NCBI RefSeq assembly: GCF_002233675.1
Contig: NZ_NMUQ01000001.1
Location: 795,519-859,518, forward strand
DNA from: Paenibacillus herberti
GTDB lineage: Bacteria; Bacillota; Bacilli; Paenibacillales; Paenibacillaceae
Direction: 5' to 3'
DNA length: 64,000 nucleotides
Shown here: positions 1-64,000 of the stretch, one piece after another
Layout of the letters: each line of letters starts with the position of its first letter
Numbering within the stretch: position 1 is the first letter of the stretch
Notes under the pieces: model-generated
The model's database searches: none
Told to the model about the DNA's origin: nothing
The model's input: only the letters and a program-made list of their open reading frames with translations
Translations under genes and position numbers: made by a program

Positions 1-330
1 AGTTAATGCTACTTGAATCGGGCCGAAGCGGCTCCGACGTTGCGTTCAAGTAGTTAATGTTACTTGAATCGGGCCGAAGATGCTCCGAAGCTGCATTCAA
101 GTAGTAAAAGCTACTTGAATTGAGCCAAGGTGACTGCGACGCTGCATTCAAGTAGTTAAAGCTACTTGAATCGAGCCGAAGCGGCTCCGACGCTGCATTC
201 AAGTAGTTAAAGCTACTTGAATCGAGCCGAAGCGGCTCCGACGCTGCATTCAAGTAATTAAAGTTACTTGAATCGAGCCAAAGCGGCTCCGACGCTGCGG
301 CTCAAGTAGTTCGAGCTACTTGAATTTTGC
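1..330. repeat. Tandem 51-bp hairpin repeats
   Basis: Six units begin at 1, 52, 103, 154, 205 and 256, followed by a partial unit near 308. Each unit has outer arms CTACTTGAAT / ATTCAAGTAG and, in the best copies, an inner hairpin GAGCCG-AAG-CGGCTC. Units abut with no spacer. The array may continue left of the window. No gene is visible in 1-405; only this array and the terminator at 353-392. Confidence 0.9.
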
Positions 331-352
331 AGATGGCGATCCGCGGTTACGC

Positions 353-392
353 AAAAGGGGAATGTCCGCATGAGTGTGGACATTCCCCTTTT
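353..392 (-). terminator. Rho-independent terminator of rqcH
   Basis: A 15-bp perfect stem (AAAAGGGGAATGTCC and its complement) has a 10-nt loop and lies just beyond the rqcH stop codon. The A/T ends give a short T run on either strand. Confidence 0.8.
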
Positions 393-405
393 GGGCTGTA
401 CCTAA

Positions 406-2328
406 TTAAGATGTGATCTCCGATGGCAGTTTCTTGAGACGATCCTCGTCAGGCGTAATGAACAGCGTCTTTTGGCGGTCATAGATGACAAAACCGGGCT
501 TGGCGCCGCTCGGCTTGTGCACATGACGGATAAGTGTGTAGTCGACTGGCACCATGCTGGAGCTGCGCGCCTGGCTGTAATGAGCAGCGAGCATCGCTGC
601 TTCCTCCAGCGTCGAATCTCCGAACTCTTGCGAGCGGATGACGACGTGGGAGCCAGGAATATCCTTCGTATGGAGCCAGGTATCACCTTGGGCGGCAAGT
701 TTGTTGGTCAAATACTCGTTTTGCGTGTTGTTTTTGCCCACAAAAATCTGGATGCCTTCCGAGGAGGTATAACAGAGCAGCACCGGCTTGGTAGGCTTTT
801 TGCGCTTGGCGCCGCGTTTCTCCCGAGCTCTCAAATAACCGCCTGCAACTAGTTCCTCGCGGATTTCTTCGACATCCTGTAGAGACGCGGAGGCAAGCTG
901 TTGCAGCAGGGAATCCAGGTAGCGGATCTCCTCGCGAGCAAGCTCCATTTGCTGGAGCACCGCTCCGGTGCTGTTGCGGGCTTTGGTGTAGCGACGGAAG
1001 TACCGCTGCGCATTCTCGGACGGACTGAGCTGTGGATCTAGCTCGATCGTCACAGATGCACCGTTTTCGTCATAGTAGTTAACGACCTCGACGGTGCGAT
1101 CCCCTTTTTGGAAAGAATGCATGTAGGTGGTCAAAAGCTCGCCTAAAATCCGGTATTTCTCCGCTTCCTTAGCCTCTTCCAGAGTCGCTGCCTGTTTATC
1201 CAGCTTTTTGGCGTTTTTGGCTCGTTCGTTGTTAAGGAACTGAAGCATATCCGAAACACGCTGCTTGACGGTGTCGCGGCTGGCTTTGTCGCCGTAAAAT
1301 GCTTCCAGACATTCGCTTATAGTGCCGAAAGCTTGGCGTTCACCTTCCACGTGGGTCAATGTGGTAATGGAGAAAAACGATTTGCCATCCGGTTTGTCTA
1401 CGATATTCGGCTCATAGTCATGGTCTCTGGCGGCGTTCAAAAGAGTATTGAAAACGGGCCAAAGCTCTTGCGCCTGCACGGAATCATCCGATAGCGAACC
1501 TGAATTCGCTGCTGAGTCATGTGCAGTTCCGTCCCCCTGTCGAGCGGTAGCGGCAGCAGAACTTGCCTCTGCATCGTTCCCAGTATTTTCTACCGCTTGA
1601 TCAGCAATGGATCGTGCAGCCGCGCGGAACATAAGCTCTTTGGCCAGCAGCGGGCTAAAACCGCTGAAAGCGGAGACGAGGCGCTTCTGGGGCGGCTCGG
1701 GTAATGCCGCTGCTTCTTCAGTCGCTTCCGCTTCAAAATCGATAGAGTTGCTCTTAGGGCTTATGACCGCCCCCATAATCGCGAGGAATTCCTCACTGCT
1801 GCGTATGTCCAGCGGATTGCTCTTGCCCTGCTCGGGAGGCGAGGTGTAGCGGGAGCCGGGCATGACGATTCGGAAGCTACTAATGGCTGGTGTGATATGG
1901 TGAATGCCATCATGAATGATACCGCTTGCCGTATCGGTCAAAATAATATTGCTATGTCGTCCCATCAGCTCAATGATGATTGTTTTCAGCGATAAATCGC
2001 CTAGTTCATCCCGCTGCCGGATCTCGATGTGGATAATCCGCTCCATCCCAATCTGACGGATCGCCTCTATCTGGCCGCCCTCGCAATATTTGCGGAGCAG
2101 CATGCAGAACATTGGAGGCTCCATCGGATTCTGATAGCTGAGCTCGGTAAGATGTACGCGTGGATAGGTTGGGTTGGCCGACAGAAGCAGACGGCATCCG
2201 CCGCCGGAGCCGCGGGTTTGCAGCACCAGATCACGCTTCGTTGGTTGATGGATTTTATGAATGCGGCTGCCGACGAGCTGCTGCAGCTCGTGGACGGCAG
2301 CGCGTGTTACGAAACCGTCTAATGCCAT
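406..2328 (-). CDS. rqcH: RqcH, ribosome quality control factor (NFACT family)
   Basis: 640 aa. Family role: binds stalled 50S subunits carrying peptidyl-tRNA and recruits tRNA-Ala to add C-terminal alanine tails that mark nascent chains for degradation. The N-terminal NFACT-N region starts MALDGFVTRAAVHEL. A coiled-coil-rich middle follows, and the C-terminal NFACT-R domain carries WLHTKDIPGSHVVIR. The start at 2328 is chosen because an AGGAGGAG site lies 12 nt upstream; the frame stays open 47 codons further without family resemblance. Residues about 245-285 form an Ala/Ser/Asp-rich low-complexity insert, which helps make it longer than the roughly 570-aa Bacillus protein. It is divergent from the Ca2+ ATPase gene, as yloA/yloB are adjacent in Bacillus. 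Confidence 0.93.
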   Translation of the reverse strand: MALDGFVTRAAVHELQQLVGSRIHKIHQPTKRDLVLQTRGSGGGCRLLLSANPTYPRVHLTELSYQNPMEPPMFCMLLRKYCEGGQIEAIRQIGMERIIHIEIRQRDELGDLSLKTIIIELMGRHSNIILTDTASGIIHDGIHHITPAISSFRIVMPGSRYTSPPEQGKSNPLDIRSSEEFLAIMGAVISPKSNSIDFEAEATEEAAALPEPPQKRLVSAFSGFSPLLAKELMFRAAARSIADQAVENTGNDAEASSAAATARQGDGTAHDSAANSGSLSDDSVQAQELWPVFNTLLNAARDHDYEPNIVDKPDGKSFFSITTLTHVEGERQAFGTISECLEAFYGDKASRDTVKQRVSDMLQFLNNERAKNAKKLDKQAATLEEAKEAEKYRILGELLTTYMHSFQKGDRTVEVVNYYDENGASVTIELDPQLSPSENAQRYFRRYTKARNSTGAVLQQMELAREEIRYLDSLLQQLASASLQDVEEIREELVAGGYLRAREKRGAKRKKPTKPVLLCYTSSEGIQIFVGKNNTQNEYLTNKLAAQGDTWLHTKDIPGSHVVIRSQEFGDSTLEEAAMLAAHYSQARSSSMVPVDYTLIRHVHKPSGAKPGFVIYDRQKTLFITPDEDRLKKLPSEITS

Positions 2329-2572
2329 GGCTGTATTGTTCTCCTCCTGCTTGCGTGCGGGAATCTGCGGAAATTCATGAATTTCCCGTAGCAAAAAATG
2401 AATGCGCTGCTCCTCCAAGTGTACCACACCGGAGTAGGCCGGAACATCTCGACGGTATGCACCTCCCACTTAGGGACAAGGGATATTTCGGGGATTGTCC
2501 TCATATAGTGTCCTAGAGCCTTGCGGATGCTGGTCGCAGCATTCGTGCGACTGCAGGAGGGAGAAGAGTCGA

Positions 2573-5374
2573 ATGGAAAATAGGAATTGGCATCGGCTGT
2601 CAGAAGAAGAGCTGCTGACTCAGCTCGGCAGCTCGCCGGAAAATGGACTAGCTCCGGAGGAAGCGACAAAACGACTTTTGGAGCATGGCCGCAACGAGCT
2701 GTCTGAAGGTGAGAAGCTGTCACCGATCAAGTTGTTGCTCAATCAGTTCAAGGACTTTATGGTGTTGGTGCTGATTGGCGCTACGCTCATTTCGGGTCTC
2801 CTCGGAGAGTACTTGGACGCGATTACGATTATGGCGATTATTATCATCAATGCCGTGCTGGGCTTCGTTCAGGAGTTCAGGGCGGAGCGTTCGCTGCGGG
2901 CGCTTAAAGAAATGACGGCTCCAACGGCTCATGTGCTGCGAGGTGGAGTAGTCAATGGAGTGCCCGCAAGCGAGCTAGTGCCAGGGGATGTCATTGTGCT
3001 GCAAAGTGGTGACCGAATCCCGGCGGACATCCGTTTCCTGGCAGCCAACAGCTGCCAAGCCGAGGAATCGACGCTCACCGGTGAATCGGTACCGGTATCC
3101 AAACATGCGAAAGCGATTGACGAGGACGATATTCCGCTTGGGGACAGGCGTAATATGGGCTTCATGGGCACGATGCTGACCGGCGGCACTGGCCGAGGCA
3201 TCGTTGTATGCACCGGCATGGGAACAGAGATGGGCAAGATCGCCGATCTCATCCAGCAGACGGAGGAAATGGAGACGCCTCTGCAACGCCGCTTGGAACA
3301 ACTGGGCAAAATCCTTATCGTAGTTGCCCTTTTCCTCACCGTAATGGTCGTAGTGGCAGGTATCTTGCACGGCCAGCCAGCCTACGGCATGTTCCTGGCC
3401 GGCGTCAGCCTTGCGGTCGCCGCCATTCCTGAGGGGCTGCCGGCCATTGTGACCGTAGCGCTGGCGCTCGGCGTGCAGCGCATGATTAAGCGCAAAGCAA
3501 TCGTCCGCAAGCTGCCGTCGGTCGAGACGCTTGGCTGCGCTTCGGTCATTTGCTCCGATAAAACCGGCACGCTCACGCAAAACAAAATGACGGTTACGCG
3601 TGTATGGACGGGAAGTCGCCAGCTGGAAGTGACGGGCGAGGGCTACACCCCCCATGGTGGCTGCTTCGACGGCGCTAAACACGTTGAGGCGAAAGATGAC
3701 TCCTCGCTCCGCCGCATGCTGCAGATTGCAGCCCTATGCAATAATGCTTCATTGGTCCGAACTGTCCCGTCTGAAGACGCTGTCCCGACAGCTCGCAGTA
3801 GTTCCCCTGAGCCGGAGGCGGCTTGGGAGCTCAAGGGTGATCCGACGGAAGGCGCACTGGTCGTACTGGCAGCCAAAATGGGCATGACCGCGGGCTCACT
3901 GGAGGGACTATACCGCCGTGAGCAGGAATTCCCGTTTGACTCGGAGCGAAAGCGAATGTCGGTCGTTGTGTCGCATCAGGGCGGTCGCATCATCTACGTC
4001 AAAGGTGCTCCTGATATGCTGCTTGAGCGCTGTAATTATATTTTGTGGGAAGGCAAAGTTGTACCTTTCACCGGCACACTCCGCACTAAAGTGCAACAGG
4101 CGCAGGAAGGAATGGCCCAATCAGCGCTGCGTGTGCTCGGACTTGCTTACCGCGATCTCAAGCCTCATGACCTCTGCTCCACAGCGGATGAGGCAGAGTG
4201 CCAGCTCGTGTTCGCAGGCTTGACCGGCATGATTGACCCGCCGCGCCGCGAAGTTCAAGGAGCAATCGCCACCTGCCGCCGCGCCGGTATCAAAACGGTG
4301 ATGATTACAGGCGATCACCAGCTGACGGCCGAGGCGATCGCGGGCCAACTCGGCATCATGCCGCGAGGCGCTCTGTCGATCAGCGGGCGTGAGCTGGCAG
4401 CGATGTCGGATGATGAGCTTGATGGGGTAGTCGACAACATCTATGTTTATGCGCGTGTATCGCCGGAACACAAGCTGCGCATCGTCAAATCATTGCAGCG
4501 GCAAGGTCATGTCGTGGCGATGACCGGTGATGGCGTCAACGACGCCCCGGCTATCAAGGCGGCTGATATCGGCATTGCCATGGGCATTACCGGAACCGAC
4601 GTGTCCAAGGAGGCTTCCTCGTTAGTGCTGGGAGACGACAACTTTTCCAGCATCGTGTCGGCAATTGAGGAAGGGCGCAGCATTTATGAAAATATTCGCA
4701 AGTTTATCCGTTATCTGTTAGCTTCCAACGTCGGTGAAATTCTGACGATGTTCCTGGCGATGATGGCTGGTCTTCCATTGCCCCTGGTGCCGATCCAGAT
4801 TCTGTGGGTCAATCTCGTCACCGATGGCTTGCCAGCCATGGCGCTCGGCGTTGACCAAGCGGAGAACGATCTGATGACGCAGAAGCCTCGCCCGGCTCGG
4901 GAAAGTATTTTCGCCCGGCGGCTTGGCTGGAAAATCATCAGCCGCGGCGTGCTGATCGGTGTATGTACGCTTGGTGCGTTTTGGCTGACGCTGAAGAGCG
5001 CGCCGCAAGGCGCTCAAGGGCTGGCGCTGGCGCAAACCGTCGCATTCGTGACCTTGGTCATGGCGCAGCTGATCCATGTGTTCGACTGCCGCAGCTCGCG
5101 CTCTATTTTTCATCGCAACATTTTGCAAAATAAATATCTCGTGTTCGCGGTGCTGTCCTCACTCGTTCTGATGCTGGCGGTACTGTACGTACCTGCGTTG
5201 CAGCCGATCTTCAAGACGGTGCCAATCGGTATGCGCGAATGGTGTCTCGTACTCGTGGCGGCGGGCATTCCAACGTTCCTCATGGGCATGGGCAGCGTGC
5301 TTGGCGCCAAGCGCCGCGGACCGAAGTCCCGCATCAGCTATACGAGCAACGGCAACCAACCTTCCCTGCGCTAA
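2573..5374 (+). CDS. yloB: Calcium-translocating P-type ATPase, SERCA type
   Basis: 933 aa integral membrane pump that expels Ca2+ at the cost of ATP. Motifs in order: actuator-domain TGES (in LTGESVPVS), phosphorylation site DKTGTLT (in [15 protein letters not shown]), the nucleotide-binding domain, and the hinge [17 protein letters not shown]. Hydrophobic segments are placed as in ten-helix P2A pumps, with helix 4 carrying PEGLP. The start is set by AGGAGGG about 12 nt upstream of ATG 2573; an in-frame ATG 26 codons earlier lacks such a site. A terminator follows at 5435. The neighbourhood (next to rqcH, upstream of remA-gmk) matches yloB of Bacillus. Confidence 0.93.
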
Positions 5375-5434
5375 ACGATGCAAAGAGAAGAGATGCAATC
5401 CAATGCTACGGAGCATCCATTCCTGTAACCTCAC

Positions 5435-5468
5435 AGCCTTCTGGCCTACTGCGCCGGAAGGCTTTTTA
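5435..5468 (+). terminator. Terminator after the Ca2+ ATPase gene
   Basis: A 7-bp stem AGCCTTC/GAAGGCT is followed by TTTTTAT, 60 bp past the stop codon. Confidence 0.75.
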
Positions 5469-5581
5469 TGATAGTAAGTGCAAATCTTCATCTGATTTGG
5501 GAATACCTTTGGAGGGGGGAATACGCTATGCTAGTAGAATCTCGAAGAGTGAATAATGATATCAAGGGAGTGCACATAGAG

Positions 5582-6412
5582 ATGGAATTTACAAAAATGA
5601 ACGGGTTGGGCAATGACTTTATCGTCGTATTTGGAGAAAAGGACCTTCCTATTGGCGTGGACAAACTCGCTGTGGACTTGTGCAACCGTTACTTCGGCAT
5701 TGGTGCGGACGGCCTTGTTTATATTCTACCTTCCGAGCGTGCGGACTTCCGCATGCGCATCATCAACTCCGACGGCTCAGAGGCGGAGCAATGCGGCAAT
5801 GCAATTCGCTGCGTCGCTAAATTTGTATTCGACAATGGTCATACGGACAAACAGTGGCTGACAATCGAGACGCTCGGCGCTGGTGTGCAGCAAGTAGAGC
5901 TGACGGTAGAGGACGGCAAGGCGGCGTTCATCCGTGTAGACATGGGTGAGCCGATCCTGGAAGGGCTGCGTGTTCCGACGACAATTGATGCTGAGCGCAT
6001 TGTTGCCCATCCAATCGAAGTGGATGGCCGCGAATTCAGCTTCACAGCTGTATCGATGGGCAATCCGCATGCAGTTATCTATGTGGATGATGCAGCAGGC
6101 TTCGATCTGGCGGCGTGGGGTCCGAAGCTGGAGACACATCCCATGTTTCCGCGCAAAACCAATGTGGAGTTTGTAACGGTTAATAGCCGCAATCATACGG
6201 ATATGCGCGTCTGGGAGCGTGGAGCAGGTCCAACGCTGGCTTGCGGCACCGGCGCCTGCGCGACGGTCGTTTCTTCCGTATTGAACGGTTTGACCGATCG
6301 CGAGGTTACTGTATCGCTTAAGGGCGGCGATCTTTTGATCGAGTGGAGCGAGGTCGACAATCATGTGTACATGACAGGTCCCGCTGCTGAAGTGTTCCGC
6401 GGCAAGCTGTAA
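5582..6412 (+). CDS. dapF: Diaminopimelate epimerase
   Basis: 276 aa. Converts LL- to meso-diaminopimelate for lysine and peptidoglycan synthesis; cytosolic and cofactor-independent. It opens with the family hallmark MEFTKMNGLGNDF. Both catalytic cysteines are visible, in AEQCGNAIRC and LACGTGAC. ATG 5582 fits the conserved family start and has AAGGGAG 11 nt upstream. ATG 5528, with a stronger GGAGGGGGG site, would add 18 residues of no recognisable homology, so both starts remain possible. It stands alone between two terminators, in the place where Bacillus has yicC/yloC. Confidence 0.92.
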   Translation: MEFTKMNGLGNDFIVVFGEKDLPIGVDKLAVDLCNRYFGIGADGLVYILPSERADFRMRIINSDGSEAEQCGNAIRCVAKFVFDNGHTDKQWLTIETLGAGVQQVELTVEDGKAAFIRVDMGEPILEGLRVPTTIDAERIVAHPIEVDGREFSFTAVSMGNPHAVIYVDDAAGFDLAAWGPKLETHPMFPRKTNVEFVTVNSRNHTDMRVWERGAGPTLACGTGACATVVSSVLNGLTDREVTVSLKGGDLLIEWSEVDNHVYMTGPAAEVFRGKL

Positions 6413-6500
6413 GCCAACTTGCAACAAGTGACTAAAGCTGTGGGTTCGCCTGAATATCATTCCGGTGATCCTGCCACATCCATTCGTAATGTTCGAAACG

Positions 6501-6545
6501 AAACGCGCCAGCCGCCCCTTAAGGGCGAGCGGCGCGTTTTTCTAA
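6501..6545 (+). terminator. Terminator after dapF
   Basis: A GC-rich stem begins AACGCGCC, closes with GGCGCGTT and ends in TTTTT. Confidence 0.8.
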
Positions 6546-6564
6546 ATCTCAGTACGAACTGATT

Positions 6565-6806
6565 CTCGTATTTCCCTTCGCATACGTACACCGATTTTCC
6601 ATCGGTATTAATCGTATTGCTCCCCATACTAGAATGGGACTAATGCATGTCCCATCTCGTATTTCCCTTCGCATACGTACACCGAAAAATACCCGGTGTT
6701 AATCGTATTGCTTCCCATACTAGAATGGGACGAATGCATGTCCCATCTCGTATTTCCCTTCGCATACGTACACCGATTTTCAATCGGTGTTAACCGTATT
6801 GCTTGA
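6565..6806. repeat. 91-bp tandem repeat with hairpins, 2.7 copies
   Basis: Units start at 6565, 6656 and 6747 with the shared opening CTCGTATTTCCCTTCGCATA. Each has a small hairpin around ACCGAT...ATCGGT. The first two also have CCCAT...ATGGG and GTCCCAT. The third unit is cut short near 6806. Confidence 0.9.
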
Positions 6807-7051
6807 GATTTCGCATTGTTACTTGTTCGTTTGACGATTATCGATTAGAATAGGTACACGAATGCCCGCCCGAGGAGACTCGTTGCATGGCATAGGCAAG
6901 TCGCTTTCAAGCAGCCCGGGGCGGCAGTCAGAGCGTTTGGGCAGCATAAAATTTGTCAACACTAGTTGCAATGGTTCCGCCCATTGCCAGATGATGGACC
7001 CGGCCAGTAGAGTCCGCTTCTGTTCCATATCGTCCGGAGGGAGAACCTGAC

Positions 7052-7312
7052 ATGGCTATCAAGCTTATCAATATCGGCTTCGGGAACATCGTATCGGCGA
7101 ACCGGATCATTTCGATCGTCAGCCCGGAATCGGCTCCGATTAAGAGAATCATCCAGGAAGCGCGTGATCGCCATATGCTGATTGATGCGACTTACGGAAG
7201 ACGTACACGCGCTGTTATCATTACGGACAGCGATCATGTCATTTTGTCGGCTGTCCAGCCGGAGACGGTAGCGCACCGGCTGTCCGCCAAAGATGACGAT
7301 CACGACGAATAA
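7052..7312 (+). CDS. remA: RemA, extracellular matrix/biofilm regulator (DUF370)
   Basis: 86 aa. In Bacillus RemA is a DNA-binding activator of biofilm-matrix and osmoprotection operons and forms oligomeric rings. The sequence has the family core, starting [19 protein letters not shown] and including [19 protein letters not shown]. The CGGAGGGAG ribosome site is well placed. It lies 14 bp upstream of gmk, as in Bacillus, so the two are probably co-transcribed. The acidic, His-rich tail is short and variable in the family. Confidence 0.92.
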
Positions 7313-7326
7313 TAGCGGGGAGTACT

Positions 7327-7947
7327 ATGAATAAGGGATTATTAATCGTTTTATCCGGACCGTCGGGTGTAGGCAAGGGGACAGTATGCTCGGTGCTTCG
7401 CCACAAGATGCCTGAGCTGGTCTATTCTGTGTCGGCAACGACGCGCTCGCCGAGGCTAGGCGAGACGGATGGCATCAACTATTTTTTCAAAACGCGGGAA
7501 CAGTTCCAAGAACTGATCTCGCGCGGAGCCATGCTTGAATACGCTGAGTACGTTAATAACTATTACGGGACTCCGAGGGACTTTGTGGAGCATACCATCA
7601 ACAGCGGCAAGGACATCATTCTTGAGATTGAAGTTCAAGGCGCGCTGAAGGTCAAGGAAACATTCCCCCAAGGCGTTTTCATTTTTCTCATGCCTCCGTC
7701 GCTGGAAGTGCTCAAACAGCGCATTACCGGACGCGGCACGGAGAGCCAAGAGATTATTGATTCTCGCATGTCGATCGCAGCGGAGGAGATTAACCTTATC
7801 CGCTACTACGATTATGCGGTTGTCAATGACGAGATTGAAGCGGCCTGTCACCGAATCCAAAGTATCGTGACTGCGGAACATTGCCGCAAGGAGCGTTACC
7901 TAGCCAGCCTGGCGGAGAGCATGCAAGCTGCATCCGAAAAAGCCTGA
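7327..7947 (+). CDS. gmk: Guanylate kinase
   Basis: 206 aa. Phosphorylates GMP to GDP with ATP; in Bacillota it also affects (p)ppGpp balance. The P-loop is near the N terminus ([11 protein letters not shown]), followed by the GMP-binding region with SATTRSPR and [10 protein letters not shown]. Length is normal. GGGGAG lies just upstream of ATG 7327. It is the middle gene of remA-gmk-rpoZ, with a 16-bp gap to rpoZ. Confidence 0.95.
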
Positions 7948-7963
7948 ACGGAGTGATTGACCT

Positions 7964-8167
7964 ATGTTGTATCCTTCTATTGATGAAATGATGAAAAAGG
8001 TCGACAGCAAGTATTCCCTGGTTGTTGCGGCAAGCCGACGTGCGCGTCGTCTGCGCGAAGGTGAGAAAAGCGAGCTGCGCGGGGCTAAATCCCACAAGCA
8101 GGTCGGCATCGCCCTCGAAGAAATCTACCATGATATCCTTCAGGTGGAGCAACGCAACGAGGACTAA
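7964..8167 (+). CDS. rpoZ: RNA polymerase omega subunit
   Basis: 67 aa. Omega helps fold and retain beta prime in RNA polymerase. The start MLYPSIDEMMKKVDSKYSLV and the internal segment VVAASRRARRL are typical. A CGGAGTG site precedes it. The remA-gmk-rpoZ order and the terminator at 8258 mark the end of this small operon. Confidence 0.94.
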   Translation: MLYPSIDEMMKKVDSKYSLVVAASRRARRLREGEKSELRGAKSHKQVGIALEEIYHDILQVEQRNED

Positions 8168-8257
8168 ACATCCGGGCATGCATCCCGCAAGCCGGCTTAC
8201 GGGTCAAGCCTGGTATTAAACCGGGCTGATTCGGGCCACTCGCATACGGAATTGAAT

Positions 8258-8287
8258 TAACAACCCTTGCGGTTGTTATTTTTTTAT
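8258..8287 (+). terminator. Terminator between rpoZ and coaBC
   Basis: An 8-bp perfect stem TAACAACC/GGTTGTTA has loop CTTGC and a run of seven T. It lies between genes often transcribed together, so read-through or a separate coaBC promoter is implied. Confidence 0.8.
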
Positions 8288-8329
8288 CATAGGGAAGTTC
8301 AGCTTCAAGGTACGGGGGGAGATACGGTC

Positions 8330-9550
8330 ATGTTAGACGGCAAAACGATCCTACTCGGCGTCACCGGCGGCATAGCCGCCTATAAAGCGGCTGTTTTATG
8401 CAGCAAGCTGGTGCAAAAAGGCGCGCAGGTCCATGTCATCATGACGGAATCCGCGGCTCGCTTCATTACGCCGCTTACGCTGCAGACGCTCTCGCGCAAT
8501 CCGGTTCATACGGATACTTTTAATGAAGAAGATCCAGCTGTAGTGGCTCATATCAACCTGGCGGATCGCGCCGATCTGGTGCTGATCGCACCGGCGACAG
8601 CCAATTCGCTGGCCAAGCTGGCGGCTGGTCTGGCGGACGATATGTTGAGCACGACACTGCTGGCGACTACGGCGCCAATTATAGCAGCACCCGCCATGAA
8701 TGTGCATATGTACGAGCATCCGGCGACGGTTGCTAACATGGAGACGCTCGGGCGCAGAGGCGTCCGCTTCATTGATCCTGGCACCGGACAGCTGGCTTGC
8801 GGTTATGTCGCCAAAGGAAGACTGGCCGAGCCGGAGGAGATCGTGCAAGCGGTGGAGCTTTATTTGGCGTCTCGATCCATGCTGCTTGGTAAAGAGGTCG
8901 TTGTCACTGCCGGGGGCACTGTGGAGCGCTTCGATCCCGTCCGCTACCTGACGAATGATTCTTCGGGCAAAATGGGCTTTGCCATTGCCGAAGCTGCCCG
9001 CGACCTTGGCGCCCAGGTAACGCTAATTGCGGCACGGACGACAGCGCCCACCCCGGGAGGCGTCGAGCTCGTGCAAGTGGAATCCGCTCAGCAGATGCTG
9101 GATGCGGTGCTGTCGCGTGCTGACTCTGCGGATGTCGTCGTGAAAGCGGCGGCTGTGGCGGATTACCGTCCCATTATTCGTCATGAGACGAAGCTCAAGA
9201 AGACGGGCGATACTCTTATTATAGAGATGGAAAAAACGACTGACATTTTGGCGGAGCTTGGACGGCGCAAAAATGGCCAGTTTCTGGTTGGCTTTGCGGC
9301 TGAAACGGATCGGTTGGAAGAGCATGCAATGGACAAGCTGCAGCGCAAAAACTGTGATCTAATCGTCGCCAACGACGTTACTATGGAGGGCGCCGGTTTC
9401 AACGTGGATACAAATGCAGTAAGCATTTTCGACCGGGACGGGCTTGTCGAGGCTTTGCCCGTGCTTGGCAAAAGAGAAACGGCCGACCGTCTCATGCGGC
9501 TTGTCGCGGATCGGCTGGCGGGCAGCGCCAAAGCGGGGGTCAAGCTGTGA
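8330..9550 (+). CDS. coaBC: Bifunctional PPCDC / phosphopantothenoylcysteine synthetase
   Basis: 406 aa. Two consecutive CoA-synthesis steps: CTP-dependent coupling of cysteine to 4'-phosphopantothenate (CoaB half, C-terminal) and FMN-dependent decarboxylation (CoaC half, N-terminal). The N-terminal half shows ILLGVTGGIAAYKA and PAMNVHMYEHP. The synthetase half begins near VVVTAGGTVERFDPVR with NDSSGKMG and the lysine-containing AAVADYRP...KLKK stretch. ATG 8330 is preceded by GGGGGGAG. The stop overlaps the priA start codon (GTGA), so translation is coupled. Confidence 0.94.
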   Translation: MLDGKTILLGVTGGIAAYKAAVLCSKLVQKGAQVHVIMTESAARFITPLTLQTLSRNPVHTDTFNEEDPAVVAHINLADRADLVLIAPATANSLAKLAAGLADDMLSTTLLATTAPIIAAPAMNVHMYEHPATVANMETLGRRGVRFIDPGTGQLACGYVAKGRLAEPEEIVQAVELYLASRSMLLGKEVVVTAGGTVERFDPVRYLTNDSSGKMGFAIAEAARDLGAQVTLIAARTTAPTPGGVELVQVESAQQMLDAVLSRADSADVVVKAAAVADYRPIIRHETKLKKTGDTLIIEMEKTTDILAELGRRKNGQFLVGFAAETDRLEEHAMDKLQRKNCDLIVANDVTMEGAGFNVDTNAVSIFDRDGLVEALPVLGKRETADRLMRLVADRLAGSAKAGVKL

Positions 9551-12021
9551 TTGCCGGCGTCATCGTGGATGTGCCGAGCCGCAACACGGATCGTCCGTTC
9601 AGCTACTTAGTGCCACCGGACATGCAAGCTTGGATTGAACCGGGCAGCAGGGTAGGCGTTCCTTTTGCCAATCGGACGCTGCAAGGCTTCGTTGTCAGCT
9701 TGACGGAGGAGCTTCCTGCGGAAGGACCGACGAAGCTGAAAGCCATTGCGGAGCTGCTCGACCCGTTGCCGCCGCTGTTGCCGGATCTGGTGGAGCTGGC
9801 AAAATGGATCAGCGAGAAATACTGCTGTACGTGGACAGCCGCGCTGCAGGCGATGGTTCCTTCTGCGATCAAGGGCAAGGCGGAGCGTTATATCCGGCTC
9901 GCGGAAGAGGGGGAGCATTCGCTTCCTCCGGGACTGCTCAAGGAGTTGGAACGCTCCTCGGAAGGCATACGCTTGGAATCGATTCAGAAGCGCTACCCGG
10001 AGGCGGGAGGAGCAATTAAAGGGGCGCTTGCGGATGGGCTGCTGATTGAGGAAACTACGATCCGCGATCGGCTGTCGGTGCGCATGCTGCTCACTGTGTA
10101 TCCGCCTGAGGACCGCCTAGCGACTGAGGCTGCTCTGGCTGCGCTGCCTGCTCGGGCTGCGCGTCAGCGTGAGCTTCTTCAATATGTACTCCAGCTTGCC
10201 GATCCGGTCACGCTGCAAGCAATGCTGGCTGACACGGGCGCTAGCGCCTCTGCCGCCAAGGCGCTTGCCGAAAAAGGGTACATCCTCATCGAGGAGGCGG
10301 AGCAACAGCGCGATCCTTATGCGGGCCGGGATTTTCAGAGATCGTCTCCGCTGCCGTTGACCGCTGCTCAGCAGGAAGTGTTTTTGCGCATTCGCGATGC
10401 GGTAGAGATGGAAGCTCCGGCAACCTTCTTGCTGCATGGTGTCACCGGCAGCGGCAAAACCGAAATCTACATGCAATCGATCCAGCGCGCGCTCGAACTC
10501 GGCCGCGAGGCCATCGTACTCGTACCGGAGATTTCGCTCACGCCGCAGATGGTGGAACGTTTCAAGGGACGTTTTGGCGACGAGGTGGCGGTGCTGCACA
10601 GTCGTCTGTCCAGCGGTGAGCGATATGATGAGTGGCGACGCATCCGGCGCGGCGGGGCCAAGGTAGCCATCGGCGCTCGATCGGCGGTTTTTGCTCCTTT
10701 TACAAGGCTTGGCCTTATCATTATCGACGAGGAGCATGAGTCCAGCTACAAACAAGAAGAGACGCCTAAGTATCATGCTCGGGAGGTAGCGGTTCAGCGG
10801 GCTCGCCAGCAGGGAGCTGTTGTTGTGCTCGGCTCGGCGACACCCTCACTTGAAACCTACGCGGCTGCCGTTCGAGGTGGCGCGGGAAGTGGCGCGCTGC
10901 TTTCGCTGTCGGAGCGCGTCGGGGCGAGGGCGATGCCGCCGGTTACAATTACCGATATGCGCGAAGAGCTGAAGAGCGGCAACCGCTCGATGTTCAGCCG
11001 CGCTTTGCACGAGGCTCTACAGACTCGTTTGGAGCGGGGCGAACAATCTGTGCTGCTGCTCAACCGGCGGGGGTACTCCACTTTTGTCACCTGCCGCTCA
11101 TGTGGTTACACTGCCCAATGTCCGCATTGCGATATCTCGCTTACGTATCATCAAAAGACGAGGGCAATGCGTTGTCACTATTGCGGCCATGCAGAGATCG
11201 CGCCGAGCACTTGTCCTTCCTGCTCCAGCGAGCAGATCCGTTACTTCGGGGTAGGCACGCAGAAGGTCGAGGAAGAACTGGCAAAGCTTTTCCCCGGCAT
11301 CCGGGTCATCCGCATGGATGTGGATACGACAAGCGAGAAAAATTCCCATGAAAAATGGCTCAAGCTGTTCGGTGAGCGCAAGGCAGATGTGCTGCTCGGA
11401 ACCCAGATGGTTGCCAAAGGGCTGGATTTTCCTTATGTTACGCTGGTCGGCGTAATCGCCGCGGATACTTCGCTGAATTTACCGGACTTCAGGGCGGGCG
11501 AGCGCACATTCCAGTTGCTCACACAGGTCGCCGGACGGGCCGGACGGCATCATTTGCCCGGCGAAGTTGTCATCCAAACGTACAACCCGGAGCATTATGC
11601 GGTGACCACCTCGCAGCAGCATGACTATAACAGCTTCGTGCAGGAGGAGCTTCGGCATCGGAGAATGATGGGTTATCCGCCGTTTTGTCGGCTCATCCTC
11701 GTCACGATGTCTCATGAGGGGCTAGCGAACTTGTCTGCGACAAGCGAGCGATTCGCTCATAGATTACGGGAGCTGGCCGCTCAGTCCGGCGTGTTACAGT
11801 CGCTGCAAGGTAGCAGCGAGCGGGCAATGGAGCTGCTTGGTCCGGTTGCTTCACCAATTTCTCGCATGAAAGACCGCTATCGGTTCCAGTGCATGATCAA
11901 ATATCGCGGATCGGTTCCAGCTTCTACAATGGTGACGGAGGCGATCCGACTCACGGAAGCCGAGTCTTCCAAATCCGGCGTGTTGTTCAGTGTGGACGTC
12001 GATCCGCAGATGATTTTATAG
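9547..12021 (+). CDS. priA: Primosomal protein N', replication restart helicase
   Basis: 824 aa. Binds abandoned forks, unwinds DNA 3' to 5' and starts reloading of the replicative helicase. Helicase Walker A GVTGSGKTEIY is near residue 300, the DEEH box follows, and eight zinc-binding cysteines run from CRSCGYTAQCPHC to CPSC. The motif TQMVAKGLDFPYV precedes the C-terminal helicase half. The start is GTG 9547, overlapping the coaBC stop, with a G-rich SD. Length is normal for Bacillota. Confidence 0.94.
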   Translation: MIAGVIVDVPSRNTDRPFSYLVPPDMQAWIEPGSRVGVPFANRTLQGFVVSLTEELPAEGPTKLKAIAELLDPLPPLLPDLVELAKWISEKYCCTWTAALQAMVPSAIKGKAERYIRLAEEGEHSLPPGLLKELERSSEGIRLESIQKRYPEAGGAIKGALADGLLIEETTIRDRLSVRMLLTVYPPEDRLATEAALAALPARAARQRELLQYVLQLADPVTLQAMLADTGASASAAKALAEKGYILIEEAEQQRDPYAGRDFQRSSPLPLTAAQQEVFLRIRDAVEMEAPATFLLHGVTGSGKTEIYMQSIQRALELGREAIVLVPEISLTPQMVERFKGRFGDEVAVLHSRLSSGERYDEWRRIRRGGAKVAIGARSAVFAPFTRLGLIIIDEEHESSYKQEETPKYHAREVAVQRARQQGAVVVLGSATPSLETYAAAVRGGAGSGALLSLSERVGARAMPPVTITDMREELKSGNRSMFSRALHEALQTRLERGEQSVLLLNRRGYSTFVTCRSCGYTAQCPHCDISLTYHQKTRAMRCHYCGHAEIAPSTCPSCSSEQIRYFGVGTQKVEEELAKLFPGIRVIRMDVDTTSEKNSHEKWLKLFGERKADVLLGTQMVAKGLDFPYVTLVGVIAADTSLNLPDFRAGERTFQLLTQVAGRAGRHHLPGEVVIQTYNPEHYAVTTSQQHDYNSFVQEELRHRRMMGYPPFCRLILVTMSHEGLANLSATSERFAHRLRELAAQSGVLQSLQGSSERAMELLGPVASPISRMKDRYRFQCMIKYRGSVPASTMVTEAIRLTEAESSKSGVLFSVDVDPQMIL

Positions 12022-12128
12022 ATTAGTGACAAGGGATTGGCCTTTTCCCCGCTATTTGCGGCATAAGATACTTCATGTGTCAGGCTGATTTGGCAATGGT
12101 TATTTTAGATAAGGAAGGTGCGTTCAAC

Positions 12129-12620
12129 ATGGCAATTCGTCTCATCGTACAAAATCCCGACCCCGTTCTTCGCGAGGTCGCCAAGGAAGTAACAAAATTC
12201 AATTCAAATCTCCACAAGCTGTTGAAAGATATGGCAGAAACGATGTACGACGCGGAGGGCGTTGGTCTAGCTGCACCTCAGGTCGGCATTTCCAAGCGCG
12301 TCATCGTTGTGGATATTGGAGAGGAAAGCAGCCTGATCGAAATGGTCAATCCGGAGATCGTCGAGCGTGATGGCGAGCAGTTTGGACCTGAAGGCTGTCT
12401 CAGCATTCTGAATCTGAACGGCGATGTGCGTCGTGCGGAAAAGGTTCGCGTACGGGGACAGGACCGGAACGGACAGTTTTTTGAGGTGGAGACGGAAGGT
12501 TTCTTGGCTCGCGCTTTCCAGCATGAGGTTGATCATCTGAATGGCATTCTGTTCATCGATCTGGCGGAGGAGCTGTACGACGGCTCGGCTCGCGATCGTC
12601 GGAACAGCGACGAGGAGTGA
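12129..12620 (+). CDS. def: Peptide deformylase
   Basis: 163 aa. Metal enzyme removing the formyl group from nascent proteins. All three signature motifs are present: GVGLAAPQVG, EGCLS (metal Cys) and QHEVDHLNG (two metal His and the catalytic Glu). ATG 12129 has AAGGAAGGTG upstream; an in-frame ATG 18 codons earlier has no good site. It lies 5 bp before fmt; the pair works together on initiator Met formylation and deformylation. Confidence 0.95.
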   Translation: MAIRLIVQNPDPVLREVAKEVTKFNSNLHKLLKDMAETMYDAEGVGLAAPQVGISKRVIVVDIGEESSLIEMVNPEIVERDGEQFGPEGCLSILNLNGDVRRAEKVRVRGQDRNGQFFEVETEGFLARAFQHEVDHLNGILFIDLAEELYDGSARDRRNSDEE

Positions 12621-12625
12621 GGCGA

Positions 12626-13636
12626 ATGCGCATTGTATTCATGGGAACGCCGGAGTTTGCAGTTCCTTCTTTGCATTGGCTGATGGGCGATGAGGCCCGC
12701 AGGCTCGGCTGTGAGGTTGTTGGTGTCGTTTCGCAGCCCGATCGGCCTAAGGGCCGCAAAAAGGAGCTTGCCCCTACGCCGGTCAAAGCGGCCGCGCTGG
12801 AATATGGGCTGCCTGTGCTGCAGCCGGAGCGGCTTCGCCGCCCGGAGGCGGTGGAGGAGCTGAAGCTGCTCGGTCCAGAGCTGATTGTGACCGCTGCCTA
12901 CGGTCAAATTTTGCCTCGCGATGTACTGGAAATGCCAAAGCTTGGCTGCATCAATGTGCATGGCTCGCTGCTGCCTAAATACCGCGGAGGAGCGCCGATC
13001 CAGCGCTCGATCATGAACGGAGAGTCGGGGACTGGCGTGACAATCATGTATATGGCTGAAGGTCTCGATACAGGCGATATGATCAGCCGTGTCGAGGTAC
13101 CAATTACCGATGCCGACGACTCGGGCACAATGTTCCAAAAGCTCAGCGAAGCCGGAGCTCGGCTATTGGCCGAAACGCTTCCGGAGCTGCTGGAGGGCCG
13201 CGCGCCACGCGTGCCGCAAGAGGAGTCGGAGGCGACCTATGCGCCGAACTTGAAGCGCGAGGACGAGCAATTGGACTGGTCCCGCAGCGCGCGGGAGCTG
13301 TTCAATCAAGTACGTGGCCTATCGCCGATGGCCGGCGGCTTCACGCTGCTTGGCGGCGAGCCGTTCAAGGTGCGCCTATGCGCCGCCGAGGACAAGCCCG
13401 GGCCGATGGGCGCGGCGCCAGGGCAGGTACTGGATGTCGGAGCTGACGGCATCCGGGTAGTTACTGGCAGCGGCGTATTGCGGCTGCTGGAAATCCAGCC
13501 AGCCGGCAAGCGGGTTATGCCCGCTGCCGAATGGCTGAAAGGTGCCCGGCTGCAAGCGGGCACCCTGTTTGGCGCGCCGGCGGATGAGCCCGGCAGCGCA
13601 GACGGCCCGGCCGCCGAGTTAGGCGGCGGCCGATGA
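12626..13636 (+). CDS. fmt: Methionyl-tRNA formyltransferase
   Basis: 336 aa. Formylates Met-tRNAi for translation start. MRIVFMGTPEFAVPS opens the protein; HGSLLPKYRGGAPIQRS contains the catalytic region and folate site. The C-terminal beta domain is present, but the last about 20 residues are a Gly/Ala/Pro/Asp-rich tail encoded by extremely GC-rich DNA. Start ATG 12626 is favoured over GTG 12617 because of the conserved N terminus and the GGAG site. Its stop overlaps the rsmB start (ATGA). Confidence 0.94.
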   Translation: MRIVFMGTPEFAVPSLHWLMGDEARRLGCEVVGVVSQPDRPKGRKKELAPTPVKAAALEYGLPVLQPERLRRPEAVEELKLLGPELIVTAAYGQILPRDVLEMPKLGCINVHGSLLPKYRGGAPIQRSIMNGESGTGVTIMYMAEGLDTGDMISRVEVPITDADDSGTMFQKLSEAGARLLAETLPELLEGRAPRVPQEESEATYAPNLKREDEQLDWSRSARELFNQVRGLSPMAGGFTLLGGEPFKVRLCAAEDKPGPMGAAPGQVLDVGADGIRVVTGSGVLRLLEIQPAGKRVMPAAEWLKGARLQAGTLFGAPADEPGSADGPAAELGGGR

Positions 13637-15216
13637 GCGGCGGCCCGCGTAGCGGCCGCCGGGAGCCTGGGGCGACGCCGGGCAAAGCCGGCGTCGGCAG
13701 CGGCAGCGCCGGCCGGCAAGGCGCGGCCGGCGGCACGGCTCGCCGCCGGGGCGGTGCGCCCGGCGGCAAAGGCGCCGCGCCTGGCGCGGGGCCCGGGCGG
13801 GGGCCCGGGGCTAGCGCGCCGCGGGCGCGGCAACCGCGCAGCGCGCGCGAACTTGCGCTGGATGCGCTTGTCCGCGTATCACGCGACGGCGCGTACAGCA
13901 ATCTGCAGCTGAACGCAGCGCTGCAGGAGTCCGGCCTGTCGCGCGCCGACGCCGGACTCGCGACCGAGCTTGTGTACGGCACGCTGCAGCGGCGTCTGAC
14001 GCTGGACCACTGGCTGCAGCAGTTCATAACCAAAGGCTTTGCGAAGCTGGAGCCTTGGGTACTTTCGCTGCTGCGGATGAGTCTGTACCAGCTCGTTTAT
14101 CTCGACCGCGTGCCCGCCCATGCGGCGGTTAATGAAGCGGTCAATATCGGTCGCCGACGCGGTCATGCCGGCATTTCAAGTATGCTCAACGGCGTGCTGC
14201 GCAACGCCGTCCGCCAATTGCCACAGCTCAAGGCAGAGACATTTGCCGGTGAGACGAATGAGGTTCGGCGTCTGTCGCTTCGTCACTCTTATCCCGAATG
14301 GCTCGTCGGACGTTGGATCTCTGCCTATGGCGTCGAGACAGCGGAGGCGATGATGGAGTCGGGCAACGAGCCTCCTCACAGCAGTCTGCGTATTAACCGG
14401 CTGCGGACAAGCCCCGAGCAGGCACTGCTTCAACTCCAGCAGGCAGGTTTGAATGCACGCTTGTCGGACGCTGCACCTTGGGCGGGCGTCGTAGTAGCGC
14501 GTGGTGGCAATCTTGCCGGCACCGACGGTTACACCGAAGGGCTCTGGTCCATCCAGGACGAGAGCTCGATGATTGTCGCCGCAGCCGCGGATCCTCGTCC
14601 TGGATTCCGCGTGCTCGATTGCTGCGCTGCCCCGGGCGGCAAGTCGGCCCATATGGCGGAGCTGATGGAGGGTAAGGGCGAGATCATCGCTAATGATCTG
14701 CATCCGCACAAACAGGCGCTTGTTGAGAGCCAGGCAGCTCGCCTTGGCCTCAGTAATATTCAGGCTGTATCCGGCGATGCGGCGGAGCTGGCGGAGCATT
14801 TTGCACTAGCTTCCTTCGATCTGGTATTGTTGGATGCTCCTTGCTCAGGCCTCGGCGTCATTCGACGCAAGCCAGAGATCAAGTGGACCAAAACCCCGGA
14901 TGACATCGAAGCCATCGCCGCCATTCAGGAGCGTCTGCTGGATTCGGCCAGCTGCCTTGTGAAGCCGGGCGGCACGCTGCTGTATAGCACCTGCACGATT
15001 GCGGAGGAGGAGAACGGCAAGCAAATCGCCGACTTCCTTGCGAAACATCCCGATTTCTCGCTCGATCCAGAGGGCTGGCCTGCTGAGGTGCTTGAGCCGC
15101 TCCGCTCGGCGGGCGTAGAATCAGCTTCAGCAGATCATTTTGACGGCGCGTTGCAGCTGCTTCCACAGCATTTTGGTAGCGACGGCTTCTACATTGCACG
15201 GTTGAAAAGAATTTAA
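13633..15216 (+). CDS. rsmB: 16S rRNA m5C967 methyltransferase with a disordered N-terminal tail
   Basis: 527 aa. SAM-dependent methylation of C967 of 16S rRNA. After a tail of about 65 residues almost wholly Gly, Ala, Arg and Pro, the NusB-like RNA-binding domain starts at ARELALDALVRVSRDGAYS. The methyltransferase domain contains LDCCAAPGGKSAHMAEL (SAM site), LDAPCSGLG and the catalytic YSTCTI. Typical RsmB is about 445-450 aa, so the tail accounts for most of the excess. Start ATG 13633 couples to fmt. A strong terminator follows at 15308. Confidence 0.92.
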   Translation: MSGGPRSGRREPGATPGKAGVGSGSAGRQGAAGGTARRRGGAPGGKGAAPGAGPGRGPGASAPRARQPRSARELALDALVRVSRDGAYSNLQLNAALQESGLSRADAGLATELVYGTLQRRLTLDHWLQQFITKGFAKLEPWVLSLLRMSLYQLVYLDRVPAHAAVNEAVNIGRRRGHAGISSMLNGVLRNAVRQLPQLKAETFAGETNEVRRLSLRHSYPEWLVGRWISAYGVETAEAMMESGNEPPHSSLRINRLRTSPEQALLQLQQAGLNARLSDAAPWAGVVVARGGNLAGTDGYTEGLWSIQDESSMIVAAAADPRPGFRVLDCCAAPGGKSAHMAELMEGKGEIIANDLHPHKQALVESQAARLGLSNIQAVSGDAAELAEHFALASFDLVLLDAPCSGLGVIRRKPEIKWTKTPDDIEAIAAIQERLLDSASCLVKPGGTLLYSTCTIAEEENGKQIADFLAKHPDFSLDPEGWPAEVLEPLRSAGVESASADHFDGALQLLPQHFGSDGFYIARLKRI

Positions 15217-15307
15217 CAGAAATGGTGCAGCCCTGCGCCATCTCCACTATGCACCTGCGTACTTAGTTCCAGTAAACCATTCCCCGCGCAGCTCAGATCG
15301 CGCATGC

Positions 15308-15354
15308 AAGCCTTCCAACTCCGCCGTAAGCGGAGCGGGAAGGCTTTTTTCTTT
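15308..15354 (+). terminator. Strong terminator after rsmB
   Basis: AAGCCTTCC pairs with GGAAGGCTT around an inner CTCCGC/GCGGAG stem, followed by TTTTTTC. Confidence 0.9.
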
Positions 15355-15356
15355 CA

Positions 15357-15503
15357 TTCGCATACGAATCCGCCTAGGAGGAAGGATACGCTACTGCTCG
15401 TCCTACTCGCATGTGAATCCGACCAAGAAGGTGGTTGCCATACTACTCGTTTTACTCGTACGCGAATCGGACCAAGAGGGCGGAAGCCATCAAAACTCAT
15501 CGT
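15357..15503. repeat. Degenerate 49-bp tandem repeat, 3 copies
   Basis: Units at about 15357, 15406 and 15455 share CTCG-TACGAATCCG-CC-AG-AGG-style sequence with many substitutions. Confidence 0.5.
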
Positions 15504-15536
15504 GCCTCAGTTCGAATCGACCATCAATGTGGTAGC

Positions 15537-15656
15537 TAACGGACCTGAGAGCGCTTATTTCGCCTCAAAACAGGCTATGAATCTGAGTGACGTTATTTGA
15601 GTCAAAATGATGATATTACCGCGAAATTCGCTCAATAGCGTCTCTCAGGTCCGTTA
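15537..15656. repeat. 120-bp inverted-repeat element
   Basis: The left end TAACGGACCTGAGAG is matched by the complementary CTCTCAGGTCCGTTA at the right end. Inner ATTTCGC / GCGAAAT segments also pair. It looks like a small dispersed palindromic intergenic element. Confidence 0.75.
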
Positions 15657-15932
15657 CGCTCCGAAAGCCTTCGATTCTGCTAAAATAAGGATTCTCAGTT
15701 CCGTTACGCAAGGAAGGAAGTTCAATAATTAATGCTCAAGCGAACCTCATCACACCTCAGCTTATTCCCCTTCAAACACAGGCTGCGACTCATCTAACAG
15801 AACCGAGCTGGAGTGCTGCGAACTCCATTTCCGTTTCGACCGGAACCAGCCTACGGAGGTGACAGGCCGCGCATCACGCCTGATTTCACACCCAATATGG
15901 TACCGCTTATATCAATAATGAGGGCATTTTTA

Positions 15933-15962
15933 TTGGCAGTTATGGGCCGGATAGATTAAACT
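15933..15962 (+). promoter_or_regulatory. Candidate sigma-A promoter
   Basis: TTGGCA and TAAACT are separated by 18 nt, ending 31 bp before the TTG start of the LTA-synthase-like gene. Confidence 0.4.
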
Positions 15963-15993
15963 ATTGTAAAAGATAATCAGGAGTAGATGCGAT

Positions 15994-17820
15994 TTGACCA
16001 ACAAACTACGCCCGAGCATCAAGCATGGTTCAACGCTGCTGGGCCTTTATATCTTTGGCATAATCCTTCATTTTTTCATTCAAGCTTCCGCTTTGGAGTT
16101 TAATCTTGAAAACACCTGGGACTGGGTAGCGAGTCAGCCGCCGTTGTTTTTCTGGGGTAGCACGTTCTTTTTCTTCCTGTTATGCGGCGCTGCAGCCCTC
16201 TTCCGCAACATATACGGAGGCACGCTGCTCATCAGCATCATATCCGGATTAACGGGAGCTACTATCTACCAGAAGATGAAAGCGACTGGAGAGCCGCTTT
16301 ATCCGTGGGATTTGCTTCAGCTCAAAAATGCATCCGAGATGGCTTCAATGGCAAGGGATATGTTTTCGCCCGTTATGATCATCCTGACGCTGCTCGTCCT
16401 GTTTGGCCTCGGCTTACTCATTTTTAAGCTGCCGAAGCTGCGTTTTCCGCTCGCGTGGCGGGTCGTACTGGCTGTGTTCTCGATATCAGCCGTTGCCATG
16501 TTTGTACAGGTCGCAGGCGGTAAATATCCAACCCTGCTGAACAAGCTCAGCTATGAGAATATTTTCTGGGATCAAAAGGCGAATTACCGCTACAACGGAT
16601 TTGTGATCGCCTTTGCTTCCAATATGAACCAGGAGATAATCGCTAAGCCCGAGGGTTACAGTGAAGGTGCCGTCCGGGAAATTGCCGAGCGTTATAGCGC
16701 AATGCCTGATCAATCGGCAGCAGCTAGTCCTGCTGAGCAGCCGAATATCGTTTTTGTCATGAACGAAGCCTTTTTTGACGTCACTCGCATGAAAGATTAC
16801 AAGCTCAGTGAGGACCCAATCCCGTTCGTGCACGATGCAACAGCGAAACAGCCATCCGGTTACGTCCTGTCTCCGGAGTTCGGCGGCAGCACTGCAAATG
16901 TGGAGTTCGAGGCGCTTACCGGACTGTCCATGTCGTTTCTGTTTGATGGTTCCGTGCCTTTTCAGCAGAACCTCACATCGCAAACCGATCTGCCGTCGAT
17001 CGTCAGCATTCTGATAAACAAAGGTTACCAAGCGCTGGCGCTGCATCCTTACGACAAAACCTTTTACAGTCGCAATCGGGTGTATCCGATGCTCGGCTTC
17101 GAGAGGTTCACAGGCCAGGAGGATATGAAAAATAAAGATTGGCTCGGCTCACGCAGCTACGTATCGGACATGTCCGCCATGAAGGAGGCTGTCTCGCAGT
17201 TGCAGGAAGCCGGCGACAAGCCGACTTTTCTCCATCTTGTGACGATGCAAAACCATTACCCTTATACGAATAAGGAGATCCACGGCGGCAACACGATATC
17301 GGCTGAAGGTGTCAACTCCGCCTATGAAGATCAAGTGGAGACATACGCCGAGGGCATCAAACATACGGACGGCGCACTGTCGTATCTGTACCAATCGATC
17401 CAGGATCTAGATCGGCCGACGCTGCTCGTATTGTGGGGTGACCATCTGCCGGGCTTGCCTAAATTTGTTTATGAAGACGCGGGCTGGACGGACGAGCGCC
17501 TGCGTCATGAGACGCCTTTGCTGCTGTTGGCGAACTACGATATCGGCAGCGAGCCGCTGGGTACGATTAGCCCGTCTTTCCTCGGACCGACGGCGCTTCG
17601 TTACTCCGGGCTGTCCTTGCCGCCATTTTACAAAATGCTGGAAGAGGTGCGGAAGCAGCTGCCAGGCCTGAACAAAAAGGTCATGCTCTCCCAAAGCGGA
17701 GTGACTGACGAGGCTTCTCTGACGGACGCCCAGAAGCTGCTGCTGGACGATTATCGGATGGTACAGTACGATCTGATGGAGGGCGAGGGATACTCCAAAA
17801 AGCTTCTTTTTGCGGAATAA
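15994..17820 (+). CDS. LTA synthase family sulfatase-fold membrane protein
   Basis: 608 aa. Four or five N-terminal membrane helices (residues ~13-185) precede an extracellular alkaline-phosphatase/sulfatase domain (~245-540). Visible active-site features are NEAFFD (metal Glu), GGSTANVEFEALTG (candidate nucleophile Thr), HLVTMQNHYPY and WGDHLPG (metal Asp-His). LtaS-type enzymes polymerise glycerol phosphate from phosphatidylglycerol; other members transfer phosphoglycerol or phosphoethanolamine to envelope glycans, and the sequence alone does not settle the substrate. Start is TTG 15994 with AGGAG upstream. It is monocistronic, with its own promoter-like site and terminator, and sits inside a housekeeping block where Bacillus has rsmB directly before rlmN. 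Confidence 0.85.
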   Translation: MTNKLRPSIKHGSTLLGLYIFGIILHFFIQASALEFNLENTWDWVASQPPLFFWGSTFFFFLLCGAAALFRNIYGGTLLISIISGLTGATIYQKMKATGEPLYPWDLLQLKNASEMASMARDMFSPVMIILTLLVLFGLGLLIFKLPKLRFPLAWRVVLAVFSISAVAMFVQVAGGKYPTLLNKLSYENIFWDQKANYRYNGFVIAFASNMNQEIIAKPEGYSEGAVREIAERYSAMPDQSAAASPAEQPNIVFVMNEAFFDVTRMKDYKLSEDPIPFVHDATAKQPSGYVLSPEFGGSTANVEFEALTGLSMSFLFDGSVPFQQNLTSQTDLPSIVSILINKGYQALALHPYDKTFYSRNRVYPMLGFERFTGQEDMKNKDWLGSRSYVSDMSAMKEAVSQLQEAGDKPTFLHLVTMQNHYPYTNKEIHGGNTISAEGVNSAYEDQVETYAEGIKHTDGALSYLYQSIQDLDRPTLLVLWGDHLPGLPKFVYEDAGWTDERLRHETPLLLLANYDIGSEPLGTISPSFLGPTALRYSGLSLPPFYKMLEEVRKQLPGLNKKVMLSQSGVTDEASLTDAQKLLLDDYRMVQYDLMEGEGYSKKLLFAE

Positions 17821-17833
17821 AGCATTCAATCAC

Positions 17834-17888
17834 AACAAAGGCTATCCCTGGCATCTGACACGATGGCTCGGGACAGCCTTTGTTTCTA
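17834..17888. terminator. Bidirectional terminator between convergent genes
   Basis: A 10-bp stem AACAAAGGCT/AGCCTTTGTT plus inner CCC/GGG lies between the LTA-synthase-like gene and the minus-strand gene that follows. Confidence 0.75.
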
Positions 17889-17901
17889 TTCAAGCAAAGG
17901 G

Positions 17902-18351
17902 TTATAGAGTTCGGACGGTAGCCCACGTTCTGCCAGTTTGAACGGAAACTGTACCAGGCCTTCCATGGCTTAAAGTAATATAACTTACGGATTGTATAGG
18001 ATCATCATAGTATACCCACGTAACTTTCATGATTATGGTGACATATTCTTCAATATTGGATCCAAGCATTTGAAAACGAACCGATGTTGTGTTAGTGCCC
18101 GTTGTTGGTACATTTACCAGATAGTGACGGCTTCCTCCAGAAGGTATTGTATGTGCAGGAGGAATAACCTCGGCAAAATTCCCGTTAATGTTCACCGCTT
18201 TTAATATATAATTTGTTGTTTGGTTGTAGATATTAAATCCAACGGATTCGTGTAATATCGATGATTCGCTATCCTGCTCCAGCCCCTCTCGTACAGAACT
18301 TTCAAAGAGCTGAGTTACAATTACAAGCAAAATAAAAAAGACTAAAATCAT
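17902..18351 (-). CDS. Membrane-anchored protein of unknown function, probably sporulation-linked
   Basis: 149 aa from the only ATG. One N-terminal helix (ILVFFILLVIVTQLF) is followed by a beta-rich outside domain of about 115 residues with no family I recognise. ATG 18351 has no SD. A clear GGAGGG at 18409-18414 lies 6 nt before an in-frame ATA codon (18400-18402), and the intervening codons give EIHKAFTSNFNGSRLG, a plausible N terminus, so the real protein may be 166 aa. Upstream is an AC-N16-CATACTATA site of sigma-K/sigma-E type, which suggests expression in the mother cell. It could be a spore-surface or coat-associated protein; this is inference. Confidence 0.7.
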   Translation of the reverse strand: MILVFFILLVIVTQLFESSVREGLEQDSESSILHESVGFNIYNQTTNYILKAVNINGNFAEVIPPAHTIPSGGSRHYLVNVPTTGTNTTSVRFQMLGSNIEEYVTIIMKVTWVYYDDPIQSVSYITLSHGRPGTVSVQTGRTWATVRTL

Positions 18352-18432
18352 CCCAAGTCTGGAGCCATTAAAGTTACTTGTGAAAGCCTTATGGATTTCT
18401 ATATTAATCCCTCCAATATCTACTAATATCTA

Positions 18433-18459
18433 TATAGTATGATGAATAGATAGGATAGT
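18433..18459 (-). promoter_or_regulatory. Candidate mother-cell sigma (sigma-K/E) promoter
   Basis: On the minus strand, AC, 16 nt, then CATACTATA fits the sigma-K pattern AC-N16-CATANNNTA. It lies about 20 nt upstream of the GGAGGG ribosome site. Confidence 0.4.
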
Positions 18460-18623
18460 TCGGGCTGTTCTGCTGAAAACATATTTCTCTCTTTATCTCT
18501 CCGCGTGTAAATATCTGTAAGTGTATATGTTAGTTGATACATCTATCCAATTTTCCCCGTCTAGTATGGAGGACCACATTTCCGTATTGCAGCACAATTC
18601 CGAGAGATAGGGAGATTGGCAAC

Positions 18624-19133
18624 ATGAAAAAAGTGTTGAAGCGGCTGACCCGCCTATTATTTTTTGCTGTTATCGCAATGATGATTGCGCTTATTCCGGA
18701 CATCTATCATTACAATACGATTCGAGTGGGTACGTTGAAGGCAGCCCAATTTGAGGAGCGCCTTTTGGAAAGGGCGAAGCGGAATGAGCCGATGCGCCTG
18801 GTCGAACTGACTCCGTTTCAGTGGGATCGGATGGTCGTTATGGGACCCTATACATCAAGGGACATGATGGAAGAATTAAAAGGAGTCCAGTGGACGACCG
18901 CCCGAACGTACTTCGGATACAGAATGGAAAAGGAGTTCCTGCTTGGGTGCGAAATGTGCTATGACTCGCTCAATAAACTCGTTTTCCTCAAAGGTGACCG
19001 CGTAATGGCGGACGTCACGCTCGATAGCTGGGACCTCGATTTCACCGGCATTAAAACAGTAATCCGGGAGCAGGACCCCGTATTTGCCAAGCTTTCGGCC
19101 CAGGAGCCTCGGGTAAAGCTAATGGGGGCTTGA
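18624..19133 (+). CDS. Membrane-anchored protein of unknown function
   Basis: 169 aa, no family recognised. A basic N terminus (MKKVLKRLTRLL) leads into one hydrophobic helix (residues ~10-29); the rest is soluble and probably outside the cell. Two cysteines four residues apart (CEMC, ~113-116) sit in the middle. ATG 18624 has GGGAG nine bases upstream; an upstream in-frame start at 18534 lacks a ribosome site. It is separated from rlmN by about 270 bp without visible features. Regular codon use suggests a real gene. Confidence 0.7.
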   Translation: MKKVLKRLTRLLFFAVIAMMIALIPDIYHYNTIRVGTLKAAQFEERLLERAKRNEPMRLVELTPFQWDRMVVMGPYTSRDMMEELKGVQWTTARTYFGYRMEKEFLLGCEMCYDSLNKLVFLKGDRVMADVTLDSWDLDFTGIKTVIREQDPVFAKLSAQEPRVKLMGA

Positions 19134-19403
19134 ATCGTGATGAAAGATAGCCAAACCCAATAAGGCGGCTCCGCAGCGTTGCCATTTCAGAACAAGCTGC
19201 ATAGGTTTGATAAGCCTCTGCAGTTGCTTTAGAAGACCTTAGCCGAGCCAACTGCCGCCGGGCGGGCGCTTTTCTCACGCCCCATGCATGTGTCTTTCAA
19301 TGGGCGTTTGTGGTAAACTAAAGCGACGAGCGGCCTCATGCCGGAAATAGACGGCACACCGGGCGGCAATTGAACTTTAATGAAATGAGATGAAGTGACA
19401 AGC

Positions 19404-20474
19404 ATGAAAGCCTTTGATCAGCCTTACGTTGTAGAAACCCCTTTTATATATGATTATTCCCTGGAGCAGCTCCAGGATTGGATGAAGGAGCAAGATGAAC
19501 CAACGTTCCGTGCGGGTCAGCTATTCGACTGGCTGTACGTGAAGCGCGTCTCTTCCTTCGAAGAGATGTCGAACTTGCCGAAGCCATTGCGGGACAAGCT
19601 TACGAGCTCTTTCCAGTTCATCACCTTGTCCGAAATAACCCGCTTTGAGTCGAAGGACGGCACGGTTAAGTTCCTGTTCGGCCTGCATGACAACCATGCG
19701 ATCGAGACGGTTATTATGCGCCATAACTATGGCAACAGCGTCTGCGTCACGACACAGGTCGGCTGCCGCATCGGCTGCACCTTCTGCGCCTCGACGCTGG
19801 GTGGACTGAAGCGCAATCTTACCTCGGGCGAGATCGTTGCCCAGGTCGTCAAGGCACAGCAGATGCTCGATCCGGAAGACCAACGCGTCTCCAGTATCGT
19901 CATTATGGGCTCGGGCGAGCCCTTTGAGAATTATGAGGCGACGATGGCGTTTCTGCGCTTGATGATTCATCCTAAGGGACTGAACATCGGTCAGCGCCAT
20001 ATTACAGTGTCTACTAGCGGCATTGTGCCTAGCATGTACAAGTTCACAGACGAGAACACCCAGATCAATCTGGCGATTTCGATCCATGCCCCGAACGACG
20101 AGCTGCGCTCTAAGCTAATGCCAGTCAATCGGCGCTATCGGTTCCAAGAGGTTATCGACGCCTGCCGCAATTATATTGCCAAAACGGGTCGCCGCATTAC
20201 CTTTGAGTACGCACTTATCGGCGGAACCAACGACCGTCCTGAGCATGCGCAGGAGCTGGCGGAAGTGCTGCAGGGCATGCTCTGTCACGTAAACTTGATT
20301 CCGGTCAACCATGTTCCGGAGCGCAAGTATGTGCGTACGCCGCGGGAGGATATTTTTGAATTCCAGCGCATTCTCGAGAAAAACGGCATTAACGCGACGA
20401 TTCGCCGCGAGCAGGGCCATGATATCGCAGCTGCCTGTGGGCAGCTCCGCGCTAAACATATGGAACTAACGTAA
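19404..20474 (+). CDS. rlmN: Dual-specificity 23S rRNA/tRNA m2A methyltransferase
   Basis: 356 aa radical-SAM enzyme that methylates C2 of A2503 in 23S rRNA and A37 in some tRNAs. The CxxxCxxC cluster motif is in [37 protein letters not shown] and the C-terminal cysteine in AAACGQLRA complete the family pattern. ATG 19404 and GTG 19395 are both possible; each has only a weak SD-like AGTGA or AGATGA. It is followed 12 bp later by prpC, and the rlmN-prpC-prkC-rsgA-rpe order is that of Bacillus. Confidence 0.93.
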
Positions 20475-20486
20475 CGAGGTGACGGG

Positions 20487-21242
20487 ATGTTAACAGTGAA
20501 CCGCAGTGATATTGGCCGCATCCGCTTGGCGAATGAGGACCGCTCTTGGGCGGGCGTTACGAGCGGGGGGCTGACACTCGCTATCGTAGCCGATGGAATG
20601 GGCGGCCATCAGGCCGGAGATGTGGCTAGCCAGCTCGCCGTGGACGCGTTCCGCGAGGCGATGGAGCCGATGCAAGCAGGAGTCTCGGCGGAAGAAGCCC
20701 AGCAGTATTTGCGCGCAGCAATCCGCCGCGCTAATGAAGTGGTTTATGACATGGCATCCCGCAACGAGCAGTATCACAATATGGGTACGACCGTTGTTGC
20801 GGCTCTTTTCATCGAGGAGTCGCTGCTGCTCATTGGTCATATCGGCGATAGTCGCGCTTATCGTATTTCTGCGGGGGCGATCTCGCTTTTGTCGGAGGAC
20901 CACACTTTGGTGAATGAGCTGGTGCGCTCCGGGCAGATCAGCTTTGAGGAAGCGGCTCATCATCCGCGCCGTAATGTACTGACACGTGCACTCGGCACGG
21001 ATGAGGAAGTTGAGTTGGACTTGCAGGTGCTGGATTGGAACTCCGGGGACATGTTGTTGTTGTGCAGCGATGGCTTAAGCGGCATGGTGAGTGACGAGGA
21101 AATGTTGGAAGTCGCACGCTCGCAAGCATCGCTGGAAGAGAAGGCGGACCGCCTGATCTCCATGGCTCTTGCAGCTGGTGGAGACGATAATATTACGGTA
21201 GTCCTGCTGCAATCCGGAGCTGGTACGGACGGAGAGGAGTGA
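20487..21242 (+). CDS. prpC: PP2C-type protein phosphatase
   Basis: 251 aa. Mn2+/Mg2+-dependent Ser/Thr phosphatase that reverses PrkC phosphorylation. Metal-binding motifs: DGMGGHQAGD, GDSRAY, LCSDGLSG and GGDDNITVV. A strong GAGGTGACGGG site precedes ATG 20487. The gap to prkC is 10 bp, so kinase and phosphatase are co-expressed. Confidence 0.95.
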   Translation: MLTVNRSDIGRIRLANEDRSWAGVTSGGLTLAIVADGMGGHQAGDVASQLAVDAFREAMEPMQAGVSAEEAQQYLRAAIRRANEVVYDMASRNEQYHNMGTTVVAALFIEESLLLIGHIGDSRAYRISAGAISLLSEDHTLVNELVRSGQISFEEAAHHPRRNVLTRALGTDEEVELDLQVLDWNSGDMLLLCSDGLSGMVSDEEMLEVARSQASLEEKADRLISMALAAGGDDNITVVLLQSGAGTDGEE

Positions 21243-21252
21243 GGACGGACTT

Positions 21253-23457
21253 ATGATCGGAAGAGAACTTGGAGGCCGCTACGAAATTTTAACCCGCATC
21301 GGAGGCGGCGGCATGGCGCTTGTTTACAAAGCGCATGACCTGCTGCTTAGCCGCAATGTAGCGGTTAAGGTGCTCCGTCAGCAATACGTGCATGATGAGG
21401 AATTTATTCGGCGATTCCGCCGCGAGGCCCAATCGGCCGCAGCTCTGTCCCATCCCAACGTAGTAAGTATTTACGATGTGGGACAAGAGGATGAAGTACA
21501 TTATATCGTCATGGAATATGTCGAAGGTTATAATCTCAACGAAGTCATACAGGAACGGGCGTCCCTGCAAGCGGATGAGGCTGTACGTATTGCAGCTCAG
21601 ATAGCGGATGCACTCGATCATGCCCATCAGAATCATATTATTCATCGGGACATCAAGCCCCATAATATTCTTATCGGCCGCAACGGCAGGGTGAAGGTGA
21701 CCGACTTCGGCATTGCTCGGGCAGTGACGTCATCGACGATTACACAAACCGGATCGGTAATTGGATCGGTGCATTACTTCTCTCCAGAGCATGCCAAGGG
21801 AGTCAGCACAGGCGAGAAGTCCGACATTTATTCACTCGGCATCGTGCTGTACCAGATGGTTACAGGCAAGCTTCCTTTTCTGGGAGAAAGCCCAATCAGC
21901 GTAGCTCTGAAGCATCTGCAGGAGCCGCTGGAGGATCCGCGGACCATCAACCCGCTAGTCCCTCAAAGCGTCGAGAATATTATTATCAAGGCGATGCGTA
22001 AAAATCCCTCCGAGCGTTACCGCACGGCAGGTGAAATGCTCGTAGATCTTGAAACGGCGCTGTCGCCGGATAGAATCAATGAGCCGAAGCGGCAATTCGG
22101 CGCCAACGACTTTGACGAGACTCGGGTCATGCCCGCTATCCGTCCAGGACGAGATTTCAAACAGTCGGCTTCTCACACAGCAGCTTCAGATGCGGCGCAG
22201 GAGGATCCGTCATTCTCTACTGCGCGTCAGCAGGCTGCCAATGAGGAGGAAGAGGATGAGCCGAAGCGGCGCAAAGCTTGGTTAAAGCCGCTTATTATTG
22301 TTTTGACTACACTAGCTCTGCTGGGCGCTGTTTATGGGGCTTTCAAGCTCGTTTCCGGATCGCTGGACGTGGCTGATGTTACTGTGCCGAATGTAGTCGG
22401 CATGACGGAGGCTGACGCCAAAGCTGCCCTTGAGGAGGCTGGCTTGCTCCTTGAGGAGCCGTCAATTCGTGCTTTCAAGCCGGATATTCCGAAGGACCAG
22501 GTATTTGCCCAGTCCAAATCGTCGAATATGCGCGTCAAGCAGGGTGCGCCGGTAAGGCTCTCCATCAGCGACGGGCCGGAACTCAAGCTGCTTGGAGATT
22601 ACAAAGGGCAAAAGGTGGCAGATGCAGTCGCCGCGCTGCAAGCTCTTGGCATTCCGGCTGAATCGATTGCCCAGACTGAGGTATTCGATGATTCGGCAGA
22701 GCCTGGCATCGTGCTTAGTCAGAATCCAGCAGCGAACAGCCAGCTTGACCCGGCTATGAGCAAGGTTACGCTGACTGTGAGCAAGGGAGCCGAGACGGTG
22801 AAGATGCCGGATCTCGTCGGTAAATCGGTGCAAGAGGCACGGAAGCTGGTCCTCCAGGCCGGTCTTCAGATGAGCGATGACAATATCGTGAATGAAGGCA
22901 GCTACAAACCGGAAGGTGAGGTGCTGTCGCAATTCCCTTATGATGCGGGCAGTCAGGCCAGCAAGGGAGCACAGGTGTCCGTTACCGTCAGCTCCGGCTT
23001 ACCGAAGGATGCGCTTGAATTTACGTTTGATCTGCTCATCTCACCGGCTCAGGCTGACAAGGCGAGCGAGATCCGCATCGTCTTTACGGATGCGACCGGC
23101 AAAGACATCCAGGCTCATAAACGGGCCATCAAGGAAACGCGGAGTTTCCCGGTCAAGGTTGTGCTCGCTCCCAATACGGAAGCATTTGTGAGCGTATATC
23201 GCGACGGTCAACTGGTCGATACGTTCTCTCGGACGTATGACGAAGTGAAGAACGGCAGCGATATGGGACCATCGACCGTACCGGGACTGGATCCGACTCC
23301 TCTGCCGAGCAATTCGCCAGGGCCGAGTCCTTCCAATGATCCCAATGCGGGCAATCCAGGTGAAGTTGATGAGACCGCTTGGAACGACAGGAACGGCAGA
23401 GATAGAGATGGTGGAGATGACAGAAACGGCGGGGGGCCGAATAATGACAACGGCTAA
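21253..23457 (+). CDS. prkC: PASTA-domain Ser/Thr protein kinase
   Basis: 734 aa membrane kinase that senses peptidoglycan fragments and, in spores, triggers germination. The cytosolic kinase domain (~1-270) has GGGGMALVYKA, VAVKVL, HRDIKPHNIL, DFGIAR and SPEHA. A charged linker leads to one membrane helix (~345-370). Three PASTA repeats follow, opening near VTVPNVVGM, LKLLGDYKG and VKMPDLVGK. The last ~45 residues form a Pro/Ser then Asn/Asp/Gly-rich tail, unusual but low-complexity. The 3' end overlaps rsgA by 14 bp. Confidence 0.95.
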   Translation: MIGRELGGRYEILTRIGGGGMALVYKAHDLLLSRNVAVKVLRQQYVHDEEFIRRFRREAQSAAALSHPNVVSIYDVGQEDEVHYIVMEYVEGYNLNEVIQERASLQADEAVRIAAQIADALDHAHQNHIIHRDIKPHNILIGRNGRVKVTDFGIARAVTSSTITQTGSVIGSVHYFSPEHAKGVSTGEKSDIYSLGIVLYQMVTGKLPFLGESPISVALKHLQEPLEDPRTINPLVPQSVENIIIKAMRKNPSERYRTAGEMLVDLETALSPDRINEPKRQFGANDFDETRVMPAIRPGRDFKQSASHTAASDAAQEDPSFSTARQQAANEEEEDEPKRRKAWLKPLIIVLTTLALLGAVYGAFKLVSGSLDVADVTVPNVVGMTEADAKAALEEAGLLLEEPSIRAFKPDIPKDQVFAQSKSSNMRVKQGAPVRLSISDGPELKLLGDYKGQKVADAVAALQALGIPAESIAQTEVFDDSAEPGIVLSQNPAANSQLDPAMSKVTLTVSKGAETVKMPDLVGKSVQEARKLVLQAGLQMSDDNIVNEGSYKPEGEVLSQFPYDAGSQASKGAQVSVTVSSGLPKDALEFTFDLLISPAQADKASEIRIVFTDATGKDIQAHKRAIKETRSFPVKVVLAPNTEAFVSVYRDGQLVDTFSRTYDEVKNGSDMGPSTVPGLDPTPLPSNSPGPSPSNDPNAGNPGEVDETAWNDRNGRDRDGGDDRNGGGPNNDNG

Positions 23458-24391
23458 CCAGCCTCCCTTTCGCAAGGGCGAGGGATTGATCGTTAAGGCT
23501 CTGAGTGGATTTTATTACGTTATGCCGGATGGGGGGCAGGAGCCCCCGTTGCAATGCCGGGCCAGGGGTATATTCAAAAATCGCGGCGAGTCTCCACTCG
23601 TCGGAGATCGAGTTGTATTCAGTGCCAGCGTGACCGGGGAAGGCACGGTCGAAGAAATTTTGCCGCGCAGTACGGAGCTGGTGCGTCCACAGGTTGCCAA
23701 CGCCGATTTGGCTGTGCTTGTATTCTCTGTGACGGAGCCCTCACTTAGTCTGACTCTGCTGGACAAGTTTCTCGTCCATATCGAGCATTCGGGGCTGGAA
23801 TCGGTGCTTTGCCTGAGCAAGCAGGACTTGTCGCTGGAAGGCAAGGATGCTGAGGAAGCGGCCCGAATCGCCGATACTGTACAGAACATTTACGGTAGGA
23901 TCGGCTATCAGGTCATCGGCACGAGCTCTCGCAAGGGCTCGGGTCTAGAAGAGCTGCGGGAAGTGCTTCACGGAAGGCTCGCGCTATTTGCCGGGCAATC
24001 CGGTGTCGGGAAGTCCTCGCTCCTTAACGCGCTTATTCCTGGGTTGACGCTGGAGACGAACGAAATCAGCTCCAAGCTTGGCCGAGGGAAGCATACGACT
24101 CGCCATGTCGAGCTCGTGAGCGTGGGAGACGGACCCCATTCGGGTTATGTGGCTGATACGCCTGGCTTCAGCCAGCTTGATTTTCAGGAGCTCGGTATTG
24201 AAGATCTCGGTTATGGCTTCCGGGAATTCCGTGAGCTGTCGCCAAACTGCAAGTTCCGGGGTTGTACTCATACCCATGAACCAGGCTGCGCGGTTACAGC
24301 GGCGCTTGATGCGGGTGAAGCCGCGCAGAGTCGCTACGACAGCTATGTGCAGTTTTTGAACGAAATGAAAGAACAAAAGCGGAGGTACTAA
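23444..24391 (+). CDS. rsgA: Ribosome small-subunit-dependent GTPase
   Basis: 315 aa, circularly permuted GTPase that checks late 30S maturation (CpgA/YloQ of Bacillus). An OB-fold N terminus ([13 protein letters not shown]) is followed by the permuted G motifs: SKQD (G4) before [12 protein letters not shown] (G1) and DTPGFSQ (G3). The zinc knuckle at the C terminus shows C..C.H..H..C in [14 protein letters not shown]. Start ATG 23444 lies inside the prkC tail with a G-run ribosome site, giving a 14-bp overlap. Bacillus PrkC phosphorylates this protein. Confidence 0.94.
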
Positions 24392-24393
24392 CT

Positions 24394-25038
24394 ATGACGA
24401 TTATTGCACCCTCGATACTAGCCGCTGACTTTTCCAAGCTTGGACAAGAAATCGCCGATATCGAAAAAGCTGGAGCTGACTGGATTCATGTGGATGTCAT
24501 GGACGGACACTTTGTGCCGAACCTAAGCTTCGGGCCTGCGGTAATTTCATCTGTACGTAACGCGACGGCTCTGGCCTTCGATGTCCATCTGATGATTTCT
24601 CAGCCGGAGCGTTACATAGCCGATTATGCCGCAGCGGGGGCAGATCGGATTACGGTCCATCTAGAAGCCTGTACTCATCTGCACCGGACCCTGCATCAGA
24701 TCAAGGATCTTGGCTTGCCTGCTGGTGTTGCTATTAATCCTGCGACTCCGATCAGCTTGCTGGAGCCAGTTCTGGAGGATGTAGACCTTGTGCTAATCAT
24801 GACGGTGAATCCCGGGTTCGGAGGACAGTCCTTCATTCCTTATTCGTTGGAGAAGCTACGTGAGCTGAGGCAGCGTCTGACCGCTCGGGGGCTAAGCGGA
24901 GTCCATGTACAGGTAGATGGAGGTATCAACGCTTCTACGGCATCTCTCGTGCGCCAGGCAGGGGCAAATGTGCTTGTAGCAGGCAGCTATGTATTCGGCA
25001 ATGAGTCGCCTTCCGCCGCGATTTCTTCGCTTAGGTAG
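24394..25038 (+). CDS. rpe: Ribulose-phosphate 3-epimerase
   Basis: 214 aa TIM-barrel enzyme of the pentose-phosphate pathway interconverting ribulose 5-P and xylulose 5-P. Motifs: [38 protein letters not shown] and QVDGGI. GGAGGT lies 8 nt before ATG 24394, and the gene begins 2 bp after rsgA. Length is standard. Confidence 0.95.
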
Positions 25039-25047
25039 GGCGAAGCG

Positions 25048-25317
25048 ATGGGATCCAAGCTCAAGAGCTTTGCGCTGGTCGCTGGTTATGGATTGTTGGG
25101 AGGCGCACTGCTGGCTCTTTTTGTACTCGTGCCAGGCATTGTGCGCTTCGCTTTCTCGTTGTTGGCTCTATGGCTGGGCGTGCGGTTTTTCCGCTCCCAT
25201 AGCTCTATTGCCCGACGAATCGGCTTTATTGTCTGTTCGTTCGTCTTTTTCATCTTGATCGTGTTATACGTTACGATGGTAACGTTCCTCAGAGATGGAA
25301 TGCCGACTGCTCCGTAG
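25048..25317 (+). CDS. Small integral membrane protein, unknown
   Basis: 89 aa and mostly hydrophobic, with about three helices (residues ~8-30, 30-46, 56-79) and no family I can name. It begins 9 bp after rpe and ends before a terminator, so it is probably the last gene of the prpC-to-rpe operon. The ribosome site is weak (TAGGGCGAAG). Bacillus has thiN at this position; this protein does not resemble it. Confidence 0.6.
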   Translation: MGSKLKSFALVAGYGLLGGALLALFVLVPGIVRFAFSLLALWLGVRFFRSHSSIARRIGFIVCSFVFFILIVLYVTMVTFLRDGMPTAP

Positions 25318-25376
25318 GGCTAGACGTTTACAATTGGGCTCGTCCCCCGGAATAGGACGCACACGACCCGCATAGG

Positions 25377-25416
25377 ATGGTTACATGAACTTCAGGTTCT
25401 TGTAGCCATTTTTTAT
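25377..25416 (+). terminator. Terminator of the rlmN-rpe operon
   Basis: A 14-bp stem (two non-pairing or G-T positions), ATGGTTACATGAAC with GTTCTTGTAGCCAT, is followed by TTTTTT. Confidence 0.8.
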
Positions 25417-25517
25417 TTCCCATGGGAATGTACCCAGGACGGCCTGAAGCAGGGACGAACATGCAGGCCCGGCAGTGCTTTTGGACTACGATCAGCGATT
25501 CCGAGGGGGGATGAAAC

Positions 25518-25598
25518 ATGAGATTTTATACGATCAAGCTGCCGAAGTTTCTGGGCGGTTTCGTCAAGGCCATCTTGAACACCTTCCAAAAAAGCTGA
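25518..25598 (+). CDS. spoVM: Stage V sporulation protein M
   Basis: 26 aa: MRFYTIKLPKFLGGFVKAIL, then NTFQKS. It matches the Bacillus amphipathic helix (start M-K-F-Y-T-I-K-L-P-K-F-L-G-G) that recognises the convex forespore membrane and anchors SpoIVA to build the spore coat basement. Pro9 and the FLGG core, important in Bacillus, are kept. A GAGGGGGG site lies 8 nt before ATG 25518. Its place between rpe and rpmB is the same as in Bacillus. Confidence 0.93.
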   Translation: MRFYTIKLPKFLGGFVKAILNTFQKS

Positions 25599-25639
25599 GA
25601 AACGATAGCCAGCTGCCGGCCGCCCGTTTTATGAGATAA

Positions 25640-25680
25640 AAAAAAGAGCACCCGGCCGACGGCAAGGGTGCTCTCTTTCC
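25640..25680. terminator. Bidirectional terminator between spoVM and rpmB
   Basis: The stem AGAGCACCC/GGGTGCTCT is flanked by an A-run on the left and TCTTTCC on the right. Confidence 0.85.
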
Positions 25681-25684
25681 TTTA

Positions 25685-25723
25685 AAAAACAGCGTCCGCT
25701 GTCCAGAAGGACGGCAGACGCTA
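25685..25723 (-). terminator. Terminator of rpmB
   Basis: A 14-bp stem AGCGTCCGCTGTCC/GGACGGCAGACGCT (with G-T pairs) ends in GTTTTTT on the minus strand, 14 bp past the rpmB stop. Confidence 0.85.
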
Positions 25724-25736
25724 CCTGTGAAGTCTC

Positions 25737-25925
25737 TTATACACGTGAGACTTTGCCGGATTTCAGTGCGCGGGTGCTGACCCAAACGCGTTTTGGCTTG
25801 CCGTCGACCAGAATGCGGACCTTCTGAACGTTGACGCCCCAAGTGCGGCGGTTGCGGTTATTCGCGTGTGAAACGTTATTTCCTGTGCCGGGTGTTTTAC
25901 CCGTAATGAAGCATTTGCGAGACAT
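25737..25925 (-). CDS. rpmB: 50S ribosomal protein L28
   Basis: 62 aa. Begins [20 protein letters not shown] and carries [14 protein letters not shown] near-perfect AAAGGAGGTG ribosome site sets ATG 25925, so the upstream in-frame start is rejected. Only the first cysteine of the zinc-binding C+ form is visible (RKCF); the usual CxxC pairs are absent, so this is a C- form by sequence. It is divergent from yloU, as in Bacillus. Confidence 0.95.
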
Positions 25926-26002
25926 GCGGTACACCTCCTTTAGAGCTAGCAGGTTGCAAGTACGAAATCTAAGGTCGATTCCGTAGGCAAACATACTTGG
26001 TT

Positions 26003-26031
26003 ATCTTAACATAGAACAAGCGGCTCTTCAA
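26003..26031 (-). promoter_or_regulatory. Candidate rpmB promoter
   Basis: Minus-strand TTGAAG and TAAGAT with 17-nt spacing, about 80 bp upstream of rpmB. Confidence 0.35.
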
Positions 26032-26106
26032 CCATCGTTTGGCAGATTCCGTTTGCGGCCAAACGGGAGAAAAAGCGAGAAAATGGAAGGGAAAGGTGTT
26101 TCAGAC

Positions 26107-26135
26107 TTCATAATCGGCTTCATTTATAGTACAAT
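26107..26135 (+). promoter_or_regulatory. Candidate yloU-fakA promoter
   Basis: TTCATA and TACAAT with 17-nt spacing, about 85 bp before yloU; the -10 is good, the -35 weak. Confidence 0.4.
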
Positions 26136-26221
26136 GAATTTCAGTCCCGGCTAATATGGGGCCTTAGGGCTCAGGCGGCTCAAGACGAGCGGCCCGATAA
26201 GAAGGAGCGTGTTACCCTGCC

Positions 26222-26581
26222 ATGCCTATGCAGCTAACCAACGAACTAGGTAAAATCAATGTTACAGACGATGTTATCGCCGTTATTGCAGGCTCGGCAG
26301 CGCTGGAATGCTACGGCCTGGTCGGCATGGCTTCCCGCAAGCAGCTCAAGGACGGCATCGCCGAGCTTCTGAAGAGGGACAACCTCTCCCGCGGCGTCGA
26401 AGTAAGACGCGAGAACGAGGAGACACATATCGACCTGCACATCATCGTGGGCTATGGTACCCGGATTTCCGAGGTCGCCCATAACATCCAGACTAAGGTC
26501 AAATACGTACTGAATGAAGTGATCGGCCTGCGGGTCGACCATGTCCATATTTTTGTCCAGGGCGTGCGGGTCATCAGTTAG
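26222..26581 (+). CDS. yloU: Asp23/Gls24 family envelope-stress protein
   Basis: 119 aa. It has the DUF322 core with INVTDDVIAVIAGSAALECYG and HIIVGYGTRISEVAHNIQ. Family members are linked to envelope stress and, by gene neighbourhood, to fatty-acid kinase. ATG 26222 has AGGAG 14 nt upstream; ATG 26228 is an alternative. It sits 20 bp before fakA in the same order as yloU-yloV of Bacillus. Confidence 0.9.
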   Translation: MPMQLTNELGKINVTDDVIAVIAGSAALECYGLVGMASRKQLKDGIAELLKRDNLSRGVEVRRENEETHIDLHIIVGYGTRISEVAHNIQTKVKYVLNEVIGLRVDHVHIFVQGVRVIS

Positions 26582-26601
26582 ACAGGAAGGGGAAATTTTG
26601 C

Positions 26602-28419
26602 TTGAGAAAGCGCTCTATTAATGGTTCAGACTTCGCCGGTATGGTTTTGCTCGGTGCGGAGAATTTGCAGCGTGGCGCGGAACATGTCAACGCTCTGAAT
26701 GTGTTTCCCGTTCCGGACGGAGATACGGGAACGAATATGAACTTAACGATGGCCTCCGGTGTCCGGGAGCTGCAAAGCAAACGCTCGGACTCAATCGGCC
26801 GTACGGCAGAGGCGCTGTCCAAGGGTCTGCTGATGGGTGCACGCGGCAATTCCGGCGTTATTCTTTCGCAGCTGTTCCGCGGAACAGCCAAGGCGCTCGC
26901 CGGAATGGACGAGGCTGGTCCTGTCCAGTTTGCCGCTGCCCTGCAGCAAGGTGTCGACATGGCCTACAAGGCCGTGGTCAAGCCAGTTGAGGGCACGATC
27001 CTGACCGTAGCTAGGGAGACAGCTCGCCATGCTCAGCAGGTGGCGCGGCGTATAAGCGATATGGAGACGCTCATGCAAGAGGTCTATGACAAGGCCCATG
27101 AGACGCTCCAACGCACGCCGGATATGCTGCCCGTGCTGAAGCAGGTCGGCGTTGTCGATTCCGGCGGACAAGGTCTCGTATTAATTTACGAGGGCTTTCT
27201 GGACTATCTCGTGGGAAGGTCTTCCGACTCAGCCGAGATGGCCTCTGAGGCTGCCCCGGTAGAATCGTTCAAGGATCTGCCTGGAACGGTTGCCCGTTCT
27301 ACGGAACCTGCGCGCGGTTATGCGCAAGCGGCTCCGGCTGTTAACGCTGGCAGCAAGGCTCAAGCTCAACTGTCGACGAACGAGATCCAGTTTTTCTACG
27401 ACATGGAATTTTTCATCAAGCGCAAGCTGGCTGCTCCGGGAGCGCCTGCATTTGATGAGGAAGCGTTCCGCAAGGCTCTGGCCCAGGACGGGGATTCCAT
27501 TATCGTCATCTCGGACGAGGATATCATCAAAATTCATGTTCATTCCCGCCGTCCCGGCGACGTACTGAGCCTAGCAATGCCTTATGGCGAGTTGACCGAG
27601 CTTCATATCCTCAATATGCGGGAGCAGCATCGCGAGCTTGTCGGCGAAGAGATCAACTTCAACGGGGCTGCAACTGATCTGGCTCCTGATGAAGCTTTGG
27701 CAGTTGCCGAGGTGCTGGCTGGCTCCGTACCGCAAGGGGGCGCGGAAGCCGTTCATGAATGGGCGCCTTACGGCATCGTGGCCGTAGCTATCGGCGAGGG
27801 CATTTCCGGCATTTTCCTGGACAATAATGTCGACATTGTTCTCTCCGGCGGACAGACGATGAATCCGAGCACAGAAGATTTTCTCAAGGCGATTGATTCC
27901 CTTCCGGCCGAGCATATCTTCCTGTTGCCCAACAATAGCAACATCATTCTGGCTGCTGAGCAGGCGGCCGAGCTGTCCGAGCGTTCGGTATCGGTCATTT
28001 CGACCCGCACCGTGCCGCAAGGCCTAGCCGCAGTGCTAGCCTTTAAGGACAGTGAGACACCAGATCGCAACATCGCACTGATGGGCGGAGCGGCGGAAGT
28101 GGTCCGTTCCGGCAGCGTCACACAGGCGGTGCGCAACACCGAGATCGACGGAGTAGAAGTGCAGGAAGGCGACTTCATCGGCATCGTTGAGAAGAAGATC
28201 GTCGTATCCGAAGCGGACTTACAGCTTGCCTGCCGAGGCCTCATTAACGAGCTTCTGGAGAACGGCGGCGATCTGCTGACGATTTTGACAGGTGAAGGCT
28301 CCGAGGCAGAACATACAGATGAGCTGTCTTCTTGGGTAACGGAGACGTACCCGGATGTGGAGCTCGAAGTACATGAAGGCGGACAGCCGCTCTACCCATA
28401 TCTGTTCGCTCTGGAATAA
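26602..28419 (+). CDS. fakA: Fatty acid kinase catalytic subunit FakA (YloV)
   Basis: 605 aa. Phosphorylates fatty acids held by a FakB/DegV protein so that exogenous acids can enter phospholipids. The N-terminal DhaL/DAK2 kinase domain has PVPDGDTGTNMNLTM (Mg-ATP Asp residues) and GARGNSGVILSQ. A Pro/Ala-rich linker at ~205-255 is followed by the middle and C-terminal FakB-interacting domains (SGGQTMNPSTEDFL). Family members are commonly about 550 aa, so the linker is long. Start is TTG 26602 with GGAAGGGG upstream. The fakA-degV pairing is meaningful because DegV is the acyl-carrying partner. Confidence 0.9.
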   Translation: MRKRSINGSDFAGMVLLGAENLQRGAEHVNALNVFPVPDGDTGTNMNLTMASGVRELQSKRSDSIGRTAEALSKGLLMGARGNSGVILSQLFRGTAKALAGMDEAGPVQFAAALQQGVDMAYKAVVKPVEGTILTVARETARHAQQVARRISDMETLMQEVYDKAHETLQRTPDMLPVLKQVGVVDSGGQGLVLIYEGFLDYLVGRSSDSAEMASEAAPVESFKDLPGTVARSTEPARGYAQAAPAVNAGSKAQAQLSTNEIQFFYDMEFFIKRKLAAPGAPAFDEEAFRKALAQDGDSIIVISDEDIIKIHVHSRRPGDVLSLAMPYGELTELHILNMREQHRELVGEEINFNGAATDLAPDEALAVAEVLAGSVPQGGAEAVHEWAPYGIVAVAIGEGISGIFLDNNVDIVLSGGQTMNPSTEDFLKAIDSLPAEHIFLLPNNSNIILAAEQAAELSERSVSVISTRTVPQGLAAVLAFKDSETPDRNIALMGGAAEVVRSGSVTQAVRNTEIDGVEVQEGDFIGIVEKKIVVSEADLQLACRGLINELLENGGDLLTILTGEGSEAEHTDELSSWVTETYPDVELEVHEGGQPLYPYLFALE

Positions 28420-28500
28420 CCGGCGCTATGGCGCCTCATTACTTGGCTCCTTTCCGCGCGCAACAGCGATGACGGAATGGAGTCCGTGGAGGTAGCGACA

Positions 28501-29358
28501 ATGACTCAGGTTCGTATTGTGACCGACAGCACTTCGGATATCCCGCAGGAGATCCGCGAGCGTCTCGGCATCGAGATGGTGCCGTTGCAGGTTCTGTTCG
28601 GCAGTGAATCCTTCCTGGATTCGGTTACGCTGAAGTCGGAGCAGTTCTATGACAAGCTGATCGCCTTCAATGGCTTGCCGACGACCTCACAGCCTTCTCC
28701 TGCGGAATTCATTACGGTTTATGAGCGTCTTCTGGATGAAACTCCAGAGGCGTCTATCCTATCCATCCATCTATCCTCCCAGTTCAGCGGAACGTATCAG
28801 TCCGCGATGCTGGGGAGTACTATGCTGGAGCGGGAAGCGGATATCTCGGTATTCGATTCTCGCACCGCCTCGTGCGGGATTGGCATGCTCGTCGTCAAGG
28901 CGGCTGAGATGGCGCAGTCCGGCAGCTCCAAGGAAGAGATCCTTCGGGAGATTGAGCGGATGCGTAGTGAGACCGAGCTTTATTTTCTGGTCGAGACGCT
29001 GGAATACTTACAAAAAGGCGGTCGAATCGGCAAAGCATCTGCACTTATCGGTTCTATTCTGAACATCAAGCCGATTCTTTCGATTGATTCCTCTGGCGTT
29101 ATCGTACCGGTAGACAAAGTCCGTGGGACCAAAAAGGCCATTCTACGCATTATCGAGCTGCTCAAAGGCAAGTTTCCAGCGGATGTACCGGTTTCGGTTC
29201 ATTTTGCCTGGACGAGTCAGAGGGGTTCAGCTCTGGAGCTGTATGAAGCGGTCAATGCCAACTTTAACGTAGCCAGCACTTCAACCACGACGCTCGGTCC
29301 GGTCATCGGCACCCATGTTGGACCCGGTACCGTAGCCGTCTTTATGCAAAAGATATGA
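28501..29358 (+). CDS. DegV family fatty-acid-binding protein (FakB-like)
   Basis: 285 aa. Binds a fatty acid whose carboxylate is phosphorylated by FakA. Typical motifs: RIVTDSTSDIP, LSSQFSGTYQSA, LEYLQKGGRIGKA and GTHVGPGTVAVF. A GGAGGTAGCGAC site sets ATG 28501; an in-frame ATG eight codons earlier is less likely. The stop overlaps the recG start (ATGA), so this gene links lipid salvage and DNA repair in one transcript, as is common in the order. Confidence 0.9.
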   Translation: MTQVRIVTDSTSDIPQEIRERLGIEMVPLQVLFGSESFLDSVTLKSEQFYDKLIAFNGLPTTSQPSPAEFITVYERLLDETPEASILSIHLSSQFSGTYQSAMLGSTMLEREADISVFDSRTASCGIGMLVVKAAEMAQSGSSKEEILREIERMRSETELYFLVETLEYLQKGGRIGKASALIGSILNIKPILSIDSSGVIVPVDKVRGTKKAILRIIELLKGKFPADVPVSVHFAWTSQRGSALELYEAVNANFNVASTSTTTLGPVIGTHVGPGTVAVFMQKI

Positions 29359-31418
29359 ATACCCCCGCAGCCTCGCTGGAGAGCATCCCGGTGAGACAAA
29401 TCAAAGGCGTGAGCGCTCCGAAAGAGCAGGAGCTTCACGCCTTTGGCATCTATACCGCACAGGATTTGCTCAACTACTTCCCTTTCCGCTACGAGGATTA
29501 TCGGCTACGCTCGCTTACGGAAGTGAAGGACGGAGAGAAGATTACGATCCAAGGTGTGATTCGGGGGTTGCCAATGGTGGCCCGATTCGGCAAGGGGAAG
29601 GCGAGGATTACAGCCAAGACCGAAATCGACGGGCAGCTTGTTACAGCGGTGTGGTTCAACCGGATGTTCATTAAGGATCAATTGCAGCTTGGACGCGAAA
29701 TTACGCTCACCGGCAAGTGGGATGCCCACCGGATGCAGATTACAGTGGTCGACTCGGAATTCCCGGATAAGGGAACCGCCAAGACGGGCACTCTGCAGCC
29801 GGTCTATTCGGTAGGTGGGGGCATTACACAATCCTGGATGCGCAAGACGATTCGGCAGGCGCTGGAGCAGCTCGGTCCGTTGCTACAGGAGAATTTGCCG
29901 GAGCAGCTAGTTCGCAAGTACCGGCTGATGCCGCGCCAAGATGCAGTGTTCCATATTCATCATCCCGACGATCCTAAGGATGGTCAAGGGGCGCGCAGGC
30001 GCCTCGTGTACGAGGAGCTATTCCTGTTCCAGCTCAAGCTACAGGCTTACCGGATGATGAACCGCCGCAAGGCGGATGGCATCGTGCATCGCGTCGATCC
30101 AGAGATCATCCGCCAATTCGCCGCATCGTTACCATTCGAGCTGACCGACGCTCAAAAAAAGGTGGTCAACGAGATTTTGGCGGATATGCGGCAGCCGTTC
30201 GCGATGAATCGACTGCTGCAGGGGGATGTTGGCGCCGGCAAAACGGTCGTCGCCGCCATAGCGCTTCTGGCCGCTGTTAAGGCGGGGCATCAGGGAGCGC
30301 TGATGGTGCCGACCGAAATCCTTGCTGAGCAGCATATGCGCTCTCTGACAAGGCTCTATGAGGTTACAGGGCTGCAGACGGCGCTGCTGACCGGCAGTGT
30401 AAGCGAGCGGAAGCGCCGCGACTTGCTCGCGGGACTGCAGATGGGGCTGATCGACGTGCTGATCGGTACACATGCGCTTATCCAGGACGATGTGATTTTC
30501 CGGTCGCTCGGCCTGGTCGTTACCGACGAGCAGCATCGCTTCGGTGTTAATCAGCGCAGCATACTGCGGCGCAAAGGGCCAAGCCCTGACGTGCTGACGA
30601 TGACGGCAACGCCGATTCCGCGCACGCTGGCGATAACGGCTTTTGGCGATATGGAAGTTTCAACGATTAAAGAGCGGCCGAAGGGTCGCATCCCCATCCA
30701 GACGCACTGGATCAAACATTCCATGATGGATCGGGTGTTCGGCTTCATTCGTCGAGAGGCGGATGCCGGTCGTCAAGCCTATGTCATCTGCCCGCTGATT
30801 GAGGAATCGGAGAAGCTGGATGTGCAAAATGCGATTGATCAGTTCGTGCAGTTGCAGCAGCAGTTTCCCGACCTGAAGGTTGGACTGCTGCATGGCCGCA
30901 TGACTACGTCCGAGAAGGATGAGATCATGAAGGCATTCGGCGACAATGAAGTTCAGGTGCTCGTCGCAACGACCGTTGTTGAGGTCGGCGTCGATGTTCC
31001 GAATGCTACGCTGATGATCATAATGGATGCCGAGCGCTTCGGCTTATCACAGCTGCATCAGCTGCGCGGCCGCGTTGGACGGGGCTCGCATGCCTCGTTC
31101 TGTATCCTGGTCGCCGATCCCAAGACGGAGACAGGGCGAGAGCGGATGGCTGTCATGCAGGATACGGATGACGGCTTCGAGGTAGCTCGCCGTGATCTGG
31201 AGCTACGCGGACCGGGCGATTTCTTCGGAACGAAGCAAAGCGGCATGCCGGACTTCAAGCTGGCGGATATGGCGGCTGACTTTGCGGTGCTGGAGGTAGC
31301 TCGCGAGGATGCGGCTGAACTTGCGGCCGAGGGCGACTTTTGGACATCGGATACATATGCGGGACTGCGAGCGATGCTGGCCAAGGATCAGATTTTCCAA
31401 GGTGAGCAGTTGGACTGA
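29355..31418 (+). CDS. recG: ATP-dependent DNA helicase RecG
   Basis: 687 aa. Remodels stalled forks and Holliday junctions. The N-terminal wedge/OB domain (GVIRGLPM...) is followed by two helicase domains: Walker A LLQGDVGAGKTVVA, DEQH box, TATPIPRTLA, and the C-terminal TTVVEVGVDVPNA and QLHQLRGRVGRG. Residues near the end (GPGDFFGTKQSGMPDF) form the family hook. Length and layout are normal. The start overlaps the degV stop. Confidence 0.95.
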   Translation: MNTPAASLESIPVRQIKGVSAPKEQELHAFGIYTAQDLLNYFPFRYEDYRLRSLTEVKDGEKITIQGVIRGLPMVARFGKGKARITAKTEIDGQLVTAVWFNRMFIKDQLQLGREITLTGKWDAHRMQITVVDSEFPDKGTAKTGTLQPVYSVGGGITQSWMRKTIRQALEQLGPLLQENLPEQLVRKYRLMPRQDAVFHIHHPDDPKDGQGARRRLVYEELFLFQLKLQAYRMMNRRKADGIVHRVDPEIIRQFAASLPFELTDAQKKVVNEILADMRQPFAMNRLLQGDVGAGKTVVAAIALLAAVKAGHQGALMVPTEILAEQHMRSLTRLYEVTGLQTALLTGSVSERKRRDLLAGLQMGLIDVLIGTHALIQDDVIFRSLGLVVTDEQHRFGVNQRSILRRKGPSPDVLTMTATPIPRTLAITAFGDMEVSTIKERPKGRIPIQTHWIKHSMMDRVFGFIRREADAGRQAYVICPLIEESEKLDVQNAIDQFVQLQQQFPDLKVGLLHGRMTTSEKDEIMKAFGDNEVQVLVATTVVEVGVDVPNATLMIIMDAERFGLSQLHQLRGRVGRGSHASFCILVADPKTETGRERMAVMQDTDDGFEVARRDLELRGPGDFFGTKQSGMPDFKLADMAADFAVLEVAREDAAELAAEGDFWTSDTYAGLRAMLAKDQIFQGEQLD

Positions 31419-31445
31419 TCCGGCAGTTTATTGCGCGAGCAGGCA

Positions 31446-31472
31446 ACTCTCGGCAGTCTGGGGCATATAGTA
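31446..31472 (+). promoter_or_regulatory. Candidate sigma-K promoter for spoVIF
   Basis: AC, 16 nt, then CATATAGTA (31464-31472), matching AC-N16-CATANNNTA; about 57 bp before the start codon. Confidence 0.35.
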
Positions 31473-31528
31473 ACATCGGTGGTTATTGGGGCGGATGCCC
31501 GACCAAATCGATGGAGGTGCCCTACTGC

Positions 31529-31816
31529 ATGAGCTACGTCAAATATGGAATCCGGCCCGAATTCGTCGAGCGCGTGAAGCTCAAAATGAAAAATCCCGCA
31601 ATTAAAGAACGGATAACGATGCTGACGAACGGGCTGACCAAGTTTGATCTTGCCGACCGAGCTAAAGTACGCAGACTGGTGAAGAGCGCAGCGAGCGTTC
31701 TGCAGGAAAAGCTGACGGATGCCCAGGAAGAGCAACTCGTTCAATTCGTACTTAGTCAAAAAATCGATCCGAACAATACGTTCCATCTCATCAAGCTATG
31801 GGGAATGTTCCGCTAG
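31529..31816 (+). CDS. spoVIF: Stage VI sporulation protein F family
   Basis: 95 aa. Resembles the SpoVIF (YjcC) family needed for proper spore-coat assembly: a short charged helical protein with TGL/NGLTKFD, a VRRLVKSAASVLQEKLTDAQEEQ-like helix and KIDPNNTFHLIKLWGMFR at the end. GGAGGTG sits 9 nt before ATG 31529; the upstream ATG overlaps that SD and is rejected. It is monocistronic, with a sigma-K-like promoter and a terminator at 31852. Family assignment is from general resemblance only. Confidence 0.7.
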   Translation: MSYVKYGIRPEFVERVKLKMKNPAIKERITMLTNGLTKFDLADRAKVRRLVKSAASVLQEKLTDAQEEQLVQFVLSQKIDPNNTFHLIKLWGMFR

Positions 31817-31851
31817 ATGCGGTAATTTCTATAGCCAAGTTTTATTCGGCG

Positions 31852-31881
31852 CGGCCCTGCATCTGCAGGGCCGTTTTTTTG
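31852..31881 (+). terminator. Terminator after spoVIF
   Basis: A 10-bp stem CGGCCCTGCA/TGCAGGGCCG with a 2-nt loop is followed by seven T. Confidence 0.85.
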
Positions 31882-32043
31882 TTTCCTCATCTGGATCTGT
31901 GCCCGACCATTGCCGGAGAAAGCAGGCTTGTATCTCGTACATAAGCTTTTCTGATGGAAAGCATACAACATCCGGATTTCACAAACGGCTTCCCCTGACC
32001 TATAGTTAAGCCATCGAAGCATGGTTGGAAGGAGGGGAAGGGA

Positions 32044-33240
32044 ATGGCGAGATCGCTTGAAAGCTTGGGTGCCAAATGGAAAAATCGGAGAGAGGCAAGC
32101 TTGGTGGCTGAGAAAATGGAGGATGGGGTAGCGACTGGTGCGTCTGTGGCGCATACCAGACTGAGCCGTCTGGCGGCGCGCGTGCCTTCGCTGCGCCAAC
32201 TGCTCGGCAAGCCGCGGCTATTGCAGGGCTTGCTCTTGACGGCACTGCTCGCCGCTGTAGCACGTATGCTCTCCGAGCTGCCAGGGCTTGGCGTGATCGG
32301 ACCGCTAGTGCTGGCCATCCTGCTCGGTATGGCTTATCGCGAGCTGATGGGCGGCGTGCCGCTTGGTGCTGCCGCAGGCATAACCTTTTCCTCCCGCCAG
32401 TTGCTGCGGCTGGGCATTATTTTGCTCGGAATGCGGCTTAATCTCATGGATATTATCAAGGCGGGACCGCAGGTGCTGCTGCTGGATGCCATTCATATCG
32501 CGGTGACGATTCCGTTTGTATACTGGGTGTCCAAGCGGCTTGGAGCGGATAGAAATCTCGGTATGTTGACCGCCTGCGGCACGGCGATCTGCGGCGCCGC
32601 TGCCGTGGCTGCCCTATCTCCTCAGCTGAAAGCGCGTCAGGAGGAAACGGCAGTTGCAGCAGCGGTGGTGGCGATTCTCGGCACGATTTTTACGATCACC
32701 TATACGCTCCTCTATCCCGTCTTGAAACTCGGGGCTGTCGGTTATGGGGCCTGGGCAGGCTCGACGCTGCATGAGGTCGCTCACGTGCTGGCAGCAGCGG
32801 CGCCGATGGGCCGGGAAGCGCTGGACATGGCCGTGCTCGTCAAGTTGGCGCGGGTGGCGATGCTTGTGCCTGTAGCACTGTTGCTCGGTGTGTGGGTACA
32901 GCGCTCGGCAAGAAACTCCGCAGCTGAACATACCGCTTCTCCTGCAAAAGCGGGAACCCGCAGCGGCAAAGAGCCGATTCCAGTGCCATGGTTCATCTTT
33001 GGATTCCTGGCGATGAGCGGCGTTAATACTCTAGGAATCATCCCGCCGTCCGTTGCAGATGCGATGGTCGTTGCAGCTTATCTGCTGATCGCCATGGCTA
33101 TGGCAGGGCTCGGTCTTGGCGTCGACTTTCGCGTCTTCCGCCGTCTTGGCGGCAAAGCGTTCCTTGCCGGATTGGCCGGCTCGGTGTTATTGGCCGTACT
33201 TGGTTTCTTCCTTGTCCAGGCGTTCGGGCTGGCTGGGTAG
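32044..33240 (+). CDS. YeiH-type putative sulfate exporter family transporter
   Basis: 398 aa, about ten membrane helices after a 50-residue basic cytosolic start. UPF0324/YeiH family markers: LLRLGIILLGMRLNL, LTACGTAICGAAAVAA and the His-containing STLHEVAHVLAAAA. The family is annotated as sulfate or anion exporters, but transport has rarely been shown, so the substrate is open. GGAAGGAGGGG precedes ATG 32044. The helix 8-9 loop (SARNSAAEHTAS...) is low-complexity. No regulator is adjacent. Confidence 0.85.
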   Translation: MARSLESLGAKWKNRREASLVAEKMEDGVATGASVAHTRLSRLAARVPSLRQLLGKPRLLQGLLLTALLAAVARMLSELPGLGVIGPLVLAILLGMAYRELMGGVPLGAAAGITFSSRQLLRLGIILLGMRLNLMDIIKAGPQVLLLDAIHIAVTIPFVYWVSKRLGADRNLGMLTACGTAICGAAAVAALSPQLKARQEETAVAAAVVAILGTIFTITYTLLYPVLKLGAVGYGAWAGSTLHEVAHVLAAAAPMGREALDMAVLVKLARVAMLVPVALLLGVWVQRSARNSAAEHTASPAKAGTRSGKEPIPVPWFIFGFLAMSGVNTLGIIPPSVADAMVVAAYLLIAMAMAGLGLGVDFRVFRRLGGKAFLAGLAGSVLLAVLGFFLVQAFGLAG

Positions 33241-33318
33241 CCGGATCGGCAAAGCATATAAATAAATTTACATGGAATAGATTAGAAATATTATAAAAAA
33301 CTAGAATTGACTATATAG

Positions 33319-33360
33319 CCTAAAAAACCTGCCCTTTGAATTTGTGGCAGGTTTTTTAGG
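33319..33360. terminator. Bidirectional terminator between convergent genes
   Basis: A 15-bp stem CCTAAAAAACCTGCC/GGCAGGTTTTTTAGG has a 12-nt loop. Confidence 0.9.
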
Positions 33361-33431
33361 TTACTCCCTCTTAGATGACAAGAATTTGCTTGATCTGGAC
33401 GGAGCGCTATCTTACGGTATGGTTTGCAGGT

Positions 33432-35168
33432 TTAGCCGGTTGCAACGGCTACCCAGTGCCCTTTTTTCACTTCCACGAATTCGGAGCGTTCGAGCCCGTA
33501 GGGATCAGCTTTGGAAGCTTCCTCATGCGTCACTAGCTTCTTCTGCGATTCAACCTTGGGATCGGGTACCGGGATGGCCGCCAGCAGCGACTTCGTATAG
33601 GCATGGATCGGGTTTGTGTAAAGCTCCTCGCTTTCGGCAAGCTCCACGATCTTCCCTTTATACATCACCGCCACGCGGTCGCTAATATGCTTCACCATCG
33701 ATAGATCATGGGCGATGAACAGATACGTGAGACCAAGCCTTTGCTGAAGTTCCTCAAGCAGCTTCACGATCTGGGCTTGAATCGAAACGTCGAGAGCGGA
33801 CAACGGCTCGTCACAGACGATAAATTCCGGTTCCACGGCGAGCGTCCGCGCAATGCCGATCCGCTGGCGCTGGCCGCCGGAAAACTCATGCGGGTACCGC
33901 ATGGCATGAGAAGGGTCAAGCCCAACCATCTCAAGCAGTTCCTCGACACGTCTCTGACGATCCCGCTTGGAGGTCGTTATATCGTGCACATCAAGAGCCT
34001 CGCCGATAATATCCATGATGCGAAGTCTTGGGTTCAGCGATGCGTAGGGATCCTGGAAGATCATTCCCATATGCCGCCTCATTGTTTTCATCTCTGAGCG
34101 GTTTAATTGCTGGAGTGGTATCCCTTTGAAAAGCACCTCGCCTCCCGTCGCTTCATGTAAGCGGAGAATCGTGCGCCCAGTCGTCGACTTGCCGCTGCCG
34201 GATTCACCTACAACGCCGAGCGTCTCGCCTGCCTGTATATCGAAGCTAATATCGTTAACCGCTTTAACAATCTGTCCTTTTCCCATATCAAAATACTGCT
34301 TCAAGGCACGAACCTGCAGTAGAGGCACGCCCTCTTCACGCTGAACCATTGAAGGCACGGGCTTTGTTTTTTTCTTCTCGTCCAAGCGCGGTAATGCGTT
34401 GAGAAGCTTAATGGTGTATGGATGCTGCGGATTTGCAAAAATTTGCTCCGTTGTCCCCGTCTCGACGATTTCTCCGTCCTTCATCACGACGACGCGGTCA
34501 CACATGCCGGCCACGACGCCGAGGTCATGCGTAATTAAAATAATGGAGGTACCCAGCTGCTTCTGTATATCCTTCATCTGGTTAAGGATCTGTGCTTGTA
34601 TGGTCACGTCAAGCGATGTTGTCGGCTCATCTGCGATAAGGAGCGAAGGACGACACGCCAGCGCAATGGCGATCATGACCCGCTGACGCATCCCGCCAGA
34701 GAATTCATGAGGATACTGATGATAGCGGGTTTCGCTGTTGGGAATACCTACGAGCTTCAGCATTTCAATAGCTTCCGTCCGGGCTTGCTTCTTGTCCAGC
34801 TTGCGATGTTTGATCAAGCTTTCTTCAATTTGGTTGCCGATCTTCATCGTAGGATTAAGGGAGGACATGGGATCTTGAAAGATCATCCCGATATCCCTTC
34901 CGCGTATGGCTTCCATTTCTTTGTCGGTTTTAAAGGCAAGGTTTTGGCCTTGAAAAAGCACCTCGCCGTTTTTCACCATGGAAGGAGGAGAGGGCAGGAG
35001 CCTCATAATCGTACGTGCGGTAACGCTTTTGCCGCTGCCGGATTCGCCTACGATTCCCAGCGTTTCGCCTTTACGGACTTCAAAGCTGACATGGCGAACA
35101 GCTTCTATTTCTTTGTCACGGGTGAAAAAAGAAACCGATAGATCATTAACTTGTAATAATGTGTCCAT
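33432..35168 (-). CDS. Oligopeptide-type ABC transporter, two ATPase domains fused
   Basis: 578 aa cytosolic ATPase with DppD-like and DppF-like halves in one chain, as in GsiA. First half: GESGSGKSVTART, SGGMRQRVMIA, LLIADEPTTSLD. Second half: GESGSGKSTTGRT, SGGQRQRIGIA, FIVCDEPLSALD. The C-terminal oligopeptide-binding tails (IPVPDPK and NALPRLDEK) are present. Starts at 35168 (AGGTG, 5 nt) and 35207 (AAGGA, 7 nt) both have ribosome sites; 35168 matches the family. It is divergent from the permease-binding protein genes at 35291, with a 120-bp shared promoter region, and most likely powers that system. Confidence 0.88.
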   Translation of the reverse strand: MDTLLQVNDLSVSFFTRDKEIEAVRHVSFEVRKGETLGIVGESGSGKSVTARTIMRLLPSPPSMVKNGEVLFQGQNLAFKTDKEMEAIRGRDIGMIFQDPMSSLNPTMKIGNQIEESLIKHRKLDKKQARTEAIEMLKLVGIPNSETRYHQYPHEFSGGMRQRVMIAIALACRPSLLIADEPTTSLDVTIQAQILNQMKDIQKQLGTSIILITHDLGVVAGMCDRVVVMKDGEIVETGTTEQIFANPQHPYTIKLLNALPRLDEKKKTKPVPSMVQREEGVPLLQVRALKQYFDMGKGQIVKAVNDISFDIQAGETLGVVGESGSGKSTTGRTILRLHEATGGEVLFKGIPLQQLNRSEMKTMRRHMGMIFQDPYASLNPRLRIMDIIGEALDVHDITTSKRDRQRRVEELLEMVGLDPSHAMRYPHEFSGGQRQRIGIARTLAVEPEFIVCDEPLSALDVSIQAQIVKLLEELQQRLGLTYLFIAHDLSMVKHISDRVAVMYKGKIVELAESEELYTNPIHAYTKSLLAAIPVPDPKVESQKKLVTHEEASKADPYGLERSEFVEVKKGHWVAVATG

Positions 35169-35290
35169 GTATGCACCTGCAATTCTGTCGTTTTCCGATA
35201 TTGACATATTCCAATCCTTAAAATAAAATTTACTATACTGATCGGAATAATTCAATTTAAAATTATTAGGATGAAAGGAAGCGGACTAGC

Positions 35291-36733
35291 TTGAAAGGGC
35301 ATGCAACTGCAACGGGTAATGGCTTTGTTGATCCTATTGCCGCCATCTACCGCAAAATGTTACTACATCCGGCCTACAGTCTGCTTATATTGCTGTTAGG
35401 AGCACCCGTATCCGCCATCGTGTATGTCGTTCTTCAATATCGTAAATTCAAGTACGGCTACAAACTCATCGCTGAGGAGACGAGGAACAAGCTGCTTGCA
35501 ACCGGGTACCGGGACAAATTGCTGCTGGAGGCTAAGGATCAGCTTATTCGTAAGCATCGTTTCTTCGGGCAAACCGTCAGCACAGGGCAGACCGAACTGG
35601 AAGCGAACCGGATGGCTGAGATCAAATTCAAGGAAACGTTCAACCATGAGCTGGAGAAACGGCTTGCCGGTGAGAACGGGCTGAAGTTTTCGTTTGGCGA
35701 CACGTATCATAGGCTAGCCTTGAATCCTGCCTTTTTTACATTATCAGTAATTATCGGTTTTCCAATGTACTTACTGTTGGCAATCTATTCAATGCCATAC
35801 TTGAAATACGTTGCCGAACGAATGGTGATGTCTATATTCGTAATTTTGGGAGTCGCTTTTCTCGTATTTACGATCCTATATATATCGCCTATGAATCCAG
35901 CGGCTAACTTATTAGGAGAAACAGCGACCGCCGAGCAAATCGCAGCGTTCAACCATCTTTATGGTTTGGATCAACCCTATTTTGTTCAGCTATGGGACAC
36001 GATTAGAGGCATATTTACTTTCGATCTCGGCAAATCTTTCGCAGGCAACGAGAATGTTACTGCAGCCATCGCGAATAAATTCCCGGTGACGCTAACGTTA
36101 ACGGCTATCTCGACGCTGATTGCTGTATTGATCGCTCTGCCAATCGGCATTATTTCGGCTACAAGACCTAATTCTTTCTTTGATTATACCTTTATGTTCA
36201 TCGCTTTGCTGGGATTGTCGATCCCGAATTTCTGGCAGGCTCTTATTTTTATTTTGAATTTCTCGATTAAACTTCCATGGTTGCCCGCAACGTATAACCC
36301 CGAGAACTGGCTGTCTGCAATTATGCCGATCGTCGTTTTAGGTACGGGCCTAACGGCTGCTGTAGCCCGAATGACCCGATCATCAACGCTGGAGGTCATC
36401 CACGAGGATTACATTACAACCGCAAGGGCCAAAGGGCTTGCCCGAAAAACTGTCATATGGAAACATGCCGTAGGTAACGCGCTTATCCCAATTATTACGG
36501 TCATCGGCCTGCAGTTTGGCGGAATGCTCGGCGGAGCGGCGGTTACAGAGAAAGTATTCAATATTAGCGGTATAGGTAGTTATATCGTAGATAAGCAGTT
36601 CATTCCTGACATTCCTAGCGTGATGGGCGGGGTCGTCTATACAGCCATTACCATCTCGATCGTGAACGTTATCGTCGATTTGATGTACGCGTTTTTTGAT
36701 CCTAGAATCCGTTCGAAAATGAAACAATACTAA
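35291..36733 (+). CDS. DppB-type ABC permease with long N-terminal extension
   Basis: 480 aa. The C-terminal ~310 residues are a normal oligopeptide permease: [37 protein letters not shown] and the coupling helix [21 protein letters not shown]. The first ~165 residues are extra: one membrane helix (28-48), then a charged, probably cytosolic segment of about 95 residues before the first core helix. AmiC of streptococci also has an insertion of this kind. Start TTG 35291 with AAAGGA about 13 nt upstream. It forms an operon with the next three genes. Confidence 0.82.
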
Positions 36734-36747
36734 AGCAGGTGCTACTC

Positions 36748-38256
36748 TTGACGAATCCTACTATCAGCAAGCAAGAAGTCAGATTCAGACTGAAATCAAA
36801 TCAAGAATACAGTCAAGCGAGCTTCGCTGGCATCGTATCCTTGGCGCTGGGTTTTGTTCTTCTGCTAAACAGTTATGTTCCCGGAGACGGGTCATTTAAG
36901 CCTGCAGTACTCATTGCAAGCATTGCCTATTTTGCCTTCGCGCTGCTTGAGCTGGCGGTATGGGCGCTCATTCGAAACGATCTTATCCGTTCTGGCGCCA
37001 TTAGACGTTCTACAAGGATGCTTGGTTACGTATTGCTGTTAAGTATTCTAACCGCTAACGTGTTCGTGGCAACCATGGCGTTTCAGCTCATTAAGCAGAA
37101 AAAAAGTGCGGCGTACACACTAGCCGTTTATTCGCTGCTTACGACTTTGCTCGTATTCGCGGTGTCAGCCCTCAATCTATTTAAGCCTTATGTAGCTAAC
37201 GGATTTCTAATCGGCATGTTTTTGCTGATCGTTGCCGCCATCCTGCAGCTCGCAGCATTGCTTCTAGTTGCCAAGCATGCAGATAAAGCAGTTATGCCAC
37301 GCTGGATGGGACTCATTGCCGGCATACTTATTTTAACTTCGGTGTCCGGCAACTTGTTCGCTTTATTTCTTGGGTTATTGCTGATTGCCAAGCTGCGGGA
37401 CAAGGGTTATTCATCCGGTTCCAAGCTGGGGGAAGTCGTGGAGCGGCTGTCGAGAAGCTCGACTTCCATGTTGGGACTGCTCTTCATCCTGTTCCTGCTC
37501 ACGTTGTCCATAACCAGTTACCTGACTTTTGATTACGGACTTGCGATTGAGAACAACTACAGCTTAATTCTTCAATCTCCTGAGCTGGCCTATCCGCTAG
37601 GAACGGATAACTTCGGTAGAGATCTGTTCTCGCGTATAGTTTTCGGCGCGCGCATCTCATTGGCCGTTGGCCTATTGTCAACACTCATACCCCTCCTGAT
37701 CGGGGGCGTACTGGGTGCAGTCTCCGGTTATTATGGACGGCATACAGACAACATTATTATGAGAATACTCGATATCCTCTATGCGATTCCGGGCATTCTG
37801 CTAGCCATTGCCATTATCGCGGCATTCGGCGCAAGTACGGTCAATTTAATTTTGGCACTCAGTGTAGGCGCGATCCCCACTTATGCACGGACAATGAGAG
37901 CCAATGTCATGCTCGTATCCACTTTGGAATATGTACAGGCTGCTAGAGCTTTCGGCTCTAGTGACCGGACTATTTTGTTCAAGCATATCGTACCGAACTC
38001 CATCGCGCCGATGATTGTAAAATCTACGCTGACGATTGGCACCGTTGTCATCTCGACCAGCAGCTTGAGCTATTTGGGTCTCGGCGTAGAGCCTCATATT
38101 CCGGAGTGGGGCAATATTTTAAAGCTCGGAAGCGCCTATCTCGAGACGCATGCCTTTACGGCTGTCTATCCGGGACTTGCGATTATCGCGCTTGTGCTTT
38201 CCTTCAACTTCCTTGGAGACGGTTTGCGCGACGCGCTTGATCCAAAGCTTGATTAA
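36748..38256 (+). CDS. DppC-type ABC permease with extra N-terminal helices
   Basis: 502 aa. The core (residues ~235-502) has [30 protein letters not shown] and the coupling loop [19 protein letters not shown], typical of DppC. The first ~220 residues add about seven hydrophobic helices not found in ordinary DppC (about 300 aa). Start TTG 36748 has AGGTG six bases upstream; GTG 36739, inside that site, is less likely. It begins 14 bp after the DppB-type gene. Confidence 0.8.
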
Positions 38257-38373
38257 TGATTTCATTCCTTTTTTAACCTCATTCATATTCCATCGACTTC
38301 TACGTTGTGAAACATGAACGGACGATAACTGAATGTGAGTTAACATACAAAGATAACCCAGGAGGGGACTACC

Positions 38374-40200
38374 ATGAAGAACAAAGGCAAATTCGCCGCA
38401 TTGGTGCTACTTATTTTTTCGATTATGCTTAGCGCCTGCCAATTAACAACTAAGAAAGACGTGAAGGAATCACCTGCACCAACGCAAGGAACTGTTGTTG
38501 ACAGTAATCCTGTTGACATCGAACTGCTTGGCATGAGCTCGAACGAGGCTGACCTTAACATCGTTCGCGACCAGCTTACTAAAAACGGATTTAAAGTTAA
38601 ATTGAACATACAGGCCGATTATGGCAGCTACAAATCACAGCAGGACGCGGGCAATTTTGATATTGCTTTGTCCAGCTGGACTACCGTTACAGGCAATCCC
38701 GACTACGCGGTACGCTCGCTCTTCAAAACTGGCGGAGACTATAGCATCCTTGCTGATCCAGAAATCGATAAATTGATTGATGCTGCCGGTGCTCAAACGC
38801 CAGAACAGTACACGGAAACCTACAAGCAATTCGAGCAGCAGCTCGTCTTCGACAAGGCTTATATCGCGCCGCTATACAACTCACTGAAAGCACAGGCTTT
38901 GAATCAGGACGTACTGAACAAGGACTCTGTCCGAATCTCGAAGTCACGTTCCCTTCCTTGGGAAGACGTTGATTTTAAAGACACTTCGAAGCGCGAAAAA
39001 GATGCGCTAGTCCTTCAGTCGACTATGCCGACGCTGACGTCGCTTGATCCGATCAAAGGCAACGACGGCTCCATTAATATTATCAATACCAATATGTACG
39101 CTCGGTTAGTGAATCTGACAGATGACGATAAAATCACATCGGAAGGTTCCCTATCTTTAAATCATGCCATTGCCGAAGGCAATTCTGATTATTACTTTAT
39201 CCTAAGAGACGATATCAACTTTGCCCAAATCAAAAACAAACTCGCGGCAGATACTGGCGAACGTGTTGGCGCTGACGATGTGATCTTCTCGCTGAACCGC
39301 GCGAAGGACAAAAACTCGGTGCCTGACCACCGCACATTCACTCTTCACGAGCATATCAAGAATGTGGAGCTGGTAACGGATGCCGCAGCACTGGAAGCTG
39401 TTAAGCTCTCCGGTGGCAGCGACACTGTGAAATCCGCACTTGAGCAAGGCCTTGGAACAAAAATTTCCGAGCTCGTATCCGATAAGAAACAAGCGAACAA
39501 CAAAGAGGGCAAATACCAAGTCGTTAAGCTTACAACGACTGAGCCATTCCCTCAAGTGCTGAACTATTTGGCTCACCAGTCGGCAGGCATCGTGTCCAAG
39601 AAACAAGTAGAGAGCATCAATACGTACGACGTAGCTAAATTCGATGTGAACAAAGATATTCCTTATGGCGACCAAAATACGGTAACGGAAGGCAATGCGT
39701 ATAACAATACACTATATACAAGCGGTCCTTACATCCTGTCCTCCAAAAACGATTACGAGGCGACTTTCTATAAAAACCCTGCTTATATGACAGGCACGGA
39801 AAATGAGCCGAATATTGCTAATATTAAGATCCGCTTCATTAAGGACGCAGACAGCAGCTTGTCCGCGCTTCGCAGTGGTGAGATTCATCTCTACTACGGC
39901 GTATCGGAGACGAAATTCGACGTCGTGAAGGGCGACAGCAAGCTGGCGCTTCAAATGGTACAGAGCAACGCTGTTTCTTACTTGCTCTTCAATACGAAAA
40001 ACCGCCCAGTCGCGGAAAGCGCAGACCTGCGGAAAGCTGTTCTTTACTCCATTAACCAGGATGAAATCTTGGCTTTCTACAAAGGCAACAAGTTCAAAGC
40101 CTTCTCTACACTTAGCCCGATTGTCAATACAGGCTTAGAGCTGAAAGCCGATCCGGCAAAAGCGAAAGAATTCCTAAACGCCTACAAAGCGAGCAAGTAA
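38374..40200 (+). CDS. Family 5 solute-binding lipoprotein, apparently circularly permuted
   Basis: 608 aa. Signal peptide with lipobox LSAC, lipid-attached Cys22. The segment after the linker (residues ~50-180: KNGFKVKLNIQADYGSYK, NFDIALSSWTT, YKQFEQQLVFDKAYIAPLYNS) is what normally forms the last part of SBP_bac_5 proteins. The segment that normally opens the family follows it: STMPTLTSLDPIKG (~215), ADDVIFSLNRAKD (~305), SGPYILSSKNDYEATFY (~452), and the chain ends at DLRKAVLYSINQDEIL then DPAKAKEFLNAY, where ordinary members continue into the missing C-terminal part. A strong AGGAGGGG site precedes ATG 38374. Expected to deliver peptides or similar solutes to the two permeases. Confidence 0.85.
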   Translation: MKNKGKFAALVLLIFSIMLSACQLTTKKDVKESPAPTQGTVVDSNPVDIELLGMSSNEADLNIVRDQLTKNGFKVKLNIQADYGSYKSQQDAGNFDIALSSWTTVTGNPDYAVRSLFKTGGDYSILADPEIDKLIDAAGAQTPEQYTETYKQFEQQLVFDKAYIAPLYNSLKAQALNQDVLNKDSVRISKSRSLPWEDVDFKDTSKREKDALVLQSTMPTLTSLDPIKGNDGSINIINTNMYARLVNLTDDDKITSEGSLSLNHAIAEGNSDYYFILRDDINFAQIKNKLAADTGERVGADDVIFSLNRAKDKNSVPDHRTFTLHEHIKNVELVTDAAALEAVKLSGGSDTVKSALEQGLGTKISELVSDKKQANNKEGKYQVVKLTTTEPFPQVLNYLAHQSAGIVSKKQVESINTYDVAKFDVNKDIPYGDQNTVTEGNAYNNTLYTSGPYILSSKNDYEATFYKNPAYMTGTENEPNIANIKIRFIKDADSSLSALRSGEIHLYYGVSETKFDVVKGDSKLALQMVQSNAVSYLLFNTKNRPVAESADLRKAVLYSINQDEILAFYKGNKFKAFSTLSPIVNTGLELKADPAKAKEFLNAYKASK

Positions 40201-40214
40201 TGGAGAAATCACGA

Positions 40215-40670
40215 ATGGCTGACAAATTGAAGCCCAAAACGAAACTATCACAATGGGATGCTCTAATGTTGGAATCCCTGAAGGTATACGGTTGGCCAGG
40301 TAGTGAGCTCATTAGTAGAGTTCAGGCTGGTAATCTGCCTACGGATGAAAGCAAGTTCCAATTTCAGTATGCCGCTTTAACCGAATTGGCGAATGGGGAC
40401 GCAGAGACCTTCTCGCAAGCCGTAATGAACGGCTACCAAATCAAGTACAACACGATTCGCGGTATTCACAGCTGGATACTCGTTGCGCTCAAGCAAGAAG
40501 CGGAGCTTATTTTGGAGCCGGAGAAGGAAGTAGTCATCGTCCATTTGTCAGAAGCTGACGCGCAGCGTCTAGCGTCCGTCCTGTCATTCGGATGGGGCTT
40601 ATCCCCCCATGAGGGAGCGCAAGACGGGGACGGAAGAGCCCCGTATAGAGTCGCGCCTATTAGAGCATAA
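40215..40670 (+). CDS. Unknown cytosolic protein in the ABC operon
   Basis: 151 aa, no signal peptide or membrane helix, not recognised. Mixed alpha/beta character with KTKLSQWDALMLESLKVYG near the start and VVIVHLSEADAQRLASVLSFG near the end. ATG 40215 has GGAGA nine bases upstream; ATG 40200, overlapping the binding-protein stop, is a second choice. Tight spacing says it is co-expressed with the permuted binding protein and may be an accessory or regulatory subunit; that is inference. Confidence 0.65.
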   Translation: MADKLKPKTKLSQWDALMLESLKVYGWPGSELISRVQAGNLPTDESKFQFQYAALTELANGDAETFSQAVMNGYQIKYNTIRGIHSWILVALKQEAELILEPEKEVVIVHLSEADAQRLASVLSFGWGLSPHEGAQDGDGRAPYRVAPIRA

Positions 40671-40701
40671 GATAAGGGGAAAATATTCATCTGCTAGTCA
40701 T

Positions 40702-40738
40702 AAAATACACTCACGCACTTTTGCGAGAGTGTATTTTT
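40702..40738. terminator. Bidirectional terminator between convergent genes
   Basis: The stem AAAATACACTC/GAGTGTATTTT has a 14-nt loop and a T run. Confidence 0.85.
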
Positions 40739-40783
40739 GTGTAACGGCAAGTGAATATAGCTTATGCGAGCCCGTCGCAGTCA

Positions 40784-41803
40784 TCACTCCATGATATAGG
40801 GCGGCACATGCTCAAATAAAAAGGGTTGTCCATCCAAATATCGTTTTATCATCGCCAGAGCATAAGGCTGCTGTTCACGCATCGATTCAGTTTCTGCTGG
40901 ATTTGGACCGTGATGGGCGTAATTCTCGATCATGGAGATAAGAAAGAAGCGTTCCAATTGAGTTATCCAATTACTTGGGAAAGGGCGAAGTGAGGCGTAA
41001 CCCCGGCACAATGCCTGCCTCTGGTCAGGTGGTAGTCCCAGTAGCGGTTGAACTAGATCGTACATGTAAAATCCGAAGCCGCAGCGGCCAAAGTCAATCG
41101 GTCGAGGCTGGCCTTCATGAAAAAGTATATTTCCTTGGTGAAGATCGGCGTGAATGATGCCGTGGCTGTTTTGTTCTATTGGAAGCTTCTTCAGCCATTC
41201 CAGCAAAGGGATTGTGACATCGCAGTAGAGCTCCAGTCCCTGATCATCTACGAAGGCTGAAGCATACTGGAAAAAGCGTTCTGAGGCGGTCTGAAAGGAA
41301 TCAAAGCCCCATACTGATTGGTCAAAAGGGTGACAAGGCTGATACGCCTCCGATGCCTCGTGGAGTCTGGCGATCAACTCACCTTCCCGAAAGGCCTCCT
41401 CCAGCGAGATGGCTTCTTCGGAATGGCTGCCTTCCACCCACTGCATCAAAGTGGCGCTGCATGGCGGACTTCCATATGATTCCAGAATGATCGCAAGCTC
41501 GCCATTCTGAAAAGGGATGCCGTGTGGAATGGGGAAATCAACCTTGCTGTGGAGATCTTCCAGCCACGCCAGCTCTGACTTCAATTCGGACAAGCTGGTA
41601 TCGGGATGCAGGCGTAGCAGCTTAATCCCATCCCCATGTTCGATTTTGAAGGTGCAGGCATCAGAAAGCTGGAGGAAGCGGATAGAACTCCAGTCCAAGC
41701 TGGCTTGCTGCAGCGCACTCAGCGCGGCTTGCTTAAATTGGATCAGCCTTTTGCTGCTATTCAGCAGGGGGACGGGCGAAGCGTCGTTTTTAAATGTGGA
41801 CAA
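40784..41803 (-). CDS. Aminoglycoside phosphotransferase (APH) family kinase
   Basis: 339 aa kinase-like fold. The catalytic loop HGIIHADLHQGNILF (Asp and Asn) and the metal site IDFGRCGFG are intact. The N lobe has KLLRLHPDTSLSELKSELAWL. Such proteins phosphorylate varied small molecules (homoserine, choline, antibiotics); the substrate cannot be told here and resistance should not be assumed. Start is TTG 41803 with AGGAGG upstream. Monocistronic on the minus strand. Confidence 0.8.
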   Translation of the reverse strand: MSTFKNDASPVPLLNSSKRLIQFKQAALSALQQASLDWSSIRFLQLSDACTFKIEHGDGIKLLRLHPDTSLSELKSELAWLEDLHSKVDFPIPHGIPFQNGELAIILESYGSPPCSATLMQWVEGSHSEEAISLEEAFREGELIARLHEASEAYQPCHPFDQSVWGFDSFQTASERFFQYASAFVDDQGLELYCDVTIPLLEWLKKLPIEQNSHGIIHADLHQGNILFHEGQPRPIDFGRCGFGFYMYDLVQPLLGLPPDQRQALCRGYASLRPFPSNWITQLERFFLISMIENYAHHGPNPAETESMREQQPYALAMIKRYLDGQPFLFEHVPPYIME

Positions 41804-42022
41804 GCTGTCTCAGCCTCCTGATGGTCATTTGCGGTCAAACGGTCCATTCTATTTTATACGCAGCGGGCTGTCTCCGTCCGGGATTAAATAGCTAAAGGAT
41901 TTCTTGCCCGAGTCTTTCCGCCCGGATATGCGTTACAGTAGAAGGATGGATGAGCCTAAACACAGGGAGGAACGCGGAATCGGCATGAAGGAGCAGAAAC
42001 CGGAGAAGGAACCGCAGCAGGA

Positions 42023-42739
42023 TTGGGAATGGTGCGAACCTCTGAATGGCATTTGGCCGTGCAACGAGAGCTGATGCGGAGGGGGATCGGCAAAGCTCTC
42101 GTTGAAAGGGGGCTGCGGCAGTCGGGGGCAGCTCTACTAATCGCTGAAACCGATGGAGAAAACGCCGGTTTCTACAGACGCATAGGCTGTGTGGTGCAAA
42201 GTCTGGGCGAGAAATATCCAGGCGTGGAGCGATTTCTCTGTGAGCTGCGCCCCTATTTCAGCCGTGCTGCTGTTGAGGGGGACTTTGAGGTTATTGCCCG
42301 TTGGCCGCAAAGTCGGCAGGAAGCGTTTTTCCTTTTTCCAAGCGGCTCTTGGCCTCTGGACGGTAATCAACTTCTCGAAAAGGCACGGAGCCGACATTTT
42401 CCTACGCTGCTATTGGATGCAACAGGCGAACCAGCTGCTTATGCAAATTGTTATGAGAATGAGGGGCAGTTGTGGCTGGGCAACGTCGTAGTGAATCCGG
42501 TTTTTCGCGGAAAAGGGGCGGCACAGGCGCTTATGCTGGAGTTGTGCAGACTGGCAAGAGAGCGGAACGGCGCACAGGAGCTGCATCTGATTTGCCACAA
42601 CCTCAATACGCGTGCGCTGCTACTTTATAGCGGGCTGGGCTGGGAGCCATATGGTGTTAAGCGGATGCAGGGGCCAGAGGGCTTGCCGTTAGCGGGAATT
42701 CGAATGAGAAGAAGGCTGAGAGCTGGGATGGGACTGTAG
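42023..42739 (+). CDS. GNAT acetyltransferase with truncated first domain
   Basis: 238 aa. Residues 1-75 are the second half of a GNAT domain (LMRRGIGKALVERGL acetyl-CoA loop, ETDGENAGFYRRIG, SLGEKYPGVERF), but the first strands are missing: the open frame reaches only to 41960 and the upstream residues do not look like GNAT. Residues ~80-235 are a complete second GNAT domain (LWLGNVVVNPVFRGKGAAQALM, HNLNTRALLLYSGLGW). Start TTG 42023 is uncertain. Either the first domain has decayed or a shortened tandem protein is made. The substrate is unknown. Confidence 0.6.
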   Translation: MGMVRTSEWHLAVQRELMRRGIGKALVERGLRQSGAALLIAETDGENAGFYRRIGCVVQSLGEKYPGVERFLCELRPYFSRAAVEGDFEVIARWPQSRQEAFFLFPSGSWPLDGNQLLEKARSRHFPTLLLDATGEPAAYANCYENEGQLWLGNVVVNPVFRGKGAAQALMLELCRLARERNGAQELHLICHNLNTRALLLYSGLGWEPYGVKRMQGPEGLPLAGIRMRRRLRAGMGL

Positions 42740-42847
42740 GTTCTTGAAAAAGTGGATTCTACAGTTGGATAACACTGTCGACAGGCGGAAGGTTGGAAGT
42801 GGACTGAAAGTACTGCCAGACAATTTTGCTCCTGGACTTAATTAAGA

Positions 42848-42876
42848 TTGACAAATAAATCGTCTTATTCTATGAT
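42848..42876 (+). promoter_or_regulatory. Strong sigma-A promoter for the dioxygenase gene
   Basis: TTGACA (42848), a 17-nt spacer and TATGAT (42871-42876). It leaves an untranslated leader of about 135 nt before ATG 43020, GC-rich around 42903-42960. Confidence 0.7.
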
Positions 42877-43019
42877 GAATTCAATAAAACCGATTATATA
42901 CCCCGGAATACACGGGATATGGCCGGCCGGTCTAACCGGAGGTCCATTGCAGCGTACAGGAGCTGCGATGGGCCTTTTTGGCTTTACATTCCATGCAAGG
43001 GCCAAGGAGGATGAAAAGG

Positions 43020-43955
43020 ATGAGCGAACAGAAGGCTAACAATGAAAGCGGATGGGAAATTCTCCCCATTACCCCGAACACCGGAGCAGAGGTACGCGGC
43101 GCTAAGCTGACTGGTGAGCTGAGCGAAGAGGAATTAGCAGGGTTGAGGGATGCTTTGGCGAAGCATAAAGTACTGTTTTTTCGCGGACAGGGTCATTTGG
43201 ACGATGAAGGGCAGGAGGCGCTTGCCGCGCTGCTTGGGCAGCCGTTCGCGCATCCGACCGTTCCGGTAAAAGACGGCTCCGGCTACATTCTGGAACTTGA
43301 CTCGCATCACGGAGGACGTGCGGACCAGTGGCATACGGATGTTACTTTCGTGGATGCTTATCCGTCGGCATCGATCCTGCGCTCGGTTGTTGTGCCGGAG
43401 GCGGGCGGCGATACGATCTGGGCCAACACAGTTGCCGCCTATGAAAGCCTGTCTCAAGAGCTGAAGGGGCTGGCGGAGCGCCTTTGGGCGCTGCATAGCA
43501 ATGATTTCGACTATGCGGTTGCCGCAGAACGCAAGGGAGTGCCGCTGGAGGAAGAGCGGAATTACAGGCAGGTATTTGCTTCAACGGTATACGAGACGGA
43601 ACATCCGCTCGTCCGGGTGCTGCCGGATACGGGAGAAAAGGCGCTGCTGCTCGGAAGTTTTGCCAAACGCATTCTGAATGCGTCTAGCAGCGCCTCGGGA
43701 CATCTGCTGCAGCTGTTCCAAGAGCACATCGTTCGCCTGAACCATACGGTTCGTTGGCGCTGGGCGGAAGGCGACGTCGTTATTTGGGACAATCGGGCAA
43801 CGCAGCATGTGGCGGTAAACGACTACGGCGGCCAGCATCGCGTTGTGCGGCGGGTTACACTGGCCGGCGATGTGCCGGTGAGTGTACAAGGTGAGCGGAG
43901 CCGGACGCGAAATGCGGGGGCGCCGAAGGGGCAGCTGGACCCGGCAAGCGCGTAA
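43020..43955 (+). CDS. TauD/TfdA-family 2-oxoglutarate dioxygenase
   Basis: 311 aa non-haem Fe(II) enzyme. The iron ligands are visible as His and Asp in WHTDVTF and the distal His in RATQHVAV; the 2-oxoglutarate Arg follows in HRVVRRVTL. Family members oxidise taurine, alkyl sulfates or other carboxylates; no sulfonate ABC genes are nearby, so the substrate is open. AAGGAGG lies 9 nt before ATG 43020, and an ATG at 43011 abuts that site. Monocistronic, with a near-consensus promoter and a terminator. Confidence 0.85.
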   Translation: MSEQKANNESGWEILPITPNTGAEVRGAKLTGELSEEELAGLRDALAKHKVLFFRGQGHLDDEGQEALAALLGQPFAHPTVPVKDGSGYILELDSHHGGRADQWHTDVTFVDAYPSASILRSVVVPEAGGDTIWANTVAAYESLSQELKGLAERLWALHSNDFDYAVAAERKGVPLEEERNYRQVFASTVYETEHPLVRVLPDTGEKALLLGSFAKRILNASSSASGHLLQLFQEHIVRLNHTVRWRWAEGDVVIWDNRATQHVAVNDYGGQHRVVRRVTLAGDVPVSVQGERSRTRNAGAPKGQLDPASA

Positions 43956-44012
43956 AGCGCCTCTGCCGCAGACGGATTCTGCCAGTGTTTAAACCGGCTG
44001 GAGCCTAAAATG

Positions 44013-44057
44013 AAAAGCTTCCGAAACCGTGGACAGACGGATTCGGAAGCTTTTTTT
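44013..44057. terminator. Bidirectional terminator
   Basis: The 13-bp stem AAAAGCTTCCGAA/TTCGGAAGCTTTT is followed by more T, between convergent genes. Confidence 0.9.
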
Positions 44058-44127
44058 ACGTATGGATAGCGTATAGGGAAGGAATGGAACCATCCATCGG
44101 CAGCATGGAAGAGCGCCGGGGCGTATG

Positions 44128-44826
44128 TTAGTCCATATCCATAAGCAGATCCGAGTGAACTAGAGGTTCGATGCATGATGGAGAATCATGACGCACATTG
44201 CCGACCTCGCGGCCGACTGGATAGGCCCGCATTTCTGCGGGTGGGTACGGAACTAACAGATGCTGGAGCTGAGCTACGTCTTGAATGCGGTGATCGAGCC
44301 AGAGCGGCTCGTCCTCCGGGCGGAGAATGACGGGCATTCGATCATGGATACCCGTCATTAGTTCATTTGGCTCGGTTGTCAGCACGGTGCATGTAGATAG
44401 CTTTTCTCCGGCTGGCGACAGCCATGTTTCGTAAAGCCCAGCCATGGCAAAAGGCTCGCCGCTTTTAAGAGTGATACGCATCGGCTGTTTGTCTGAGCCG
44501 GATTTTTGCCATTCGTAGAAGCCATCTGCTGGAATGAGGCATCTTTTACGCCGGAGCGGCTCGCGGAATGCTGGTTTTGCAGCGGCTGTCTCGGCGCGGG
44601 CATTCAGCATGCGAAAGCCGATTTTGGGATCTTCAGCCCATGGCGGTACAAGCCCCCATTTCAGCTCGCCGAGACGGTTACGTTTCCCATCCGAGATGAC
44701 GGCAAGTACCATTTGACTTGGAGCAATATTATATTGGGGGCTGTGAAACGGTATGGTAGTGTCGCCGATTAGAAATCGGCTCATCAGTTCTTCCAGCGTA
44801 ATGACTAGGGTATAACGTCCGCACAT
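44128..44826 (-). CDS. SRAP (YedK/HMCES) abasic-site protein
   Basis: 232 aa. The family forms a covalent thiazolidine link through Cys2 to abasic sites in single-stranded DNA. MCGRYTL puts Cys2 right after the start. N-containing YNIAPSQ, RMLNARAETA, KRCLIPADGFYEW (Glu) and the His in TGIHDRMPVIL complete the catalytic set. AAAGGAG nine nt before ATG 44826 decides the start. Monocistronic; the minus-strand TATAAT near 44865 may be its -10. Confidence 0.92.
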   Translation of the reverse strand: MCGRYTLVITLEELMSRFLIGDTTIPFHSPQYNIAPSQMVLAVISDGKRNRLGELKWGLVPPWAEDPKIGFRMLNARAETAAAKPAFREPLRRKRCLIPADGFYEWQKSGSDKQPMRITLKSGEPFAMAGLYETWLSPAGEKLSTCTVLTTEPNELMTGIHDRMPVILRPEDEPLWLDHRIQDVAQLQHLLVPYPPAEMRAYPVGREVGNVRHDSPSCIEPLVHSDLLMDMD

Positions 44827-44970
44827 GGCCAATCGCTCCTTTTGCAGGTAGGATGGAATGGTTCTATTATAGCGGATGTATTGAAATGATGGGAGGATAG
44901 CTAGCCACAATGTGGAATAGTAAATAACTAAAAGGAAAAGGTGAATAAAAAAGGGAATGTCAGATCCATT

Positions 44971-44999
44971 TTAGTAAACGCTTTCAGAACGTGTATTAT
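44971..44999 (+). promoter_or_regulatory. Candidate promoter of the 45042 operon
   Basis: TTAGTA and TATTAT (44994-44999) with 17-nt spacing. The -35 and spacer are covered by the cre site; start codon 43 bp downstream. Confidence 0.45.
44973..44986 (-). promoter_or_regulatory. cre site (CcpA operator)
   Basis: TGAAAGCGTTTACT on the minus strand matches the consensus TGWAARCGYTWWCW at every position. It overlaps the promoter of the binding-protein/two-component genes, so glucose repression is likely. Confidence 0.7.
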
Positions 45000-45041
45000 C
45001 CAATCTCGATTTTTGTTGGCGTTAGATAAGGGGGTCATAGA

Positions 45042-46097
45042 ATGAAACGGTCATTAGAAAAGAATCGTGGCATGTTCACCGTAATGCTTTTAATGGTTTT
45101 TACCGCAACCGCCTGTAGCAGTGGGTCCAACAATTCCTATACCGTTATCCACACTATTGATGCGAATTCTGGCTCCGAGAAGCAAGCCACTCATCAAAAG
45201 TTTACAATCGGAATCGTTCCGAAGGTGATGGGGATCTCTTACTTTAACGTCGCAGAAGAGGGGGCAATGGAAGCGGCTGATGATTTGAACGTTAACGTGA
45301 TTTATGAGGGTCCTCCAATCGCAGACGCAGCAAAACAGATAAAAGTGATTCGGCGTCTGATTAACATCCCTGTTGATGCTATTGCGATATCCGCCAACGA
45401 TCCGGAGAAATTGCTGCCGATCATGTTGGAAGCGAAGAGCAAAGGAATCAAGGTGATCACCTGGGATGCCGATACGCTGCCGGAAGGCAGGGAGCTTTTT
45501 GTCAATATGGTGGAAACCGAGTCTCTTGGGCGTCATTTGCTAGATACACTTGCATGGAACACGGAAGAGAAGGGTGAATACGCAATTATGACGGGCGCAT
45601 TGTCCGCTTCAAATCAAAATGAATGGATAAAATGGATTAGGCAGCAGCAGCGCGAGTATTATCCAAAAATGAAGCTGGTGGATATCGTTGCTACCGACGA
45701 TGACCCGCAAAAAGCATATGAAACAGCCAAGCAGCTGCTGGTGGAGCACCCAAAGCTGTCAGGCATCATAGGCAATTCTTCCGTTAGTCCTCCAGCTGCG
45801 GCGCAAGCAGTAAGAGAAGCAAGGAAGACAAGTCAGGTCAAAGTTGTTGGTCTCTCAACTCCGAATCTGATGCGTGATTATTTAAAGGACGGATCGGCTC
45901 AGATGGCGACACTTTGGAGCCCTAAGAAATTAGGCTATCTAACGATTGTGCTTGCCAAAAATCTGCTTGAAGGCAAGCCGCCCTATGATGGGGATGACAT
46001 TTATAATGTCGGGCACATCAGAGTAAATGGGGATACGGTCATTATGGGGGAGCCACTCGATTTTACGGCGGAAAATGTGGATCAGTATGATTTTTAA
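45042..46097 (+). CDS. Periplasmic-binding-type sugar lipoprotein, probable sensor partner
   Basis: 351 aa. Signal peptide ends at lipobox TATAC (Cys25). The body is a class B/type I sugar-binding fold resembling RhaS/LsrB: FTIGIVPKVMGISYFNVAEEG, VDAIAISANDPEKLLP, VITWDADT. A strong AGGGGG site precedes ATG 45042. The 3' end overlaps the sensor kinase by 11 bp and no transporter genes follow directly, so it probably presents sugar to the kinase, as XylFII does to LytS in clostridia. It could also serve the ABC transporter at 52971. The ligand is probably rhamnose or a related sugar (inference). Confidence 0.82.
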   Translation: MKRSLEKNRGMFTVMLLMVFTATACSSGSNNSYTVIHTIDANSGSEKQATHQKFTIGIVPKVMGISYFNVAEEGAMEAADDLNVNVIYEGPPIADAAKQIKVIRRLINIPVDAIAISANDPEKLLPIMLEAKSKGIKVITWDADTLPEGRELFVNMVETESLGRHLLDTLAWNTEEKGEYAIMTGALSASNQNEWIKWIRQQQREYYPKMKLVDIVATDDDPQKAYETAKQLLVEHPKLSGIIGNSSVSPPAAAQAVREARKTSQVKVVGLSTPNLMRDYLKDGSAQMATLWSPKKLGYLTIVLAKNLLEGKPPYDGDDIYNVGHIRVNGDTVIMGEPLDFTAENVDQYDF

Positions 46098-47892
46098 ACC
46101 GTCCACGCTATTTCGTTTCAAAAACTACCGACTGAGCTCCAAGTTGATCCTTGTTTATGTCCTGCTTAGCGTTATTCCAATGTCGCTGCTCGGTTTATTC
46201 TCTTACTGGCAATACGAAAAGTCGATCGAAGAGCAGATAGGCGAATATATGCCGCGCTTTTTAATGCAAGCTAACGCCAATATTACCAAACATATGGAGG
46301 ACTTTGCTGAGCTGGATACGTTGATGTTCAACTCGGACAACATGTTGGCGATATTGAGGCGCGACTCTTATCAAAGCAGATCGAAGTTGAATCAAGATCA
46401 ATATGACGTCAATAATTATTTGGCGCGAACCTATTTGAACACGGGAAATCCGGATATTTTGGGTGTGTTTTTGTTCTCTAAAAACCGATTTTTTTACAGT
46501 GCGAGATCCAAATTTGCCGGGTTGGGTGCGGATGATGCCTTGATTCCTTACGGGCAGGATCTTAATTTGACAGGCAAGGCCAAAATCATTCTTCCAAGTC
46601 AGATTAACCTCGTGTTTGAAAATAACGAGCCCTATGTGCTGATTATGAAACAGATGAATGATGTGGATAATCGCAAAAGCCTGGCCACGATGCTGATTGC
46701 GGTGAAGCTATCCTTTATCAATAATGTCCTGCGCGATTTCGAACAGAATAATACGGCGGATCTTTGGCTGATGAACCGCGAGGGTGAAATCATTTTTCAT
46801 ACGGATGAAGAGAAGATTGGAGATTTTGATACTGAAATTAATCGTTATCCCATTCTGAACGGCAGTTTTCGAAAGGGATCTGGAAATAAAGCGGTTATTG
46901 TCAGCTTAAGCGAATCCCTCGATTTTAATTGGGTGCTGGCTCACAGCATTCCACTCAAAAATTTAACCGAGCGTACGGATTTGGTTAGAAACGTAACCAT
47001 TTTTGTATTTATTTGCTTTGTTTTAATGACCTCAGTTCTTTTTATTTTTTTCGCTATGAAAGTAACACGGCCGATCAAAAAGCTCTCCCGTTTGATGAAA
47101 GAGGTGGAGATGGGCAGATTTCAGGTGGATCTTCAGATTAACAGCAGCGATGAGGTCGGCACGCTTGCACGAAGCTTTAATTCGATGGTTGCGACGATTC
47201 ACGAGCTGATCGAAACGAACTTTGATATTAAAATCCGGCAGAAGGAAGCCGAATTGTACGCCCTGCAATCCCAGATTAATCCTCATTTCATGTACAACAC
47301 GCTGGAGACGATCAATATGGCCGTTGAGGAAGGCAGATCGGAAATGGTTGTCGAAATGGTTACTTTGCTTGGCAGAATGCTGCGTTTCTCAGTGAGCAAC
47401 AAGAACAAATATGTACCGATCGCTGATGAGGTGCAGCATATTAGCAATTTTTTGACCATTCAAAAATATCGTTTTACAGATCGACTGTTGTTTGAAATCG
47501 ATAAAAAAACGGATATAGACTCGTATTTTACACCCAAATTTATTTTGCAGCCGGTTATTGAGAATGCCATCAAATACGGTCTGGAAACGCGCAAAGTGCT
47601 TGATATTAAGTTAAGCATCAGCCGGGAATTTGGCGCGCATTCAGGAGAAGAGGACATCGTGTTTCGGATTCGGGATAATGGGCCGGGTATTGAACAGGAG
47701 CGGCTGGAGGAGATTGAGAGAATGCTTAGATCGGAAACATTGGTCGGCAAAGATTCGGGGTTTGGTCTAGGTAATGTTAATGCACGAATAGTGATTATGT
47801 TGGGCGAGGAATACGGTTTGCAGCTACATAGCATTCATGGCAAAGGAACAGAGGTAATGATCCGTATTCCTGTGATCAACAAGGAGGAATGA
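46087..47892 (+). CDS. YesM-type sensor histidine kinase
   Basis: 601 aa membrane kinase. First helix ~17-37, an outside sensor domain of about 250 residues, second helix ~302-324, HAMP (VTRPIKKLSRLMKEVE...), then the His_kinase domain with QSQINPHFMYNTLETI (phosphorylated His) and the ATPase domain with ENAIKYGLE, DNGPGI and GFGLGNVNARI. Start ATG 46087 overlaps the binding-protein gene; its ribosome site is weak (GTGGA), consistent with coupling. AAGGAGG at its end serves the response regulator. Confidence 0.92.
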   Translation: MIFKPSTLFRFKNYRLSSKLILVYVLLSVIPMSLLGLFSYWQYEKSIEEQIGEYMPRFLMQANANITKHMEDFAELDTLMFNSDNMLAILRRDSYQSRSKLNQDQYDVNNYLARTYLNTGNPDILGVFLFSKNRFFYSARSKFAGLGADDALIPYGQDLNLTGKAKIILPSQINLVFENNEPYVLIMKQMNDVDNRKSLATMLIAVKLSFINNVLRDFEQNNTADLWLMNREGEIIFHTDEEKIGDFDTEINRYPILNGSFRKGSGNKAVIVSLSESLDFNWVLAHSIPLKNLTERTDLVRNVTIFVFICFVLMTSVLFIFFAMKVTRPIKKLSRLMKEVEMGRFQVDLQINSSDEVGTLARSFNSMVATIHELIETNFDIKIRQKEAELYALQSQINPHFMYNTLETINMAVEEGRSEMVVEMVTLLGRMLRFSVSNKNKYVPIADEVQHISNFLTIQKYRFTDRLLFEIDKKTDIDSYFTPKFILQPVIENAIKYGLETRKVLDIKLSISREFGAHSGEEDIVFRIRDNGPGIEQERLEEIERMLRSETLVGKDSGFGLGNVNARIVIMLGEEYGLQLHSIHGKGTEVMIRIPVINKEE

Positions 47893-47894
47893 GC

Positions 47895-49532
47895 TTGCAA
47901 ACGATTCGAACCTTAATTGTGGATGATGAAGAAATGATTCGGAATGGCATTGCCAGACTCGTTCATTCTTGCGGGGAGGAATGGGAGATCGTTGCGACGC
48001 TGTCTGATGGGCAAGAAGCGATGGACTACTTGATTCAGTCACTTGGAGCCGTTGATTTGCTGATTACGGATGTCAAAATGCCTGTGATGGACGGATTGAC
48101 CTTAATTAGTGAGGGGAGGCGGCATTATTCGTTTTTCCCACTCGTAATCAGCGGTTATGATGAGTTTCAATATATTCAGTCCGCACTTCGTGAAGGGGCG
48201 GTTGATTATTTTTTGAAGCCTATCGACCGGGAGCAGTTCAGAGATCGAATGGCGGAAATTAAAGTGAAAATCCAAAGCGGGCGAGTTCAACATATGAAGT
48301 GGACCGAGTTGGAGCGCAAATCAGAAAGGCTGAAAACGACAGAGCAAATTCAACTGTTAAGTTATGTCACTTCGGCCGGACTCGATAGTTCCCGTTTGGG
48401 CTATTGGGTAGATGGGTTTCCGAAAGGCTGTTATGCCCTTCTTTATATTAGCCTCGACGCTTTGCCAGTCAAAACAAGAAGTTACACGACCAAAGATTGG
48501 GAAGCTTACGCTTATGTTTTAGAAAATATAATTAAAGAAGTTGTTGAAAAACGGGGATCCGATACAGAACACATCGGATGGTGCTGGAGAGGGGACGAGT
48601 TGAATTTTTGGGTACTGCTGTGCGCCCTCGAAAATGGCAGGGAGAACTTGGAGGGGACGGTGAACGAGTTTTCCGATCATATTAGGTCGGCTGTTCGGTC
48701 TTATACGCCGTTTACAGTGTCCGTATCTTACGGAGGCCAGATCGAGGATCTGTACATGCTGCCTGAAGCGAAGGATGGGGCGTTATCATTGATGTACAAC
48801 CGTCTGCTGTATGGCGGCAACCAGTTGTTTAACCGTGAAGGAATTCAGCGGCAGGCTGACACCTCCTTGGATCCAATCGATCCAGGGCTTATGGCAATTG
48901 TGCAACGAATGAAGCAATCGATAGAGCAGTTGAACGAAACGACGGCTGTTCAGCTTACGAAGGAGTTTTTCGGGAGGCTGGAGCAAATGAATTCGCCGAT
49001 TGCCATTCAACGAGCGTTAATGAATGCCTTTATTCTCATTCACTCGGTCGGTGTTGAGATGAAGGTAAACACGGTTGGAATCGATACGTTGGAAAACCGT
49101 ATTTTAACGATTAAACGAGCTATTAATCTCAATGAGCTGAGATCAGAGCTGGATAAACAGATCGCTCAGCTTATTCATCAAATCAGGCAAATTCGTCAAA
49201 GCGGAAGCATGAAGCCGATTGAGCAAGCCAAAACATGGATCATCGCTAACTTTCAACATGATTTGACTATCAAACTTATCGCGGAGCAGGTTCATATGAA
49301 TCCTTCTTATTTTTGCCGGCATTTTAAAACGCAAACAGGCGAAACGATTCTGGATTACATCACAGGTCTTCGTATGGCCAAAGCCAAAGAGCTGCTTATG
49401 AATCCGCAATTAAAGCTCTACGACATTAGTGCTCAGGTCGGTTATCAGGACGTGAAATATTTCAGTAAATTATTCAAGCAATGGGTCGGTGATACGCCAT
49501 CCAAGTATCGGGAATTTAAGCTTTCGAAGTAA
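47895..49532 (+). CDS. YesN-type response regulator, AraC-family output
   Basis: 545 aa. Receiver domain (~1-120) with VDDEE and phosphorylatable Asp in LLITDVKMPVMDG; LKPID holds the conserved Lys. A ~300-residue middle region follows. The C-terminal two helix-turn-helix AraC domain has LTIKLIAEQVHMNPSYFCR and DISAQVGYQDVKYFSKLFK. TTG 47895 is 7 nt after AAGGAGG; the ATG at 47889 is only one base away from that site, so TTG is preferred. Probable target: the rhamnose-type ABC genes downstream. Confidence 0.92.
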   Translation: MQTIRTLIVDDEEMIRNGIARLVHSCGEEWEIVATLSDGQEAMDYLIQSLGAVDLLITDVKMPVMDGLTLISEGRRHYSFFPLVISGYDEFQYIQSALREGAVDYFLKPIDREQFRDRMAEIKVKIQSGRVQHMKWTELERKSERLKTTEQIQLLSYVTSAGLDSSRLGYWVDGFPKGCYALLYISLDALPVKTRSYTTKDWEAYAYVLENIIKEVVEKRGSDTEHIGWCWRGDELNFWVLLCALENGRENLEGTVNEFSDHIRSAVRSYTPFTVSVSYGGQIEDLYMLPEAKDGALSLMYNRLLYGGNQLFNREGIQRQADTSLDPIDPGLMAIVQRMKQSIEQLNETTAVQLTKEFFGRLEQMNSPIAIQRALMNAFILIHSVGVEMKVNTVGIDTLENRILTIKRAINLNELRSELDKQIAQLIHQIRQIRQSGSMKPIEQAKTWIIANFQHDLTIKLIAEQVHMNPSYFCRHFKTQTGETILDYITGLRMAKAKELLMNPQLKLYDISAQVGYQDVKYFSKLFKQWVGDTPSKYREFKLSK

Positions 49533-49563
49533 GTACATATAGATGCAAACACGATGAATAAGT

Positions 49564-49712
49564 GCCCGCTGCGCCAAAGGTCGGCCCTCCGATCGCTGTT
49601 GACCTCAGATTTCTTTGAATTAACCGCTATAGCGGTTAATTCAAAGAAATCTGAGGTCAAAGGCGAACGCTTTCGCTTCTCCGGGCTCGACCTTTGGCTC
49701 CGCTCTTTTTTC
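49564..49712. repeat. Dispersed hairpin element, copy A
   Basis: ~150-bp element with outer arms GCCCGCTGCGCCAAAGG and (complement) CCTTTGGCTCCGCTC, and inside it a perfect 62-bp palindrome at 49599-49660 (31-bp arms, no loop). Copy A is inverted relative to copies B (52801) and C (63271). It lies 32 bp after the response-regulator stop and ends in a T run, so it could also act as a terminator. Confidence 0.92.
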
Positions 49713-49730
49713 ATTTTTCATAAAGGATCC

Positions 49731-49762
49731 AAAAAGAAAACCGCCCTATTGAAAAGGCGGTT
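49731..49762 (-). terminator. Terminator of the Nudix gene
   Basis: The minus-strand stem AACCGCC/GGCGGTT is followed by TTCTTTTT. Confidence 0.6.
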
Positions 49763-49822
49763 AACATTGAGCTATCGCTACTCGTTAGGTTAACGCGGTT
49801 TAACGGAAAAACTTACTGAGCT

Positions 49823-50248
49823 TTAGCAATCCTTAAGCGGGATGGAAAACTCAACATAAAAAGGATGATGTTCTTCATTCAAGCAAAGCTCAATTCTTTC
49901 CTTGAAGTTCCCCCAGCTTACCATCTCTAATGCTGTATCGATTGGAAAATACCCTACTTCTAAAGACTCTGGGGTAGTGGTTAATTCTCCTCCGACTGGT
50001 TTGCCTAAAAATAGAGTGTTACAGATACTACTACCTACATTTTGAAAAACACCACAAAATTTTGTCACTTCTATTTCAATACCGCTCTCTTCCTTTGTTT
50101 CCCTTATCGCTGCATCCTTCAATGATTCACCTTCTTCGACTTGTCCTCCTGGCATTTCCCATCCTCGTTTAGGTCCTTTTATCAATAAGATTTCGTTACG
50201 CTCATTAACTACTATTGTTGCCGCAGAAACGATATGTTTTGGAGCCAC
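49823..50248 (-). CDS. Nudix hydrolase
   Basis: 141 aa. The Nudix box is complete: GGQVEEGESLKDAAIRETKE then ESGIEI, with the catalytic Glu residues. The preceding LLIKGPKRGWEMPGG is typical. Family members hydrolyse nucleoside diphosphates linked to another group; the exact substrate is not predictable. Start is GTG 50248, 7 nt after GGGAGGA. Codon use is AT-rich compared with the flanking 30 kb, suggesting later acquisition. Confidence 0.85.
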   Translation of the reverse strand: MAPKHIVSAATIVVNERNEILLIKGPKRGWEMPGGQVEEGESLKDAAIRETKEESGIEIEVTKFCGVFQNVGSSICNTLFLGKPVGGELTTTPESLEVGYFPIDTALEMVSWGNFKERIELCLNEEHHPFYVEFSIPLKDC

Positions 50249-50390
50249 TTCATCGTCCTCCCGTCTTAAGTGATAAGCTGTTTAGATTGGACTACAGCAA
50301 ACTTCGATGTGCAGGATTTTTTTGCTAATTTAGCGGAAGAATCAATTCAAAGTTGTTAGAATAAGTATAATAAGTAGCGGAGGGTTGTCT

Positions 50391-51005
50391 ATGACTAAAT
50401 TATTACTAACTTCTAATAGTTTCTAAACAGAGAATATTAAGAACCAGTTTTTAAAGCTAATTGACAGAGAAAGCAGTCAGTTGAATGTTACTATTATTAC
50501 GACAGCCTCTCCAAAAAAAGAGGGCAATAAGTTTGTACAAAAGGCAAAAAAAGATTTTAATGAAATGGGATTCCAAAACGTTGATTTCACGGATTTAGAG
50601 TTCGAAAACCCAGGACGGCTTACACAGAAAAATATAATATACATCAGTGGCGGGAACCCGTTTAATTTGTTATATCATACGAAGAAAAGTGGTGCAGATG
50701 AAATTCTAAAGAATTTAGCATCACAGAATGTAATCATTGTTGGAGTAAGTGCAGGTGCAATCTTACTTGGACCGCATATTAAAGTTGTTCGGTTTTTTAC
50801 TCCGCAAATGAATACTCTCGGTATAGAAGATTTGTCTGCATTAAATTTAACAGACAAACTTATTTTTCCTCATTACGATAGAGAAGATTTATTTAAAGAT
50901 GATAAAAGTAAGACAATAGAAGATAGAATAAAAGAGTTCGAATACCTTGAAAAATGTGAAATTACGAGATTGAATGATGACCACTCGGTTTCAGTAATAA
51001 AATAA
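50391..51005 (+). pseudogene. Peptidase E (S51) gene broken by an early stop codon
   Basis: ATG 50391, with GGAGGG upstream, reads MTKLLLTSNSF and then hits TAA (50424-50426). Reading on in the same frame gives TENIKNQFLKLIDRESSQLN and the whole remaining S51 domain: IYISGGNPFNLL and the nucleophile motif GVSAGAILLG. Intact relatives have Ser where TAA stands, so a TCA to TAA change would explain it. A shortened 174-aa protein from TTG 50481 is possible, but that start has no good ribosome site and lacks the first beta strand. AT-rich codon use. Confidence 0.75.
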
Positions 51006-51071
51006 GCCTCCTTTTCCGAAGGCGGTTTTCATTTGGACAAAATTAACAGTAAGTTTTAACATCGTCGAAGC

Positions 51072-51099
51072 AAAAAAACCACCCTACTGAAAGGGTGAT
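51072..51099 (-). terminator. Terminator of the 51104 gene
   Basis: Minus strand ATCACCCT/AGGGTGGT stem followed by seven T, just past the stop codon. Confidence 0.8.
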
Positions 51100-51103
51100 T
51101 AGC

Positions 51104-51541
51104 TCAATCTCTAAAAAATGTTTCATCATTAATTTGCATTAGTTTATCCGTCGCCTCTTTACTTGCAGGATTAGTTACCAGCATCATAAATATATCTCTT
51201 AATTCATCTGCTCGAGATAAAACTTTTTCTTTAGATCTATCATTATTTAAAGCAACATATAGGTTATACAAACTAATATCCAAGTTATCATTCTGATCCT
51301 CATAAGAAGTTATTTCAGAAATAGAGGCCACAGTAGAAACACGTGATAATATAGATCGATAAGCATAATCATTCATTTTTACGTTAAAACTGTCACGAGT
51401 AAAGCTAAGTTCAGCCTTAAATTTTGCATCAATTGAGTTTTGTAAGTTTTGTGCCTTCGTATTTGCTTCAACATACTTGTAACTCAAAATTATTAAGCCG
51501 ATAATAAGAATGGAGATAAAGAAAAAAGCCCATTTTTTCAA
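51104..51541 (-). CDS. Membrane-anchored protein of unknown function
   Basis: 145 aa, not recognised. One N-terminal helix (WAFFFISILIIGLIILSYK) and an outside, mostly helical and charged domain. TTG 51541 has AAGGGG nine nt upstream. AT-rich, in keeping with the surrounding stretch. Its own terminator follows. No partner gene is evident. Confidence 0.65.
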   Translation of the reverse strand: MKKWAFFFISILIIGLIILSYKYVEANTKAQNLQNSIDAKFKAELSFTRDSFNVKMNDYAYRSILSRVSTVASISEITSYEDQNDNLDISLYNLYVALNNDRSKEKVLSRADELRDIFMMLVTNPASKEATDKLMQINDETFFRD

Positions 51542-51584
51542 CCTGCAATACCCCTTTATATCTTCATAGTATTAATAACTCAAT

Positions 51585-51725
51585 TCATGTAGCCCTAATA
51601 AAAACGTCCCAATACCAATTCCACAGTGAATACATCTCGCCAGCCACCATGGCAGAATTTTTTAAAACATATCCAATTGCCAATAAAGAAATTAGCCAAC
51701 AAGTTATTGCAAAGAACCAGTCCAA
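51585..51725 (-). pseudogene. Probable membrane-protein C-terminal remnant
   Basis: Minus strand reads MDWFFAITCWLISLLAIGYV from a TTG and continues to WNWYWDVFIRAT (46 aa), with one clear helix. The frame stays open upstream of the TTG into a hairpin, without an ATG or ribosome site. It looks like the tail of a lost membrane gene; a genuine small protein cannot be excluded. Confidence 0.3.
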
Positions 51726-51744
51726 TTCATTTTTCTTGAAGACA

Positions 51745-51777
51745 AAGAGCAGTTCAACAACGAACTGCTCTTTTTTT
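51745..51777. terminator. Hairpin terminator
   Basis: The 11-bp stem AAGAGCAGTTC/GAACTGCTCTT is followed by TTTTT. Confidence 0.75.
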
Positions 51778-51947
51778 GAAAATTATTTAGATTTTGTACG
51801 GCTTATCCTTATTCATTTTCTACTTTAGCATCTGGGTCCTCACTCTAATACAGGTAAATTAGTCCATTAAACTTCCAGTTAGCTTACTGGCCGATTCCAG
51901 TCTAATACTTAATGTTCTTCTAACAGCTGGAGCCCAGAAGAGCGGCT

Positions 51948-51985
51948 ATTAGCGAGGACTTGGGTTCGATTCCAACTATGTCCCC
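51948..51985 (+). ncRNA. tmRNA (ssrA) 3'-end-like remnant
   Basis: GGACTTGGGTTCGATTCC (51956-51973) resembles the GGAC plus T-arm end of tmRNA; the T stem TTGGG/CCAA(C) lacks one C, and the 3' end reads TCCCCA without the CCA-ended acceptor of a working gene. A strong hairpin follows at 51986. No 5' half is nearby. Best read as the scar of an integration at ssrA. Confidence 0.4.
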
Positions 51986-52029
51986 AAATGCAAAAAAACA
52001 TGCTGGATGTGGCGTGCTTTTTTGCATTT
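51986..52029. terminator. Strong hairpin after the tmRNA-like remnant
   Basis: AAATGCAAAAAAACATGC pairs with GCGTGCTTTTTTGCATTT (two mismatches or wobbles), loop 8 nt. It can end transcription on either strand. Confidence 0.75.
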
Positions 52030-52062
52030 GATAGTGAGTTGAATGAGTTCAAACAAATATCA

Positions 52063-52515
52063 CTATAGGGAACTTTGATCGCGTAGATGAGTCGCCAGAT
52101 TGTCGAGTGTTCCGGACCAGCCGTCGTACACGTACTTATCGCCGGGGTGACCGGCGAATCCGCGCAGGTGGAAGTTCATTTCGGTGCGGTCGGCTTGTGC
52201 GGTGAGGGTTAGGGTCACGACAGGGGAGTTCTCGATGGGATCATCGGGGTAACCCCAGGTGAAGACGAGCCGCTCGAGGGGTACGACTTCGAGGAACACA
52301 CCTCCGGTGAGAAACTCCTGGCCGGTCTCGTTATTGATCATTGTGTAACGGTAGCGTCCGCCTTCGTGGACGTCGAAGAATATGGACTCCAGGGGTGTTG
52401 AAGGCAACCAGCCGGCGAGTTCTTTTTCCTCCGTCCAGGCGCGCCACACGAGTTCGGGGCGTCCATTCAGGGTGCGGGTGATGGTGAACTCCGGTGCGGA
52501 TGAGTGCATGTTCAT
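52063..52515 (-). CDS. SRPBCC (AHSA1-like) domain protein
   Basis: 150 aa. Bet v1-like ligand-binding fold: FTITRTLNGRPELVWRAWTE near the start, GGRYRYTMIN, ERLVFTWGYP and the C-terminal helix YDGWSGTLDNLATHL. AAAGGAGG just before ATG 52515 decides the start. It is GC-rich with codon use unlike the AT-rich genes beside it. Such genes usually follow an ArsR-family regulator; here only a 20-residue tail of the upstream gene remains. Ligand unknown. Confidence 0.85.
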   Translation of the reverse strand: MNMHSSAPEFTITRTLNGRPELVWRAWTEEKELAGWLPSTPLESIFFDVHEGGRYRYTMINNETGQEFLTGGVFLEVVPLERLVFTWGYPDDPIENSPVVTLTLTAQADRTEMNFHLRGFAGHPGDKYVYDGWSGTLDNLATHLRDQSSL

Positions 52516-52574
52516 TGTTCCTCCTTTGTAGTCATGGTCTTGAAGTGTTCTTCCAGTGCGTCGAAGTGCTGGTT
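52512..52574 (-). pseudogene. Tail of a severed upstream gene (possibly ArsR)
   Basis: Minus strand reads NQHFDALEEHFKTMTTKEEQ and a TGA overlapping the ATG of the SRPBCC gene (ATGA), the arrangement of a coupled operon. A TAG precedes it. The usual partner of SRPBCC genes is an ArsR regulator, but 20 residues cannot prove that. Confidence 0.3.
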
Positions 52575-52970
52575 CTAATCTAATATCCATTATTCCCCCT
52601 ATAAAATGAAAATCCTTCCTATCAGTCTCCGTGTGCATTGATGATTTTAAGGCTGTATATATTTATGTTTGTCGACAAGATTTACAGCGATATCGTTAAG
52701 AGCTGCTGAATAAAGCGAATAAACACCCCCCATATGTAACGAATGTCTCCTACTTCGAGCCCTTCAATTTCGGTAAGGTAGCTTTAGAAGGCTGGTGAAG
52801 CAAGAAGCGGAGCTAAAGGTCGAGCCCGGAGAAGCGTCAGCGTTCGCCTTTGAAGTCGGATTTCCACCTCTATGAAAGGGTAAGTTCAAGGAAATCTTAG
52901 TTCAAGAGCGATCGGAGGGCCGACCTTTGGCGCAGCGGACGCTTTTCACCACAAGGAGGGTGATTCGGCA
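52575..52970. other. Leader region of the rhamnose-type ABC operon
   Basis: 396 bp without a gene. It contains copy B of the dispersed hairpin element (52801-52950). No convincing sigma-A promoter or cre site was seen; the only SD is AAGGAGGGTG just after copy B. Confidence 0.5.
52801..52950. repeat. Dispersed hairpin element, copy B
   Basis: Shares with copy A (reverse complement) the blocks GGTCGAGCCCGGAGAAGCG, GCGTTCGCCTTTGA and GCGATCGGAGGGCCGACC. The central palindrome has decayed. It ends 20 bp before the ABC ATPase start codon. Confidence 0.9.
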
Positions 52971-54485
52971 ATGGCCGAATACATGTTAGAGCTGAAAGGC
53001 ATTACCAAAACGTTCCCAGGCGTCAAGGCGCTGGACAATGTCTATTTCAAGCTGAAGCCAGGCGAGATTCATGCACTGATGGGCGAAAACGGAGCCGGGA
53101 AATCGACATTTATAAAAGTAATAACAGGTGTTCATCCCGCCGATGAAGGTGAGCTCTATTTCAACGGACAACGGGTTGATATAAAAAATCCTACGGATGC
53201 GAAGCGAATGGGGATAGCAGCGATTTATCAGCATGTTACTTGTTATCCCGATCTAAGCGTCACGGAAAACATCTTTATGGGACATGAAAAAATTCAAAAA
53301 CGTACAAAACGAATTCTTTGGAACGATATGCATACGGCTGCTGAAGGGCTGCTGAAGGAGCTTGGAGCGGGGTTCAGCCCCAAAACGCTCATGGGCTCGC
53401 TAAGCGTGGCCCAGCAACAAATCGTTGAAATTGCGAAAGCGCTTTCTGTCGATGCGAAAATAATCATCATGGACGAACCGACCGCGGCTCTCACCAAGCG
53501 GGAAAGCGAGGATTTATATCGGATTGCCGAAGGTCTTCGAGACAAGGGCGCCGCTATTATTTTCATCTCCCATCGTTTTGAGGATATGTATCGCTTAGCA
53601 AGTCGGGTGACGGTGTTCCGGGATTCCAGATATATCGGCACATGGAATGTGGATGAAATTACGAACAATGACTTGATTATTGCCATGGTAGGCCGCGAAA
53701 TTACGCAACTGTTCCCGAAAAAGGAGGCGCAGATCGGGGAAGAGCTGCTTCGTGTTGAAGGTCTTGGAAGAACGGGATACTTCGCTGATGTTTCTTTTAC
53801 GCTGCGCAGAGGAGAAATCTTAGGACTGACAGGGCTCGTCGGGGCAGGCCGCACCGAGGTATGTCAAAGTCTCTTCGGAATTGAACGATCGGATAAAGGA
53901 AAGGTGTTTCTAAACGGTCAGGAAGTGAACATCCGCAAACCGGATGACGCGATGCGTAAAGGAATGGGCTATTTGCCGGAGGATAGGCAGAAGCAAGGGC
54001 TCGTCCTGCAATGGAGCATCGGCAGGAATATAACGTTATCTTCCTTAAAGAAGGTATCGGGCAAGGGAGTTCTCAACCTAGAGAAGGAAGCAAACCTAGC
54101 AAAGAGCTTGGCGGAGAAAATGAATGTGAAGGCAAAAAGCATATTCGATCTGGCGGGCTCCTTGTCGGGCGGCAACCAGCAAAAGGTCGTGTTTGCTAAA
54201 CTTCTTACGACTGATGTGGAAGTGATCATTTTGGATGAACCGACCAAAGGGGTGGATGTGGGCGCCAAGTCCGCCATTTATGAAATCATTAGCGACCTGG
54301 CTTGCCAAGGGTATGGCATTTTAATGGTATCTTCTGAGATGCCGGAGATCATCGGAATGTGTGATCGTGTAGCGGTAATGAGAGAGGGCAGAATTACCGC
54401 TTTGCTCGAGCGCCATTCCATAACACAGGAAGCGATTCTTCAAGCAGCGATGGCTGATGAGAGGCCTCTCCAACAACAATATTAA
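52971..54485 (+). CDS. Rhamnose-type sugar ABC transporter ATPase
   Basis: 504 aa, two ATPase halves in one chain as in RbsA/RhaT. First half: GENGAGKSTFIK, SVAQQQIVEIA, IIIMDEPTAALT. Second half: the degenerate Walker A GLVGAGRTEVC, SGGNQQKVVFAK and VIILDEPTKGVDVG. AAGGAGGGTG lies upstream of ATG 52971. First gene of an operon with two permeases, a binding protein and a rhamnosidase, which makes rhamnose the likely substrate. Confidence 0.9.
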   Translation: MAEYMLELKGITKTFPGVKALDNVYFKLKPGEIHALMGENGAGKSTFIKVITGVHPADEGELYFNGQRVDIKNPTDAKRMGIAAIYQHVTCYPDLSVTENIFMGHEKIQKRTKRILWNDMHTAAEGLLKELGAGFSPKTLMGSLSVAQQQIVEIAKALSVDAKIIIMDEPTAALTKRESEDLYRIAEGLRDKGAAIIFISHRFEDMYRLASRVTVFRDSRYIGTWNVDEITNNDLIIAMVGREITQLFPKKEAQIGEELLRVEGLGRTGYFADVSFTLRRGEILGLTGLVGAGRTEVCQSLFGIERSDKGKVFLNGQEVNIRKPDDAMRKGMGYLPEDRQKQGLVLQWSIGRNITLSSLKKVSGKGVLNLEKEANLAKSLAEKMNVKAKSIFDLAGSLSGGNQQKVVFAKLLTTDVEVIILDEPTKGVDVGAKSAIYEIISDLACQGYGILMVSSEMPEIIGMCDRVAVMREGRITALLERHSITQEAILQAAMADERPLQQQY

Positions 54486-54499
54486 AGGTGGGCATGACG

Positions 54500-55549
54500 A
54501 TGCAGGAGAGAAGAATGAACACCTTCGATCCGCCTGCAGCAGCGCCTAGAGGCATTTGGCCTAAAAGCATGCTCAGCGCAAGGATTGCTAAATTCAGAGA
54601 ACTAGGCTTGCTTGGGTTTATTATTCTACTTTCAATTGGCGTACAGCTTCGCAATCCGAGCTTTTTGACCTTGGAAAATATAAACGATATGGCCACCAAT
54701 ACCGCAATTTTGGGCATTTTGGCGGTAGGGATGATGCTCGTTATCGTTACCCGCGGGATTGATCTTTCCATTGGAGCGACACTCGCCCTATCCGGCATGA
54801 TTGCCGCGCAGACGGTTAGTGCATTTCCTGAAATACCGCCTGTCGCTGTTCTACTAATTGGCACTGTAACGGGGCTTGTCAGCGGTATCGTGATAGGGTT
54901 TTTAGTTTCCAAAATTGGCATCCTGCCGATTATCGCTACGCTCGGGATGATGAATATTTTCCGGGGGTTAACCTTTTGGACCAGCGGCGGCAAATGGGTT
55001 AGCGCACATCAGATGCCGGTAGATTTCAAAGCAATCGCCACAGGTAAATTATTCGGAATCAACAATTTAATCGTTATTGCCATCATCATTTATGTCATCG
55101 CTTATTACTTTGTCAATCATACCCGTACGGGCAGACAGATTTATGCCGTAGGCAGCAATCCAGATTCGGCGGTCATCAGCGGAATTAATAGGGACAAAAT
55201 ATTATGGCTCGTTTATTCCATTATGGGCGGACTGTCCGGTCTCGCAGGAGTGCTGTGGGTATCCAAATTTGCCTCGGCTCAAGGAGATACGGCTTCGGGT
55301 TATGAGCTGAGCGTCATTGCGGCATGTGTACTGGGCGGCGTCAGCATTGCAGGCGGTTCAGGTAAAATATCGGGCATTATCCTTGGCTCCGTTTTACTCG
55401 GTATTTTGAATAATGCTCTTCCCTTGATCAACATATCGGCGTTTTGGCAAACCGGCATTCAAGGAGCGATTATTTTAGCCGCCGTGCTTATAAATGCAAT
55501 CGTCAAACGGGGCGTTGATCGCAATCATCTCATGAGGAGGAAAATCTAG
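54500..55549 (+). CDS. Sugar ABC transporter permease 1 (RhaP/RbsC type)
   Basis: 349 aa, about ten helices. Family markers: GMMLVIVTRGIDLSIGATLALSGM, KIGILPIIATLGMMNIFRG-like stretch and AACVLGGVSIAGGSGKI. ATG 54500 lies nine nt after AAAGGTGGG; in-frame GTG 54488 and ATG 54494 are too close to that site. Cytosolic N terminus of ~30 residues. Second gene of the operon. Confidence 0.88.
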   Translation: MQERRMNTFDPPAAAPRGIWPKSMLSARIAKFRELGLLGFIILLSIGVQLRNPSFLTLENINDMATNTAILGILAVGMMLVIVTRGIDLSIGATLALSGMIAAQTVSAFPEIPPVAVLLIGTVTGLVSGIVIGFLVSKIGILPIIATLGMMNIFRGLTFWTSGGKWVSAHQMPVDFKAIATGKLFGINNLIVIAIIIYVIAYYFVNHTRTGRQIYAVGSNPDSAVISGINRDKILWLVYSIMGGLSGLAGVLWVSKFASAQGDTASGYELSVIAACVLGGVSIAGGSGKISGIILGSVLLGILNNALPLINISAFWQTGIQGAIILAAVLINAIVKRGVDRNHLMRRKI

Positions 55550-55553
55550 CGTT

Positions 55554-56543
55554 ATGGAGCCGAGAATTGTAACGAATAAACAGCCTTTTTCCTATAAACG
55601 GTTTTTCCTTCAATGGGAATGGATGCTGGTCCTGTTGTTTCTAGCCATAACCGTCATGAATATGAATTTATCGGAGTTTTATTGGGATTACGAGAATCTG
55701 CGAGACGCAACGATGGGTTTCCTGGACAAAGCATTTATCGTTCTTCCGATGGTATTTGTCATTATATTGGCGGACATTGATATTTCCGTTGCATCGATTG
55801 TGGCGCTATCGTCCGTTATTATGGCGGATTTATTTAACAGAGGTGTCCCGCTCGAGCTTGCGATGATCATTTGTTTGGTGGTAGGGACGGTGTGCGGTTG
55901 GATTAACGGGATGCTCATTGTGAAATACAAGGAACTGTCTTCGGTTATTATCACGCTCTCAACGATGATTATTTACAGGGGAATCGCCTACATGATCCTG
56001 GAGGATCAAGCAGCAGGCTCATTTCCCGATTGGTTCAGCTATCTGGGCTGGGGATATGTAGGATCGATCCCTTTCATTCTGATTGTATTTACAGTATTTG
56101 CCGTCCTGTTCAGCTTATTGCTGCACAAAACGGTGTTCGGCCGGCAATTGTATGCAATGGGCAATAACACCACTGCGGCTCGTTTTTCGGGCATTCGTGT
56201 GGATCGGATCAAGGTCATTGTATTTACACTTGCAGGTTTAATGGCAGCGGTGACGGCGTTGTTCCTGACTTCCCGTATGGGTAGCACCAGGCCCAATATT
56301 GCCATGGGTTATGAACTGGACGTCATTGCGATGGTTGTTCTCGGAGGCATTAGCACAGCCGGAGGCAAAGGACGGATGATCGGCGCGATACTAGCCGTTT
56401 TTCTGATCGGATTTCTGCGTTACGGATTAGGATTGGTCAACGTGCAAGCACAAATATTGCTCATCATTATCGGCGTTCTGCTTATAGCCGCAGTTGCAGT
56501 TCCGCAACTTAAACGAAGCAACAGGCTCACGAGAAACACTTAA
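55554..56543 (+). CDS. Sugar ABC transporter permease 2 (RhaQ type)
   Basis: 329 aa with the same fold as its neighbour: VIILADIDISVASIVALSSV, ITLSTMIIYRGIAYM and VIAMVVLGGISTAGGKGRM. GAGGAGG precedes ATG 55554 by 13 nt, and the gap after permease 1 is 4 bp. The two permeases probably form a heterodimer. Confidence 0.88.
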   Translation: MEPRIVTNKQPFSYKRFFLQWEWMLVLLFLAITVMNMNLSEFYWDYENLRDATMGFLDKAFIVLPMVFVIILADIDISVASIVALSSVIMADLFNRGVPLELAMIICLVVGTVCGWINGMLIVKYKELSSVIITLSTMIIYRGIAYMILEDQAAGSFPDWFSYLGWGYVGSIPFILIVFTVFAVLFSLLLHKTVFGRQLYAMGNNTTAARFSGIRVDRIKVIVFTLAGLMAAVTALFLTSRMGSTRPNIAMGYELDVIAMVVLGGISTAGGKGRMIGAILAVFLIGFLRYGLGLVNVQAQILLIIIGVLLIAAVAVPQLKRSNRLTRNT

Positions 56544-56612
56544 GCTGGAGCAACTCAGTCAAGCGACTGTTTTGTATATAAATGTTGGGTACACAAAAAG
56601 GGAGGTAACGGA

Positions 56613-57695
56613 ATGAAAAAATCTAAACTACTACTGACATGTTTGACCGTTTTGCTTTCGCTTTCCATGCTGGCCGCTTGCGGAGGTAATAACACACCAT
56701 CCAATACGAATGGTGGCAAGGGTGAAAACCAAGCTGCCAACAAAGGCGGCGACGCCACGGATGCAAAAAAGAAATATGCCATCATTTTTAAAAACACGGG
56801 CAATCCATACGGCGAGAAACAGATGGAAGGATTCAAAAATGCGGTGGAAGAGCTCGGTTATGAAGCGATTTTGAAAGCGCCGGATCAGCCGACTGCCGAA
56901 GCACAAATTGGAATGATTGAAGAGCTTATTTCGCAAAAAGTAGACGTAATTGCCATTGCGGCCAACGATCCCGACGCGCTGCAGCCAGCGCTCAAAAAAG
57001 CGATGAATCAAGGCATTAAAGTACTGTCGCTGGATTCCGCGGTAAACGCCGCCAGCCGTATGGTACACGTCAACCAAGCCGATCCGGAACGAATCGGTCG
57101 CACCTTGATCCAAGGCGTATCCGAAATGATCGGCGGAGAAGGCGAAATCGCTATTTTAAGCGCGACATCGCAAGCGACGAATCAGAACACATGGATTGAA
57201 TGGATGAAAAAAGAGCTGGAAGATTCCAAATACAGCAAAATCAAGCTGGTCAAAGTGGCCTATGGCGACGACTTGCGCGATAAGAGCGTGTCCGAGACAG
57301 AAGCGCTATTGAAATCATATCCCAATCTGAAAGGGATTATTGCACCAACAACGGTTGGCATTGCGGCAGCGGGCAAAGTTTTAACGGATAAGGGGCTTAA
57401 AGGAAAAGTTCAATTGACCGGTCTTGGCTTGCCAAGCGAAATGGCGGAATACATTGAAAGCGGCGTTTGTCAGTGGATGTATCTGTGGAATCCGATCGAT
57501 GTTGGGTACTTGTCCGGTTTTGCGGCAGACGCGCTCGTGAAGGGTACGATCAGCGGCAAGGTTGGAGATAAGCTGACTGCGGGCAAGCTAGGCGAAAAAG
57601 AGGTTGTGAAGGACGGGGACGGTTCGCAGATTATGCTTGGCGATCCTTTCAAATTCGATGCCTCTAACATCGCCGAATGGAAGGGCGTTTATTAA
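56613..57695 (+). CDS. Rhamnose-type sugar-binding lipoprotein (RhaS-like)
   Basis: 360 aa. Lipobox LAAC (Cys23) is followed by a Gly/Asn/Thr-rich linker. The binding fold shows KYAIIFKNTGNPYGEKQMEG, VDVIAIAANDPDALQP, LSLDSAV and QWMYLWNPIDVGYL, resembling rhamnose-binding RhaS. GGGAGGT precedes ATG 56613. Compared with the 45042 protein it is the transporter partner proper, directly after the permeases. Confidence 0.88.
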   Translation: MKKSKLLLTCLTVLLSLSMLAACGGNNTPSNTNGGKGENQAANKGGDATDAKKKYAIIFKNTGNPYGEKQMEGFKNAVEELGYEAILKAPDQPTAEAQIGMIEELISQKVDVIAIAANDPDALQPALKKAMNQGIKVLSLDSAVNAASRMVHVNQADPERIGRTLIQGVSEMIGGEGEIAILSATSQATNQNTWIEWMKKELEDSKYSKIKLVKVAYGDDLRDKSVSETEALLKSYPNLKGIIAPTTVGIAAAGKVLTDKGLKGKVQLTGLGLPSEMAEYIESGVCQWMYLWNPIDVGYLSGFAADALVKGTISGKVGDKLTAGKLGEKEVVKDGDGSQIMLGDPFKFDASNIAEWKGVY

Positions 57696-57714
57696 AACTT
57701 AATGGTTGTGAAGG

Positions 57715-57785
57715 ATAGCCGGGTTCATCGCTTAAGGACAGCAGCTTGCGTAAGCTCCTTGATCGTGTGCTCCGGCTATTTTTTA
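57715..57785 (+). terminator. Terminator or attenuator before the rhamnosidase gene
   Basis: Outer stem ATAGCCGG/CCGGCTAT with an inner stem AAGGA..AGCTT/AAGCT..CCTT, then TTTTTTAT. It would reduce transcription from the transporter genes into the enzyme gene. Confidence 0.7.
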
Positions 57786-57821
57786 TGCATATCAAAATTG
57801 GAGAAAGGAAGTGTTAATGAG

Positions 57822-60800
57822 GTGAGGAGCTTGAGCCTATTACTCAAAAAGATAGGATGCGGATTGATCGCAGCTTTGCTTGTCATAACTTTATGGCAAC
57901 CTGCGCCTGCATTCGGAGCTGAGGAGGCAAGTCAAATGACTGCATATGACTTGCATACGGAGTATAGCCATGATCCAATCGGAATTGATAACACAAAGCC
58001 TAGATTAAGCTGGTTAATGAAATCATCCCAGCGAGCGCAGATGCAATCTGCTTATCGTATCCTTGTTGCATCTGACGAGCAGCGGCTTGCTGCCAATGAA
58101 GGAGATCAATGGGATTCAGGCAAAATCGAATCCGAAGATTCCAACAATGTGGAATACAAAGGAAACGGCCTGCAATCCGGCAAACGTTACTACTGGAAAG
58201 TGAAAGTGTGGGATAACAATGGCCGTGAATCGGCATGGAGCGAACCGGGATACTGGGAGATGGGCTTGCTCGCTCCGGCCGATTGGCAGGCGCAGTGGAT
58301 TGGAGCCTCAGCTCCTGCCGCTGCAGGGCCGGCAAATTATTCGATAGAGATGGACTTTACTCTATTGAGCGATGGAGCGGCCATTTTGTTTGGAGGGCCC
58401 AACGCTTCCGCTAATTTTTTCTGGCAGTTCAACGTCAAGGATAAGCCTTATGCCCAGCTTCGTCCGCATACGAACGTAGGTGGCACCAGGCTGATAAAGG
58501 AAGTAGATATTTCGCGTGTCATTCCAAACGACAAACAGTTGAATGTCGCCTATCACCTTAAAATTGAAGTGAACGGGAAAGAAATTAAAACCTATATCAA
58601 CAACGAGCTCATCGATACGATGACCAATAACAATATTTCGTTCGGGCCGATCGGATTCCGTCAATTTAAAGACGCCCGCACCAATGAACGAGCCCTGTTC
58701 GATAATATCGTCATTAAGGATGGAAGTGGCAAACAGCTCTTTTTTGCTGATTTTGGAACCAACACCTTCGACGGTGGAACGATAACGCAAGACGGCAAGC
58801 TGCTTGTGGAAAATGCAACCTTTTATCAAAGGGCGGAGAGCAAAAGCGCCCCGATGTTAAGGAAAGAATTCCAGATTTCCAAGCCGGTCCGCAAAGCGAC
58901 CGTATACTCGACTGCGCTTGGATTGTATGAGCTCAGCTTGAACGGGAAAAAAGTAGGCAGCGATTATTTTAATCCCGGATGGACGGATTATACAAAGCGG
59001 CTGCAGTATCAGACCTATGACGTAACCGATATGCTCCTTGAAGGCGGCAACGCGATTGGAGCGATGCTGGGCGAAGGCTGGTATGCGGGAAGTGTGGCGC
59101 ATGTCGGGCCTAACCAGTATGGAACGGAAGTGTCCTTTCTGTCCCAATTAAAGATTGAATACGAGGACGGCACGAGTGAAACGGTGGCGACCGATCCTTC
59201 TTGGCGTTCCACGACTTCGGGACCGATCCGCTCGTCCGATATTCTGATGGGCGAATCATATGATGCAAGGAAAGAACTGCTCGATTGGAACAAAAATAGC
59301 TTTGACGACTCCTCCTGGAGCGCCGTAAAAACGGTCAATCCATCCCGTGGCAAACTTGTCGCGCAGGTCGGGCCAACCGTCAAAGCAACACAGCAATTAA
59401 AGCCAATCACGGTGAAACAGCCCCTTCCCGGCACTTATATTTTTGATATGGGGCAGAACATGTCGGGCTGGGCCAAATTGAAGGTTGAAGGCAGCGCGGG
59501 CTCAAAAGTAAAGCTGCGTTTTGGCGAGATGCTGAACAGCGACGGCTCGTTATATACCGCAAATCTGCGTACGGCCAAACAGACAGACGAGTACATCTTG
59601 AAAGGCGGCGGGGTTGAGCTGTATGAACCGCGCTTCACCTTCCACGGTTTCCGCTATGTCGAGGTGACCGGATATCCCGGCGAACCAACACTGGATAGCC
59701 TAACAGGCGTAGTTATCCATACCGACACCCCCAAATCAGGGGCATTTAACACCTCGAACGCGATGGTCAATCAGCTTTTCAGCAATATTACTTGGGGCCA
59801 GCGCGGCAATTTTTTAAGCATTCCGACGGACTGCCCTCAACGCGACGAAAGAATGGGCTGGACGGGAGACGCTCAAGTATTTGTGCGAACGGCTACCTAC
59901 AATATGGAAGTTCCCGGTTTCTATGAAAAGTATATGAGAGATGTTGTGGATGCCCAAGGAGCGAACGGCGCCTTCCCGGATGTAGCTCCTAATGTCCGCG
60001 GGATGGGCAATGGCAGCAACGGCTGGGGCGACGCGGGTGTCATTATCCCTTGGACGTTGTACTTGGCTTATAACGACACGGCTATTATCAAAGAACATTA
60101 TGACGCAATGGCAAAATGGATCCAGTACCTCAAAACAAACAGCAGAGGACTCATTCGTCCTGCCGGCGGTTACGGCGACTGGCTGGGCGTGAATGAAACG
60201 ACTCCTACGGATGTCGTGAACACCGCTTATTTTGCTTACAGTACAAATCTATTGTCCAAGATGGCGGCCGTTATCGGCAAAACGGATGACGCCGACAAAT
60301 ACAACCGTCTGTTCAATGACATCAAAAGCGCTTTTAACGCCGCTTTTGTTGGGGCCGACGGAAGGATCAAAGGCAATACGCAAGCTGCCTATGTATTCGC
60401 CTTGCAGATGGATTTGCTGGACGGAGACGTCAAGCAGAGGGCTGCCGAACATCTCGTTGAAAATATTAAAAACAAAAATTGGCATCTATCAACTGGATTT
60501 CTTGGAATCGGTTATTTGCTGCCGGTGCTGACGGAGGCTGGTTACCCGGAAGTGGCTTATCGATTGTTGACGAATGACACTTATCCATCTTGGGGTTACA
60601 GCATCAAAAACGGCGCTACAACCGTTTGGGAAAGATGGAACTCCTATACGGCGGAGGACGGATTCGGCGATGCGGGAATGAATTCTTTCAACCATTACTC
60701 TCTCGGTTCTGTCGGGGAATGGATGTATCGCTATGCGGCCGGCATCGAGGCCGATCCGGCACAGCCCGGCTTCAAACATATCATTATCCAGCCTACGCCT

Positions 60801-63248
60801 GGCGGAGAGCTTGACCATGCCAACGGGGAATACAAGTCGATTTACGGGGAGATCAAGAGCGGATGGGAGCGGGAAGGCGCCGCGTTCAAGCTGAATGTGA
60901 CCATTCCCGTGAACACAACGGCGACGGTATACGTCCCAGCCGTTGATCCGTCAACGGTGAGCGAAGGCGGCAAACCCGCCGATGAAGCCGTCGGCGTACA
61001 GTTTTTGCGCATGGAAGGGGATAAGGCGGTTTATTCAGTAGGGTCGGGAAGCTACTCGTTCGCCAGCACAATGGCTGAATCAAACGTTAAGTTGGCAAGC
61101 GTCAGCCTGAGCAGCAAAACGGCGAAGCTGCAAAAGGGAGAGACGACGGAGCTTGCACTAAACGGCAGCCTGGACAATGGAATGAACGCCGATCTTGCGA
61201 ATGCGGAAATCCATTATGAGAGCAGCAACAATGGAGTTGCCCAGGTTACGAATAACGGCATCGTTACGGCTGTCGGTTCCGGCACCGTTGAGCTGCGAGT
61301 GAAAGTTAAGCTGGGGGAAATTGAAAAATCCGCCTCTACTCGGCTCATCGTTGTTTCCGGGGCGAATCTGGCCTTGGGCAAAAGGGCGACGGCGCGCGAT
61401 ACGCTGGAGGCACCGCCAGAATGGAGCGCCGCGGGTTTGACTGACGGCAGCTTGAGCAGGAAATATTCAACCACGGGTTCTCCGTCGCCATCCATGGAAA
61501 GTAATCCCCTATGGGTGGAGATCGACTTGGGCGCCAATCAGAATTTGAATAGCGTTATGTTGTATCCAAGAACGGACGCCAGTTCCAAGGAAGCCAATAC
61601 GGCCTCTTACCCTGTTGATTTTAGCATTCAAGTGAAGCCTGATGGCGGGAACTACACGGAAGTGAAGAGCATTAGCGGAGAGCCGAATCCACTGATGCAG
61701 CCCCAGCTGTATACATTCGAAAACCAGTCAGCCAGATATGTAAGGCTTTCGGTGAAGAGGCTGGGCGATATGCCGGCCGACGACGTTTATTACCGGCTGC
61801 AATTGGCGGAGATGGAGGTGTATGACAATCAAGGCGGCGTGGTGCCGATTACGGGAATAAGCTTGGACCGTTCCACGCTGGAAATGAAGGATGGAGAGAG
61901 CACCGAAATTGCCGCAACGATCGCGCCGACAAACGCTGCGAATAAGTTAGTCCGATTTAATTCGGATAACTCAAACATCGTTATCACGAATGTCCATTAC
62001 GACAAAACGAGCGACACGACAAAAGCGACCGTTACAGCTACGAATAAAGGAACGGAGCGGATAACCGGCGTTGTTACCGCAACAACGGATGACGGAGGCA
62101 AGTCGGCTGCGGTGAACGTTGCGGTTGCGCCGGGTGAGCAACAACCCCATGCCGCCACTTTGTGGGGTGATTCAGCCGTTATGGCTGGGCAAGCTGCGCA
62201 ATGGACGATCGGAGCTCAGCAGGTAAGCTCAGGTTTTACAGCGCTTGATGTTGTTTTCCAATATGATCCGCAGAAGATCGAATTTCAGACGGTTGGGGAA
62301 GAGACCTATCTGTCGCTGGACCCGTCTGCCATCCAATCGCTCAAGCCAAATCTTTCGGTGATGGGAAGCGCAATCAAACCGGACAAAGGCCAGATTCGGA
62401 TTATTATGGCCGTATCGGGCGAGCAGCCGATCGAAATAGACGGTGGCCCATTGTTCAGCCTTCACGGGAAGGTGAAAGCTGATGCGCCGGCTGGCAAAAC
62501 AACCGTTTCTCTCGCTGAGTTCCAAGTATCGAATAATGGTACGGCATCAACGCTGGATGTATCGCGGGCTTCTCATGAAATGGATGTGACCCTTGTTGAC
62601 AAAGCCGCACTGAATGCTGCGATTGAGCAAGCCCAGGCGATGCATGATGCGGCAGTTGAAGGCAGTCAGCCGGGTCAATATCCGAGTGGAGCTAAACTGG
62701 CCCTGCAAGCGGCAATCAACAGCGCGACAGCAGTGAAAAATGATGCCAATGCGACTGTAGAGCAAGTAGCCGGTGCGCTGAACGCTTTGCAAGCGGCTGT
62801 AAAAACGTTCACCGATTCTATCATTCCGTCTCTCCCTGGGGATAGAACATTGCTGGATGCAGCGATTGCAGCGGCGCAAAGCAAACATGACAAAGCAGTA
62901 GAAGGAACTAAGATCGGGAAGTATGCGGCAGGCTCAAAAGCGACTTTGCAAGCGGCAATCAACGTTGCCAAAAACACTGGCGGCAGCCAAGCGCAAATTG
63001 ATGAAGCCGTTGCGGCGTTGAACAGGGCTGTGCAGCAATTTTCGCTCAAGTTCATTACGCTGGTGGAAGGCCAAACGAAGATTTCCGTTCGAGATCTCTC
63101 CATCATGGCCAGCTATTATGGCATAACGTCAACGGATCCGACCTGGTCCAAAATGGAGAAGGCGGATGTGCTAGGCGTTAATGTCATCGACATTCGCGCG
63201 TTAGCCGCCGTTGCGCAAATGATTCTTGATGATTGGAGCAAAGAGTAA
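57822..63248 (+). CDS. Secreted multimodular alpha-L-rhamnosidase (GH78)
   Basis: 1808 aa. Signal peptide ~1-32. Order: Ig-like start domain (~38-145), concanavalin/LamG-like domain (~170-337) in the rhamnosidase front, beta domains (~345-640), six-hairpin catalytic domain with DCPQRDERMGWTGD (~669) and VWERWNSYTAEDGFGDAG (~936), closing beta domain to ~1083. Then Big2 (~1088-1176), discoidin F5/8C (~1180-1336, WVEIDLGANQNL), Big2 (~1341-1436), cohesin-like (~1443-1591), two FIVAR repeats (~1593-1741) and a dockerin-like end (~1745-1808, ADVLGVNVIDIRAL). Start GTG 57822 follows AGGAAGTG. It removes terminal rhamnose from polysaccharides or glycosides outside the cell. Typical GH78 enzymes are about 900-1100 aa. 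Confidence 0.9.
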   Translation: MRSLSLLLKKIGCGLIAALLVITLWQPAPAFGAEEASQMTAYDLHTEYSHDPIGIDNTKPRLSWLMKSSQRAQMQSAYRILVASDEQRLAANEGDQWDSGKIESEDSNNVEYKGNGLQSGKRYYWKVKVWDNNGRESAWSEPGYWEMGLLAPADWQAQWIGASAPAAAGPANYSIEMDFTLLSDGAAILFGGPNASANFFWQFNVKDKPYAQLRPHTNVGGTRLIKEVDISRVIPNDKQLNVAYHLKIEVNGKEIKTYINNELIDTMTNNNISFGPIGFRQFKDARTNERALFDNIVIKDGSGKQLFFADFGTNTFDGGTITQDGKLLVENATFYQRAESKSAPMLRKEFQISKPVRKATVYSTALGLYELSLNGKKVGSDYFNPGWTDYTKRLQYQTYDVTDMLLEGGNAIGAMLGEGWYAGSVAHVGPNQYGTEVSFLSQLKIEYEDGTSETVATDPSWRSTTSGPIRSSDILMGESYDARKELLDWNKNSFDDSSWSAVKTVNPSRGKLVAQVGPTVKATQQLKPITVKQPLPGTYIFDMGQNMSGWAKLKVEGSAGSKVKLRFGEMLNSDGSLYTANLRTAKQTDEYILKGGGVELYEPRFTFHGFRYVEVTGYPGEPTLDSLTGVVIHTDTPKSGAFNTSNAMVNQLFSNITWGQRGNFLSIPTDCPQRDERMGWTGDAQVFVRTATYNMEVPGFYEKYMRDVVDAQGANGAFPDVAPNVRGMGNGSNGWGDAGVIIPWTLYLAYNDTAIIKEHYDAMAKWIQYLKTNSRGLIRPAGGYGDWLGVNETTPTDVVNTAYFAYSTNLLSKMAAVIGKTDDADKYNRLFNDIKSAFNAAFVGADGRIKGNTQAAYVFALQMDLLDGDVKQRAAEHLVENIKNKNWHLSTGFLGIGYLLPVLTEAGYPEVAYRLLTNDTYPSWGYSIKNGATTVWERWNSYTAEDGFGDAGMNSFNHYSLGSVGEWMYRYAAGIEADPAQPGFKHIIIQPTPGGELDHANGEYKSIYGEIKSGWEREGAAFKLNVTIPVNTTATVYVPAVDPSTVSEGGKPADEAVGVQFLRMEGDKAVYSVGSGSYSFASTMAESNVKLASVSLSSKTAKLQKGETTELALNGSLDNGMNADLANAEIHYESSNNGVAQVTNNGIVTAVGSGTVELRVKVKLGEIEKSASTRLIVVSGANLALGKRATARDTLEAPPEWSAAGLTDGSLSRKYSTTGSPSPSMESNPLWVEIDLGANQNLNSVMLYPRTDASSKEANTASYPVDFSIQVKPDGGNYTEVKSISGEPNPLMQPQLYTFENQSARYVRLSVKRLGDMPADDVYYRLQLAEMEVYDNQGGVVPITGISLDRSTLEMKDGESTEIAATIAPTNAANKLVRFNSDNSNIVITNVHYDKTSDTTKATVTATNKGTERITGVVTATTDDGGKSAAVNVAVAPGEQQPHAATLWGDSAVMAGQAAQWTIGAQQVSSGFTALDVVFQYDPQKIEFQTVGEETYLSLDPSAIQSLKPNLSVMGSAIKPDKGQIRIIMAVSGEQPIEIDGGPLFSLHGKVKADAPAGKTTVSLAEFQVSNNGTASTLDVSRASHEMDVTLVDKAALNAAIEQAQAMHDAAVEGSQPGQYPSGAKLALQAAINSATAVKNDANATVEQVAGALNALQAAVKTFTDSIIPSLPGDRTLLDAAIAAAQSKHDKAVEGTKIGKYAAGSKATLQAAINVAKNTGGSQAQIDEAVAALNRAVQQFSLKFITLVEGQTKISVRDLSIMASYYGITSTDPTWSKMEKADVLGVNVIDIRALAAVAQMILDDWSKE

Positions 63249-63270
63249 GCAGCTCTAGAAAGCCGGTGGA

Positions 63271-63412
63271 AAAAAGGAGTGAAGCCAAAGATCGAGCCCG
63301 GAGAAGCGTCAGCGTTCGCCTTTGATGTCGGATTTCTACCGCTGCGGCGGTAAATTCAAAGAAATCTGAGATCAACAGCGATCGGAGGGCCGATCTTTGG
63401 CGCAGCGGGTAG
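63271..63412. repeat. Dispersed hairpin element, copy C
   Basis: Same orientation as copy B; shares GATCGAGCCCGGAGAAGCG, CGTTCGCCTTTGA and GCGATCGGAGGGCCGA. Inner arms CCGCTGCGGCGG differ from copy A. It lies 22 bp after the rhamnosidase stop. Confidence 0.9.
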
Positions 63413-63458
63413 TTTTTCACCGTTTTTCTAAATTGTTTCATGAAAGGAGTTATGTGAT

Positions 63459-64000
63459 ATGTCGAGATTAGCTCGTATGAGTGCAGTAATCGCCGCCGTA
63501 TTAAGTCTGCTCCTCTGTTTGCCGGTCCTTCCGGCAATGGCCGACGCGGCTGCCCCCGCGATTGAACTAAAGATGAAGGCTGAAGGTAAAGGGATTGATA
63601 TAACCGTTTCAGGCAAAAAGTTAACCGATGTATTTGCCTACGACATATCGATGAAGTTCGATTCGGGCCGTTTGAAATTTACTGGGGCGCGCACGGCATG
63701 GGCGGGATTTTCCATCGACCCAATCGTTAAAAATGGGACGATTCGGTTCGCCCATACAAAAACGGGCAAAACAGCGGGTGAGTCAGGCGACAAAGAGCTG
63801 GCCGTAATAAGCTTTGAGCGAATCGCAGAGGGAAATGCAACGGCAAGCATTGGGACGGTTCAGCTCGTCAATTCCAAGTTGGAAATGAAAGAGCTGAAGC
63901 CTGCGGTTCAGGTGACGGCGCCCGGAACAACCGGGGAGCTAAACGACATTAAAGGGCACTGGGCGGAAGCGGCGATTAGGGAAGCTGCAGAGCTCGGATT
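63459..64000 (+). CDS. Cohesin and SLH-domain surface protein, 3' end outside window
   Basis: First 180 residues only. Signal peptide (~1-28, AVIAAVLSLLLCLPVLPAMA), then a cohesin-type domain (~33-150: IDITVSGKKLTDVFAYDISM, FDSGRLKFTGA, AVISFERIAEGNA), a short Thr/Gly linker and the start of an S-layer homology domain, LNDIKGHWAEAAIREAAELG. SLH domains attach to pyruvylated wall polymers, so the protein should sit on the surface and display the cohesin. AAAGGAG nine nt before ATG 63459 sets the start. It follows the dockerin-bearing rhamnosidase gene, suggesting they bind each other. Confidence 0.85.
   Translation, partial: MSRLARMSAVIAAVLSLLLCLPVLPAMADAAAPAIELKMKAEGKGIDITVSGKKLTDVFAYDISMKFDSGRLKFTGARTAWAGFSIDPIVKNGTIRFAHTKTGKTAGESGDKELAVISFERIAEGNATASIGTVQLVNSKLEMKELKPAVQVTAPGTTGELNDIKGHWAEAAIREAAELG

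Follow-up and report, generated by a model that had tools for sequence, protein, structure and literature searches.

The closest described system is the GisABCD-Ggt importer, in which a fused ATPase is encoded divergently from a lipoprotein binding protein, GisD, and a pair of permeases that carry additional membrane segments (PMC10355420). The gisABCD-ggt genes let Staphylococcus aureus use glutathione and its disulfide as a sulfur source (PMC10355420), and work with a gisD mutant indicates that growth on low glutathione needs Gis (PMC12510641). The published search for Gis covered only genomes that hold ggt and lists a nearly complete system for B. subtilis (PMC10355420). GisD is described there as a lipoprotein, its topology drawing no comment, and the string 'permut' has zero occurrences in the main text of either of the two papers found that name GisD (PMC10355420; PMC12510641). 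Natural circular permutation of an ABC binding protein is known from cluster B, in the lipid-anchored, sugar-binding TpMglB-2 (Tp0684, 'cluster Bc') of Treponema pallidum, which has Gram-positive homologues and in which the permutation makes a fourth hinge crossing (PMC4990184). Our literature search, which covered mostly journals open without subscription, returned TpMglB-2 as the only natural case and no report of a permutation for family 5 or for GisD. Binding proteins of family 5 rank with the most common nutrient receptors, and it is usual to regard their tether and topology as invariable; a clean, conserved permutation in a relative of a glutathione importer makes it testable whether the place of the lipid anchor matters for substrate hand-over.

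The DNA analysed here (a stretch of 64,000 nucleotides, the window) belongs to a 5.4 Mb genome, and the closest named relatives of its permuted gene are from Paenibacillus. This gene (38374–40200, + strand) is an open, intact reading frame that spans 608 codons, starts with ATG and is preceded at a distance of a few bases by AGGAGGGG; it is readable without any frameshift or stop, as an earlier note on this DNA had stated. Its product (P0001) is very probably the substrate-binding lipoprotein of a Gis-like ABC importer with a circularly permuted family 5 (cluster C) fold. The translation starts with a predicted lipoprotein signal peptide (38374–38439, +) that ends in LSAC, the lipidated cysteine, Cys22, being invariant in 19 of 19 aligned members. 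It is followed by a variable and probably flexible tether (residues 23–44; 38440–38505, +), with low conservation and a pLDDT of ~30 over the first 20 mature residues. Block 1 (residues 45–203; 38506–38982, +) then corresponds to the C-terminal portion of family 5 binding proteins, and a new linker of ~8 residues (~204–211; 38983–39006, +), placed by comparison by eye with the paralogue L113 and by a 19-member alignment, leads from the old C-terminus to the old N-terminus. Block 2 (residues 212–608 plus stop; 39007–40200, +) represents the N-terminal and middle part of the family and ends after the DPAKAKEFL helix.

The earlier note had claimed that the C-terminal family motifs come first and the N-terminal ones after them, and the profile matches bear this out. 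In the whole protein, SBP_bac_5 (PF00496) was the sole Pfam family (E 3.9e-40; 138.6 bits versus a cut-off of 32.4), residues 267–603 matching profile positions 13–275. Scanned alone, the front part matched positions 301–366 of the 368 in the same profile (fragment residues 17–82, i.e. protein residues 57–122) at 32.9 bits, barely above the cut-off, while a match of this fragment to OpuAC stayed below threshold (15.8 bits versus 21.2). Profile positions 301–366 thus stand before 13–275, which is not the canonical linear order of the domain; the separate scans place the first block in the C-terminal part of the profile and the second in the preceding part, as had been proposed, and the suggested limits (45–190 and 210–608) were essentially right (~45–203 and ~212–608 here). 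NCBIfam and PDB sequence matches agree, residues 44–173 falling on positions 382–514 of the 543 in the NCBIfam OppA profile, residues 45–174 on OppA 357–489, residues 223–319 on HbpA 20–112 and residues 450–602 on DppA 210–364. No solved structure of a member of the permuted family was among the PDB matches, and the whole-protein Pfam scan, giving SBP_bac_5 alone, did not point to a cluster B (type I) sugar-binding fold, the class to which TpMglB-2 belongs (PMC4990184). It is because of the permutation that canonical profiles match such proteins in pieces only.

The two blocks also abut almost exactly. The chain ends at about DppA 342 or OppA 355 and block 1 starts at OppA 357, so that the chain stops where the displaced part would normally follow, again in line with the earlier note. 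At the other joint, judged by eye, the C-terminal motif SKSRSLPWEDVDF (the end of paralogue L113 reads SPTGSEPYSEVYF) is separated by ~8 residues from the N-terminal motif LVLQSTMPTLTSLDP (LIVARGGDAASLDP in L113), and no structural element of the family 5 fold appears to be lost at the joints. Block 2 is ~75 residues longer than its canonical counterpart (337 residues on 263 SBP_bac_5 profile positions). We rotated at many points a profile of 44 members (alignment A1 holds 44 of 54 sequences, from the window and 53 loci) and compared it with five family 5 paralogues of canonical order encoded in the same genome (L113–L117). In native order the best single alignments scored 38.1 (L113), 13.6 (L114) and 15.5 bits (L115), rising to 61.1, ~28.9 and ~35.6 bits respectively when the end was joined to the start; the two very distant paralogues, L116 and L117, matched in no order.

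Structure prediction with AlphaFold2 (44 sequences, mature chain) gave one good model of five, with a mean pLDDT of 80.0 and a pTM of 0.81 and with block 1 mostly well predicted, although its residues 198–214 and 401–424 (model numbering) fell below a pLDDT of 50; the remaining four models had mean pLDDT values of 64–69. When Foldseek matches were re-checked with VIA-align, a DALI-like program, residues 210–608 (model residues 189–587) superposed on DppA 1–342 with Z 19.3 and an rmsd of 3.0 over 322 aligned residues. Block 1 was left unaligned, as must happen with a sequential aligner, and we did not take this to mean that the fold is missing. We infer the placement of block 1 inside the second lobe from sequence homology, by which residues 45–203 would complete this lobe and, with it, one two-lobed fold. 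The protein shares SBP_bac_5 and, over residues 210–608, the same predicted fold (Z ~19) with canonical DppA, OppA, YliB/GsiB, GbpA/HbpA and NikA, but differs from them in the linear order of the two parts, in a tether that would enter the other lobe and in the ~75 extra residues of block 2.

Homologues with the swapped order, for which the earlier note had proposed a search, do exist. In a collection of one genome per species all 53 loci show it, every listed match spanning at least residues 49–594, and these loci come from Paenibacillus, Bacillus, Cytobacillus, Neobacillus, Lederbergia, Sporosarcina, Lentibacillus and Alkaliphilus, Alkaliphilus peptidifermentans (L051) being a named member outside Bacilli. 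Within the bacterial family of the window 97 of 295 genomes were positive, 92 with full-length genes in swapped order (one of them, G129, with an internal stop) and five with broken copies or fragments; in the class sample the gene was found in 35 of 398 genomes (34 full-length and one fragment, in G619), and in the phylum sample in two of 299, both from the family of the window. These genome searches score just the candidates of a loose first look, so that absence from them is no proof. The gene is under strong purifying selection (dN/dS ~0.05–0.08 against five relatives). Broken or fragmentary permuted genes were seen in six single genomes (G188, G214, G222, G236, G284 and G619), which suggests recent losses.

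The permuted gene lies in a cassette with the arrangement of Gis, a fused ATPase divergent from two permeases and a lipoprotein binding protein. Both permeases exceed the known families in length. The GisB/OppB-like permease (480 amino acids; 35291–36733, +) has an N-terminal extension of 170 residues with two hydrophobic segments before a core that starts at ~171 (Pfam and NCBIfam core matches start at 171–177; hydropathy). In the GisC/OppC-like permease (505 amino acids; 36739–38256, +) the extension comprises residues 1–225, its roughly six hydrophobic segments being divided between two halves that resemble each other, and the core starts at ~231, as judged by NCBIfam, hydropathy and hhalign. 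The fused OppD-OppF type, GisA-like ATPase (33432–35168, −) contains two ABC_tran stretches; its reading frame was listed up to 35255, and since many homologous frames align only from query residue 30, this residue (position 35168) is the probable start of a 578-amino-acid protein. Between this start and the first permease lies a promoter-like site (35201–35229, +; 11 of 12 matches in a consensus scan), which is only suggestive given 10 such sites in the region versus a mean of 8.3 in shuffles. A terminator scan gave 13 sites versus 5.9 expected, and Rfam gave no match within the window; nine related loci yielded three matches, whose coordinates place them outside the cassette.

Among the 62 loci longer than 8 kb that we tabulated (the window, L003–L055 and L104–L111; loci under 8 kb omitted), OppB-like and OppC-like permeases were upstream of the binding protein in all 62 and directly upstream in 60. 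At the two remaining loci, L051 and L110 (genome G651), the ATPase is encoded by two separate genes that follow the OppC-like gene and precede that of the binding protein, and a divergent fused ATPase was present at all other loci except L033, where the contig begins just before the permease. The fused ATPase frame was shorter in L018 (495 amino acids), and the OppC frame of L037 lacked part of the extension; these two loci were dropped from the tree and the distance correlations, which cover 60 of the 62 loci. Over these 60, the pairwise distances of the three proteins were correlated at 0.93–0.96.

The OppC extension (36739–37413) looks like two copies of a three-segment unit, and its halves matched each other by hhalign with a probability of 96.6% (E 6e-10), a score that hydrophobic sequence can inflate and that was obtained leaving out L104 and L105. 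Each putative unit ends in a GNxFAxxxGxxLIxK-like motif. The OppB extension (35291–35800) is fast-evolving, its two hydrophobic segments flanking a charged stretch, and shows 14–57% identity where the core has 54–91% (rows L008 to L105).

All four transporter parts are related in sequence to those of two staphylococcal loci, L104 and L105, and their binding protein, 39% identical to that of the window, is full-length, colinear and in the same permuted order. The permease cores are 51–55% identical and the binding-protein blocks 39–45%, and the ATPase matches score 545–547 bits. In the OppC-like permease of both loci the extension is about half as long, mainly the second half or copy being kept, and ggt lies directly downstream of the cassette, which reproduces the gisABCD-ggt layout (PMC10355420). 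We term these loci staphylococcal because the genes of an S. aureus record (NZ_CP077929.1), namely gisA, gisB, gisC and a gisD start covering residues 1–224, are 71–81% identical to those of L104. As block 1 stands first at this gisD start, GisD of S. aureus is most likely also permuted. In this 'plasmid' record (L112; positions 16186–28845) the gis genes run into an inverted copy that breaks off inside gisD, apparently through an error of assembly, so that the record does not contain the gene in full. What the computation shows is the permuted order and its conservation, the cassette, and the kinship with the staphylococcal system.

In the mechanism we propose, a linker of about eight residues would connect the old C-terminus to the old N-terminus, and the new chain ends would lie in one loop that follows the DPxKAkeFL helix; the fold, its two lobes and the two inter-lobe crossings should be kept. 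Since both crossings between the lobes would stay, ligand capture would be unchanged, and the ligand should be bound by lobe closure. In OppA, domain I comprises residues 1–44, 169–270 and 487–517, domain II residues 45–168 and domain III residues 271–486, and domain I holds the N-terminus as well as the C-terminus of the canonical chain. By these limits we take block 1 to comprise the latter portion of domain III together with the final strands of domain I. Both ends of the permuted protein would then lie in domain III, and the number of crossings should stay unchanged, in contrast to TpMglB-2. The lipoprotein signal now precedes the old C-terminal part, so that the tether point has moved within the chain (the earlier note expected a different tether point relative to the membrane), and the lipid tether (~22 residues after Cys22) would enter the lobe of domain III instead of domain I. 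The binding protein would hand its substrate to a permease pair with extra N-terminal membrane segments, import being powered by the ATPase, here fused.

The moved tether may have a functional effect, and the strict partnership with the extended permeases makes it attractive to treat anchor position and extensions as one unit. Full-length permuted proteins and the OppC extension coincide exactly in the class sample, the extension profile detecting 34 of the 398 genomes and these being the 34 with a full-length permuted protein (the 35th carrier, G619, has a binding-protein fragment), with the caveat that eight or more of them, among these the genome of the window, contributed rows to that profile. 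A tentative and rather unlikely extension of this idea is a distinct subtype of type I importer ('cluster Cc') in which the anchor's move from domain I to domain III and the N-terminal segments on both permeases form a co-evolved docking geometry, with the extra helices holding or orienting the anchored protein over the permease and with S. aureus GisD as the first member with a known role. The alternative that the permutation is a neutral relic, having moved tether and chain ends with no effect on function, and that the permease extensions are an unrelated feature of the cassette, is evenly balanced against a functional reading. It fits with the permuted TpMglB-2 of another cluster, which binds glucose and changes conformation (PMC4990184), and with extensions that evolve much faster than the cores (25 versus 74% and 34 versus 72% identity in L045); the coincidence of OppC extension and permuted protein in the same 34 genomes argues against it.

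For the reading as a Gis-like importer, the substrate is a separate matter. We give an even chance to glutathione, its disulfide or a related or similar peptide, and a chance only slightly short of that to the rival reading in which the protein is permuted and the non-staphylococcal members import another peptide, a metal chelate or a sulfur compound. The operon of the window was searched for ggt and none was found, so we speak of a Gis-like system instead of assigning it to GisABCD-Ggt; from the latter it differs in this position of ggt, in an OppC extension about twice the length of that in L104 and L105 and in glutathione uptake that would be presumed for its branch. Two ggt genes lie elsewhere in the genome, and these, together with permease cores still 51–55% identical to the staphylococcal ones, argue for glutathione. 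The rival draws on the long branch to the staphylococcal members (in a maximum-likelihood tree of 60 members it parts L104 and L105 from the rest, at ~3.9 changes per column in all), on the 39–45% identity of the binding protein, on the lack of any other ggt-like frame in the window and the compared loci, many of them short, and on matches to nickel-binding NikA profiles, which are far below cut-off (TIGR02294, 61 bits versus 393; NF045468, 51.4 versus 600), so that the protein does not fall into the NikA/Opp5A equivalog.

The predicted fold does not single out glutathione either, since glutathione-, dipeptide-, opine- and nickel-binding proteins tie in the fold matches; besides DppA, near-equal VIA-align matches included the GSSG-bound protein 3m8u (Z 19.0) and E. 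coli YliB 1uqw (Z 18.9), the scores differing by less than one Z unit. The glutathione reading is weakened by the long staphylococcal branch, the lack of ggt in the operon and these uninformative ties. No conserved neighbour hinted at a substrate among 26 loci, a single frame family, a membrane protein by eye, recurring in three of them. In the window the place directly downstream of the binding protein is taken by a 156-amino-acid reading frame with no Pfam or NCBIfam match (40200–40670; probable start 40215). Relatives of this frame turned up solely next to cassettes from the Paenibacillaceae part of the tree, where L037, L039 and L040 lack them. As the published search was restricted to genomes holding ggt (PMC10355420), the present loci suggest that Gis-like cassettes are wider spread than reported.

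How the swapped order arose bears on a further rival, domain shuffling, by which blocks 1 and 2 would be pieces of two distinct family 5 genes that became joined behind a signal peptide. We consider this improbable. The best NCBIfam profiles do differ between block 1 (SapA and TIGR04028) and block 2 (Opp5A_nikA), but both sets of matches are weak, the two blocks show similar identities across relatives, and in OppA/DppA numbering they abut (342–355 versus 357) with no overlap and no evident loss. Shuffling would also accommodate the lack of a close canonical parent. A search of 249 genomes with a block 2 profile found no close parent or intermediate. The two members in that sample scored 727 bits (the window itself, which contributes a row to the profile) and 711 bits (G006), no ordinary binding protein exceeded 64.5 bits, and the range in between was empty.

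It is very improbable that block 1 forms an additional domain of its own, placed ahead of a binding protein that has been truncated. Sequential aligners leave block 1 out, but it matches the part of the family that is missing from block 2, and its scores (SBP_bac_5 above cut-off, OpuAC below) do not assign it to a different family. Folded alone, block 1 gave a low-confidence model (pLDDT 58, pTM 0.38) against a pTM of 0.81 for the whole chain, which fits a segment dependent on the remainder of the fold and makes a second complete domain unlikely, although a shallow alignment could also account for the poor model; a separate extra domain was rejected as far as prediction allows. Assembly error, frameshift or decay of the gene can be dismissed. 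Broken copies or fragments do occur in five of 97 and one of 35 positive genomes (and an internal stop in G129), but the assemblies of many species share the order (53 of 53 loci, and 92 of 97 and 34 of 35 positive genomes in full length) under strong purifying selection (dN/dS 0.05–0.08).

Two minor observations concern relatives of the system. The same layout, a divergent ATPase, two long permeases and a binding protein that shares 68.6% identity with P0001, was found on a 362-kb plasmid of Metabacillus dongyingensis (L147, NZ_OK052578.1), so the cassette can be plasmid-borne. In the paralogues L116 and L117 the family 5 domains are part of longer reading frames (608 and 645 amino acids) that open with an N-terminal part that by eye is HTH-like, presumably resembling SgrR-type regulators.
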